Of a stretch of 64,000 nucleotides of DNA, positions 1 to 64,000 are shown in pieces. Under the pieces are notes generated by a model. It was given only the letters and a program-made list of their open reading frames with translations. It was not told the origin of the DNA and did no database searches. Source of the stretch: Antedon bifida. Lineage: Eukaryota; Echinodermata; Crinoidea; Comatulida; Antedonidae. The stretch is from the NCBI GenBank assembly GCA_963402885.1, contig OY727102.1:8432001-8496000 (forward strand). Direction: 5' to 3'. Each line of letters opens with the position of its first letter. The stretch's first letter is position 1. The position numbers and the translations under genes were made by a program.

Positions 1-63
1 GTGTTTCTTAAATGTTAAGGGTAAGTATTTCCCTTAGTCTAAGTGGGATTGGTGAATACGGCC
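1..63. mobile_element. Right end of an F-family MITE (PIF/Harbinger-like)
   Basis: The first 63 bases match the right end of the complete F element at 22897-23916: runs of TTAAGGG/CCCTTA, then a terminus reading ATTGGTGAATACGGCCA. The left part lies outside the window. Family assignment is inferred from the terminus and the 3-bp duplication at the complete copy. Confidence 0.75.
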
Positions 64-125
64 ACAGAGCCATATATATGGCTCTGTTTGATAGCACCGG
101 TATGATAATAGCAAACAGAGCCATA
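64..125. repeat. Short palindromic CAGAGCCATATA repeat
   Basis: Contains CAGAGCCATATATATGGCTCTG and, about 45 bp later, another CAGAGCCATATA. The same word forms the termini of the hAT-like element at 3413-5140, so this is probably a very short deletion derivative of that family. Confidence 0.55.
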
Positions 126-1748
126 TAGTCAGGTGGCTTAACAACAAATTTTGAGGAAATCGTGACACGGTGGACAAAATCGCCAAATTTGGCATGGAGC
201 TTCGTTGGGACCTACCAATTGATTTTTGCCTAGGAGCCACTCTGGTCGTCATTTATTTTTCAAGATGGCGGCCAAAATCCAAAATGGGCGCCATAGTATT
301 CATGTTCATTGAAACATATTTTAGACATGTTGCATGACATGGGTCATTCGTTGTTAAGATGGTAGCCAAAATCCAACATGGCTGCCAGTAGCCTAAACTG
401 GAATATCATTCTGGTTGCAGAAATCGCATATAGGTATTAAACGAAGTAGGAAAACATGGAGTAATCATGGTCATTGAAACATATTTTAGACATGGTACTA
501 TAGTTATAACCAGTTCAGTTTCTGAAACCACATAAAATGTGGTATTTTCGGGAAAATTAAGATTGAGGGCGCTGTTCAAAAGTAAAAAGTACACTTTTTT
601 ACCTGTAACTAATTAAGTTTTTGTCAGAATATTTTTTAAATGGTCTTATTTGATAGATAATTACATTTTCTCTATATTAAAGAAAACAAATTTTAGATTA
701 AATATCCATAGTTCAGATAAATTTACGTTAATTGCCTAAAATCAGCAAATATAACACATTTTAATACATAACAAATACTTTTGGATGTTAAAAAATTACA
801 AATTTAGTTATCATAAATAGGATTCTTTTACATTTTCATAGAAACTGTTTTATTATAAAACATATAAATATATATTTTTCTAACAATTTCTCATAAAAAA
901 ACTTTTATGACCACTAGTTTTCGAGATATAGAAATGTGTACTACCAGTACAGGTTAAAGGTCAATAACAAGAATCTGGGTCAGTTTCTTGGAAAAGTTTG
1001 TATTAGACTGAATAGAAACATCCATCTTCTGATTAATTTTAGACCTATTTAAAGTTTTTTCAACTGTTAGTTACCAAGTTATATGACATGTAGGTCAAAG
1101 GTAAAAAATACCAAAAATCATACTTCCGGCCATTTTGTGACAAATTTTTCCATTAGGATGAATATTAATATGCATCTTCCTAATAATTTGACACTAAAAT
1201 TATTTAATTTAATGTAAGCGTTGCGGAGATATGGTTATTTTGTTTTCAATTGGATTAAAATCTTCAAATTGAGGTCAAAGGTCAAAGAAAAACTTTAGAA
1301 ATTTGATAACATGGGTTTTTATAACATGGTTTATCAATTTATAAAATGCAATGCTTGCACTTTCCTTCTGATTTGCAGACTAAAATACATTAGGAATGGA
1401 TCGAGTATTTGTGACTTTGCATACGATTATATGTATTTCAATTTCAATGGCTACCAATTTTTATTTTTGTGCGCCATCTTGGAACTCACTTTATATAATA
1501 TTTCCTCAATCGGTTTTACTGACCTCAGAAATTCTTGATTCAGTAAATTATTTGTCAATTTGTAACTTTTACAGCCAGATATATATGATATACCAATTTA
1601 CTGGCAGCCATTTTGGATTTTGGCCGCCATCTTGGAAAATCGGAAGCTGATCGGGTGGCTCCTAGGCAAAAATCAATTAATACGTCTAAAAGAAGCCTCA
1701 TGCCTTTTGTCCACCGTGTAACGTTTTAGTCGATAAGCCACCTGACTA
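126..1748. mobile_element. Non-autonomous DNA element P with long terminal inverted repeats
   Basis: The left end TAGTCAGGTGGCTTA is matched in inverse by TAAGCCACCTGACTA at 1734-1748. The similarity continues inward in both arms (ACACGGTGGACAAAA, ATTGATTTTTGCCTAGGAGC, and a block about the word GATGGCGGCC), giving arms of a few hundred bp with gaps. ATA flanks both ends and may be a 3-bp target duplication. The interior has no credible coding sequence. The superfamily is unknown. Confidence 0.7.
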
Positions 1749-1835
1749 ATATAATATATAAGATTTACGATCCTCGCAGCGGTAGTCACGTGACGCAGTT
1801 TCAACCAATCACGTTCACGTATTTACATAGGCTAT

Positions 1836-1925
1836 GTAATATATATATATATGGCTCTACGCGTAGTGGCGCTATACAATCTTTGATTACAACAGAGCCA
1901 TATATATATTATGGCTCTGTTTGAT
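1836..1925. repeat. CAGAGCCATATA palindromic repeat
   Basis: An AT-dinucleotide run leads into ATGGCTCTA, and inverted copies of CAGAGCCATATA and TATGGCTCTG follow. It belongs to the same word family as 64-125 and the termini at 3413 and 5140. It lies about 240 bp upstream of the first exon of the acidic precursor gene. Confidence 0.5.
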
Positions 1926-2161
1926 TATAGAGATAACGACAGGCAAGTGCGCGCATGTCAAGAATGCGTAACGGTACTGACTCTGGCGCTCACATTCTAA
2001 GATGCGCGTACCGTTTTCGATTGGAATATAATGCGTAATACTACTGTAGAACACTTTTAAACGATTTCAAATTGCTTGTTGAAATCACAACTTTTAATAA
2101 CGTAATCAAATAAAGTGAGTAGTTTTTTTTATAAGAAACGCAAAGAATATAATTGGCGAAC

Positions 2162-5100
2162 ATGAAACTAAGTTTAACAATAGGCCTATCTTTAATTTTG
2201 AGCTGTACGATTCTTGATGTTGTCGGCGCTTATGGCTACAATCGTCTCGGGTGAGCTTTTCTCATTATTAAAAATAATTATTAGGCTAGGCCTATGCCCA
2301 CTAGCTAGCCCTAGGCCTAGGCTAGGCATCGGTAGTAGGCCTAGAGGCGTAAGCATATAGCCTAGGCCTAGGTAGGCCTACTAGCCTAGGCCTATATCTA
2401 GGCCTAGGCCTAGTTGTGCACCTGACTTTGGTTTAATGAAAATAATAATGGTCGCGTAGCGTAACTACGCGCAATTTTCTGAAATTCTTAAATTGACTTT
2501 CAAAACTAACAGCCTTTTTTAAATGAAACTTTGACACACGTATGCTTCATGTCAAGGGCCATCTTCCGGTATCATCAGCAAAATTTTGAAGATTTTTTTC
2601 GCGTACGCCCGCTTTGAAAGTTAAAAATGCTCAAAATCAATTTCAACTTTTTACACGTTTCTTCAGGACATTTTAAGCATTTCACATTTTTAAAAAAATG
2701 TCGCGTTGCGCGCGCGCTTTTGCGCCCGTACGCAGCTTAGAAAGACCGTTTTGCACTTGATTATTGTTCTTTATACTTTTTATGATACATTTCTTTTATT
2801 TTTGATAATTATGAAGGTAAAATAATGACACACGTGCACGTCAAACTTTAAAAATCGTGCGTTTGAATTGAAAATGGGTAATTTTATGCAATTTTGTGTA
2901 AAATTATGCCTATTTTGAATCTATTATAGCTCCTCAGGATCAACGGTGACCCAAATAACTTAATATGTAAGCAGATACGTTGTAGATATGAATTCATGCA
3001 GAATATTTACCTCTCGGATGTTATGACGTCATTATATGGCCATCTGAATTTTAAAATTTGGATTTTCATCGCTTTCGACACAGTTCGTCATATTCAATAA
3101 AGCGCCTATCGCGAAACGTTATCAATTTTCTTCCAATTTTTTAAATTTATGAACTTTTTTATTTAATTTAAAATGGTCATCATATACAAACAATTGAATA
3201 AACGTGAATGGTTTAAAATAAAAATAACCGTCAACTAAACCGTTTACAATGCCAATACCGTCAACTGTTGACGCTTTTTGAACGGTTTGATCAATGCTAT
3301 GCTGTTCTTAAGCCGATTTTCCACTAGGCGAATTTGTTCGCGCGAATCAAACATTTACGAAGAGAAAAAAATCGCCTACTCTGTTTCCACTACATGAGCG
3401 AATAGCTGCGACCAGAGCCATATAATATTATACAAATAATGAATGTTTATGAGTGTAATGGTACAAATAATGGCATGAGGTGAATGATGAAAGGTTATAT
3501 ATCAACGAGGCGACAGCCGAGTTGATATTAACCTTTCATCATTCACCAAATGCCATTATTTGTACCATTACACGAATATAGAACATTCATTATTTGTTTT
3601 ATATAACATCTAAATAGATTCTTGTCATTTGAATCAAATAAGGTAAGGTAGCTCTAGCCAAAGGCCTACATTTCATTCACATTGATTAAAAACAGTAACA
3701 TTTGGTTTTTAATATTATATTAAATATTATATTTATATGGATTTTATAAACACACCTACTTTAGTGTTAATTATGTCAACAAACGACCAACCAATCTTAG
3801 GCCTAGCAAGGCTAAAACGCCTAGACTAGGCCTAGCCTAATAGAGCATGGCCTAGGCTAGACCTAGTAGCCTACTAGTACTAGCTTGGCTGAAAGGCAAA
3901 ACTTCGACAGACAATTGGAACTTATCTAGGCTAATTATGGTTTTTCCAACAATTCCACGTCTTGTAGGCATGTCCCCATTAATTAATCAAAATCCTAAAA
4001 ACGATCTAAAGCTAATTTAAATGCCTTTTTGAATGAAATTAGTACATATATGTCCAAATCGTACACAAATATCTGCTGCTGTTGCATATCTCGCGGTGGT
4101 GTTTACAAATGAAACTGAGACCAGACGACAGGTGGCGCTGTTGTATTTCCCAGTACAGAGCCATATCATAGGGTAATTTGTGTACTAAATTTTTTTTCAT
4201 CCGCGAAACGTTTTTTTTTTCGTACACAAAAATGTTTCAAAAAGTACTATTAAACGATCGTTTAATAGTGCGTACTATTGCACGCCATGTGACCCACAAT
4301 CGTCCAATCAAATGACAGGAATTTATTTAGGTGTTATATAAAAAGAGTTACGACATTGAAAATTAGAAGCCATTTTTGTGTCAAAGAATTCGCACGCTGA
4401 GGGCGCGCGCGTCTCTTTTGTATAGCGTTTTCCTATAGTTCATGCATTATTTTTAGATTTTTTTGTCTATGAAATAACGCTTATATTCCGTTTTTATTTT
4501 AGTAATTAATTTTATTAATGGTATTAATTTGGTAACATATATATATTGTGTCTATAATAACAAAAGAATAAATGCTAGGGCCTACATGCAAGTCAGGATA
4601 CATCAAAGCATGAACCAATACAAAAAACACACAAATTCACCCCTCTTTTTATACAGTATAATGGCTCGCTGTGTGTTTTTGACACAAACTTTCAGAGACT
4701 CGTTCATCATTTCATTTGTAATAATTTGCCTTTATTATTTTAATATTGTTCATACCCTATTCAATATATTAACAAATATATCCACGACACTTTATTATTT
4801 TATTTAGTCATCAAAGCATGCATTATGAATTGAAAATATTACATAATTGTTATTAATAGGACGTAGATGGGATGTTTCGTTCCAAAATCAATCAATCGAA
4901 CTTTATAATGTACTAGCGCACGCGCGCGCAATATTCTTTGCCGCAAGTACTTCTGTACGCTGTGCACATCGATATTTCACCGTAAAATGTGCAATTACAT
5001 TTTTTTAAATATAAAAAAAAGTTTAAAGTATTTTCTTGCTCCTATACTTTACATGCATTAACGGAGACAAGTTTGACACAAATTGATCTGCATATCACGT

Positions 5101-6374
5101 GACTATAATCCAATGTCGTAACTCTTTATATATGGCTCTGGCTGCGACGTTCATGTTCCTCGCGTGGTTGCTGAGCATTTCGATTCGCATGAGTGCTCAT
5201 GAAAGCGTAGCTCATTTCCTGAGCTCTGATTGGTTGCGCAATATTTCGCTTCGCAAAAAGTAGAAACAATTCGAACTAGTAAATTTCGCTGCAGCGAAAA
5301 ATCAAGGAACTAGAATTCGTCGCAGAAGGGAGTATGACAGACAGAAACTCGAATACGCATGCGCAGAGCATGACGCTTTCGATTCGCGCGAACAAATTCG
5401 CCTAGTGGAAAATCAGCTTTACAATCGTTGTAGTGCAGTCTTCTAATAAATAGCATGTGCATGTTACAATGCGTTGCGCGATAACCGGTGCACACCGAAC
5501 GTTCAGCAGCTGTTCAACCCCGCTGTTTTAAACTCCGGAGTTGTTTAATTTTACCATTCACACCAAAACACCGGGGTTCAACTCAGGAGTGTCTAAGTAG
5601 GTCTATAATATTATTACATATTTACTATATTTATTCTATAATAGGCAACCGGAGGAGAACCTAATAAGAGAACCCGGCCGCGTAGATTACGACTTGGAAA
5701 CAGGTAATGATGAGCCATGGTGGAAGAATGATGAGGAATATCTATCAGCTGACGAGATGATCGGTAAACTACCCGATGCCATGGAAGAAGATCCACGATC
5801 CCGAACTGAACGAGTAGATGACAATATTGAGACACCGAAACAATGGTACGATATCAATGGAGATGACCAAGAATTGATTCCTTACCAAGACACAGCTGAT
5901 AATCTGGATTGGAATGACCAAAGTAATGACAATGACAATCGGGAAGATGATAATTTAATTGTTGATGATGATGAAAAAGAAACCCAATTCGATATAGATG
6001 CAGTCAATGAGGAAAATGAAATCGACAATGAAGATTTAACTAATTTAGATGAAGATTTAACTAATTTAGATGAAGATGAAATAGATGAATCTGGTGGCGA
6101 TTATGCAAACCTTGGCGGTGATGATGAACATATCAATTTTGATGACGATGGCAACTGGGATGACCAGGAAAAAGATCAATTTGAAGATAACGAAAATCCA
6201 AATTTTGATGAAGATGGCGATTGGGATGAAAATGATGACGAACAAGAAGACCAACTGACCGGAAAGAGATATAAACGTCAAGTAGATTCGATCAGTGATA
6301 GTAGAAATGAAGATTTTAATTTTGAAGAGGAATTACCGTCATCGGAAGGTTTTGAATATTCATACATTCAATAA
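2162..6374 (+). CDS. Secreted acidic precursor protein (2 exons, 272 aa)
   Basis: Exons 2162-2250 and 5645-6374 join in phase 2 across a GTGAGC...ATAG intron of 3.4 kb. Residues 1-23 are a clear signal peptide (MKLSLTIGLSLILSC, then a small-residue cleavage region). The mature chain has no cysteine and is dominated by Asp/Glu/Asn. It contains a doubled EDLTNLDE unit and two similar calcium-loop-like stretches (NFDDDGNWDD, NFDEDGDWDE). A multibasic site KRYKR at 237-241 is followed by a 31-residue tail beginning with Gln, so convertase cleavage could release a pyroglutamyl peptide. I recognise no family. A neuropeptide or granin-like precursor and a biomineral-type acidic matrix protein are both possible. 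AATAAA signals follow at 6639 and 6651. The intron carries nested transposons. Confidence 0.72.
3413..5140. mobile_element. hAT-like non-autonomous element E nested in D
   Basis: Starts CAGAGCCATATA and ends TATATATGGCTCTG. Both sides carry the exact 8-bp duplication GCTGCGAC (3405-3412, 5141-5148), which is the hAT signature length, and CAG..CTG tips are usual for hAT. Inside are a long hairpin (3432-3597), a perfect 22-bp palindrome (4247-4268), and a second inverted pair around GAGTTACGACATTG (about 4346) and its complement (about 5112), suggesting a composite internal history. No coding sequence was found. Confidence 0.82.
3432..3597. repeat. Long hairpin inside element E
   Basis: Two arms of about 75 bp (3432-3506 and 3521-3597) are near-perfect reverse complements separated by only 14 bp. 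Shared blocks include ATAATGGCAT, GGTGAATGATGAAAGGTTA and ATCAAC at the stem top. It may be a foldback MITE inserted into E. Confidence 0.75.
5497..5597. repeat. Short foldback repeat C, copy 1
   Basis: Contains ACTCCGGAGTTG, then TTTTACC, CACACCAAAACA and CGGGG, and ends in the inverse CAACTCAGGAGTGT. A close relative, including the leading GAACGTTCAGC, is at 10690-10845 inside element B1. Confidence 0.6.
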
Positions 6375-7060
6375 TTTGTTCTGCGCATTTAAATTATTTG
6401 ACTTCCAAAATTAATTATATATAACTCATTTTAACAATTTAAATTATATTCACATGCATTGTATATATACTATACTTCTTTAATATACACAGGTTTAACG
6501 AAAAAAATGAATATTGCAAAAGTATTATTTTAATCTTTGTTATGTTATTGTTGCTAATATGAATATATTATTATTATAGTTTAATATGTTTAGATTCAAC
6601 CTGTTAGTGGCGGTTTCATCGCTGTTGATTGTGAACTGAATAAAATATAAAATAAAAACATTTTAAAAAATAACTGATAACTCAATAAATTCTAAAAATA
6701 ATATATTTAATATGTATTGCAAATTATTTTTACATTCAAAAATTTGAAACGAGATTTCAAAATAAAATTTGTATTCCTATATTCATAGTTTCTTTCCTAA
6801 TTTTATTTGAGTTTTTCGATATATTAGTGACGTCATCATAAAGTTAATTACTCGAGTTATCTTCACTTAGGCTATATATTTCGATCAGTTTCCGAGCGAT
6901 TTATTTAACATAATAGAAAAAGACATATACTATATAGTTTATTGCACATGATTATTTTAACAATCAAAATATCACTATTCGCAATTTAAAGTGATAATAC
7001 AACACGTAATGATTAGGAACTTTTCCTTTTTGAAAACGACGCGCGGCAATAGAGAGAATA
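6375..7060. other. 3' flank of the acidic precursor gene
   Basis: AT-rich non-coding DNA with poly(A) signals AATAAA at 6639-6644 and 6651-6656. I see no other gene or repeat here. Confidence 0.6.
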
Positions 7061-7500
7061 TCTGGGGCGGATTGCTATAAGCGGTCTATAAACGGTCTTA
7101 GCGCTTAGCCCGCTATAATTCATGACGTAGTAGCCTTCTCTTTTTGTTGCTTTTACGTATTATTTATCGTCAAAAACAACCAATTGAACGAGTTTTAAGT
7201 GTTAAATCAATTAATAACGGTGATTTTATTCTTATATATGCCTAGAATAGATTTTCTTGCGTAGAAATGTACGTACTGTTATGATTGTGAATTGAACAAG
7301 CGTGACGAACATTACCTTATTTGGTATTCTACGCGCAAAGTACGCCCTCAATTTGTTACTTTACGCGGTCTTATCTAAGACTGTTTTATAGCAATGGTCT
7401 AACAGGGGTGGCTTTAGTAAGACCGTCTATCTGATAAAGCCGGCTTTAATCGGGGAGTTAAGACCATCAGTTAAGACTGTTTTATAGCAATCCACCCCTG
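7061..7500. mobile_element. Short inverted-repeat element S (MITE-like)
   Basis: The left end reads CTGGGGCGGATTGCTATAA and the right end, in inverse, CAGGGGTGGATTGCTATAA. Both are followed inward by repeats of GGTCTTA/TAAGACC. It is about 440 bp with no coding potential. I could not identify a convincing target duplication. Confidence 0.6.
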
Positions 7501-7632
7501 ACCATATTTATTCGAATAAACTTTGAATATAAACGCCTTATTTATTTCCTCGAATAATAGAATTCATTGATTGACATGATCTACAGTTTACTATAATCAA
7601 TCTTATATAAGATCTTTGCTATAATGAGGTAA

Positions 7633-8597
7633 TAAGCCGAAGGCTAGAGAGCGTACTTCAGACTGAACACAGGCGCGTATAACATTGCTGTTTTCTAGTT
7701 CAAAAAGTGATTCTTCCAATAATTTTATATAGCCGAAGGCTAGATTACAAACTCCAATGTTATCGCAGTTCAAAAAGTGATTCTTCGGGGAGGGGGAACC
7801 AACAAACAAGATTGCGGCTGCAATCGACCAATCAGATACGCCCAATGCAATACGCACTACTGTACGCCTGTGTTGAGCCTATCTGCGCGAGAACGATACG
7901 CAACGCAGCGTGTTAATCGTATAAACGCGAATGCATTCTATATGATCCTCTCGTATAAAAAAATTCAAGATTACCAAGAAATTATTCTTTCCATCGTATA
8001 TTTAATTTGATAAAAACTTCACTGTGCGTAAGTGTTGTAATTTGTGTGGTCTTAAGCCCGGCGCACACTAGAGCTATCAGCTGAGCCAACTGGCACGAGT
8101 AACACTTGGCTCCCAGTGTGCGCCGGGGAATTCGTGAGGAATCGGCCACGCGTGCCGCTGAGGAAAATATCTATCGTGTTTAATATTTTTTGGCACGCGT
8201 GTCATCATTTTCCTCAAGTGTGCGCCGAACGTGAGCAGATAGCTCACTGAAAAATTCCACTGCGCATGACGTTCTGATTTATTATAATATGTCAGCGCAT
8301 GCCGTATAACAATATCTCTATGAGCGTAGTAAGTAATTATCCAATCAGAACGCGTACTGAAGGCGTTTAGTGTGCGTCCGATAGAACGCGATCACAGTTT
8401 TTTAGTGAATTTTTTACTCGTGCCAGTTGGCTCAGCCGATAGCTCTAGTGTGCGCCGGGCTTTAATTTATTATATTAGATTATTATTCGTTATATTAAAT
8501 AATGTTTTGGAACACATTTACGGCCGCCATCTTGTTTGTTCCCCCTCCTGTTGGAATCACTTTTCAGTCTGGAGTACGCCCTCTAGCCTTCGGCTTA
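7633..8597. mobile_element. PIF/Harbinger-like MITE M, host of nested A1
   Basis: Terminal inverted repeats TAAGCCGAAGGCTAGAG, flanked on both sides by TAA (7630-7632, 8598-8600). The match continues inward through CAGACTGAA, AGTGATTC and GGGGGAAC. The left arm holds a second copy of the AGCCGAAGGCTAGA to AAGTGATTCTTC block at about 7731. Element A1 is inserted in its middle. Confidence 0.8.
8056..8461. mobile_element. MITE family A, copy 1 (nested in M)
   Basis: TIRs of about 50 bp: GCCCGGCGCACACTAGAGC at the left, matched in inverse at the right, continuing through GCTGAGCCAACTGGCACGAG. TTAA occurs at both borders (8052-8055, 8462-8465), compatible with a TTAA target. There is no coding sequence. 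The second copy at 10153-11316 shares both ends. Confidence 0.82.
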
Positions 8598-8654
8598 TAA
8601 CATATCTCTGATTTGTTTATATCTAGGGGTTATTTATTTGATTATAAATGTTAA

Positions 8655-9200
8655 AGATGTATTGTCCCTTTGACTAATTCCAAAAAAATAAAAAATAACA
8701 GATTTCGAAAAAAGGTGGGTCATTTTGAAGTATCATAATAGTTATTAACTATCACCAAAAATTTGTCGAAAAAAAAATCATTTAACTGAAATACAGACGT
8801 TTTTTTGTTTAAAAAATAACTTTGACTTCCAGTCAAAGTTTTCGATCAAAACATATCCCATAATGAAACACGCTTGTTTGGCTACTCTGTATGCATAATC
8901 ATAAAACTTCCTCACGATCTGTGTGAAAATACCTTCTCAACCGTGACGAGTTGTAAACAATCCTAATTAGCATATGCATACTGCGTACTCGTGGTTTGAA
9001 ATCTTTGTTTACTTTCGCTCGCGTCGATTTTCCAGACGAAATGTAATCAAACTAATTTACCTGTTAATTACGTAAACTTGTTGCTTTTGGCTCAAATTTT
9101 CGACTTAAAGTGAATAACTTTAATATTACTTTGATATGGCGAATTTAAATTTAGAATATTTTGACCTTCATTTTTTTGTGTTTCAAGGGACAATACATCT
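8655..9200. mobile_element. TTAA-flanked MITE R
   Basis: AGATGTATTGTCCCTT at the left is exactly inverted as AAGGGACAATACATCT at the right, and both abut TTAA (8651-8654, 9201-9204). The TTAA target suggests a piggyBac- or Kolobok-type mobiliser (inference). The interior is AT-rich and non-coding. Confidence 0.78.
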
Positions 9201-9297
9201 TTAACATATTACATCCAAAAAAATGAACGCCTCCCCCGAAAAAACACCTCCCTCAAATAAACGTACAGCTAAAAACTTTGACCTGAACAATTTGAAT

Positions 9298-9660
9298 AAA
9301 AACGGTAAAAGCCGATTTTCTTCCGAAGTTTCAAAAGGGAACCCTATGAAATTTCGGGTGATTTTCCACAAAATTGTCTTCACACTATGCAAACCTGGTT
9401 ACAACTTGTCACAAGTATTTAATTTTGCACACGTGAAAAGGGTATTATACGCATGCGTATTCATGTTTCCATCTTCCAAATCCCTCTCTCTGCGACGAAT
9501 TCTAGGTCCTTTTCGCTTCATCGAAATTGGTGATTATGTAGTACGATTTTTTTTGTTTTACTTTTTGCGAAGCGAAAAAATTCGCAACCAATCAAAGCGT
9601 AGTAAATTGATTGATCGACTATGCGAATTTATTCGCGCGAATCGAAAGTGTTCAATTCAA
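9298..9660. repeat. Diverged D-family copy
   Basis: AAAGCCGATTTTC at 9305 and TTTATTCGCGCGAATCGAAAG near 9630 correspond to the two ends of element D, and TTGCGAAGCGAAAAAATTCGC matches its interior. It lies just past the stop codon of the minus-strand MAM gene and supplies a possible poly(A) signal (TTTATT at 9628 on the plus strand). Confidence 0.5.
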
Positions 9661-9740
9661 ATTTAAAATTCAAAAGCTTTTAATTGTTCCGAAAGTCACA
9701 AATCTGCTGCGTATCATGGACACATTTGACAGAGTAGTAG

Positions 9741-12700
9741 TCACAGCAGAACTTTTGAATTGTTATCAGTTTCATTGTCAGTCTCTGAACAACGCTTTTT
9801 GAATTGTTCCTCCTTTGGGTTGAAATAATATGTTTCATTTTCGAGTTGACAAAATAGTTCTTTTTTACGCAAATTGCATGAACGACACATGCTGATAAAA
9901 ATGACGGTAAATATCATTGCCCAGAATGACAATCCACAAGCTATTATCAGTGTGACTAATCTATTGTTCAAATGCCAAGCAGCAGTATCATCGTCTATCT
10001 TGGTTCGATTCGTATCAGATGGCAGTAGACTAGGCATAGACGTAGGAGGCCTAAGCGTTGGGTTGTATGTTCTTGCTTTGTCCACCAACGAAACACTCGG
10101 TGGTACTAAATGTTCTGGAACTGAATTAAAAAGAAAACACATGGTACATTAAGCCCGGTGGACACTTCTATAGCTATCGGCTGAGCCAACTGAATGACAC
10201 GAATAACACTTTGCTCACAGAGTGCGTCGGACAATTTGCGAGGAATCGGCCACGTGTGTGCCGGTGAGGAAAATATCTATCGTGTTTAATATTGTTTGTC
10301 ACGCGTGTCATTTTCCTCAAAATGTGCGCCGAACTAACAGATAATAAATCTACTGCACATTTACATTCTAATTTATTATAAGTCAGTGCGCGCCGTAATA
10401 GTGTTAGGGAGTTTTCGCAGGAGCACGTTAACTTTAACGGATGACGTCAACATTCTACTCATTTGCATAACAACGTAGTTCAGCCAATAGTTGTGATACC
10501 CCTTACTTATTTTGTTTGTTTACATAGCGACGATCGTTAGAATCATTTTAATTGATAATATTTTTATTTAATAATTATTTTCCAAAGTCTTAGAAGTCAT
10601 ATTATTTTTTATTTATACTATCTATTATTTTTAGACCCGCTATATATTTTGTACAAATATTACTATTTTGAAATAAAACTAAAGCAATGATTGACTCCGG
10701 AGTTTGATGTTGGTACCTTTAACACCAAAGCACTGGTGGGTCCTCGCAGTTGGCCATCCGGAGAACGTTCAGCTGTTCAACTCTGGAGTTGTTTGATTTT
10801 ACCTTTCACACCAAAACATCGGGGCGTCAATTCCGGAGTGTAGAACGCAACGTACGTGTCACGCACGCAACATACGCTGCTCGTATTAAAACAAATCATA
10901 GAATACCTTGGGTCTAGGCTTAGACAGTCAATACCTAGGCTAGTTTAATCATGCATATTTAGTGATAAATAGTATATTGCGATGAACAATTCTTATTGTT
11001 TGGCTTAATTAAAAACATAGCTTTAAATTTACCATTTGTTCTCTTATTTTGGCAGAATTTTAATGATTCTTCCATGTTTCGATACACGAAACATGCAGAT
11101 CGATTTGTTTACAAAAAGTGGGCGGAGCTTGCGCTTGCTATTGGGAAATATCGTTGAAGTTTACCTGCTCTTACGAAAACTTCCTATTATCGCGTACTGA
11201 AGGCATAAGTACTGTATATTCGTCCGATAGAACAGTTTGCGGCACATTTTTTAGTGAGCAAATTGTTATTCGTGCCAGTTGGCTCAGCCGATAGCTATAG
11301 TGTGCGCCGGGCTTGATTAAATGTTAGTAATGATCAAGAAAACGGTCTTAGTGATATTAATCATGAAGATAAACGATGATAATAGGGACTTTACGAAACA
11401 CGACGGGAAGCCATGAGCATTAGCAAAGTGGGCGGAGCTTAGCGTGAAATTCCGTCGTCTTAACTGTTTGAGGATGAAAAAGTTGCCATTTTCCCGTTTA
11501 CGGTGAACGACTAGAAGTATTGTAGGCTACATATTACCTTAAACGTACAGTTCAAATTACACTTAAACGTGAACATTTTAAAACTCTAAATAATATTTGA
11601 ACTTCTAATTTAATTGGTTAACAAAATAACATTTGTATTGGGTTAAAATGGCTGTTTTAAAAGCAATATATTCTGCGCAGCGTTTGAATGCGAGGCTCCT
11701 AGCTAGGAAAGCTAGGCATATGCTGTTCCACCAGAGCCAAGCGATTCAGAAGGGCCCCATGCCACAAGACAGGGGAGGGAGAGAGATACTGTCGGTCGTC
11801 GTCGTCTTCGTGCAAGGGTTCGTAACTAATAAAACGGCTATGTTGACTTTATATGATTTTACGCTCTAGCAAACACCGGATATTCGTCGTCCTCCCCTAA
11901 CCGTCCCTAATTTTGATGACGACGATGATGATGACGATGATGATGATGATAATGATGATGACGATGATGACGAAACTTACAATGATGATGATGGTGATGT
12001 GATATTATAATGGTCAAAACGATATTGTTTTGCAAATGGATGATAGGATAATAATGATATGATAATGGTGATACGATATTGTTTTGCAAATGGGTGATAG
12101 GATAATAATGATATGATAATGGTCATACGATATTGTTATGTAAATGGGTGATAGGATAATAATGATATGATAATGGTCATACGATATTGTTATGTAAATG
12201 GGTGATAGGATAATAATGATATGATAATGGTGATACGATATTGTTATGTAAATGATGATACGATAATAATGATAATAGTGATACGATATTGTTATGTAAA
12301 TGGGGGATACGATAATAATGATATGACAATGATATGGCAATAGTGATGATACGATATTAGTGATATTGATGATAGTGATGAATTGTGGTGATATGCACAA
12401 TTATGATGATATTGAATGGTGCTAATGATAGGGATTGCGATGAGGAGGCCCAGGACAATTACTAAAATAAGGAGGAAAACCTACCACTTGAACCATTACA
12501 CCACGAATGTCTAACAACATTGACGTCATCAATGGCAATGTCCGATTTGTCACTGTTGCCCCGTATTCCTTCAAATACAATCTATTTAAATGGTAAAAGT
12601 ATGAAATATTTGTGAGTTTTCGCAGGAGCACGTAAACGTTAACTTTACGGATGACGTCAACATTATACTCATTTGCATAACAGTTGCGCAACGTACTTTT

Positions 12701-15700
12701 TTTTATTTCGCTTCGACAGGAAGTGTAGACCGCAACGCATGTGTCGCGCACGCAACATACGCCGTTCGTTATAAACCGTGGTTAAAACAAATCATGGAAT
12801 ACACTGTGCCTAGATACTAGGCTTGTTTAATCATGCATATTATATAATATATATAAAATAGCATATTGCGATAAACAATTCTTCTTATTGTTTGGCGTAA
12901 TTAAAAACATAACTTTAAATTTGCAATTTGTTTTCTTAATAATTTTGGAGAAATTTAATGATTCTTCCATGTTTTTAATTGACGCTATTTTTCAGAAATA
13001 AGGTTCTCGACACGACGCACGTAAATAAATTTGTTAGTAATGCCTGCCCACCCGCAGATCGATTTGTTTACAAAGTGGGCGGAGCTTGCGCGTTGCGTGT
13101 TGGGAAATAGCGTTAACTTTCAAGTTAACTTTTACGTGCTCTACCTGCTAAAACTCCCTAATAATTGAAACTGTTTACGTAACTTGTAAAAAAGAGAAAC
13201 ATGTACGGGAAAACACGACCTTACATGGGTTATTGTAAATAAAATTTGCTAAATGCAACTAAATTGTTAATTTAACATTTTTAAAATGAATATTATGAAA
13301 TTATGACAAAATAATTAATGATAAAATTACGAACCTGAAATTCTTTATAAGATCTGATATTGATTTTCATATCGTACCATTTGTTTCCTTGGTTACCATG
13401 TAAACTAAACAGAGTATATGTAAGATCGTCGGAATTGACATCTGTTTTGTAAACATTCAATCTAAAATAACAGGAGACAATAAAGCACATTAAAGTGTGA
13501 ATTAAGCCCGTGTGGAAAGAAAGATCCAGCAAATCAGAGATTTCGTCGTGCCATAGAACCAATTTGTGTGACGATAGAGAGGGCGCACTGCAGAATAAGT
13601 TGATAATCTGTTATTTTAAATATATCAACACTATGACACGTAATCGTATCGAGATGCAATACATTGACTATGTTTTAATTTTGTTCATTAGGATTTCAAC
13701 GTTCATTGCAATTGGATTTCTTATTTTATACGAAATTCAACAAGTAACGTACGGTCCAATGCTTCGTTCACTGCTATCACCGTACATGTAATACCAAAAT
13801 GATACACATATAGCAGACGCTGGGCCTATTGGTGGCGTCGCAATTCTGGCAGCCTGACCTTCCGTATGAGACGACGATTCTATATACATGTAAAAGCCTG
13901 AGAAATATTCAGAATTTTATGTTTCAATATTTATACAAAATAGTAGTATTCTAACCTATTGAAATAAGTAATAAATGTGCAGAGGCTTAGAAGGAATTAT
14001 TATTCATTTATTTAGACTTTTTTGTATGGGTGGGTCTACAGAGAAACGGCTCTGTGTACCACCTATACAATGTAATTTCATAAGTAGAAAAGCTCTGAAC
14101 AAAATCTTAGAATGTTCGTTTGCGATAAAATAATATAATAATCTATCTAATCTTTTAAAAATATTGGCACACACAAAAAACAATGAAAACAACGGAAAGG
14201 GAGTATTTTTACATAAAGTATAGAAGATCCATACCTCCAAAAGTAGAATTATCGGCAGTATGACCAGAGGGTGGGCCTGTTCCATTCGTCGGCGTTTTCC
14301 CTGTTTGTCTTACCCAGTCAAAATCATCAGTGAGTACCTGTCTATAATTACAAATGTCGCCTTCTTCGAAGTCACATGATCCATCGTTTTTAGAACCTAC
14401 AAATAAATTATTGTTTGTGCTTATTAGATTTTTAACTGAACTTTCACCCTAAAATACAGTTTAGCAAGCAGCGAAATTGCAGCAATCGAGTTCTTTGAGA
14501 AAAGTTTAATTGATATAACATAACGGCTGATGTAATGTTATTGAGAAGGTGGACACACGTGCTATATCCACCCTCAATAAATAAGTCACAAGGATTGATT
14601 ACGCACACAGCAGTTACATTTACTGGAAGTGAAGCTAACCATACTATTATGAGATAAACCAATCAGTGGCATCACTCTATTTTGTCAACTATTCAAATTT
14701 TACTTTGTATTTTGATAAATACAGATTACGCTTGCTACGTAACAATAAGCCTACACATCAAAGTATTTAATCATAGCTAAAAACAAAACAAATGAATTAG
14801 ATTTTGTTTCAATAATACGTTATACATGTTTTCGGCTTAAAAAATACTTACTAGTGTTAGAAATTATAAAATCATCAAGTCCAATAATACCAGCAGAACT
14901 ATTTACCTGTCCCTCAACAACAATCTGAAATTGAATGATAAAGTTATAAAAGATACAATAGATAATTGAATCGTTAATGTTTTAAGATAAGACGCTAACT
15001 TCGCTCGCGTCCCATCTAAGTCGTGCCCACAGATGGTTCTCGAATACACATTCATTTTATTTCAGCGTAAAAAAACTGTAAATTTCAAATGTACGTATCG
15101 CGCAGGACTATAATACATGTCGTTTACAGAAACGAATACATAGATACGATGATTTATGTAGTTAACTACTACTGGAAATTGCTTCATAAAGAGAAACTCA
15201 GTGTCACAAAATGAGTCCACATGTTTTATTATAAACAAACTCAATTTGTGTTTTGTATGTAACATTAGGATTGAGAGATGGGGAAGAGGATGGGTACAGA
15301 GAGGAACAATTTTTAAATATATTCTTTATCCACTCAGTAACGAAATATGTTGTTCATGATTTTTAGGCCTATAAATAATAATTATACCACTAAATACAGT
15401 AAAACATTTGCAATACTTTGTTAAAACTGTCACTGTCTTAGTCGATTGAAATATTAAGGTATATGTAACGATACACCACTACGACGTTTATATTTTTTGT
15501 AATAATTAATACAAACTTTGAGGAGCTGTGTGTTTATCTAACAGTAGCCATACTCACAGTAATAAAGTTTATTTGTATATGTGTTTATATATCTAACAGT
15601 ACTCACCCTTACAGTAAGAAATTTGCCATTCAAATGGTGACCAAAAATGGGTAATACGTATTATCAGTATTGCAATACTATATCTAAAGGTTTTAAGTTT

Positions 15701-18700
15701 ATCCCCCAAGGGCCCATAAATTTACCTACTTGTGTAAACCAAATAATTATGCTTGGAGACTTGAGATTGGAATGTTCTATTCATCGCAAATCAATACATT
15801 TTGTATAAACGTATATTAAATCTATCAAAATAGTATTGTTTTAAAGACTGTTCAATCGGTTTTCAGCTATTTAATACAATTATCGTAGAAGGATTCAAAG
15901 CACCCTCGTATTCTTATGTGCGGGTATTTTTCAGCATTGACATCCATTAGGCAGTGTATACCACGATCGGAAAACACCCCTACTTGGGGCAAATCGTTGA
16001 ACCTAAATTCGTTTTAATTGTCAATAACTAATTATCTAACTTAACCTAATTAGTCTTATGGGTTTCATTAGGTGTTAAAAATCAGTATCGACAGTATGTA
16101 CCAACTTTATATACCATCTAGACTTGCCCCAAGTCTGTATTTATTGTCTTTTTTTTTATTTATTTGTTTTTATTTCGACCGCGATTTTTGTCTGAAAATA
16201 CAGACTTGTGAAACACGTATAGAAATCGATTTGCAGACCGCAAACATCCGATAAGAATGACGTAGGATATCATACCGTATTTGGCTATATGGGGCGGGCG
16301 GTTCGTAAATATGGATTTCGAATCAACCAATGATCATTTTGTTTCAAAATGAAAAAGATCGAGTACGTACGTACAGTGCTGAATGTACGATCGAGACTGA
16401 ACAACTGTTGAAATACAAAATCGTGTTGCCAAGTTGTTTTGTTTATTAATTGTTTAGTTCTGGCCTAGGCCTCCTTCGTAGGGCTACTCAACTCGTACGT
16501 ATGACCTGCCAAATAAAACGCCAATAAGGTACATACCACTACCGACCGGCACACAACAGGGCTACACCACCACACAGAACAGGACAGGGTCTGGGTGGGA
16601 ATTAAATCAAATTTTCTCCGCATAATAAATGATCCATTCAAAGTTTGATTTGGCGGAGAAGCTAGCCTATCATGTTCTTGGGAAAAATCTCATCAAATGT
16701 TACTAGGCATATAAAATCATTTCTAGCCTTCAGAAACTTTCATCAATGTACCCAACCAAGTACACATATTCTCTAAACGTAACATAGCGCATGCGCATCG
16801 TCTTAGATGTTGAGTCTTTGAAAGTCTGAAATATGAATATTAAAACGACGTACGAGTGAGTAGCCAATGGCATGCGGCTGAAACTAGTCAATTGGATAAT
16901 TTATGCACCAAGAATTCTTGGTGTCAAACCACGTGACTTATGCGTGTTTCCCCAGACGGAGTATCCAAACTCAAGTAATACACGTATGAAACGCCATATG
17001 TGCAAAAATATTTATATTTTTACAAAACTCCGTCTGGAGCCCAGACTATATACCATCGTGTAAAAATTCCAGAAGTTACGCGTGATTTACCAAATTTTGC
17101 CCTTACGTAAATTTATATATAGATATATGCAAACTTACACGACGATTCAATGGATTTTGAACACGTATCGATGCTTCATTCCATCTATTACCCTTATCCC
17201 CGGTGACGGTGAATACAAGTTCCATGCTATCAGCATCTTGTATATAGACATTCAAAGTTATATTCTGAGAGCCGTGCATATAGTACCACAACTTAAAATC
17301 CTTCAAAATGAAAGTAAAGTATTTTATCATTATAGGCTTATAGTAGAATGGCTTAACAAGCACGTGGCTAGCATTTGCCAAAACTGTTTCTGTTTCCCTA
17401 TTGCTTTCGTAAGCCTTTATTTGTAAAGAGAGGTCGTTTTCATTTTCAAATATTATGTAAAATCAGAAATATATGTAATTTATTTTATCATAACCCGAAA
17501 ATAGATTATTAATAAAATTATCAAGGCTATACTGAGTTTAATTGGGAATTAAGTTACTGCCAAAACGAAATTGAGACAGCACATGCTTTTGAAATGTAAA
17601 AGTATCCAAAAAGTATGGACAAAATTCAACAACATGATTATAAAATGCTATACACTTGAAGAAACCGTACATGATTGGCTAGACATTGTTATTGGAACAA
17701 AAAGTGAAAATGTCAATGAATTATTATCATTGTTTACTTTTTGTATTTATAAAACACATTTTATTAAAACATTAGAAAAGCATTCAAAAATGAGATCAAA
17801 AGTCGTCTGGAACTTGTTCCGATTTGAGCTAAAAAATCTTATACAGAATCAATATGCTTGTAACATAAACAAGGCAAAAAAGAAATGGGGTAACGTAAAA
17901 AGAAGAAATTAAATGTATTAATTTTTAATTGTTTCATTATTATTTTAATTTTTATTTATATATATATATATTTAAAACTTTATTTTAATGACATTTTATA
18001 CAATTTCTATATATAACTACAATGTGTAATATCAAGAATGAAATAAAAGTGGGTTGGCCCCATGAAAGAGAAAAAAAAAAGGGAATTAAGTTACCGGAAC
18101 TGGAATCAGTTAATTAGCTAACACAATCTAAGGTTTCCGGTTAGAGGCAAAAACATAATTATTACATAATTTCCTATTAAATACGTATATTAATACAATA
18201 GAATAATAATCAATTTACAACTATTATTTGTCTATAATTATACATACATCTAAACTATCAAACTAGTTTGATAAAAAAAGAAGTGTGATATGCCCAAATA
18301 TGGTAGTGATATGAAATCATCATGTCCATATATGAGCACATCACATTTTGTTGTCATAGTTAGACAGAGCATTCCAGCGTGTTATCAACCCTGAATACTT
18401 ACAATAACAGCAGTAGTGGTTAGGAATGGGCTTGTAGTGGTTGCACTGTTTCCTGAATCAACATATAAGTTTCCCACTAAAAAAAACAGCCAAAATTAAG
18501 CAATTAAATAGGCCTATATATTTTTTTAATAGCCCGGATATTCCCGATTTCATTCTTGATATCCACTTCGCTCAAAGAGTATGGATACAATGTTCCTTGG
18601 AAGAAATCGCTAAATTGAAAACTTTTTGGACTACAAAATGTAGGTCCAGTGTACACAATTATAACCCGTGTGCACTTCAAGAACCCAGTTCATCATTCTA

Positions 18701-19999
18701 AACGAGTAGGGGGTTACCCCAGTGTGAACAGGTTCACAAAATATCCCCTATATCAAGGGGATTACCACCTATCTGATAGGACAGTGATTAATTTTCTATT
18801 GGTAATTCTTGGCCACATGTGCCTAAGACATAAAATATAAACTAAAATAGTATATCGAATCATCCTGCCATTAAAATAGTATATTAAGATTAATAATGTA
18901 ACTTAATTATCAAAGGATTAAAATGAACACATTAATCCAAATTAATTCAAATTTAATAATAGACCATAAGTTTGACCATCGGATTAAAAATGTATCAAAA
19001 TTAACCTCCGTGATTACACAATAATAGGCCTAAGAACTGTCAATTGTAGAATCGATAATTCATAAATTAATATTATGATCATAACTAACTCATGATTAAT
19101 GAGAAATGCAGTAAATATGTTGAGGAACAATGGTATATTTATATTTGGTAAAATTATTACACACAAACTTGAAATATAAGAATAGTAGTGCTGGATTTAT
19201 TTCACAGAATGACATTAATAAAAAAACACAGGATTGATTGATTGATTTATTGCGTTCGTTATTGCGTGCGTTTAAATAATGATATAGTACGGTAAATAAA
19301 CGCGCGCGTAAACCTGACAACATGATAACCGTTTACAGAATAAGTATAAAGTGTGATCAATATAATATGGACGGGTTTTTTACCTCTTGGGTATGTGCTG
19401 TTAGAACTTGGTACCTTTGATTGCGTGTGATTCACCTTCCAACCTTCTACTGTCCAATCACAGAGGGGATAAATCATATCATCAAAAGTACAGTTCTGCG
19501 CTTCAATTGTAGTAACTAAGCAAGTGAAAGTAAACAGACAAAAGAAAATTGTTTAATAGTACTTTAAATAAACAACACAATGACGTCATAACTGATTCAT
19601 TATGATTTAATATTTTTGTATTATTGCGTGCCATTTTTTAAAAGCAGCAATTTATGATTAACATCATTTTTATTCGTGTATAAAATATACAAAATACAGC
19701 CAAGGGCTAAACGTATTGCATTTAGTAATGGTTTTTAAAAATTAAGCCTATAAAAAAAAACCATTTACAATGATTTAAAAATACATATAAATATAAAGAT
19801 AATATGGAAACTCCAAATACAATACCTTATTCTTCGAATGAATACGAAGACATAGAAGACATTCAATTCATGGTATGGAATATTTTTAAAGCCTTACTAA
19901 GGAATGTTTGCAAAAGATATTAATATTAATGCTAATAACCATAAAGCACTTACTTGATAATGCGGCAATAAGCCAGAGACTAAGTGTCGCAATTTCCAT
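9741..19999 (-). CDS. Type I membrane protein with two MAM domains (10 exons, 460 aa)
   Basis: Exons in transcript order: 19999-19954, 19500-19384, 18476-18403, 17300-17139, 14924-14852, 14396-14235, 13897-13753, 13461-13335, 12581-12485, 10120-9741. All borders are GT-AG and all phases agree (1,1,0,0,1,1,2,0,1). Residues 1-15 are a signal peptide. MAM1 spans about 18-157 (NCTFDD start; [35 protein letters not shown]). MAM2 spans about 165-327 ([43 protein letters not shown]). A Pro/Ser/Thr stalk, one transmembrane helix (about 389-413) and a 47-residue cytoplasmic tail follow. MAM domains mediate extracellular adhesion or assembly, so a cell-surface adhesion role is inferred. Transposons lie very close to two splice sites. 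Confidence 0.88.
10407..11184. mobile_element. MITE family B, copy 1 (nested in A2)
   Basis: The left end GGGAGTTTTCGCAGGAGCACG is echoed in inverse at the right (TACCTGCTCTTACGAAAACTTCC). Interior landmarks ACTTTAACGGATGACGTCAA and AAGTGGGCGGAGCTTGCGC are shared with B2 at 12611. It holds foldback repeat C, giving three levels of nesting. Confidence 0.75.
10690..10845. repeat. Foldback repeat C, copy 2 (nested in B1)
   Basis: Two degenerate head-to-tail units, each running from CTCCGGAGTT or CTCTGGAGTT through TACC and CACCAAA. The second unit closely matches 5497-5597. B2 lacks this block, which marks it as an insertion in B1. Confidence 0.6.
11915..12000. repeat. GAT/GAC triplet microsatellite
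   Basis: An imperfect run of GATGATGAC triplets. The histidine-rich reading frame on the opposite strand is a by-product. Confidence 0.85.
12030..12330. repeat. 54-bp minisatellite
   Basis: Units starting GGGTGATAGGATAATAATG recur exactly 54 bp apart (12092, 12146, 12200), with more degenerate copies on either side. It lies in the last intron of the MAM gene. Confidence 0.85.
12611..13160. mobile_element. MITE family B, copy 2
   Basis: The left end GAGTTTTCGCAGGAGCACG is inverted at the right as CGTGCTCTACCTGCTAAAACTC. The shared interior includes GGATGACGTCAACATT near the left and AAAGTGGGCGGAGCTTGCGC near the right. It lies 29 bp from the start of MAM exon 9, within intron 8. Confidence 0.78.
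15001..17127 (-). mobile_element. H-family repeat, copy a (Helitron-like candidate), interrupted by Q
   Basis: It shares long blocks with 40440-41580, 45770-46240 and 56300-59468 (AACCCAATTTGTGTTTTGTATG-like, ATATATTCTTTATCCACTCAG, TTTATATACCATCGTG). Read on the minus strand it begins ATCTATATATAAATTTACG after an A, compatible with a Helitron TC 5' end; a fragment at 54482 ends CATCTAG before T on the minus strand, compatible with a CTAG 3' end. No Rep protein is present. Non-autonomous Helitron is inference. The 5' end stops about 12 bp inside intron 4 from the MAM exon 4 donor. Confidence 0.55.
16119..17046. mobile_element. Unclassified element Q with hairpins at both ends
   Basis: The 928-bp insert lies between two copies of the 11-bp duplication TATATACCATC (16108-16118, 17047-17057). 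Uninterrupted versions of the site are present at about 41512 and 59398 in other H copies. The left end forms AGACTTG-CCC-CAAGTCT, then a 13-bp stem (16130-16142 with 16196-16208). The right end forms GTCTGG-AGC-CCAGAC, then an 11-bp stem (16952-16962 with 17027-17037). There is no coding capacity and no poly(A) tail. I do not recognise the class. Confidence 0.7.
17558..18080 (+). mobile_element. 5'-truncated LINE relic with 14-bp target duplication
   Basis: Flanked by GGGAATTAAGTTAC at 17544-17557 and 18081-18094, and ends in an A-run after AATAAA-like sequence. The coding remnant at 17571-17912 resembles the C-terminal zinc-binding tail of LINE reverse transcriptases (H-x4-C spacing, then KVWTKF), with a frame break at its start. 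It sits in intron 3 of the MAM gene, opposite in orientation. Confidence 0.75.
18640..18840 (+). repeat. Dispersed repeat L, copy 1
   Basis: Matches 37880-38100 in inverse: blocks include TTGGCCACATGTGCC, TATCTGATAGGACAGTGATT and CAGTTCATCATT. I do not recognise the family. Confidence 0.65.
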
Positions 20000-20685
20000 T
20001 ACTTTTTGCTGGATCAGAGCTTTTCCAAGTAAGTGTCTCTCGTCAACAGGCCTTTGACAAGAAAACAACAACCTAATAATTGTCTTGGGTAAATGCGTTA
20101 CAGGACTCTTTATTATAACTATTAATACTCTTCCGTCCGTCGAACAGTTTGTGTCAGGAGACACGTGATTGAATGTTATCAAAATAAAGTGGAAATAAAT
20201 GTATACCATGTAGAATTGTGTGCGCTGCTACTTCAAACTCTTGTTTTCAATCGTTGTGTTGCTGCTGCATTTGCTTCTGTTTTGAATAACCGGTTCATCT
20301 GGTATTTATGAGTTTATGAGTTTATGCAATAGCGGATGTAATACTTATAACCTGGCCAAATGTCTAGAAGGTTTACAACAACAACAGCAAGTCCAATGTT
20401 TATGTCTATGTCTACTATGAGTCTGTCTGTTCATTATATTATGCTTCATTTCACTTAAATTATTATTTTAAACTGGGACATGTAGTATCAAGAAAGATGT
20501 GGATGTTAGAGAGAGATATTGAGGACATTCCAATGAATGTTTAAAATGCCCACATTCCATGTCCGCTAAAAACCACACAATAAGCAATTGGAAAACAGAA
20601 GAACTAGCATTAACTTGTGTTTCAATACACTGTGGTCTCCCACACTAAATGGGTCCTGGAATTTCCCTATTATCAAATGAGCACT
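20000..20685. other. 5' flank of the MAM gene
   Basis: The presumed promoter side of the minus-strand MAM gene. I see no reliable promoter motif, coding exon or repeat. Confidence 0.4.
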
Positions 20686-20689
20686 GTTA

Positions 20690-21035
20690 CAACCGGTAAT
20701 GTAGAAAACGCCAGCTGATGTAGAAACAAACGTTAATGTAAAACAATCAACCGCTAATGTAGTAAAACCACCAGCTAATGTAGAAACAAACGTTAATGTA
20801 GAACAATCCACCGCTAATGTAGTAAAACCACCAGCTAATGTAGAAACAAACGTTATTGTAGAACAATCCACCGCTAATGTAGTAAAACCACCAGCTAATG
20901 TAGAAACAAACGTTAATGTAGAACAATCCACCGCTAATGTAGTAAAACCACCAGCTAATGTAGAAACAAACGTTAATGTAGAACAATACATCGCTAATGT
21001 AGTAAAACCACCAGCTAATGTAGAAACACCAATAG
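20690..21035. repeat. 60-bp minisatellite
   Basis: Five copies with strict 60-bp spacing (AGTAAAACCACCAGCTAATG at 20761, 20821, 20881, 20941, 21001) plus partial flanking units. Each unit contains three TAATGTAG words about 20 bp apart, so a 20-bp unit was probably amplified into a 60-bp one. Sixty is a multiple of three, so long open frames exist on the minus strand by construction. Confidence 0.9.
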
Positions 21036-21194
21036 CTTAATGTAGTAAATAAAAATCAACACAACGATCAACACATTCTTTGTACACTTTTATTTTAAGG
21101 TCTGATAAACTAAATTATAATATTAAAACAATTTAATTTAATTTTTTTTTCTTTTATTACTAAAATATATTCATTTCATAATGACGTTTCATAA

Positions 21195-21415
21195 TATTCA
21201 TAACCTAACATATTCATTTCTTAAACATTTTAAACACATTCACTTCTTAGCGTATTCATTTTTTAGCATATTTATTTCTTGGCATATTTATTTCTTAACA
21301 TTCGTTTCTTACCGTATTCATGTTTTAACACATTCATTATCTCAACATCATTTCCTAACATAATCATATTTTAGCATATTAATTTCTTAAAATATTCATT
21401 TCTTAACATTTTTTA
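21195..21415. repeat. Degenerate short tandem repeat (ATTCATTTCTTAACAT-like)
   Basis: About a dozen diverged units of roughly 16-22 bp of the form CATATTCATTTCTTAA. Confidence 0.7.
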
Positions 21416-21419
21416 TTTA

Positions 21420-22835
21420 TTTATTTTATTTTTATTCATATTCATCATTGTCACGTCAACATTGCCATCATATTTGTTTTCCTTTGTGGGTATCCAATTC
21501 ACCCTTACTTCTGTTGTACATGCTATGTTAATGTCACTTAATAATAGCTTTGTATCATTTTATTTTTGTGTCAGTTTCTCATAATAATTTAAATTAACTG
21601 CTTCTTTAGTATGTTTCATAGTATTATGTTAAACATTTTATTTTTAAATTTTCTTTTACATAATTTATATTTTAACCTTGTTGCACAATGGCTTTAAGAG
21701 ATTGACATTTGCTTTCAAAATCACAAATACTTAAACCGCCTTGATTTATTTTCCCAATTACTACCTTTCTTGATATCTTGTCCTTTTTTCATTCCATAAA
21801 AAGCTAAAAATGAAGGAGTTTACATTTTTTATGACATTTACACTATAGGTATAGGTAAGGCTAGTAGTGTAAATGTGCACTTATCAAACCAGTGTATAAT
21901 GGTAATCCATCTGTAGGGGGTACATATCTAATGAAATCGGTAGAGATTGTAGAAGATGGAAGTGGGAGTTTGTGTGGGTATATATTATTACTAGGCTAAT
22001 TTGTCTCTTGTGACCAACAGTCAGTTATGCTTCGAAGCCCAGAATGGTATTATTAAAGTCCTTATTTGAACAATACTTGTCTAATTTAAATTAAAAAGCA
22101 TTCACATATGTTGCCTTTACTAAGTCATATGCATTCCAGTGGTTTATTATTCTCAAGCTAAAAACGTGTTTTGTCAATTCCAAACCATTCTTCATTACAG
22201 GCTTATATAATTTCATATTATGCCCACAGGTAATGCTGCCTGTGAAGCTTGTGAATGAGCTGTATCTTTATTTCCTTCAAGCTTCTGCCAAAAGTGATCA
22301 GGTTGAAAACTTACCAACCATACTGGTGACTATGTCTATGAAGGTTTGATTACATAGCAATAACTCATTTATTATTTAACATCATATTTATACAGGAATT
22401 AACAATAAATACACTTGTTTTATAGTATGTTCCTGTCTGCGATACAAAAATTGAAATACAAGTTTCAGTTTTATGAAAAGAAATGAGATCTATAATTTAG
22501 AATTAAAAGTAATTGTTGAATATTTGATATCAATTGGTAAGTTTTTCCACACTTTTGCAACTCCAACTTTGAACTACGAGTTCATTTAAGGGTCATAGTG
22601 TGTATGCTATTATATAAAAATTGAAAACTTTAGACAGCCTTAATCATATGAGAAGTGACAAATTCAGAACATTGTGTACAAATAACAATTTATGCACACA
22701 TATTTTAACAAATTATTTAAGAATTTAATTTTTAGTGGCGGCCTTTTTGAAATTCAAGATGTCTGACAGATTATTGATATAACATAGTTAAGATTGTATA
22801 ATGGATAATACATTCAAACCGGGACTTGTTCCACA
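21420..22835. other. Intergenic AT-rich DNA
   Basis: I find no supported gene, RNA or repeat here on either strand. Confidence 0.4.
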
Positions 22836-22896
22836 TTCACCTAAAGGTGTCATTTAACAAATGTGGCGCAAATATTTGGTTTCTATTATGGCCCTG

Positions 22897-23916
22897 TGGC
22901 CGTATTCACCAATCTCACTTAGGCTAAGGGAAATACTTACCCTTAAAATTTAAGAATTCCCTTAACAAAGGGAAACACTTAAGGGGTATTCACAAATGAG
23001 TTAAGGGATTCACTTACCTAAGGAAAACACTTAATTTAAGGGTAAAACTTAAGGGTAAAAATAATCATAAATATTCATGAGTTGTCCCATTGTCCAATCA
23101 CAGAGGATTTAATTCCCCTATGGTCCAATCACTTTCCTCTCTAAAACTAATTTGCATATTTAAAAAAAGAGTAAAGGGGTTGGGGGGGGGGGGGGGGGGG
23201 GACGGGGAGGATGAAGAGAAAAGTGTATGGACGATGATCAATAAAAAGAAAATGGCAGTCAAAACAAAAACAAGTAAATGAATATTAAACCTAGACTAAT
23301 TTGTATGAGGATCAAGAAAAATAGGTCTAGCCTAGATGTTACTAACAAACCAACATTCTGTGTAGGCCTATGCATCCTAGGCTGGTTACTGGGCAGGCCT
23401 AGCATCTCTACCTAGCCTACTAGAATGGGGCTAATTTCTATTACAACGAAATGGGAAGCCATCTTCCACGAAAATAATGGCAGTCAAAACAAAACAAATA
23501 AATGAATATATAGGCATAGACTAATTTGTATGGTGGGGATCAGCAAAAAAAGGTCTAGGCCTAGGCCTAGATGCTACTCAAACCAAACATGAATCCTAGG
23601 CCGGTTAGTGGCCAGACCAACAGGGGACCTAGCATCTCTACCTAGCCTAGACTGGGGCCATCTACAAGTAGGCATAGTACTCGCACATACAGAATCGTCA
23701 GCACAACCATGGTACTGAATAGTTAAGGGAACTTTTAAGGGACCTCTGAGGTCCTTAAAAGTTAAGGGGAAAATAGACCAAGTTAAGGGTTTCCCTTAAC
23801 CTTAAACCCTTTGTGAATACCACTTAAGTGAAACCCTTAATATTTTCTTGATTTAAGGGAAATTCTTAGGATTTAAGGGAAATATCTCACTTAAGTGTGA
23901 TTGGTGAATACGGCCA
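22897..23916. mobile_element. PIF/Harbinger-like MITE F, complete
   Basis: TIRs TGGCCGTATTCACCAATC with inward TTAAGGGAAAT repeats; the target duplication is CTG (22894-22896, 23917-23919). The same G sequence without the insertion (GGCCCTG then GACTC or AACTC) occurs at about 28201 and 61967, so the borders are exact. The 1,020-bp interior includes a 20-G run and no transposase. The superfamily is inferred from tip sequence and duplication length. Confidence 0.85.
23182..23201 (+). repeat. Uninterrupted run of 20 G
   Basis: The homopolymer lies inside MITE F. It has G-quadruplex potential, and its length is prone to sequencing error. Confidence 0.85.
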
Positions 23917-24166
23917 CTGGACTCTTGGGCAACACCCTTAAAATAGTCCTGCGACCGCCCCTGTTAGCTTACCGCGCAACGCGTTCATCGCGTCGCATGG
24001 TAGCATAATTGCGCGCTAGGTATCCATCACAACAGCTAGCTATAGCAACTTAACAACACAAATCATCTACAGCTTGATATATCAACTGTGTATGAAATAC
24101 TGAGCGATAAATTCCGAATTATCTTCGTAATTATTATCAATTTAATTAAGTTATTGCGTACAAACA

Positions 24167-27148
24167 ATGGAAAAGGTTCCAACGAACCGTGGTGAGTGGA
24201 GAAATCATTTAGAAACTTTTTATATAAATAGAAATAATAGTTGAAATGAATGACATTTTTTGTTTGTTTTTTGGACACGATAAATTTCTTCACTGTGAAA
24301 ATATTCACCCATCATTAGGATAGACCTATATTAATTGTGTGTGGCCAGAAGATAAATTGCCTAGGTAGCTTTACAGTGTACTTATCCTTTTTAAATGTTT
24401 GCAGACATAATTGTCAACGAAACGTTCGGGCCTGTCATCCAAGGACTAAAACCAATATCGAGTTTCAGTGGGAAGACAAAGGCACAAGGAAACGATGTTA
24501 CAAAGACCAGCATCAATGATTTGGCAGTCAAGCCAAAGGTTGAACGTCATCAGCACAGGATTAAGCCACCAGTTGCACCAAAACCAGAGAAGAAAAGTGT
24601 AAAAATGATGGCTTATTCAATCCATGATGGTAATATTGTAAAAGGGGACAAGTTGCATCAGATTAAGCCACCAGTTGCACCAGAACCAGCGAAGAAAAGT
24701 GTAAGAATGATGGCTTATTCAATCCATGATGGCAATATTGTAAAAGGGGACAAGTTGCATCAGATTAAGCCACCAGTTGCACCAAAACCATCAAAGAAAA
24801 GTGCAAAAAAGATGGCGCATTCAATCCAAGGTGATGGCAATATTGTAAAAGAGGACAAGTTTCATCAGATTAAGCCACCAGTTGCACCAAAACCAGCGAA
24901 GAAAAGCGTAAAAAAGATGGAGCATTCAATCCAAGGTGATGACAATATTGTAAACCAGGACAAGTTTCACCAGATTAAGCCACCAGTTGCACCAAAACCA
25001 GCAAAGAAAAATGTAAAAAAGATGGCGCATTCAATCCAAGGTGATGGCAATATTGTAAAAGAGGACAAGTTAAAAAAGCCACCCAAAATAATCGGCTGGG
25101 CGAAACTCCTTGGCAACACCAAAACAAGAGGTGCATCTGTGAAAAATATGACACAGAACTTAATGCAGGTAAATAGACAGGTACTGTACGGACGGACACA
25201 ATAATGCCATTTCTTTTTTTGTCTGTTATTCACAGGATTTAGTGCATCTCTCACAATCATCATGATTTTTCTCAACTGGTGGCCATATCCTAAAGTTTAT
25301 TTTTTAATGCCTCATTTGACTGTTTTATGAATTTTATATACATTTTACAAGTAATTTACATAGTGTATATGTAATTACATTGTTGTGTGGTAAACAATTA
25401 ACGATTCTTTTCTAAGAAGAACATGGACATTTTTTAGTACTGTTAGCTGCTTTAATTATACCCATATTCATCGTTTAATTTTACAGGCTTCTCATGTTGA
25501 AGACATCCCAGTTACACGAAAATCAACTCGAAATATGGCAGATAGTTTTGTTGATAAAAAGGTTGAAGATATGCCGAATAAGTCAAAACCATCACTTGCT
25601 GGTGATGAGAGCGATGATGAGGATGAGCTATTTTATGATGCACTTTCAGGTACTTATTACAATCAATCTAGTGTAAAAAAGATGGCGCATTCAATCCAAG
25701 ATGATGACAATATTGTAAAAGAGGACAAGTTTCATCATATTATTAAGCCACCAGTTGCACCAAAACCAGCGAAGAAAAGTGTAAAAAAGATGGCGCATTC
25801 AATCCAAGGTGATGACAATATTGTAAAAGAGGACAAGTTGAAAAAGCCACCCAAAATAATCGGCTGGGCGAAACTCCTTGGCAACACCAAGACAAGAAGT
25901 GCATCTGTGAAAAATATGACCCAGAACTTTATGCAGGACAACAGTGGATTGGATTGGAGCGACGATGAGGATGAGATATTTTATGATGCACTTTCGGGTA
26001 CTTATTACAATCAATCTAATTATTTCTCTTATTTTGTTTTTTTTAAAACCTTACATGGATGTAATAATGTACAAAATGTCACACAATATTTGCATTTTAC
26101 AGACTTGAATGACATTTTTGATGAACCTCAATGCATCAGTGGTTCTGAAGATATTAAGAATCATGTGCAAGATGTAGAAAGCATAAGAAAGGTCAGTGAC
26201 CTGGATGTCACCACCAAGGCAGCAGCTGCAGCCATTGAAGTCTTCGACAATAACATGTTCCTTGACGATAGTACCCCAGATGCCGTCGCAGTCACTACAA
26301 AAGTGAAGGATTACATTGGAGAAATTGACAAAAATGCCGTGGATGAGTACATCTCCGGCATTATCTCAACCAGCATGAAGACTGTCGATGTAACCAACAC
26401 CTTGGTTGACAACACCATCTCTGACATTAATATTGACGACACATTGTCTAACGGCAAGATTGACGAAACTGCCTCTGATCCCAAGATTGATGACACTCTC
26501 ACCGATGGCAAGATTTACAACACCATCCTTGATGTTGAAATTGATGACCCCATCCCTGATGTTGAGATTGACATGAATGCAGTCAGACAGTATGTAGCTG
26601 AAATTATTCGCTACAGCAGTTATGTCATCGCCATGGACAAGGCAGATGAAAAGGATACTAAGACTTTCGAAAACGACGTTTCAACCTGCAAGCCAAGCGA
26701 AGGTGATTTATTTTATTACATAAAAATAAACATGCATTTTATTATGTTTTTTTAATTAGTAATACAAATAGTACTATATTATTAAAAACAAACATTGCAT
26801 TTATTCCTTACAGACAATTTGGCTGGTGATGTCCCTGCTAAACAGAATTCTACAGATGTACCACGAGCAGGAATTTTCAGGCGGCTTTTCCGCAGACTTA
26901 GACGAGGCATTCGTAATATCAGTTGCCACGAAACACTGACAGAGGAAATCCAGGATACTACCGGTGAAGATATCGACAGCACAGATGCCAGTGCCAATGA
27001 CGCCAGTGCCAATGACGCCAGTGCCAATGAAGTCAGTGCCAATGACGCCAGCAATGTCAGTGAACTTGCGGCAAATGATGAAGACAGAATTGTTCACAAT
27101 ACTTCACGCCACAGGTTCCTCTCTGCATTGTTATGCTACAAACACTAA
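24167..27148 (+). CDS. KPPVAPKP-repeat protein, copy 1 (5 exons, 744 aa)
   Basis: Exons 24167-24191, 24405-25168, 25487-25997, 26103-26702 and 26814-27148; all GT-AG, phases 1,0,1,1. The start MEKVPTNR was chosen because its GTGAGT donor joins in phase to the exon with DIIVNETFGP. Exon 2 carries five units of 34-35 residues centred on IKPPVAPKP, a proline pattern that SH3 domains often bind, alternating with lysine-rich MAHSIQGDGNIVKEDK. Exon 3 repeats the tail block KKPPKIIGWAKLLGNTKTR and the acidic block EDELFYDALSGTYYNQS. Exon 4 has Asp/Ile repeats and two related helices (EIDKNAVDEYISGII, EIDMNAVRQYVAEII). Exon 5 has an Arg-rich patch and SANDA repeats. No signal or membrane segment. Function unknown; a cytoplasmic scaffold is inferred. 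Confidence 0.72.
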
Positions 27149-27605
27149 TCAAGTGCAATATTATACAGAATCAACTACTTATCAATATTACTGCAAAACC
27201 ATTGGATTTTATAACTATATATTATATTTTTTGACCAGAATGATACATATTATGTCTCATATTTATATCAAATGCTTACAAATATAAGATTTCAAAGATT
27301 TTCAAAATATTGCCTTTGCGTTTATTATTTGCCTTCGTGTTCAATGTTCATTCACATCTGAGACTACAAATTTTACCAGTTAATGCTGATGAGGTTGAAT
27401 ATGACCATGGTGATGATGTGATACACTATACATATTATACATACATACACTATTATATCTATTCAATATCCACTAGAAAAATAGATGATGATGTTGAAAC
27501 AGAAAATGAATAATAATAAATCTAAAAGAACTCAAGAAATACATTAATTTCTCTATAAAAAAGTTTATTAACATTGGATGTTTTAGCAAATTAATTCATT
27601 ATTAA
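27149..27605. other. 3' flank of KPPVAPKP gene copy 1
   Basis: An AT-rich tail with AATAAA at 27515-27520 that could serve as the poly(A) signal. A short open frame at 27310-27513 has no support. Confidence 0.45.
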
Positions 27606-28251
27606 AAACAAAATTCAGCAAAATTTGAATTATCAAATTAAGCCATACTGACATGATCCAAATTGATTGACTGCAGCGTAAAATTAACCGCGCACAATTT
27701 AACGGCGGTCAGCGGATTAGGATTTTTTTTCCGTTTTCCACGTCCGTAAAATTTGGCCGAGTTTCCGTAGTAATTACGGACATTGCGAACTTTGAAATAA
27801 CGGTGTTTAATTGCTTCTTTCTGCAAATTTCGATCATATTTTCTTTTCTAGAGTGTGTTTTAAGCAACACAATTTTACTGACTTATTCAGCATTTATTTC
27901 AAAATAATACAATTCAAAGTTTTGCTCAATATATTTATAGCAGCAGCTTCACATTTTTGTCTAACTTTTTTAAATTATTAATTAATAGGCCTAGTAATTA
28001 ATTTGTATTAGTCGGGAACTGAACGCAAAAAAATGTTATCCTTAGTCGCGTGTGTTTTACTGGCGGAAAAAATAGGTGGGATACTGCTGATAGATATTAG
28101 AGTGTCATTTCCGGCGTGAATTTTACGTGCGAGTGTACCATTTCCGGCCACCTAAAGGTGTCATTTAACAAATGTGGCGCAAATATTTGGTTTCTATTAT
28201 GGCCCTGGACTCTTGGGCAACACCCTTAAAATAGTCCTGCGACCGCCCCTG
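27606..28251 (+). mobile_element. G-family (hAT-like) element, copy 2
   Basis: Nearly identical to 61420-62014 (GATTGACTGCAGCGTAAAAT; GGACTCTTGGGCAACACCC), ending GTCCTGCGACCGCCCCTG. The left terminus seen in the complete copy is missing. It carries the empty F site. It lies just downstream of KPPVAPKP gene copy 1. Confidence 0.75.
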
Positions 28252-29170
28252 TATTGGTGATAGTCTGATTTTAAATAGGGTTTATTTGAATGTTAACGGC
28301 CATCTTGAATTTGGTCCTTAAAATGTATTTTCCTTATATTATCAAGATATGAAATTTTGCTTCTAACAAAAAATATACACGACATTCATATAAACGACAT
28401 ACTGTAGGCCTACCAGCCTACACTATGATCATAGTGGACAACTCAATAGTAGAAGTGGTACAAGTACGATATAAGTTGACTTTTGTAAAAAACAAGTCCA
28501 TTAAGAAGAATGATTACTTCCGTTATTGTATCAAATTCCGTCATATTTCATTTCGGAAGGATTGAATCCGTGTTTTCCTTCCACATTCGTTTGTTTATCT
28601 TAGCTTTTTCAATGATGTCTCGAAATCAAAACGACCAGGAAATGTGTATTTAAACAAATACAGACAGAAAAAAATAAGTTCGTTACATAATAGAGACTAA
28701 ATGAATTCCTTATGATTACAGACATTTAGAATAACAATTCAACACACGTCTGGTTGGATGACGTTGCTTTTTAGATTGAACTACTGATACACTTGTGGTT
28801 TACAGTGGACGTACCAACTAATAGAAAGCTTACGATAAGCGTGTAGATAAATAAATGGAAATGCTGGAAGATTGCTATCATTTCATTTCATTTATTTATT
28901 CGACCAATACACATTTACAGAACAGAAACAAAGCACAATGGTCAGGGGCAACTAAAGCAAAACAATTACTATAACTCAAAGAGTCAGTTGCCCCTTATCA
29001 GAATAGTTTCAACTCCGTCGCCAATGCCTCAAATGTTGCACCTGTATGCAGGGGTAGAATTAGATTGAAATTAAGTGCATGGATTAAATAGCAAATGTAT
29101 CCATGCATTGAGACACACAGGGATATGCAGCCAATGGTACTATGGATTAGACGGAAAAACAATGGAAAGT
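28252..29170. other. Intergenic DNA, no gene seen
   Basis: AT-rich. A TTCATTTATTTATTCGACC stretch at about 28888 resembles the tail of a minus-strand retroelement, but nothing coding follows. Confidence 0.4.
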
Positions 29171-29174
29171 TTCT

Positions 29175-29510
29175 CTATATCTATATATAAATTTACGTAA
29201 GGTCAAAATTCGGTAAATCGCGCCTTACTTCTATATTATTTCCTCGATGGTATATAAAGTTGGTTCATACATTCGGTACTGATTTTAACCACCTGATGTA
29301 ACCCTATTTACTAATTAAATTGAGTTAGATAATTAGTTATTGACAATTAAAACGAATTTAAGTTCAACGATTTGCCCCAAATATGGGTGTTTTCCGATCG
29401 TGGTATACACTGTCTAATGGATGTCCATCTTGAAAAATACCCGCACACAATAATACGAGGAGGCTTCGAATTTTCCTATTTCCTCCTACGATAATCTATA
29501 TATTATTGCT
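29175..29510 (+). mobile_element. H-family fragment (5' end of the candidate Helitron)
   Basis: Begins ATCTATATATAAATTTACG and continues through AAATCGCGCC, CTCGATGGTATATAAAGTTGG and TAACCCTATTTACTAATTAA, matching the inverse of the ends of the copies at 17127 and 41575. It is truncated at the other end. Confidence 0.55.
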
Positions 29511-29879
29511 ACTAAATTCTTCGCGTATTTTACGTATCTCCTCCAAAACCACTGAACGGTACGTGCTCCCATTTGGCACACTGATGTTTATTGATATGGG
29601 CCGCGCACGCAATTTTCCTGAATTTTAAGGATAAACACTAACAAAAGGCAAAAAATAACAGTAATTTGACCACGTTTCGCGAGTTGTTACGTCAGGTATT
29701 AACTACACAACCGTCTCCGTTGTGTACCGCAATGGCCTGATCTACAAATATCATGTCGAGCCGCCGAATTAAAACGGTGTTTAGTCTCGGTAGCCGCCCA
29801 ACCGTATATCGACTGATCCGCGTCGTTGAAGTTTTAATTAATTACACCTATCCTTGGAACAGAATATATGTTGTAAATC

Positions 29880-29972
29880 ACGGTTTGGCTCAGTGAGTAA
29901 AACGCCGTGGCCATTGAAATTAATGCTTAGTATAGTAGGTTCGAGTTTGAATCCGCGATATGTGTAAATAAT
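29880..29972 (+). repeat. tRNA-like segment, possible SINE head
   Basis: TGGCTCAGTGAGTAAAACG resembles a pol III A box and GGTTCGAGTTTGAATCC resembles a B box at usual spacing. No clean cloverleaf forms. The call is tentative. Confidence 0.35.
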
Positions 29973-29989
29973 AAGTATCTCCGCTTAAA

Positions 29990-30240
29990 GCAAAACATCT
30001 AAACCACAATGTAATTAAAGAAGTAGCAAAAAAAATACCAAACCTCACGTAAAAAAATTGCAAAATATAAAAAACCATTAAAATGTTAAAAATGTAAATG
30101 AAATTTAACCAAAAAAAGCACACACAAATACAATAAAAAATATCAAATATAAAAGTTTGTGTCCGATCCGAGCGGATCATCTAATTTCGATTAGTGAGTG
30201 CACTTTTTGTGTTGATTTTAAAGTCCGTTTTATTATTCCA
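29990..30240 (+). repeat. Dispersed repeat J, copy 1
   Basis: The inverse of 53310-53545: both share TCATCTAATTTCGA, TTTTTGTGTTGATTT and TTGCAAAATATAAAAAACCAT. The family is unknown. Confidence 0.6.
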
Positions 30241-30699
30241 ATACTCGCATCTTAATTCATATTTATATTTTATCATTAAAATGTTAATCTTCCGACTGAT
30301 TAACAGACGCCACTTTCTGATGCGCACCCTAGATTAGTATGCACACAGTCCCATATCCAGTATTGCTTTCATTTTGTAGCTTACAGATATTTCAAAGTAA
30401 ATAAAAGGAATACTCCGTGTATAACAAACTCAATGGCCGTAAATAGTTTCGAATCAACTCAATGGCTTCCAGAATAAATTTTTAAAAAGGGTCATCGTGC
30501 ATTCTGAAGAATTATTTTCATTTTAAAAATGCTGTATTTTTTTTACAATTTTCAGCACTTTTGTCAACAAATGTTGTCATTTGTAATCTGCTCGTTTAGC
30601 GTTATTTTAATTCGGAATGGTATACAATTTGGTGAATGTACTAAGAATGGTAAGTAAAATGCGATTTGTACAAAAAAAACTATTTTTTACGCATCACGC

Positions 30700-32550
30700 A
30701 CGCAAAAACATGTTTTTGCGCAGTAAATTTTTGAAACACGCAAATGGCCTAATTCATGCTCTAAATTGATCAAAAGGTAATTTTCATCTTTTTAAATTTT
30801 TAACGCGCGGTTTTACTGCTAATATTTTTACCCGCCACCTGAAGTTGACGTATAGTGAATTTTATGGATATTTTGAGTTATTGAGATATGATTGATAATG
30901 TGATTTCACAAAAAGTTAAATTGTTTGAAAGATATTGTAAAATTGTTGTGATCATTGACTTGCATACATTGTAGAATAGGTGAAATTACGGAACCCGCCA
31001 CTTATTCCCATTTTCAACATGATGACGTTATCAAAATGAAACACTAAGATAGCAATTTCGGAAGAAGATTATCTCAGAAACAACATATTATTACGTGTAG
31101 AAGAAATTTGAATACGTAAAGTATAGATGCGCGCTCTTTTTAATGCGATGAACTATGACGCAAAAGATGAAAATACGACATTTTTATTTAACTGGCCATA
31201 TGATGACGTCATTTGATTGGCAAAATGTTCAAATGAATTCGTATCTACAATCCAATAGCTTCCAGAAACGTTTTAATAATGATTATCAATTTCACCAACG
31301 TTATTTAAATTTTTAGACATTATGTCATAAAAATTTAAAAATTTTTAAATCATGCGCACGATAGTTGATTGACCTAGACAATATTAAAATCTCGGGGGAA
31401 ATGGAATACAGATAAGTGAGATGCGCTCTATTGAATGTGATCAGTAGCAATAACAAAAGAGACAAACATCTACGTCACAACTGCACTGTATATGTTATAC
31501 AGTGTAGCATAGATGAAATTACGAGACCCATCTTTTAATCTAATTTAACACGATAGCGTCATCAAAGTGGCATGTAAAGAAAACAATTTTAGAAGATAAT
31601 TATCTAAATAATTACATTATTAACAATTTGAAGAAGTTTGGCCACGTACAAACAAGATGCGCGCTCTTTTAAATGCAACAAACATTTACGAAAGAGATGA
31701 AAATCTGACTTTTTAAATTCAGCTGGCCATATGATGACATCATGACATCAGATAGACAAAATTTGTTTATGAATTCATCTACAATTCAACAGCTTCCACA
31801 ATAAGTTTTAATCACGTGGGTCACTTTTCATTCCGATGAGCTATAACAGATTAAAATATACTGTAAAGATGAAATTAAATAACTCGCGTTATTCTAATTG
31901 TTGTATATGATGAAGTAATAACAATTATTATGTTTGTAACACATGTGAAAGGAAATTGATTTAGCAAAAACATATTCAAATCTAGGAAAAAAAGGGGAAC
32001 GTATTATAGCGATGCGCTCTATTCAATGGGATTAAGTAGGCCTACAAAAGAGAAAAAAATCCTATTTAAAAAAAATTTCAAGTGGCCATGTGGTGACGTC
32101 AGAACATGCGGTGGGTACAAATTTTACATGAATTGATATCAACTCATCAGCTTCCACAATAAAGTTTAAACAAGGCCATATACATGGCTGCAGTCGCGTG
32201 CTCAAATTTGAGTTAGTGTTTACCGACCAACCGACCGACATAGTGAGCTGTAGAGTCGCGTGCAAAAATGGGGGTAACCAGCCATCCCGAGGAGCTGCTA
32301 TACCTGATTAAACAAAATGACAAAAATTAATTTTGCTCATATTAAACTTTCAAATGCGCGTGCGCGCGAAATTTTGTGTGGAATACGCCTTTTTTATTCC
32401 ATAGAAATTTGACCCATGATATGATTTATAATTTTATTAAGTTTAATTAACAAATGTTTGTTGGTTCTAAAGTTATGATCAGTCACAGTAATTCATAAAA
32501 TCGCGCGTAACTTACGCTACGCAACATCGTCAAAAAGCTTGGCTGCACAT
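30700..32550. repeat. Diverged tandem repeat region
   Basis: The motifs GATGCGCGCTCT or GATGCGCTCT (about 31130, 31420, 31657, 32010), GGCCATATGATGACGTCAT (about 31195, 31724, 32088) and AGCTTCCACAATAA recur 240-350 bp apart with heavy divergence. Related words (TATGACGTCATTATATGGCC at about 3020) occur in the first intron of the acidic gene. No coding sequence. Confidence 0.5.
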
Positions 32551-33746
32551 ATACACTGCAAAGTCAATATTTTGACAAAGTTATACAAAGTTATGTTCAC
32601 AAACATTAGGAGATATGCTGTTCACAAACATTAGGATATGCTGTCCACAAAAATCGTGGAAAGAATAAAGAAGATGAAAGAAGAAGATCCCGACAATCAC
32701 AAGGGTTATCCGCAACAAGTGGATAACCAAAAAACATAGAAAAAAGCAAGATGATTACAAGGAGTTATCCGCTTGTAGTGGATAACTAATAATAATTAAT
32801 ATAGATATAGATAATAACAAAAATTTCATACAATAACAATAGGTAATCATTTTATTCTAAATGATCACCTAATTATACAAGTACAGTCAGTACCAGTGTT
32901 TGAAACAGTTTTTATCCTTTTACTCTTAAGCTCTCTACACTTTATGTGACAATTAAATGTGCCCATTTTAAGGACACAATGATTTTTGGGCACATCACAC
33001 AATTTTCATCAAACTGATAGTGTATTATTCATTAAAAAAACAAACAATTAGCATTATTACTAGAGTGTTTGGTTATAATTGAGTATACAGTATTCTACAA
33101 TAAACAATAGACATTTTAGAATAGCCATCTAAATGCATATTATATTTTAGTAATTGTACCTTTTAATAAGCATTTACTGGTATTAACATTAATTAATAAT
33201 TTGGAATGAATTGTGCATAAATAGGATAAGTAGAATTTTGTAAACATGTTCACTGTACAACCAAAACTAATGAAGAAGATTCTCTACATTAAGCAACTGA
33301 ATTCTCCCAACACAAAAATTGTCTGACTATATAATATCTTATTATCAGATTTTGATATAATATGTTCCCTTTTACCAATTCAGTAATGTTGATTCATATA
33401 TATATTTATGGTAAGCTAACTTAACATGATTTTGCTAATTAATTATTTGGGAAAAGAACATTAATATCTGCTTGATTTGAATATAGACACACTGTACATT
33501 TATAGTGGCATTGAAGAAAACAAATCCTAAATGTCAACTTAAGACCTGGTTTGCTATTTAACACAGATATGTTGTTTTTCTTTACAATATAAGTGCTTCT
33601 AGTAAATAACTAAAACAAATGAGCCTAGCAGTCGGTGGAAGAGGTATGAATGCCAGGCTAGTGATCTGAAAGTAAAGTAGTGGCTTCAAGCCTACTGGAG
33701 AACAACATGTACGAGTTCAGCAAAACATCTGAATAAACAAAGCTGA
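32551..33746. other. 3' flank of PTS
   Basis: AT-rich, probably including the PTS 3' untranslated region. TTTATT at 32851 (AATAAA on the minus strand) is one possible signal. Nothing else is recognised. Confidence 0.4.
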
Positions 33747-36700
33747 CTAACTTTCACTTATTTCTCCTTTGTACGACACAATATTCTTGTCAGTTTCGTG
33801 TAACTTAACCTCATACAGTAGTTCTGGATGTGGTAGATGCGCCAGCATCTGGTTCCAGATAAAGATGCTTACATTTTCCGATGTGCTCACACGAGTTTTG
33901 AAAAAGTCCACTTCCACATCTAGGTTTCGGTGATCTAGAGGCTCCATGATGGCTTTCTGTAAGATGATGAGAGACAATTTTTTGTGCTTTTGCTTTTCAG
34001 ACAACATTTTAAATCAAAAGAAAATAGCAAGCACTCTACCAATATGAAAAAGAAGTGGTTTTGTCAAAAATACACAGAACACTTTGAATTAATATTGATA
34101 TATAAACTGCTTTACCTACCTGCATTACATTCTTTAAATCGTTTATGTTTATCACCATTCCAGTCTTTGGATCCACCTTTAGGTAACAAAAAACATGTTT
34201 AGGTTAAACAAAACATATTTAGGTTGAACATAAACATGTTTAGGATAAACATGTTTAGGTTAAACAAAACATATTTAGGTTGAACATAAACATGTTTAGG
34301 TTAAACAAAATATATTTAGGTTGAACATAAACATGTTTAGGATAAACATGTTTAGGTTAAACAAAACATGTTTAGGTTAAACAAAACATCTTAAGGTTAA
34401 ATATACTGTACACATGATTAGGTTAACCATACACATGCTTAGGTTAAACATAACATGGCAATATTGCCATGGAGTAAATTGTTTAAACATAACTATTATC
34501 AACATATTCAGAGGCTTGTTGCTGTCTAAGGGGTGCGAACATTTTAAATGCGGGACTAACACTACCCCCTCCCCAATCCTCCAGGGCTGATCTGTAATAA
34601 AATTGTGAGAAATGAAGCTGCTAGGTCCCCGGAAAGTCTCCAGAACCACCCAACCATGGTTAGAGCTAAGCTAAGAAAATTTTGAAAAATAGAGCTGTTA
34701 GGTCCCCAGGGAATGAACTTATACTTCGAAATATGAATCGTAATTTATAAGTATCCAGGAACAGCTCTATGGTTGGGACAGAGCTAAGAAACTAGAGCTG
34801 CAGGCAGTGTCCCTCCAGCCTTCGCCCTGATATTATAAACATATAATTATTACAAAACATAACTATCTTACCTTGCCTCTTAAAATAACTTCAACTGAAA
34901 TATAAAACAAAAATAACATTAGTTTGTCAATGGCATCATAATCAGAAAGCGATGAGAGGGAAATTTAAATATCATGGTAAATGTGATCCTAGTGGATAGT
35001 GTCATTGCAGATCTCCCAACTCTCCTGATAATGTTAGGAGAAAAAAAAGTAGATGAAAATATTAATATTCATTAGTCAACGCTTTAGCTTTGCACAAATA
35101 AATTTGCATAATGGAAAAAAGGCTTGTATTTAGCACATTTCAATAGCATTTCTGCTGAACATTTTTCCACAAGGAAAGCCCTCATCAAGAAACGTCATCT
35201 TTAGCCTCAATGCAGGTCGAAAAAGTAGGGACAGAGGGAATAATTTTTGCACCACAATTGAAGCTAGTATTTAACATCTGGTCCCATTTCTGTCGTAAAT
35301 TTATTCACACAGTATTTAAACACACATTTTGTGCCTAATCAACCATTAAAAAAAAACCATCTGCCCTAGATTATTAAGCACCTCCAAAATGCAAATCAGA
35401 ATGTGAGCTTCAAATAACACATACATTCATAAATAAATTCAGTAGTCTGCTCCATACAAAGATGGCAGCCTTCAGTACTAATATGCGATAGTTTAAATGT
35501 CATAATACAAAACAATACGCTTTTGCAATAAGTTTTTGGTTTAAATTCAAAAGGCAAGGCATGCATCCCTGCTGATACTCTTAACCAGTACATTATTTGT
35601 ATACTGGTTTGCTAAATGTTGATTAAATCCTCTAATGCTTTTGTGCCACACCACCTTTTACTAATTTTTAAAGGCTTACTGGGTTGTTGTAAAATTTATT
35701 ATAATAAAAATGTTTCTTGTACCTGTATAATTATGTCCATGTCCATTTGGATTGTTACACTTTCCATAAACTTGTTTATTTTCTTCATGTGTAAAATAAA
35801 TACTATGAAAAAAAATGAAGAAAACAACTTTATCCCTTCGTTACATGACCAATCAATTCATCTATCAATTCCAACATATTGTAAACCAATTGAACTTTAT
35901 GGACTTTGCAAGAGACATTTTTTAAATCTATATATATACAAGGCAAACACAAAAAGTTTGTCCTCTATGCACGCCGCGGTACAACTTCCGATTGGTGTAA
36001 ATTTTGCACTCAACATCAATCTTGCAACAGAGATGGTCATGGTCTATATAAAAAGTTTGTAAACCAAATATTTATTAAATTATGACTTATTAAATATTTT
36101 AAAAATTACCACTGGATCAAAAGGCTATGAAATATGGAATTTTCAGAGGGCGTCATTGACTATAAAAGCAGGAACCAAGAAAAAAACCACAGCATTACCG
36201 TTCAGAGAGGTGAGTCTATAGGGTATAGAAAAGCCACGTGGTCGTGGAATACTTCAGTTCACTTCCATTTGTAAGAATAAACATTTATAGGATGATTTAT
36301 GTAGGTTATAACTATTATTGATATATAGTTCTAAAATTTAAAGTGCAGGCTCTACGTTTATTCGTTTTCTTTCATTTAGCGTGCAAAATCGTACATTGGC
36401 TATGCCACCTGTATTGTAACAATGGGAATGCGAATTATCCTATGTTATACACTGAGGTTTGAACTTAGTATTCTTCATTATTCTACTAATCCGCCGAATA
36501 ATTACCAGCTCATCATTGGTACAGATTCTTATACCTATTTCCTATACCTTTTGACGCCTTTCATGATTTTGTTTAATATTAACAAAATGTTCTAGCAATA
36601 CTTTCGAATTCGTAAATAACAGTGGACTTGCCTTTTGAACTTCAGATTATGGATGGTACCCAAAACTTGCAAGAATTTAAAATATAGTGTAAAATGTTCT

Positions 36701-37423
36701 GTATTTATTTTTGTTTCAATTAATTTTACTGCATACATTGAATACTTATAATAAGCATTTAGCCTACCAGACGTATTTAATGTTAAACTTAATTTCAATT
36801 CGTTTTGTATCAATGGATATAAAGCATAGAAAATGAGACTTCAATTGTAACTCCTGCATATATTATAATTTTGCATACGTTTGACAAGTTTCCTCGGCAC
36901 TGTTGAAAAATATGTTAATCAGCGGGCTCATACCCGTCGAAGATGGGTACTAATGCTAGTACACTATATAAACAAGTAACCTCTGACCTCCTTGTCCATA
37001 GATAACTTTACCCCAACTGCAAAATTTTAGGTAATTTCCTAAAAAGTACCGCATGACAAAGCTTTATGAAACAATGACATTTGTAGTTTTTCAAAAGCTT
37101 TTCCAACTGTTTCGATTTATTGTTTTTCATATTTTGCATCTCAATGTGATCCAATTATATTACCAATTGTACCAATTTATCAATGTACTATGTTTTTACT
37201 CATTATCGAACTTGTTTATTTCATTATTATGTGTGGAGAATGTGTTATTGAATAAATGAATGAGCCTATGTTATAACACAATAAATTAAGAAATTACCAT
37301 GTACCTGTGAAGTCTGTGAGATGCAGAAAATTTCTCTATACGTCTAACATATGCAACTGGTGAACTAATCGTTTGAAGATCTTCTAAGCTTATCTGGGCT
37401 GCCATTGCTGCTGATAATACAAT
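33747..37423 (-). CDS. PTS: 6-pyruvoyltetrahydropterin synthase (5 exons, 156 aa from the internal Met)
   Basis: Converts 7,8-dihydroneopterin triphosphate to 6-pyruvoyltetrahydropterin in tetrahydrobiopterin synthesis. Exons 37423-37305 (ATG at 37405), 35802-35723, 34894-34872, 34176-34120 and 33956-33747; GT-AG, phases 2,1,0,0. From that Met the product is 156 residues, near the usual 140-150. Zinc ligands are His30 (FSASHRL), His55 and His57 (NGHGHNY). Catalytic residues are Cys49 (YGKCN) and the Asp95-His96 pair (PLDHRNLD). Glu141 (LHETD) is the pterin anchor. All family motifs are intact. The first exon begins with a strong pyrimidine-tract acceptor 18 nt before ATG, and those 18 nt are open and in frame, so an upstream exon must exist: either untranslated or the DNA-binding exon at 38183-38653. 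Confidence 0.93.
34190..34450. repeat. Minisatellite of AACATGTTTAGG/AACATATTTAGG units
   Basis: About a dozen units of 18-22 bp arranged in higher-order blocks (AAACATGTTTAGGTTAAAC alternating with AACATATTTAGGTTGAACAT). It lies in the PTS intron, starting about 14 bp from the acceptor edge of exon 34176-34120. Confidence 0.85.
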
Positions 37424-37711
37424 CTAAAAAGAAGAAGAAGAAGAATAGAAAACAAGTGTCCAAACACAAGATTAACAACGTATAAACCAAGATTGTAATT
37501 CTCTATGCACTCAATATTAACAAGTGGGTACCATCATATTTCCAAAAAATGAAATCATTATCATATTTAATGTTATTACATCATCCACCAAATAAAACTA
37601 TAATGCAAAGTGATAAAAAATAACAATACAAGGTTAATTTTTAAACAATTTATGGAATAAAACAAATTTACTGTAAAATTTTAGCCAATTATAGAAGTTA
37701 ACATGCCCAAG

Positions 37712-37785
37712 GGTAGACTAGAATGTATGGTTTGGTTTAACCACGCCCCAACAGGGTAGACTAGAATGTATGGTTTGGTTTAAAA
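37712..37785. repeat. Two 43-bp direct repeats
   Basis: GGGTAGACTAGAATGTATGG followed by TTTGGTTTA occurs twice 43 bp apart, in the intron upstream of PTS exon 1. Confidence 0.85.
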
Positions 37786-37879
37786 TGCTCACATTTATAA
37801 CATAAGGTAACAAGTCCAAATCATTAATATCTCACTCAAATCAAATTTTATATATATTTAAATTTATTTATGTATTTTT

Positions 37880-38031
37880 ATTTTTATGTCTTTGGCACAT
37901 GTGGCCAAGGATTACCAATAGTAAATGAATCACTGTCTTATCAGATAGGTAGTAATCTTCCTTATACAGGGACTATTTTGTGAACTAGTTCACCGGGGTA
38001 ACTCCTACTCATTTCAAATGATGAACTGGGT

Positions 38032-38062
<31 letters not shown>

Positions 38063-38100
38063 TTGTTCCACCACCAGAACTAGGAGCATGTCAGTCTAAA
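37880..38100 (-). repeat. Dispersed repeat L, copy 2
   Basis: Inverted copy of 18640-18840. It lies between the DNA-binding exon and the first PTS exon, so it occupies the intron of the proposed fusion. Confidence 0.65.
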
Positions 38101-38182
38101 CATAATAAAATGGAGAATGTGTAAATTACAAATAATTTTAATTTCAAATATTATTATTATTGCTATCATATTAATTGCTTAC

Positions 38183-38653
38183 TTCTTCTGCATTTTGAAA
38201 TAATTGCTGCTCAGTTTCACGTTTTTGTCTACGAGCAATTTGTCTTGCAGTACTTAGGTTATGGCGTTGAAGAAACCGCTGTACCCACGATGAGCGTGCT
38301 TTGAACATGTGTTCCGGGATGTTTCGTTCTCGAGCAAATTCCATAGCTTTATCCCGAATATCGGAATACTTTACCGAAATGCCTTGGGCATCTAGATTGC
38401 GTATCCAAGTAACCAAGTCATCTTCGATGTCTGGATGCCGCATGGCATATCGTGTCGACCCAGGAGTAGTCAAGGTGGATATGGCACCTGCAAGGGAATG
38501 TCGTTTCCGCCATTTACGTATTGACGACTCCGGAACTTTAAATTCTCTTCCCGCTGCACAGTTACCAACTTGTTTGGCTTTCTCGATCACCTTCATCTTG
38601 AACGATAGTGAATGAAATTCTCGTGGTTTTGGCGATTGAACAACAGAATTTCC
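38183..38653 (-). CDS. Exon encoding pogo/Tc5 (CENP-B-like) DNA-binding domain
   Basis: A single open exon of 157 codons, phase 0 at both ends, with acceptor GATAG at 38654 and donor GTAAGC at 38182. The first half (LSFKMKVIEKAKQ, NCAAGREFKVPESSIRKWRK) is the N-terminal psq-like helix-turn-helix of pogo transposases. The second half (HPDIEDDLVTWIRN, YSDIRDKAMEFARE, FKARSSWVQRFLQRHN) is the HTH_Tnp_Tc5/CENPB second half. I found no DDE catalytic domain in the surrounding 20 kb, so this is a DNA-binding module without its nuclease. Two upstream exons (54199-54309, 46548-46610) fit it in phase 0. The next exon downstream on the strand is the first PTS exon, also in phase 0. It could be a domesticated gene, a host-transposase fusion, or the 5' half of a decayed pogo element. 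Confidence 0.85.
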
Positions 38654-40439
38654 CTATCAACATAAATAATGAAAACAACAAATAAACAAACTATAATCCC
38701 AAAAATACAATATTTCTTAAAAAATGATAATTATCTCATTTTGTTGGAGACCAGCTTTCTAATTAAAAAGATGCTATCACTTCACAAAAGATTATCAATA
38801 GGATTTGAACCCAGTGCCTAAATTAAAATGTGGCGGTAGGTACAGTATACATTTTGAATATAGTGAAAAACTCTTCTTTTTTTTAAGTACAGTCTGAACA
38901 TGTATGTATTGGGTCAAGCTGAGTAGTTTTGATTTTAGAAATGCAGTGGTAATGTAGGCAACTGTTTACTGTACATTGTATCATAAGAAAACCATTATCC
39001 AGCATTGCACAAATTCATTCAGTCAAATATTTACCTGCAATTTTGGACATTTTGTATTAAATAATGCATATATAAACTTTAAAAACATTAAACCAGGTCA
39101 TTCTTTGCCTTAAATGTATGTTCTAAGGTTAATTATCATAAAAAGTAAAAAACAATGCACTACCTAAGTAGCTCGAGTTGAATGTTCTCTTTTAAATTAT
39201 TAGAATCTTATTTTTCACACATTTTTAACCACTTGAGATGGAAAAAATTATCGTAACAGTAGGTCCATATATTATTTATTTTTGCATAAAATGTAGTTTG
39301 TGCCCTTAAATTAGGTAAAAAACGTAGGTAAAGTGTCTTTAAAGTAATACTGCACTGTCTGTTGGAAAACTGAAATCAAAGAATACAGTATATCACAAGA
39401 ATGATTAATCTGCGATTTTTGCATTAGAAATTTGTAACAGAGCGTAGGGCGGATGAATGATATATTAAATAAATTAAAGAATACTTGATTTAATAGATAT
39501 TATACATGACACATTAAATAGAATGCAATTATAAAACATTTTATAAAGCACTCCTACAGAAAATTATTTGCCACCATGCTAAATTATTATTATAAACTAT
39601 TAGTCTGGTAGTTGAAGGGTTTAACGGAAAAAATTGTTCAAAAAAATGTTTACATCATTGGAAGCTGAATATTATGGAGAATAACATATCGAAAATCAAC
39701 AAAAATCCATCGAGTTTTTCTTTTATTTTAAATAAAAATTGCCCACTGTAATTAATATGATTGTATATTTTAGCAACTGCTAACTGTAGAGGCTTCTATT
39801 TGGTCTTAAATTGTTTACAACATATATACAGTATTTCTATTTTCTCTAATAAAAATGTTTGTCAAAAAATGGCAGGAAAGGTCATTTTTCTAAACATTTA
39901 TGTCTTACACACTTAAAATTGGTCTTAAATTGTTCATAAAGTGTGTTGAACATAAATAAGGATTTACATTCATTGAATATCAGCTTCCTCATACAGTAGT
40001 ACACTTGGCCGAATAGTATTGAAAGTGGAACTGTTAGACAATAAACAATGATCTTACATAACACTTTGCCTTATAGATTCCTATAAAGCATAGTACAATT
40101 TTGAAACATGGTACCTAATTTACATAAAGAAGCATAGGTTTACTGTAGTGGGTAAATTGATCTCAATCCAGAGTGCTTCAACATCATCTCTTAAGGTACT
40201 TAATTCTTTAAATACGATTCTAGATTTAATATACATAAAATACCACCATCTGATTTACAGTTTGATCTATCTAATCTACATACTGTATATCATAACCATC
40301 TATAGTGATTTCCATGCTATCAATTTTACAATTTAGCCAATTGTTTCAGAAAGGCATAACATCCAAATCATTAATGTGAAGGAAAACCCTTTTTGAGTAA
40401 ACAATTGTGATAATAGACACGATGATTCGTATTTAATCA
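38654..40439. other. Intron/intergenic DNA with repeat K at 39180-39345
   Basis: AT-rich. Block 39180-39345 (AAAAAATTATCG, ATAAAATGTAGTTTGTG, GTGTCTTTAAA) is repeated at 53610-53762. No coding exon was recognised, although a short one could be missed. Confidence 0.45.
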
Positions 40440-41580
40440 ACTAAAATTAGCACCCTGGGAATACTTCCAAAAGAAAAACTTGTCGCAAAATGAGACAAAC
40501 CCAATTGTGTTTTGTATGTAACATTAGGGTTGAGGGATAAGGGAAGACGATGGGTGCAAAGAAGAACAATTTTTAAATATATTCTTTTATCCACTCAGTA
40601 TTGAAATATTTGTTTTCATGTTTTATAAATAATATACAACTAATAAAACATTTGCGATTTAATACTTTGTTGAAACTACTGTCATAGTCGATTGAAATAC
40701 ATATGTAACGATACACCACTACAACGTTTATATTTTTTAAATTAATACAAACTTTGAAAAGAAACTGTCAGTAATAAAGTTTATTTGTATGTGTTTATAT
40801 ATCTAACAGTACCCACACTCACAGTAAGAAATGTGCTCTTCAAATGGCGAAAAATGTATTATACAGTATTGTCACAATTTGATATACACAACTTATAACT
40901 ACAGTATGCGCAATACTATATCTAAAGATTTTAAGTTTATCCCTAAGGGCCCATAAATTTACCTACTTGTGCACCAAATGATTATAATGTGAGACTGAGA
41001 CTACAAACGTATTATTAAATCTATCAAAATAGTATTTTCGGCTTGTCTTCAACATGATGCTGTACTCGAGCTGTTTGACTGATTTTCAGCTATTAAAAAC
41101 AATTATTGTAAAAGGAGATAGGTAAATGCGAAGCATCCTCATATTATTGTGTGCTAGTATTTTTCAGCATCGACATCCATTAGACAGTGTACAGTATACC
41201 ACACCTATTTTGGACAAATCATTGAACTTAAATTCTTTTTAATCGTCAATAACTAATTATCTAAACTCAACTTAATTAGTAAACAGGGTTACATCAGGTG
41301 GTTAAAATCAGTGCCGAATGTATGAACCAACTTTATAAAGCATCGACATTCATTAGACAGTGTATACCACGATCGGAATACACCCTATTTGGGGAAAATT
41401 GTTGAAACTAAATTTGTTTTAATCGTCAATAACTAATTCTATAACTCAACTTAATTAGTAAACAGGGTTACGTTAGATGTTTAAAATAAGTACCAAAAGT
41501 ACGAATCAACTTTATATACCATCGAGTAAAAATTCTAGAAGTAACGCGCGATTTACCAAATTTTGCCCTTACATAGATTA
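40440..41580 (-). mobile_element. H-family repeat, copy b
   Basis: The same order of blocks as copy a. The end part is duplicated in tandem: two units starting GCATCGACAT at about 41168 and 41340 each run to AACTTTATA. It contains the uninterrupted TTTATATACCATCGAG site corresponding to the Q insertion point. Confidence 0.65.
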
Positions 41581-41599
41581 TTAAAGACATAGGCGAGTC

Positions 41600-44500
41600 A
41601 CGCAAACCTCTCCTTCAATTCTCTCTTCCTATTCTACAATACTGAGGAGAAGTAGTTATGTTCAGAAATTAAGTTATGTAAAAATCATATCAACGTTCCT
41701 GCTTGGAGTCAGTCAATTGTATAAAAGTTTAAAAAATATTTGAATCTGAAATATACACATAGGTCGAGCCAATTTCAATGGTAAGGACGGTTAAGTGAGG
41801 GGTCATCTGCACCACCTCAGTTTCATCATGGTTTGGGCTGAGGTAAAAAAATGGAAACATGGACCTTTTAGTTAGTAAAATCGTATCAAATTTCTCAATT
41901 CTTTAACACTAATGTTGGGAAAGTCACGCCGTCTCCGCACACATAGACTGCCCAAATCATTATGCTATAATATCAAATTTAAACTCTTGCAATATTTCAC
42001 TTTAAACTATACCCAGTTTCTTTCTTGCTTGTTTATGAAAATCTAAAGACAAATCAAAGTAAACCGTTACTAGTATGACTATGTTATAATAATCCTAAAG
42101 AACATTATTGTTACTCATCCTCCTCTTTGTTGGATTTACAAATAATTTAAGAAGCAAATAAATGAATGAACATTGCATAGTAAACCATCATACTACATCA
42201 GTGTGCATGTGATTTTAATTAAAACTAGTATCCTAAATATAGGTTTGTAAATAAAGATTACTATGCAACTAATTTACATATTTTTGTTTGTTTATAGTAA
42301 AAAGATTCAATATAACTATGTTGCATCAAACAGCTTATTGTAATGGAGGGAGACATTGGAACATCTGAACAAAACAAACCTAAGTTCTTTAGAATTGTTA
42401 AATTTGTAATTTTTAGTTTTAATTAAAATCGCATATACTGAGTAGTATGATGTTTAAGGTTTACTGTGCAATGTCATAACAAACATGGTAGCTTCTTAAT
42501 TATTATATTAGTTATAAATTATTATAAGTTAGTAGCTAGGTTCACATTCAGAAATTATTGCGAGTTTCTTTATCATGATGTTCTATATGAACCTGCAGGA
42601 TATCGTTATCTTGTTTATCACGTTAATTCTGGTTTACATGCTCTCGGAGAGCATGTTAATTATTATGATCTTACGAAGTTATCATGATATATTAGACACC
42701 GTTATATGCAGAGATGAAATTCAACCAATCAGCACTTGGTTATTTACTGCATCATTGGCCACCCACTGGAAGAAGTCACCATTGTTGTTGTTTTGATTTT
42801 TTTGACCGCCAGCTTCAACAAGTTGTTTTTGTTTTGATAGGTTAATTGCTTAGGTTTAACCCTTTATATCGTTTCGGACATCATACATCAAGTTAGTTAG
42901 ACGAATAAAGAATAAAATACCTGATCAAAATCTGGAGAATGAATCAGAAATTAATGTGAAACAGCCAGGACTATTTTGAAAGCTAGACCATCCAACCCAC
43001 TCGATATCCACTACAAACGCATGACGACCTTTACGAAAAGGCTGACACTTCTGCTATTTGCACGCACACCACAACTTGCCATATATTGATTTTTAACCAC
43101 GAAATAGAAAATAAAATATCGTTGTGGTGCATGTGTAGATGATTTCATATTCTTCAAGATATAGACTTGACGGGGAACTGATTTTTTAAACAAAGCTAAT
43201 TCCTAAATAGACATCGTAAATGAATAATTTCTAGGGCCTAGGCTAGACCAAAATTTTTTCTTTTCCACAAAGTAAAACATGTATTGTACCTAAACGGTAG
43301 GGGTAGGACCGACTTACTAACTATCCTATATGCATATTAAATATTGTTATCATGAGTTTTAGTAAATACATTAATGCCTACTGTGTTAAAATTAATGTAA
43401 TGTAATAATAAAATATTCGATGTAGTACAGTTGTGGCGTGATTTAATAGACAAATGTTTCATGTGACGGGACACTAAAAAATATAAATAGCCTGGTCAAT
43501 AAATTCGTCCATGTTCCATCCGTCGTGCAAATAGAGAGTGTATGGTGGAATGTTTGTTTGTGTAAATAAATCACTTACCAAGCTGTCCTGCTAGACTTAG
43601 GCCTGGCTCCTATAGCCTACAGCAAACAATCAGCCAGTTGGCCTAGTGAAAACATTTTCACTAAAAATGCTTGCTAAAGTCATTTTATTGACATCTCAAA
43701 GTTCAATGAATCTCTTTTAACAAAGAAAACCTACTTAGCTTCATAGAGCAGCAATTCCAGGTATTATATCTATTGCAACAGCATACCACTGTACAACTAC
43801 AAGTAGGTATCCCAATGAAGCAAATTTTCGTTACGGCGATTCCAACACTTTTATGAAATTTCAAAAAGTGACGTGTCTTTGAAGTTAAAAATAAATTATT
43901 TCTTATGTACAGTACCCATGTCAACAAAAATTATATGTCTGGAAAGATCTTGTTTAAACATTTTTTAACAATATTTTATGTTGTATTTCAGAAATACCTA
44001 CCTGTCAATATAAATAATGTTACTAAAATACATATTACATTCTATGCAATGCAAAAAAAAAAGAAGTCAATTCATACACTGGTTCAAAAGTTACGAATCA
44101 TAATAAAAGACAGGACCTTTTTGGAAAAAAAGAGCGCAAAAAGCACCAAGACCAATTTTGGAGGGTGATATGTAAAAAAAAAATTTTCGAGGATCCCCCC
44201 AAAAAATAGTCACCAACTTTTTAGAAAGCCTGGGTAACATAATTAAATTTTGGTATAAATTAATGGTATTACATGGTAACGGAATTACATTGTGTTATGT
44301 ATAAAGTAATAATATACCTTAATTCACTACATATGTTTTAGTACTGTATAAATGAATGAAATTAATCAACAATTAATTAATAAATAATGAATCCAATTCC
44401 AAAACAAAACAAATCCATAGTATATAGAATCACAGTACAGTATACGGTAGATACTATATTTCCGATCAATGCTAAAATCATTAAAATTCATTCCCTATAC

Positions 44501-45765
44501 GGGCACCACTAAGGATCTATCTGAATCAAAATAGGTTGATGAAGGTTAATAGTCATAAAGCTGATGACAGTAGTGAATAAACTTATATTTAATAATGATT
44601 AGTTTGATGATGGTAGTACAGTGTATACAACAGCTAGTTAAAGTTCAATAGTGATAACACTGACGATCTAAGCTAAAAGTGGGCAGTTTTAGGCACTTCG
44701 GCCAAAATAATATTAGAGAAATTTTGGCCAGGCTCTTGATTATGACAATGAAAATTAAACTTCACAATTCAATTTGTTAAAATTTTTAAATTTGGAACAT
44801 TTTGTTTCTAGTTATAGTGTAGATGACTTAAATACAGTGGACAGATCATGCATATATTGACTAAGCTCTGTGAACCACAGATAGGCGCATTTTTTTTTAT
44901 TATTATAGTAGGTAGATCCAACCAATTCATGTGATGATTTTTATCAAATCTGGTTTAAATGGGCATCAATCATTGTTAAAGTTCCATGAGAACACTAAAA
45001 AACAAAAAAACAAACAAAAAATTATTATTTGATGTTCTATTCGAATCAATAATAATCAATAATTCTGTTACCATGTCATGTAATTCCGTTACCAGACAAA
45101 ACTAATCAAATGCAGATAAACTATGAAAATATCCGAAGTAAACTTGTATTAATAAATTAGCCACATCTTATGTCTACACTGTAATACCAATCATAATCTT
45201 TAGTTGTTTATAGTTTTCAGATGGAATCTCAGGTTTCAAGTTAAAAATTGAATTATCAATGTTCTGTGTAATTCCGTTACCAAAATAAAAGTTACCAGAA
45301 TATCTGTTCAACCAGTTAAATTACAAAAGTTTAGGTTCAGTAAGTTCCTTTTGATTATTACTAAAAGAAAAAGTACAATCATTAATTTGAATTTTTACAT
45401 TAAGATACCCAGTACAAGATCTCTCTTACTCTCTCATGCCTCGAAAAGAAATGATGGTGGTGAGGGCATAGTTCATGGACTATACTATTTGTGGAGAGGG
45501 GTGTTCAATAAAAATTTCTATTTTTCGAGGTACAGCATATCTCACTCTTTGAGGAGAAAGGGCTATTGTCGGTTTATCCAGGTAAGCAATAGGCACGAAA
45601 TAGACCAAAAGATTAATTTCTTCTTACTTACCTGTTTTGTTGTATGAGTTTTATAAGTAAAGATTTTATTATTATATATCGGTATCTTTATTTCAATAAA
45701 AAACATAAGTAAAATATCAAAAATATAAGTGCTATGGCAACCAAAAAGTTGAATTGGGGCACTGA
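41600..45765. other. Long AT-rich stretch, no gene seen
   Basis: Probably intron of the minus-strand DNA-binding gene if its exons are linked. The phrase AATTCCGTTACCA recurs at about 45063, 45085 and 45271, with an inverse near 44278, suggesting a decayed repeat. Short open frames here have no support. Confidence 0.4.
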
Positions 45766-45769
45766 TTTA

Positions 45770-46240
45770 CAATTGACTGTAAATACCATTTAAAGCGCAA
45801 ATTTCTTACTGTGAGTGTGGGTACATTAGATATATAAACACATATACAAATAAACTTTTACTGACTCAACTTCTCAACGTTTGTATTAATTAATAACTAC
45901 AAAAAATATAAATAAATATATAATATATATAAAATAAATCGACTATGACGGTGACAGATTATTATTAAATAACAAATGTTTACTGTGTTTATTATTATGT
46001 GTATATTATGAAAACAAAAATTTGTTACTGAGTGGATAAAAGAATATAAAATTGTTCCTCTTTGCACCCGTCCTCTTCCCTATCCCTAATGTTATTGTTA
46101 CATACAAAACACAAATAGGGTTTGTTTAAATTTGACTTATTTGTGACAAGTTTCTCTTTCGGAAGTAATTCTCAGGGTGCTAATTTACTCGCCAGTTTTT
46201 TAACACTGAAATTACTATGTGTATTCAAGAACCATCTAGT
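45770..46240 (+). mobile_element. H-family repeat, copy c
   Basis: Inverse orientation to copies a and b (TTTCTTACTGTGAGTGTGGGTAC; GAGTGGATAAAAGAATAT; TCAGGGTGCTAATTTA). It ends GAACCATCTAGT, compatible with the CTAG-T 3' border of a Helitron sense strand. Confidence 0.6.
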
Positions 46241-46547
46241 AAAATACAATTTGCAGTAATGAGCTCTTTAGGCAAAAAATAATGTAGTTCTGGTTTGTCG
46301 AAAAATTGAAATGACATAATGTATTTTGAACTTGCTACCATTATGAAGTGTTTTGGCCAGGCATTCTACTCTATGCATTATTCAAATTACATCATCATAA
46401 TCATTCATCAGTCGCATGGTTTAATTGTTGCTTTGGTGGTTTAAAGACTAATTTTGGTTATGCTAATAACAACAAATGACTTGATATCTGACCTCCAGGA
46501 TGGAGGAGGAACTTTAATATTATTTTACAACTGAAGTAAAGTCATAC

Positions 46548-46610
46548 CTGACTTGCAACATTGTTCAGGCTTGCTGGATCAGCGACCACAACAGCTGTAT
46601 GGGGATCAAT
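46548..46610 (-). CDS. Short coding exon, probable exon 2 of the DNA-binding-domain gene
   Basis: 63 nt between a TTTTTCAG acceptor and a GTATGA donor, phase 0 at both ends, encoding IDPHTAVVVADPASLNNVASQ. It is open on both flanks only within the exon, and its composition suits a nuclear-factor N-terminal region. The link to 54199-54309 and 38183-38653 rests on strand, phase and order only. Confidence 0.5.
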
Positions 46611-46751
46611 CTGAAAAAGAAACCAAGAAATTAATATTGCTGTAGCGTAGTAACAGTATTGCTGTAGCCGAGTACTGTACCTCCAAAAATCTGCTGAAGT
46701 TTTCGGTTGAAGTGCGCAATAGATCAATTTGTCTACTAGAGTGCGATTTTT

Positions 46752-47015
46752 AAAGTACTACTCCTCCCTTATTCGTTGTAGTATTGAGCTGGGATTTGGC
46801 ATGAATATACTAAAGGCACATGTCCTCAAAGCTATAGAGCCGGATTTTTTATTTTCAAACCGGATGCAGCCATATGACGTCTCGAAGATGGTACCATATA
46901 GCCGTATTTGGTAGGTTATTGATGTGTATGGGACGTCACATCCCGTCTTACGACGTCATTACAGCTTCATTTGCTGTACCCCGAGTATCGCACATTCATG
47001 CTTTTTTGTTAATTA
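46752..47015 (+). repeat. Direct repeat T, left copy
   Basis: Shares TACTCCTCCCTTATTCGTTG, GAGCTGGGATTTGGCATGAA, AACCGGATGCAGCCAT and CTGTACCCCGAGTATCGCAC with 47587-47826 in the same orientation. The two copies bracket both tRNA-like genes. Confidence 0.85.
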
Positions 47016-47080
47016 ATTTGTTTAATTAAGAAGCCACAATGTGTGACACACACCACAGCGTTATGTTGTTATATGCGGCC

Positions 47081-47153
47081 GGCTTCTTGGCGTAGTGGTT
47101 ATCACGTCTGTTTAACACACAGAAGGTCCCCGGTTAGAGACCGGGCAAAACCT
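47081..47153 (+). pseudogene. tRNA-Val(AAC)-like pseudogene 1
   Basis: The D-arm/A-box region CGTAGTGGTTATCACG and anticodon arm TCTGT-TTAACAC-ACAGA (anticodon AAC) are intact, but the acceptor stem has mismatches and the T loop reads TTAGAGA in place of the standard TTCGAAA, breaking the B box. It is therefore probably not expressed. Confidence 0.7.
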
Positions 47154-47347
47154 TCTTTTTTTTAACTTTATGGTGAAAACTACTGTATACGTGATATGAT
47201 ATAGTATATCTTTTTTAAATACTTATTTTGTGTAATCGGTAATTATCACTTTTACACATGTTTATTTTGCTTTTGGCTTATTACCATATTTATTTGTAAT
47301 TTAAATGGATTAAAAAACTTTGTGTAACCCACATTTTTGGTGTAAGA

Positions 47348-47420
47348 GGTTTCGTAGTGTAGTGGTTATCAAGTCTGCTTAACTCGAAGAAGGTCCTCAG
47401 TTCGAGCCCTGGCGAAAGCT
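47348..47420 (+). pseudogene. tRNA-Val(AAC)-like pseudogene 2
   Basis: The acceptor stem is nearly complete (GGTTTCG with CGAAAGC) and the B box GTTCGAGCC is readable, but the anticodon stem (TCTGC/GAAGA) and T stem are mispaired. Anticodon AAC. Its 3' flank (TATGGTGAAA, ACTGTATACGTAATATGATAT) matches that of pseudogene 1, so a unit of about 267 bp was duplicated. Confidence 0.65.
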
Positions 47421-47586
47421 ATTTTTCTTAAACTTATGGTGAAATATACTGTATACGTAATATGATATACCGGTAGAGTATCTCGTTTTATTACTCGGGG
47501 TACCTGAGTCTAGGACTCTCTCATGTTTTCCTCTTCTTCTTCCATCCGGACACTATTGAGTAAAAAATGCGACTTATAAGTTATAA

Positions 47587-47826
47587 AGTATAACTACTCC
47601 TCCCTTATTCGTTGTAGTATTGAGCTGGGATTTGGCATGAATATACTACTACAGAGCATGTCCTAGTCAAATCTACAGATTTTTTAATTTCAAACCGGAT
47701 GCAGCCATCACGTCTCGAAGATGATATTTGGTAGCGAGGTTATTGATGTGTATGTGTGACGTCTTATGACGTCTTTACAGCTTCTTTTGCTGTACCCCGA
47801 GTATCGCACATTCGTGCTTGTTAACA
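47587..47826 (+). repeat. Direct repeat T, right copy
   Basis: Partner of 46752-47015, with small deletions. The pair plus the tRNA unit could be a serial duplication or a miniature LTR-like structure; I could not find TG..CA ends or a target duplication. Confidence 0.85.
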
Positions 47827-48181
47827 TAAATTCTGATGATTTTTGCCATATAAGATGGGTTTTGATAATTGATAAACAAATAATTATCTGTCATTTGGTA
47901 GGTATTGCAACATTCTGAGTCTTGTTTGATTCCGTTTGGGTTTGTTTGGTGTTTTTAGTAGGACCGCATCTATATTATAAGTGAGAGAGTTTGTACGTTT
48001 GTCTGTAGGTTTGTCTGTTTGTTCGGTATACATATTTCTGTTTCTGCACGTAACCATACATATACGCATATCAAAATGACCACAATTGTATGTTGTAATC
48101 TATGTTGTAATGATGGAAAAAGCACTCTTGTGCCAATATCATCACCACCTCAATGTCTTATGTCGCTTTTGAATGGAACTA

Positions 48182-48880
48182 ATGCTGATTTCACTTTTAG
48201 CTGACATTAGGCTTTATAATTCAGCCTTCCAAATGACAAATTTTGGTTGTAAGCATCTCAATATACAAGGCTGGAATCCAAACTGTTCAGGGCCAAGTTT
48301 GTCATAAAATTGGCAGTTTACGGCCACATGCAGATGCTGCACCACAGTTTCTGCAAATATACTTTGTGGATAATAACTTGGAACAACAAACCCGTCGATC
48401 ATTATTCAGTTCTAAACTGAAACCACACATACTCCACACATTGAATGGACTATTACACCAACATAACAAATATATTCGTAATCTAAACATCGCCCTAGAA
48501 ATGGTCGATAATATTGATGACCCTAACATGAGAATTGTGATTCATGAGGACAAGCGACCTGCCAACCAGCATGCTCACAGGTACAACCTACCTACTAGAA
48601 ACGAGGTTGCCATTCTGATGCCCAACGAACTGTGTATGAATAGAGATATCGTTTTGCATGAACGAGAAGGAGGGTTATTACGGCACGTGTCAGAAGTACA
48701 CAGAGCGTATGATACACTTTAATACCCAATCCTTTTCATGCATGGAACTGATGGATATTCCATATATCTTCACACAGATGCTGGTCGTAAAATTACTCAA
48801 ATGCAATATTACCGATATCACATGATGTGTAGGTCAACTAACCATCTACTTTATTGCCGTAGACTGTTTCACAGTAGGCC
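48182..48880 (+). pseudogene. Helitron RepHel, N-terminal part
   Basis: Starts near DIRLYNSAFQMT and QGWNPN, then a frame break into the open segment 48243-48722 (IGSLRPHADAAPQFLQIYFVD, with RNEVAILMPNE), a stop at 48720, and YPILFMHGTDGY followed by YYRYHMM. This is the conserved Helitron-like N region. It is broken by the Penelope insertion at 48890. Confidence 0.85.
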
Positions 48881-48889
48881 TATGTAGTT

Positions 48890-49629
48890 TTTTTTTTTTT
48901 ATCTTTTGTGGTTAACTACCACCTTTATTCAACAATTACAGGATCTCATATATATATTTACATTATTTTCTGCATATTTTTTTGTTATGTTATCTATTAC
49001 AAAATATATTGCATGTTTAATGAAAAAAGTTGTTTAGTTATGAAACGTTTGTTAACTTATTTATCATAATTGTGTATCTTTCAGTTTATATTTGTATTTG
49101 ATTTGCCCTTTAGGGAAATGCTTAACAAGTGGTGTAGTATACCAGGCCACTGTCACAAGAAATGGCACTAACAAAATTGAAACATATGTTGGACTGACAG
49201 AAAATACATTTAAGTGTAGATACAATGGGCATACAAGCTCATTCTGTAATGAAAAGTATAAAAATAGTACAGCGCTTAGCTAACATGTTTGGAAACTAAA
49301 GATGACAACATTAAATATAATATTAAATGGCGAGTATTAGCCAAATGTAAGCCTTATTCCAATATAAGTAAACGCTGCAAACTATGTCTGCATGAGAAAT
49401 ATTTCATTATATATAAGCCTGATATTTGCTCTCTTAATCAAAGAAACGAATCATTTAGCACATGCAGACACAGAAGAAAATTCTTATTGAGATATAAAGG
49501 TTACTAATTAAAGACACCTATTGATAAATAGAACGGTTGAATATACAACTATTGTTTTGTTGCTTGCATATATTAACTATAAACAGTCTCTTCCTGATCA
49601 TTGTACTTCTAATTTACTTCTTCTTCTTC
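48890..49629 (+). mobile_element. 5'-truncated Penelope-like element
   Basis: A 740-bp insert between 15-bp duplications TAGGCCTATGTAGTT (48875-48889 and 49630-49644). It starts with a T-run and ends TTCTTCTTC. The only coding part is the C-terminal endonuclease domain (49092-49507). The Helitron reading resumes after the right duplication (AYVVDVFCKIETERLQYL). Confidence 0.88.
49092..49507 (+). pseudogene. Penelope GIY-YIG endonuclease domain
   Basis: Segments GVVYQATVTRNG, ETYVGLTENTFKCRYNGH, then after a stop and frameshift at about 49281 [29 protein letters not shown] and [12 protein letters not shown]. The order and spacing are those of the GIY-YIG nuclease of Penelope-like elements. 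The reverse transcriptase was lost by 5' truncation. Confidence 0.88.
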
Positions 49630-49633
49630 TAGG

Positions 49634-51251
49634 CCTATGTAGTTGATGTATTTTGTAAAATTGAGACTGAACGTTTACAGTACTTGAGAAGAGAGCAAAA
49701 GTCGTTGAGAGCAGACAGTTACCAAAATTGTAATTTTATCAGTCTGGATCAAAAATCAATCCCGAAGATATAGACTCCATCATTTCTGCTGAAATACCAA
49801 GCCCAACGACTGAACCAACATTTTATAATTTGGTAAAATCACACATGATTCATGGCCCCTGTGGACCACTAAAACTGAATAATCCATGTATGAAAGACAA
49901 TCACTGTACAAAACACTTCCCCAAGGAATTTCAACAGAACACTGTTCAGGGAAACGACTCATATCCAAAGTATAAACGAAGTTCACCAGAAGATGGGGGA
50001 CATGTCATTTCCATAATAAAGGTACTTGATGGTGAGATAATTCAAACAGACATCGATAATCGCTGGATTGTACCGTATAATAAAGAACTCCTGCGCCAGA
50101 TGGGCTGTCATACTAATGTAGAAATCTGCAGTTCAATCAAATGTATCAAATACGTTTTAAAATATGTACATAAAGGTTCTGATCAGGCCATATTCTCTGT
50201 TCAGACAATGGACGCTAATGGCGAGATTACTCAATATCAAGAAGCTAGATATGTCGGCAGCGATGCGGATACTCGGATTTTCCATTCACGAAAGATACCC
50301 TCCAGTGTTTCAGTTATGTATACACTTAGAAAATTGCCAACGAGATTACTTCATAGAAGAAAATTTACGTCAAATCGCTTTGTGGACCCCCAACCCCCAA
50401 AAAAAAAACTATGCTGACTGTATTTTTCACTCTCAAACCGATGACTTTGCACAATCACTACTTCATGTAGAAGTTCCTCAATATTATACATGGCATAACA
50501 AAGCTAAAAGGTGGAACCTTAGCAAACAAGGTGTACCATCCGAAAGCAGCCCAGGAGTTTTCAGGTCTTCATGTCTTGGAAGAGTGTATACGATTAGCCC
50601 AAAACAAAGAGCGTGTTACTGTACGAGACTATTACATGACACGAAAAGCGTGGCCCTAGGGACTTAAAGACCTTTAATAAAGTAGAATTTGACACCTATC
50701 ACGCCACATGTCTAGCTATGGGTCTGATTGATAATGACCAACATTACCACCGAGCTTTAGAAGAAGCTGCTTTAGCAAATACCGGAAAACTGTTCACAAT
50801 GATTCTAACAGCTTGCGAACCAAGTGACCCATTAATATTATGGGAACAACATAAGCATCGCATGTCAGATGACCTATTTTATAAGGCAGGTTTACCGTCT
50901 GACCATGAAGGTAGAGAGACATGTATCCTCCACAATGTTTACATTTAATTCAACAAGAGTTACTGAGAATCAGTGGAAAATCAGTTGAACACTAGGGCCT
51001 ACGGTCTACCAGTAGTCCAGTCACAGAACATTGAGCAACTCATGAACAAAGACTACATTTTTTATACTGATTATGACACCGACGAACAAGCGTTATTCAC
51101 TGCTGACAAAGAAAAATTTCTCACTGGTGAACAGAAAATCATTGCAACACACTTTTTACATATGGTCAACAACAAAATCCCTGGAATCGTGTTTTTAGAT
51201 GCCCCTGGCGGAACTGGCAAGACATTTCTTCTCAAGTATTTAGTGTTCTAA
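49634..51251 (+). pseudogene. Helitron RepHel, central part up to Walker A
   Basis: Segments in order: FCKIETERLQYLRREQKSLR, a deletion, PEDIDSIISAEIPSP, MIHGPCGPL, NHCTKHFPKEF, NVEICSSIKCIKYVLKYVHKG (Rep C-terminal region), several frame breaks between 50340 and 50990, and the helicase start GIVFLDAPGGTGKTFLL (Walker A). Homologues carry about 170 residues between LRADSYQN and PEDIDS, including the CNP and PHAH (HUH) motifs; these are absent. Everything after Walker A is also gone. The protein cannot be functional. Confidence 0.85.
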
Positions 51252-51803
51252 TATGTATATTACAAAGAGTCACTTTCTATCATTATTTCTATTGACAGTC
51301 AAGGTGTGATCTTTCAGTGTCATCAATGCAACTAACTCCCGCCCTGGGGCGGGTATCTTTGCTAGTAATATTATAAAACCTGCGTTTTTGTGTTGGCCAA
51401 AATATTTGACCTTTTTGATATTGCGGCACAGCAGACTGTTACTAATTACTTCTTTAATTATACTTCCCGATTGACTACTTTGGATATTTGACCTTAAAAT
51501 GTCAACTGGATGTTATTCTACTCAAGTCGACTTGGTTCAACAAGTCCACATGTCATTCATTGGGTCTGTTTCTGCTGAAAAAATAAAAATAATCGATTAT
51601 TGACCGCGTTGCAACTGAAAATTTTCTCCGACGTTAACCGGTTATCTGGAAATCGCTTTTTAAAAATCATGTCATCCATACCCACAACGCAGTTCAAATT
51701 ATAGAAGGCCGATGAGAGTTGGTTTGTTAAACATCATATCGCTGTCTATAACTCTCACATGTACTGTAGGATTAAAAATTAAACTCTTACGTAAAGCTAT
51801 ATT

Positions 51804-52627
51804 CAGGCAACACCCTAAATTTCATACTAAATGTTTTTTTCTGCCACTAATTAAAATTTAAATCCCATTTCATAATATTATATATGTGGCATCTGCAAGG
51901 GAAACCAGACATAAGTCGGAATTTTCAAAATTGAGATTAATACTGAATACTGAAACTACATAATCCAAGATTTAAAATGCTGAAAAAAATATCTTGATAC
52001 CATGTCTACTTCCAGAGATATCTCAGTCTAAAGTTTTGGTTGTTACAATCAGTGTTTTGAGAAAAATGCTTTTAAAGTTAAGTAACAGTAAATGACAACA
52101 ACAACAAAATAAACAGGGCGTCTAAGTTTACGCCTTAGCAAAAGGGTATTCTAATTAGTAATTGTTTTATTTCAATGAAACTTTGCACCTTCCTTAATTA
52201 ACTATTATTCTATTATTATGCAAAATTTCATTAAAATCAACCCAATGGAACACTTTCAATTATGAAAATCATACATAATTTACACCATCTTTTTAACCAA
52301 CATACTACACAAAATGTTAAAATGTTTCAGCTATCATTTTCTGTAAAAATAAAAAAATTTAATTTTTTTTTTGTAAAAAATGTTATCCTATTGTTTGTCG
52401 CTTATGTTTTACCGGCGGAAAAACCAGGCGTGATACGATCTGTTTGCTTCTGTAGCCCGATATAGATTGTCATTTCTATTTATCGTGAATTTTACGTGCG
52501 AGAGTACCATTTCTGGCCATCTAGGGGTGTCATTTAACAAAAATTCCCTGGCACAAATACTCAGTATCCACAGCCCTCTGAGGACTCTTGGGCAACCCCC
52601 TTAAAAATAGTCCTGCGACTGCCCCTG
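51804..52627 (+). mobile_element. G-family (hAT-like) element, copy 3, diverged
   Basis: Left part GGCAACACCC then TTTCATACTAAATGTTTTTT; right part TTTTACGTGCGAGAGTACCA and GTCCTGCGACTGCCCCTG. The extreme left tip is missing. The interior differs from copies 2 and 4. Confidence 0.7.
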
Positions 52628-52629
52628 AT

Positions 52630-54198
52630 ATTATTTGTAAAATAAACATCTAGCCCTAAACTACAACAGAATAATGATGTTACATTAATAAGGGCATGTC
52701 GACGAGAAAGTTTGTTTCGCTGTTGGTACTACTCTAGCCAGCCTACTGTAGGCTAAATATCTCTACCCAAAACAACCTGGAGTATCTCGCTATAATTCTC
52801 CCCCACAAAATAATAACAATCATATATTATTATTATCTCATCGATCATGTTGCTTATTGTCGATCGTGCAAACAAACAGCATTCTTTTTTTTGAGTGAGG
52901 GTTGCCCATACTCACAAGGTCAAAATGAGGTCAATAATCGCTATTTGTGTTGCAGCTAAAAACTGCTCTGCAAAAATCGGTTAAAACATGCAGTAATTGG
53001 TTAAAACATGCAATGGATTGAGTGTTTTTAATTGAGTAATTTTTTAATCGGTTATGTCATTTTGCGCCGTTTCTGCTGCACAAAAATAAATTAATCAACG
53101 GATTACTGGCAGTAACCCGTTTTTCTGTCTGAATATGTGGTTATATACTTTGCATGGGCAAGTATAATGACAGCGCACTCTGATAAAAGTACTGACAAAC
53201 TATTAAAATAAAAACAAATTCGGAACTACTGTATTTACGGTCATTGATTTGTTAATTATACAGTACACTATCCCTTCACTTTAAAATATATGTACCTGGC
53301 TAAAAAATTAAAGCAATACTCTGACTCTGAAATCAACACAAAAAGTAGTCGAAATTAGATGATGCGCTCGGACACAAACATTTTTCGTTGATATTTGATA
53401 TTTAGCGGAAACACGACACCCATTTGGATTCGTTTTATTTGTGTGTGTGTTTTTTTGTTGTTGTTATTTACACTTTTTTTTATTTCATGGTTTTTTATAT
53501 TTTGCAATTCTTTTGTGTGAGGATTCGTATGAAAAGTTACGATTCTTTTACTTGTTTACCTTTTACGCGATCAATCGAAGTTGGTGCATCACATCACAAT
53601 ATGAAAATATCAACTTATTTTCACATTTTTAACCGTTTATTGATGAAAAAAATTATCGCAATCAATAGGTTCATATAGTATTTATTTTTACATAAAATGT
53701 AGTGTGTGTCAGATTATAAAGGTCGAAAAAACATAGCCGTAGGCCCTCGGCCTAGTGTCTTTAAACAATTAATTAAATTTAAAAAATGAACGTGTTCACA
53801 GATTTTAAACATTTTTGTCAATGAATTGCAATTAATTTTCTCTATTTTTTTTATGTCCCTATGACATGTCTATGAGATGACTCGATCTGTTCCATTAATT
53901 AATTTTGTAATTTGTGTATGTCACTCTCTAGCCTAGCTAGGCCGGCATCCTCTATCTAGGCCTAGAGTAGAGGATAGTTAGGTAGGGCCTAGCCTACGCC
54001 TGCTGGGTCTGGTACCCACACTGGGCGCTACTACTAGCCTATAGGCCTAGCTAGGTATGGTCCATACCTAGCCAAGGCCCAAACCACCACACAGAGCCTG
54101 CTGAGAGGGGAATGAGAGGGGTCTCCTGTGTGGAAGCTAACCATTTTAATTTTTTTTATTTTATCGTGTTCCATGTCGTGTATAATTTCAAAACTCAC
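52630..54198. other. Intronic/intergenic DNA with repeat copies J and K
   Basis: 53310-53545 is the inverse of repeat J (29990-30240). 53610-53762 matches repeat K (39180-39345). The rest is AT-rich with a TAGGCCTAG-rich patch at 53930-54060. No exon was recognised. Confidence 0.5.
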
Positions 54199-54309
54199 TT
54201 CTACTAAGCCTATTGAATTCGGTACAGATTCCACCTTATCGGTAATAACTTCTACTATAGGCTGCTCGGCTAAATGCGCCTTTTCGGTAATAATCTGTTC
54301 GTCCGCCAT
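54199..54309 (-). CDS. Probable first coding exon of the DNA-binding-domain gene
   Basis: Starts at ATG 54309 (context ACAGTATGG), encodes 37 acidic residues (MADEQIITEKAHLAEQPIVE...), and ends at a GTGAGT donor in phase 0. No signal peptide. The next phase-0 exon on this strand is at 46548-46610. The intron of 7.6 kb between them contains the Helitron and tRNA-like copies. The model rests on splice logic only. Confidence 0.5.
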
Positions 54310-54481
54310 ACTGTTCCTAATGTAGAAAGACAACACCCGAGAGGACGCAATTCTCTCACAATATAAAATACGCATAAAGATGGTGCTCTTTCAACTCACT
54401 TGTGCTAATTTAGTTTGAGGGCAGTATATAATATTTAATTAATTACATACATTTACCAAAGATTCACAATATTTGCATTTA

Positions 54482-54660
54482 CTAGATGATGTGGTACGCT
54501 CGCTTCGCTCGCAAATGGTTCTCGAATATACAGTAATTTCAGAGTAACAAAACTGGCGATTTCAAATAATTTATGTATCGCAGGACTATAATACAGAAAC
54601 GAATAAATAGACACGATGACTAAATTAGCACCCTGAGAAATTTGTCACAAAATGAGTCCA
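54482..54660 (-). mobile_element. H-family fragment with putative 3' terminus
   Basis: On the minus strand it runs GAGAACCATTTGCGAGCGAA to CATCTAG followed by T. It matches 15020-15160 and 46200-46238. A short G/C-rich stretch sits where a Helitron hairpin would be, but it does not pair well. Confidence 0.5.
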
Positions 54661-54662
54661 CA

Positions 54663-55385
54663 TTTTCGCGCCGCGGCTTTAGCCAACCATGAGCCAGCTA
54701 TATCCAAGAGGACTACTCATTCAGAATAGAAGCTATATCAAGCTGAAAGCTTTTTATCTCTACGGCTGACATTTTCGGAATTGTGTATACTTGGCTAATT
54801 GATAGGTCCAAGCTGCTGGACCAAAAAAAAAACCTCTGGGAAAAGAGATCGAGTCTATGATGAGGGCTCACGGTTGAACAATTTTGGATTCTCGCCCTTT
54901 GATTAATTGACTTGACGCGAATCAACACAAAGTGAAGTCACGATCGTACTGAGGACTGCATGTCCAACACACGGGAAAATAATGTATTGAAATTCTTTGA
55001 ATTTAGGTTAAATAAACACTCTTTTCGCGTCGCGCCTTTAGCCAGCTATATCCCCAGAGGACAATACATTCAGAAGCTATATCAAGCGGAAAGCAATTAT
55101 TAGGCCTATCTACGGCTGACATTTTTGGTATTTTGTAAACTCGACTAATTGATAGGTCCAAGCTGCTGGACCCCAAAAAAAGAGTATATGAGGGCTCACG
55201 GTTGAACGATTTTGGATTCTCGCCCTTTGATTGGTTGACTTGCCGCGAATCAACACAAAGTTAAGTCACGATGTACTGAGGACTGCATCCAAACACACGG
55301 GAAAATAGTGTATTGACATTCTTTGAATATTAGGTTAAATAAACCAGGGAGGTATAAAAATACCTCCCTGAATAAACACTCTTTT
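54663..55385. repeat. Tandem duplication of a 359-bp unit
   Basis: Two head-to-tail copies (start TTTTCGCG at 54663 and 55022) share TTTAGCCAGCTATATCC, CTACGGCTGACATTTT, TTGATAGGTCCAAGCTGCTG, AGGGCTCACGGTTGAAC and TGAGGACTGCAT. They differ by small indels. Confidence 0.88.
55345..55370. repeat. Perfect hairpin at the end of the tandem duplication
   Basis: Arms CAGGGAGGTAT and ATACCTCCCTG (11 bp each) with loop AAAA. Present in the second unit only. Confidence 0.85.
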
Positions 55386-56299
55386 TTATTTAATAAACAT
55401 GTAATATCATATTTGATTGAATTTTACAATGTTGATATACAAAACATATTACTAACAAGAATATTTCTTACAAAAAACGCTGCTCGCTTATTGTTATTGC
55501 TAAGGTCAAGTCTGGGGGTCACTTCATCACGCCTAGATACTTCAAGTATTCTATTACAAACAAAAACTTCAATGTTTTTGATAATAATTCAATGATTATC
55601 TGACAGCGAATTATAGTAATATCATGGGACTCATAAATACCAGAAATGCTTTGGTATTTGTCGTTAGACTTTTTCCCAGACGTTTTTTGGATTCAACAGG
55701 TGGTACCTATAAATTATAGTCGAGACTCATTTTTCGCAAAAATGTCAGTGTCTAGTACTATAACTGCTGCTATGCTTTATATCTGAATGATTTATCTCTT
55801 GTGACGTAGCGGGCTAGAGCAGCAGCGTGAAAACCGTAATTTTTAAAGTTCATACACTTGCCTACTGAGGGCGCAATTTATTTACTTCGTTCAGAGCCAT
55901 ATACAGTATATGACTTCGTTCGTGGCTAAAAACGATTATTTTCGGCGATGTTTTGGACCCTAATATTTCGAAAACTACAAGTCAGATTTTCATAATTCTT
56001 TCTTTATTTTAATATTGATACAAAATATAAAAATCAAAATATTAACTTTAATGTTGCATCGTTATCCCTAGCTAGGTAGTAGGCCTATATACTAGTATGT
56101 GGGCCGGATCAAATGGAGTAATTATGCTCCTAGATCCTACCATGGACCTATAAATTAGATACGTCCATGCTCCTACCCTTGGAATATGTAGGCCTACATC
56201 TGTAGTTTTGTTCTGTACAGTAGGCCAGACTTATATTTACACAAAAAGTTTACTACTGATTGTTAAACAAAAATAATTGATATAATAAACCATTATATC
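55386..56299. other. Intergenic DNA, no gene seen
   Basis: A further CAGAGCCATATA word lies at about 55893 and a TAGGCCTA-rich patch at 56060-56230. Nothing coding is supported. Confidence 0.4.
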
Positions 56300-56978
56300 T
56301 GACGAAAGAACAATGATTACAATTGTTAGTCAAAAGGTCGAACGGCTTTTTTGTAAGAAATATTTTTTGTTTATTATAAACAAACCCAATTTGTGTTTTG
56401 TATGTAACATTGGGTTGAGAGATGGGGGAAAGGATGGGTACAAAGAGGAACCATTTTTAAATATATTCTTTATCCACTCAGTAACGAAATATTTTGTTCG
56501 TGTTTTATAGGCGCGGCCTATATATAATAATTATACCACTAAATACAGTAAAACATTTGCGATTTAATACTTTGTTTAAACTGTCATTATCATAGTCGAT
56601 TGAAATAGTAAAGTACATGTAACGGTACACCACTACAACGTTTATATTTTTTGTAATTATTAATTAATACAAACTTTGAGAAGCAACTATGAGTAATAAA
56701 ATGTATTTGTATATTATGTGTTTATATATCTAACAGTATCCACACTCACAGTAATAAAGTTTATTTGTATATGTGTTTATATATATCTACAGTAAATTTG
56801 CCATTCAAATGGCGACCAAAATGATTAATACGTATTTACCAGTATTGTTATTGCAATACTATATAAAGGTTTTAAGTTTAACCCCCAAGGGCCCCTGCAT
56901 TTACCGACCTGTGTAAACCAAATAATTATGCTGGGGGACTTGAGATTAAAATGTTACATTCATCGCAAATCAATACAT

Positions 56979-59275
56979 AAAGAAGCCTGTAATTAGAAAA
57001 GTGAAAGTTTGGTCTGACGTAAATGTTGTCTGGAAACGACAGATTGGGATATCTTCACTGAGAACTCAACGCTAGAAGTAAGCCACCGTAGTAGTTACCG
57101 TATATCACATATTATGAGTCTATAACAAATGAGGAAAAGGAAATAAAAATATACCCAAATTCTGTAGCACAGATATCAAGTATTTGTTGAAACTCAAACA
57201 ACTAGCAATTAAGCAGAATGATGGAGACGAGAAGAGGAAGATTCAGCGCAAAATAGATAAATTGGTTAAGCGAGACAAACGCAAATTTGGTAAAAAAATT
57301 ATAAATAAATTTAAGAGTGGTAATCCGAAATGCGCATGGGATGGTTTGAAGAGGTTAATTGGAAATTAAAAAAATGATGTCATGATACCAGACGATGTAG
57401 AACCATTGACATTTGTAAACAACACTTTTTGAATCGATCTGATACTACTGACTTTAGTGATGAATTATAAAGTAAATTATAAAATTATAATTATAAAGCT
57501 ATAAATTTGTTACTTACTAACGACATAAATAAGGATACAGTTCAATTGGAGGTGTCTAAAGCAGAAGTAGAACAACTATTTAAATGTATTAAAACCTAAT
57601 AAGGCCTCAGGACCAGATTTGATATCGTGAAAGTTCTGAAAATGTTTTGTCATGATTAGCTCCAGTTTTTGCACATGTAATGTAATGTAGTGTAATGTTG
57701 TTCGATTTATATAGCGCTTTTATACAATCAAAAGATTGTCCCAAAGCGCTGAGAGAAAAAACAGAAAGAAATTACAAAGAAAAAAGATGGGTTTTTAAGG
57801 GTGTTTTGAAAACTATGATGGAGGACGCATTTTTAATAGGATCAGGAAGATTGTTCCACAGTTTAGGAGCTGCAACTGCGAAAGCTCGATCACCATAGGT
57901 CTTAAGGCGGCTTAATCTGTTTGAATGGTCATTAAATAGTTTTTGTGTCCCTAGTTTTTGGAAAGCAGCTATTATTTCGCCTCTAAATAAGACATCTAAA
58001 CCAAAATCTCTAAATGATTATAGACCAATAGCTTTGACATCAGTTACTATTACATGAAAGAAAATAATTAAGAATATTTTAATTAGGCAGACACAGATGT
58101 TTGATCCATATCAATTTGCCTACTGTGCTAAAAGAGCTGTTGACGACGCTCTGATTTCTTTCTTACATCATCCTGTTTTGGCTCATTTAGACAAAGCTAA
58201 ATCCTATGCCAGAACTTTTTTTTTAGACTTTAGTTCAGCATTCAACACAATTCAACCATATATGTTAGTAGATAAGCTAAGGAATCTAAATGTACATCCT
58301 TTTATATCTTTTTGGATTTAGCGATTTTATTAGTAATCGAACACAAAGGGTTAAGATTACAAATAATGTTTCATGTTGGATATTTTCAAATACCGGTACT
58401 CCACAAGGATGTGTCTTGTCACCACTCCTTTTTTCTATATATACGTGTAATTTGAGGTGTTTTGATAGTTCCTGTAATATAGTTTAGTTTGCTGTGTAAC
58501 AGGGCTTATAATTAATGATGATAAAAATGCGTACAGAAATGAGGTCGCGCATGACTGTTATTAAATTGTGCTCTGACAATCAACTTATTATAAATGCTAA
58601 GAAAACTAAAGAAATGACTTTTGACTTTAGGAGAAACAACAAAGATATAGAACCACTAATTGTTAACAATGAATGCGTATCTAGAACAACAGAACACAAA
58701 TACTTGGGTGTAACTATAGACGATCAATTTAGTTGGAACAAGCATACCCAAAGTGTCTATTCTAAAGCTAGTCAACGCCTTTTTCTTAGGAAGCTTAAGA
58801 AATTTAATGTTGGCATGTTGTTTACACCAAAGTGTGATCAAATCTGTTATGACGTTCTGTTGTATTGCCTGGTATTCAAATTTAATTACACCCAAGAAAA
58901 ACATCAAACATCAACTAAAGCAGCATGTAAAATAATTGGCGTAGAAATTGAAAGTATAGGTAATCTTTTTAATAAAACGACTCTTAATAAATTAGAATGG
59001 ATAATTAAAGATGTGACTCATCCACTAAATAGTATTGTAAGTTTTAATAGATCTGATAGAATGCCAGTTAAAACCAACCGTTTTAGAGACTGTTTTTCCC
59101 ATATGCTTAGCAGCTTGTCATCTATATAATGTACATTTTTCAAGATAAATAGTTAAGGTGTTACGTTTTTATATTGTGTTTTAAATTGTATTGTATCTAT
59201 GTTTCTTAGCTCAGGAAACAAATTCCATGTATGTAATATTATGTGACAATAAATAAAATCTTGAATCTTGAATCT
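56979..59275 (+). mobile_element. Decayed LINE (CR1/L2/Rex1-like), plus strand
   Basis: Reverse-transcriptase remnants in three frames: AAIISPLNKTSKPKSLNDYR, FFLDFSSAFNTI (motif with the first catalytic Asp), NTGTPQGCVLSPLLFSIY, then a broken stretch where YADD should be, CSDNQLIINAKKTKEM, HKYLGVTIDDQFSWNKH, and a C-terminal tail (58515-59129). The 3' end is AATAAATAAAATC followed by the short repeat TTGAATC, as in these LINE clades. The element is inactive. A 230-bp repeat is inserted at 57676-57905. Confidence 0.82.
57676..57905 (+). repeat. Short repeat inserted in the LINE (SINE-like)
   Basis: Runs from a TGTAATG repeat and TTTATATAGCGCTTTTATAC to AAAGCTCGATCACCATAGG; it interrupts the RT reading between PVFAHV and SFWKAAI. 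The AGCGCTTT...AAAGCGCT arms recall short repeats widespread in animal genomes. Classification is tentative. Confidence 0.5.
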
Positions 59276-59479
59276 CATTTGTATAAACGTGTATTAAATC
59301 TATCAAAATAGTATTTTTTAAAGAAAATCGGCCTGTCTTCAACATTGATGATTTTCATTAGGTGTTAAAAATCAGTATCGACAGTATGTACCAACTTTAT
59401 ATACCATCGTGTAAAAATTCCAGAAGTTACGCGTGATTTACCGAATGTTACCTTTATATATAGATTTAAGATACAATTT

Positions 59480-59779
59480 TATTTTGCCAATTAAAATGGA
59501 AATAATATGAGTACATTTTCAAAATGTTAAAATGTATATTAATAAAATTATTACTATATACAATATTTATATTATTTAAAACAATAAATATATTAAAAAC
59601 AGACATGAATACTACAGGGATACAACATTTTAAAAGCAACATATAAGAACATCAAAAATACTATAAACATTATATACTGGTTCCAATAATTGGTTAAAAT
59701 ATGCAATAAAAACTGGCTAAAAAAAATAAAATAAAAATGCTGACTTTAGGCTACTATGCTTAATTGATTCAATTTAGAT
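59480..59779. other. AT-rich DNA between two LINEs
   Basis: May include the 3' untranslated tail of the minus-strand LINE. No clear 3' terminus was found. Confidence 0.35.
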
Positions 59780-61261
59780 TATTCAGCGTTATACAACCTG
59801 ATCGAGATAAGGAACAAAGGATCTTTTATATCTCTCGGTTCTACATTTGATAGATCTATACAGATCATTTCTCTCGGAGCGCATTTTATGATAATTACAA
59901 TTATAACGGGTGTTTCTGAATATTAGTGGTTTTCGATTTAATACATTTATGACATATATTTCCTCAGCGAATAATTCATTTCTGTGATTAGTCCACATTT
60001 CTTCAAGATGCGTTGGATAGAAGTTTTATCTTCTTCTCTCTTTTCCATACCATACAACACAGCAGAAAGCGATGACACTTCCAACCATGACTGATGAGTA
60101 CAACAAATTTAATATTGACTTGTCCACTTCAAATTTATTAAGTTTCCTAAGAAAGAACAGTCGCATATTTCCTTTCCATATAGTATTTTTACATTGTTCA
60201 GCCCAATTTAATTCATTGTCAATGGTAATACCTAGATATTTGTAATTATTTACAATTTCAATAACAGAGCCATTTATATTGAGTGGTTCAATAGGCACTG
60301 TAGACAATTCTTCCTGAAATCAAATATCATCTCTCTAGTTTCTTTTCATTCAAAATTAGGCTATTGTCCATACACTATTCAGAGAAAGCATTTACTTCTT
60401 CGCAATTAAATATTTCAGAATTTCTATCCTTTAACAAGCCAACAATGGCAGTATCATCTGCATATTTCACGTAGTGAACATTATTTGTACTGGACTTACA
60501 GCCATTTGTATACAGGATATAAAGCAACGGGCTAAGTACACATCCTTAAAAACTATTTGTGTGTTGCGACAACATATGTATAAGTGAGAGTCTTCGATAG
60601 ATTAGAGTGGATCAATCTCATTTAGAATAAGGGGAGACATAATTATTTTAGAAACTATCTTTTCCAGACATTTGATCACTAATGATGTGAGGGCTACCGG
60701 ACGATAATCAGTTAGGACCTTTGCATTGTTAATTTGGGTACAGGGGTTATATTTGCAGCTTCCAATTTTTTTGGAACATAATGGTTATCGAGGGATAATT
60801 GAAACAAATTGGTAAAAGGTTCGGCAAGTTCACAAGCACATGATTTCAGAATGTTACCACTGATCTTATCAGGGCCACTAGCTTTGTTCACTTTTACTTT
60901 ACTGAACTGTTTCATTACATGTGACTGTATCATAATTCTTTCACCTAATTCTTCCGGTATCACTGGAATACATGTCGGTGGAGAATTTTTCTCGAAACGT
61001 GCAAAGCGTTCATTTAGTTCATTTACAAAAACGTCCGCTTCGGTTTGACGAAGTAAGTTCACTTTATTTTTGCTTTTAGTTCCAGTCATGACACTCATGC
61101 ACTGCCACGCTGCTTTTGGGGTTTCCAGTGGCAAACGACTCCTCTAGTTTCCTTTTATATTTTACTTAGCATCCTGAATCGCTTTCCTAATTTCTGATAT
61201 AAGTGATATTATTCGCTCTCGGTTTCCATTTTTAAAAGCCACTGAACGCTCGCGTAGAAGT
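59780..61261 (-). mobile_element. Decayed LINE (CR1/L2/Rex1-like), minus strand, YADD retained
   Basis: From high to low coordinates: ERSVAFKNGNRERI, NPKAAW-like start (TPKAAWQCMSVMTG), KASGPDKISGNILKSCACEL, a damaged middle, CVLSPLLYILYTNGC, KYADDTAIVGLLKDRN (intact catalytic motif, near 60450), NNYKYLGITIDNELNW, and FRNTRYNCNYHKMRSERNDL. Several stops and a deletion lie between 60550 and 60720. The 5' endonuclease is missing, and the element stops where G copy 4 starts. Confidence 0.8.
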
Positions 61262-62014
61262 CAGGGGTGGACGCAGGGGTGTTGCACCAGTTGTCCGGGC
61301 AACACCCTTAATTTCATACTAAATGTTTTTTTCTGCCACTAAATTAAAATTTAGATCCCATTTCATCATATATATTAACCATTAACGTTATAGAAGTCCA
61401 GGGTTGGAAGAGTCTATTATGCAAATTGATTGACTGCAGCGTAAAATTAACCGCGCACAATTTAACGGCGGTCAGCGGATTTTTTTTCCGTTTTCCACGT
61501 CCGTAAAATTGGGCCGAGTTTCCGTAGTAATTACGGACGTTGCGAACTTTGAAATAACGGTGTTTAATTGCTTCTTTCTGCAAATTTCGATCATATTTTC
61601 TTTTCTGGAGTGTGTTTTAAGCAACACACTTTTACTGACTTATTCAGCATTTTATTTCAAAATAATACAATTCAAAGTTTTGCTCAATATATTTATAGCA
61701 ACAGCTTCACATTTTTGTCTAACTTTTTTAAATTATTAATTAATAGGCCTAGTAATTAATTTGTATTAGTCGGGAACTGAACGCAAAAAAAGTATTACCT
61801 TAGTCGCGTGTGTTTTACTGGCGGAAAAAATAGATGGGATAAATACTGCTGATAGATATTAGAGTGTCATTTCCGGCGTGAATTTTACGTGCGAGTGTAC
61901 CATTTCCGGCCACCTAAAGGTGTCATTTAACAGATGTGGCGCAAATATTTGTGTTTCTATTATGGCCCTGAACTCTTGGGCAACACCCTTAAAATAGTCC
62001 TGCGACCGCTCCTG
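61262..62014 (+). mobile_element. G-family (hAT-like) element, copy 4, both termini
   Basis: The left tip CAGGGGTGGACGCAGGGGTG and the inverse right tip CAGGAGCGGTCGCAGGAC are related, as in hAT elements. Next to the left tip is the hairpin GGGTGTTGC...GCAACACCC. It is about 750 bp with no transposase. No 8-bp duplication is visible because the right flank belongs to the duplicated gene block. Confidence 0.72.
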
Positions 62015-62217
62015 TTAGCTTACCGCGCAACGCGTTCATCGCGTCGCATGGTAGCATAATTGCGCGCTAGGTATCTATCACAACAGCTAGCTATAGCAAC
62101 TTAACAACACAAATCATCTACAGCTTGATATATCAACTGTGTATGAAATACTGAGCGATAAATTCCGAATTATCTTCGTAATTATTATCAATTTAATTAA
62201 GTTATTGCGTACAAACA

Positions 62218-63942
62218 ATGGAAAAGGTTCCAACGAACCGTGGTGAGTGGAGAAATCATTTAGAAACTTTTTATATAAATAGAAATAATAGTTGAAATGA
62301 ATGACATTTTTTTTTGTTTTTTGGACACGATAAATTTCTTCACTGTGAAAATATTCACCCATCATTAGGATAGACCTATATTAATTGTGTGTGGCCAGAA
62401 GATAAATTGCCTAGGTAGCTTTACAGTGTACTTATCCTTTTTAAATGTTTGCAGACATAATTGTCAACGAAACGTTCGGGCCTGTCATCCAAGGACTAAA
62501 ACCAATATCGAGTTTCAGTGGGAAGACAAAGGCACAAGGAAACGATGCTACAAAGACCAGCATCAATGATTTGGCAGTCAAGCCAAATGTTGAACGTCCT
62601 CAGCACAGGATTAAGCCACCAGTTGCACCAAAACCAGCGAAGAAAAGTGTAAAAATGATGGCTTATTCAATCCATGATGGCAATATTGTAAAAGGGGACA
62701 AGTTGCATCAGATTAAGCCACCAGTTGCACCAAAACCATCAAAGAAAAGTGTAAGAATGATGGCTTATTCAATCCAAGGTGATGGCAATAGTGTAAAAGA
62801 GGACAAGTTTCATCAGATTAAGCCACCATTTGCACCAAAACCAGCAAAGAAAAGCGTAAAAAAGATGGAGCATTCAATCCAAGGTGATGACAATATTGTA
62901 AACCAGGACAAGTTTCACCAGATTAAGCCACCAGTTGCACCAAAACCAGCAAAGAAAAATGTAAAAGAGATGGCGCATTCAATCCAAGGTGATGGCAATA
63001 TTGTAAAAGAGGACAAGTTAAAAAAGCCACCCAAAATAATCGGCTGGGCGAAACTCCTTGGCAACACCAAAACAAGAGGTGCATCTGTGAAAAATATGAC
63101 ACAGAACTTAATGCAGGTAAATAGACAGGTACTGTACGGTCATACAATAATGCCATTTATTTTTTTGTCTGTTATTCACAGGATTTAGTGAATCTCTCAC
63201 AATCATCATGATTTTTCTCAACTGGTGGCCATATCCTAAAGTTTATTTTTTAATGCCTCATTTGACTGTTTTATGAATTTTATATACATTTTACAACTAA
63301 TTTTACATAGTATATATGTAATTACATTGTTGCGTGGTAAACAATTAGGCCCTAACGATTCTTTTCTAAGAAGAACATGGACATTTTTTAGTACTGTAAG
63401 CTGCTTTAATTATACCCATATTCATCGTTTAATTTTACAGGCTTCTCATGTTGAAGACATCCCAGTTACACGAAAATCAACTCGAAATATGGCAGATAGT
63501 TTTGTTGATAAAAAGGTTGAAGATATGCCGAATAAGACAAAACCATCACTTGCTGGTGATGAGAGCGATGAAGAGATATTTTATGATGCACTTTCAGGTA
63601 CTTATTACAATCAATCTAGTGTAAAAAAGATGGCGCATTCAATCCAAGATGATGACAATATTGTAAAAGAGGACAAGTTTCATCATATTAAGCCACCAGT
63701 TGCACCAAAACCAGCGAAGAAAAGTGTAAAAAAGATGGCGCATTCAATCCAAGGTGATGACAATATTGTAAAAGAGGACAAGTTGAAAAAGCCACCCAAA
63801 ATAATCGGCTGGGCGAAACTCCTTGGCAACACCAAAACAAGAAGTGCATCTGTGAAGAATATGACCCAGAACTTTATGCAGGACAACAGTGGATTGGATT
63901 GGAGCGACGATGAGAATGAGATATTTTATGATGCACTTTCAG
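62218..63942 (+). CDS. KPPVAPKP-repeat protein, copy 2 (first three exons; runs past the window)
   Basis: Exons 62218-62242, 62455-63116 and 63441-63942 have the same splice sites and phases as copy 1 (offset 38,051 bp at the start codon). Exon 2 is 102 bp shorter because it carries four IKPPVAPKP units instead of five; one unit reads IKPPFAPKP. Exon 3 is 9 bp shorter in its first acidic block. The remaining differences are a few substitutions, so the duplication is recent. The third intron begins at 63943, and exons 4-5 are expected beyond 64000. It is unlikely to be a pseudogene: no stop or frame break is seen. Confidence 0.72.
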
Positions 63943-64000
63943 GTACTTATTACAATCAATCTAATTATTTCTCTTATTTTGACAAGTTTTTTAAAAACCT

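Follow-up and report, generated by a model that had tools for sequence, protein, structure and literature searches.

A Passer-type pogo DNA-binding exon upstream of and in frame with a PTPS gene in an echinoderm genome: a candidate fusion

Host-transposase fusion genes, which arise by transposase capture, form a general class. In the pogo captures described in sections of PMC7386202 the transposase is joined to regulatory or dimerising parts (such as KRAB, zinc fingers or the CENP-B dimerisation domain), and the Passer family is defined there by the pair BrkDBD and HTH_Tnp_Tc5. POGK, as described in those sections, carries the same pair as the locus reported here, but POGK has KRAB and retains DDE, whereas our window (the whole 64-kb stretch of DNA that was analysed) gave no DDE match of significance and the putative partner is PTPS. 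As in host-transposase fusions, for example SETMAR (PMC6326780), an intact exon for a transposase DNA-binding domain (DBD) adjoins host exons, in frame and with splice sites at its edges. In contrast to SETMAR, which combines a methylase with a mariner transposase, the partner here would be a small-molecule enzyme, the DBD is N-terminal, and the case is known from sequence alone. The DBD of CENP-B (PDB 1hlv) also has two helix-turn-helix units; it matched in sequence with an E value of 1e-4 and was the first fold match, but the fold match was weak (E of 7.6e-3, TM-score of 0.35–0.39), and BrkDBD replaces CENP-B_N.

It was found that the DBD exon matched PF03221 (HTH_Tnp_Tc5, E of 6e-19) and PF09607 (BrkDBD, E of 8e-6), both above the curated cut-off. 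Judged by these profiles the exon is a Passer-type pogo DBD, in agreement with the pogo/Tc5 domain proposed in an earlier sequence-only reading. The PTS identity which that reading gave to the downstream gene was borne out by the PTPS matches in the PDB (1b66, E of 5e-48; 3i2b, E of 1e-47) and by full-length PF01242 (118 bits, profile positions 2–121 of 121); the match to TIGR00039 (NCBIfam) of 114.6 bits lay under its cut-off of 125.5 bits. In the alignment with 1b66 the PTPS motifs, including ETD, were kept; we take their residues to be the zinc-binding histidines and the catalytic Cys, Asp, His and Glu. By homology, the gene downstream of the DBD exon is a complete PTPS with its own ATG. 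It shares the whole domain and the active-site motifs with the animal enzymes 1b66 and 3i2b. Unlike them, it has a strong splice acceptor 18 nt ahead of its ATG and may be extended N-terminally by 221 residues.

Eight exons (N1, N2, the DBD exon and PTS exons 1–5) could be joined into one chain, with GT/AG at all spliced borders (Table 1). The coordinates and borders confirmed the exons, phases and DBD donor GTAAGC claimed earlier, as well as the 759 bp on the same strand between the DBD exon and the first PTS exon. Joining them gave the claimed chain of 1,134 nt, or 377 codons plus the stop, without internal stops; phase 0 applies to N2, to the DBD exon and to the PTS1 acceptor alike. The splice-site scores in bits given here rest on matrices of consensus frequencies, untrained on this genome. 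With thresholds of at least 3 bits for acceptors and at least 4 bits for donors, 15 internal-exon candidates with phase 0 at both ends were obtained on the minus strand between 33 and 55 kb, of which 11 overlapped exons of the chain and four did not; N2 ranked first and the full DBD exon sixth. By this ranking, the exons of the chain exceed chance. The ATG of N1 is preceded, at a distance of 7 nt, by an acceptor-like site (6.9 bits), so that the mRNA may begin with an exon farther upstream.

Table 1. Exons of the chain and the gap between the DBD and PTS exons, in positions of the window
Feature	Position	Strand	Description
Exon N1	54199-54309	minus	Start codon ATG; acidic N-terminal part of 37 aa; donor GTGAGT, 8.2 bits
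Exon N2	46548-46610	minus	21 aa, phase 0 to 0
DBD exon	38183-38653	minus	BrkDBD and HTH_Tnp_Tc5, 157 aa; donor GTAAGC
DBD-PTS gap (putative intron or intergenic)	37424-38182	minus	759 bp
PTS exon 1	37305-37423	minus	ATG at 37405 after an open leader of 18 nt; acceptor of 14.0 bits
PTS exon 2	35723-35802	minus	PDB PTPS match and joined chain
PTS exon 3	34872-34894	minus	PDB PTPS match and joined chain
PTS exon 4	34120-34176	minus	PDB PTPS match and joined chain
PTS exon 5 with stop TAG	33747-33956	minus	Next AATAAA at 32856

The open in-frame chain was counted for a DBD-PTS fusion. That a single unit makes an in-frame DBD-PTS transcript appears to us an evenly balanced proposition, in which promoter position, splicing, protein and activity are what we infer. 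The earlier claim of a strong PTS1 acceptor followed by an open, in-frame 18-nt leader held: the acceptor scored 14.02 bits, and only two of the 6,113 AGs on both strands (the other at 57748) reached 14.0 bits, a threshold chosen after the PTS1 score was known. The score is owed to a (TTC)n run. The acceptor counts for the fusion because a first coding exon needs no acceptor. The DBD donor (7.2 bits) lies beside the domain end and shortly ahead of the stop of the exon, which was also counted for the fusion; with 61 donors of at least 7.2 bits on the minus strand of the 64 kb, one would fall in the last 60 nt of a frame ∼6% of the time. Given the DBD donor and the PTS acceptor, the chance of a phase match together with 18 open nt was estimated to be ∼1/3 × 0.75 = 1/4. 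The DBD-to-PTS join thus exceeds chance less clearly than the exons do, the frame match alone being roughly a 1-in-4 coincidence.

The same region could be read as two adjacent genes, a reading that we hold to be quite possible if short of an even chance. N1-N2-DBD would then encode a domesticated regulator of 218 aa, made up of an acidic N-terminus and the pogo DBD only, ending in Val-Ser-Asn-stop and polyadenylated at 37882/37868. PTS would be a normal gene for an enzyme, with a start of its own and a short 5' non-coding exon joined to 37423 by splicing. Reading past the DBD donor gave Val-Ser-Asn and then an in-frame stop codon (38173-38171) within 12 nt of the donor, and AATAAA was found in the gap at 37882 and 37868; both were counted against the fusion. 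So was the complete PTS with its own ATG in a good context (purine at -3, G at +4), and N1, N2 and DBD together would be plausible as a small stand-alone regulator. The gap further contains a dispersed repeat (37877-38034), donors at 37994 and 37793 (6.8 and 7.2 bits), from either of which a leader exon of PTS could be spliced, and acceptors at 38095 (7.4 bits) and 37597; through the acceptor at 38095 the DBD gene could come to its end 20 codons on. These alternative donors and acceptor 38095 weighed against the fusion as well. However, two genes would leave both the open in-frame leader of 18 nt and a donor so near the domain end to coincidence, and its CpG depletion sets the gap apart from the promoters of a sea star as given in part of PMC12550476.

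This depletion is evidence new in the present analysis. The gap held 4 CpG against 16.4 expected (o/e of 0.24; P of 3e-4 under o/e 1), which placed it in the bottom 1.5% when 2,065 windows of this length (759 bp) across 104 kb were ranked. The CpG content was normal in the 1 kb upstream of N1 (o/e of 1.03) and in the 1 kb past PTS (o/e of 0.96), and the depleted gap and the CpG-normal stretches beyond N1 and PTS were counted for one unit. Nevertheless, low-CpG stretches were common and CpG was not uniform along the unit: the o/e was 0.88 in PTS intron 1 (35925-37000), 1.03 in the 1 kb upstream of N2 and 0.94 at 41–42 kb, which was counted against the fusion. A two-state segmentation for one clean gene body was rejected as noisy (self-transitions of 0.75/0.80, low-CpG segments scattered over the 104 kb), and the CpG reading is based instead on counts made locally and on the distribution over windows. 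According to part of PMC12550476, methylation in the sea star is 48–50% in introns and about 5% in promoters. Since sea star introns are methylated and promoters barely so, the CpG-poor gap resembles a methylated intron and not an echinoderm promoter, the yardstick being the sea star and not promoters of this genome.

An intron-like gap would also agree with a shared unit without a fused protein, in which the PTS mRNA skips the DBD exon (N2 to PTS1) or the DBD exon is an untranslated leader with the start at the PTS ATG. The common phase 0 of N2, the DBD exon and the PTS1 acceptor and the good context of the PTS ATG fit this arrangement, but the 157 intact DBD codons make purely untranslated use unlikely, and we regard it as improbable.

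It remains to consider where the DBD exon came from. In its own assembly, at least seven matches including itself were found, the next best being 35% identical; five of the six others sit on contig C7, and DDE_1 is present in the one whose open frame spans 498 aa. With such pogo-type transposons in the genome, and a CpG o/e of 1.16 in the DBD exon, not depleted overall as a younger piece might be, the exon could be a decaying or incidental transposon remnant, with N1 and N2 unrelated and no functional tie to PTS. The absence of a close copy among the matches found and the frame intact over 157 codons argue against this. Nor were bracketing terminal repeats seen beyond one chance-like pair: among the 18 inverted-repeat pairs listed in 36.5–47.5 kb, only one brackets the DBD exon (37655-37677 / 41402-41424; 23 nt, 83% AT-rich), which was no better than chance by eye, although decayed repeats would escape. 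At codon 3-1 sites of the DBD, C was scarce before G (3/19 vs 20/49 before other bases; one-sided P of 0.044) as in PTS (2/20 vs 20/54), and transposon L003 had no such scarcity (31/80 vs 61/145); but the other transposon, L006, tended likewise (9/70 vs 32/145; P of 0.07), and CpG depletion was absent at codon 2-3 sites. We regard a remnant as highly improbable. Hidden DDE exons were rejected, as tblastn with two transposases of this genome as queries gave no significant match to the DDE_1 catalytic domain in the window; the best match besides the DBD exon (17565-17777, plus strand, E of 0.10) was not significant. An alternative 3' continuation of the DBD was thus not found in the window, which was counted for the fusion. 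A search for relatives in the prokaryote and viral collections gave 53 and 4 pattern matches, none of which was confirmed.

Spliced-leader trans-splicing at the PTS1 acceptor would suit a tunicate, to which the strong acceptor near the ATG and a repeat reminiscent of Ciona might have pointed. A tunicate was rejected, as mitochondrial AAA at conserved Asn sites and tRNAs on both strands indicate an echinoderm. Asparagine is conserved at those mitochondrial sites, and to our knowledge echinoderms are without spliced leaders. The Ciona spliced leader plus one G had no exact match in the 21 loci examined. An operon was also rejected, because the organism is not Ciona and the gap is 759 bp, whereas candidate Ciona operons are defined, in part of PMC2760879, by <100 bp between genes.

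Of the proposed DBD-PTPS fusion, then, the parts proved real and the junction possible by phase, acceptor, donor and CpG-poor gap; two ordinary alternatives fit too, namely a DBD exon read through to the stop of its frame and a PTPS with a non-coding 5' exon. If the fusion holds, a single transcription unit of ∼21 kb would begin at N1 (54.3 kb) or upstream of it and take in N2, the DBD exon and all five exons of PTS. The DBD would be an ancient capture from a pogo transposase, and its donor would join the strong acceptor directly before the old PTS start codon. The full-length product would be a protein of 377 aa with an acidic N-terminus, a two-helix-turn-helix Passer/pogo DBD and a complete PTPS. 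Where the donor is bypassed, the stop and polyadenylation at the gap AATAAA would give a DBD-only protein of 218 aa from the same unit. PTPS is a hexamer. The fused form could therefore array up to six DBDs, so that PTPS would either oligomerise a DNA-binding protein or be tethered at chromatin. A stable DNA-binding PTPS in an echinoderm lineage, with the enzyme made mainly or partly as the 377-aa form and its hexamer showing six pogo-type DBDs, on chromatin or oligomerising a transcription factor, seems rather unlikely.

Once calibrated, the CpG test would provide a cheap sequence-only ranking of candidate fusions in animals with gene-body methylation. Should DBD and PTS prove to be two genes, a gene derived from Passer that encodes the DBD alone, next to PTS, would still provide a further, invertebrate example of pogo domestication. 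If the fusion is true, it would be a transposase capture with an enzyme as the partner, a new twist on known captures; the pogo domain would have gained a natural oligomeriser, and the same splicing route could attach metabolism, in the form of a cofactor-making enzyme, to a DNA-binding module.

The sequence-only reading had proposed a minus-strand exon chain in which an exon for a transposase-derived DNA-binding domain (the DBD exon) is followed by PTS, the PTPS gene. When its exons were read and joined, this chain was found to be correct, with GT/AG borders at the spliced ends and no internal stop. N1 and N2, two short phase-0 exons giving a putative N-terminus, the DBD exon and the PTS exons are real, and joined in silico they gave a frame of 1,134 nt, that is, 377 codons plus a stop. 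A minisatellite of TTTAGGTTAAACAAAACATG-like units (34178-34457) abuts the acceptor of PTS exon 4.

Exons of the joined chain, in window positions
Feature	Position	Strand
N1	54199-54309	-
N2	46548-46610	-
DBD exon	38183-38653	-
Five PTS exons	37305-37423, 35723-35802, 34872-34894, 34120-34176, 33747-33956	-

The PTS product matched PF01242 at 118 bits and PTPS entries of the PDB at E 5e-48 and 1e-47. The active-site motifs are retained, and the gene downstream of the DBD exon is a complete PTPS.

The assignment of the DBD exon to a pogo/Tc5 DNA-binding domain was borne out by profile search, in which BrkDBD and HTH_Tnp_Tc5 each exceeded the curated cut-off. This pair is described for Passer-type pogo transposases in the accessible part of one paper (PMC7386202). 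In the assembly that holds the exon (315.6 Mb, 27 contigs), where repeat match counts are lower bounds, at least seven matches including the exon itself were obtained at E ≤0.001, the second-best being 35% identical. The DBD exon is thus a distant, apparently single-copy derivative. Five of the six other matches (L002-L005, L007) were copies or fragments of a pogo-type element of contig C7, and in L003 an open frame of 498 aa encoded BrkDBD, HTH_Tnp_Tc5 and DDE_1. The remaining match, L006 on contig C15, held a 445-codon open frame (1483-2817) with CENP-B_N, HTH_Tnp_Tc5 and DDE_1, another pogo-superfamily gene or element. When L003 and L006 were compared with the window by tblastn for the DDE remainder, the best E value outside the DBD exon was only 0.10. 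It was considered highly improbable that the DBD exon is a non-functional remnant.

An AlphaFold model of the DBD, based on an alignment of 5 rows, was helical with a mean pLDDT of 77. In the fold search the CENP-B DNA-binding domain ranked first, weakly (E 7.6e-3), and none of the 76 matches reached E 0.001. The same domain was matched by the chain sequence (E 1e-4).

The acceptor of PTS exon 1, 18 nt ahead of the ATG, had been called strong, and it was indeed one of two among 6,113 AGs on both strands of the window to score at least 14 bits, with splice matrices of general consensus values and a threshold chosen after the score was seen. The score was due to a (TTC)n run. Since a first coding exon requires no acceptor, something upstream is probably spliced to PTS exon 1. 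The donor at 38183 scored 7.2 bits, a score reached by 61 donors on the minus strand of the window; it lies shortly ahead of the stop of the DBD frame and shortly beyond the end of the L003 homology. The phase match of this donor with the PTS acceptor and the open 18-nt leader also held, which alone is about a 1-in-4 coincidence. Three signals, namely acceptor strength, donor position, and phase match with the open leader, favour the DBD-PTS join.

A separate DBD gene and PTS gene were regarded as an alternative of somewhat less than even probability. A stop codon ends the DBD frame within 12 nt of the donor, and AATAAA occurs downstream at 37882 and 37868, within and next to the A-rich end of a dispersed repeat at 37877-38034, which has a second copy with 84.6% identity at 18680-18841. 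N1, N2 and the DBD exon alone would form a plausible small regulator, to which an acceptor at 38095 would give a possible 20-codon terminal exon; the donors at 37994 and 37793 might be used by a leader exon of PTS, whose own ATG is well placed. It was thought improbable that the two share a unit in which the mRNA for PTS lacks the DBD exon or starts at that ATG. No PTPS-transposase chimera was found in the literature searched, most subscription journals being outside its scope.

Several other elements were observed. Within the long N1-N2 interval, open frames resembling a broken element, which we take to be Helitron-type, lie at 48237-51251 (+); only the last frame matched Pfam (PIF1 helicase, E 3.5e-5, slightly below cut-off). 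Direct duplications (23909-26051/61961-64000 and 27653-28252/61416-62015; ~96% identical, ~34-38 kb apart) hold an open frame in which 105-bp units with KPPVAPKPxKKS motifs are repeated in tandem; no Pfam match was obtained for this frame. The start of a MAM domain was seen at 14212-14448 (-) (E 1e-7), and inverted copies of a dispersed repeat at 40444-40847 and 45786-46186, with more near 15.2-16.1 kb and 56.4-57.0 kb. In the assembly, contig C27 (15.8 kb; L010, L022) was mitochondrial: both strands carried tRNAs, 11 in all in the first 10 kb, as well as protein genes, which we take to include cytochrome b, COX1, ND4, ND4L and ND5. Its AAA codons in cytochrome b (HA-AAA-GAS) and COX1 (V-AAA-TTFFDP, RVN-AAA-MSFWL) presumably fall at conserved asparagine sites, as in the echinoderm code, from which the organism was inferred to be an echinoderm. 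The ND4L-like frame sits between ND4 and ND5, unlike what we assume to be its usual place after COX1.

Gene bodies that are methylated in the germline become poorer in CpG with time. The 759-bp gap between the DBD exon and PTS exon 1 (37424-38182) contained 4 CpG versus 16.4 expected (o/e 0.24, Poisson P 3e-4). The o/e values were 0.18 in the 547 bp that precede the DBD exon, 0.30 in most of the PTS gene (33000-35924), 1.03 in the 1 kb upstream of N1 and 0.96 in the 1 kb beyond PTS. Low-CpG stretches were common in this DNA and two-state CpG segmentation was noisy; across 104 kb, 1.5% of 2,065 overlapping 759-bp windows were as CpG-low as the gap, or 1.1% of 1,915 when 32.5-40 kb was excluded.

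One stretch of the proposed unit, 35925-37000 in PTS intron 1, was CpG-normal (o/e 0.88) and was not found to be a repeat among the own-genome DNA compared. CpG-normal values were also obtained for the 1 kb before N2 (1.03), for 41-42 kb (0.94) and for 47-48 kb (1.01), and repeats overlap all three. The DBD exon had an o/e of 1.16 (27 CpG, 15 of them due to arginine codons) versus 0.54 for the PTS exons together. CpG was depleted at codon 3-1 sites in both the DBD exon (3/19 vs 20/49, one-sided P 0.044) and PTS (2/20 vs 20/54, P 0.02), unlike in transposon L003 (31/80 vs 61/145); the other transposon, L006, showed the same tendency as the DBD exon (9/70 vs 32/145, P 0.07). No depletion was observed at codon 2-3 sites of the DBD exon. 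The CpG contrast across the window was sharp, with o/e of 1.14-1.49 per kb in 2001-14000 and mostly 0.3-0.8 in 18001-27000 and 33001-53000, where a few kb were near 1, which suggests mosaic germline methylation.

In the accessible part of a crown-of-thorns sea star report, methylation was 48-50% in introns, ~12% in intergenic DNA and ~5% in promoters (PMC12550476). That of a Ciona report describes methylation as incompatible with promoters and, for one transgene, an unmethylated area reaching from ~800 bp before the start to 1 kb past it (PMC3827831). By this sea star and Ciona promoter yardstick, the gap resembles a methylated intron rather than a promoter driving a methylated gene; therefore, a single transcription unit from N1 through PTS was favoured. 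CpG decay is a new test brought to the question of the DBD-PTS join. The chance that at least one product is a transcript joining DBD and PTPS in frame was put at about even; the fusion is possible but unproven, and acceptor strength and CpG decay tip the balance somewhat towards it.
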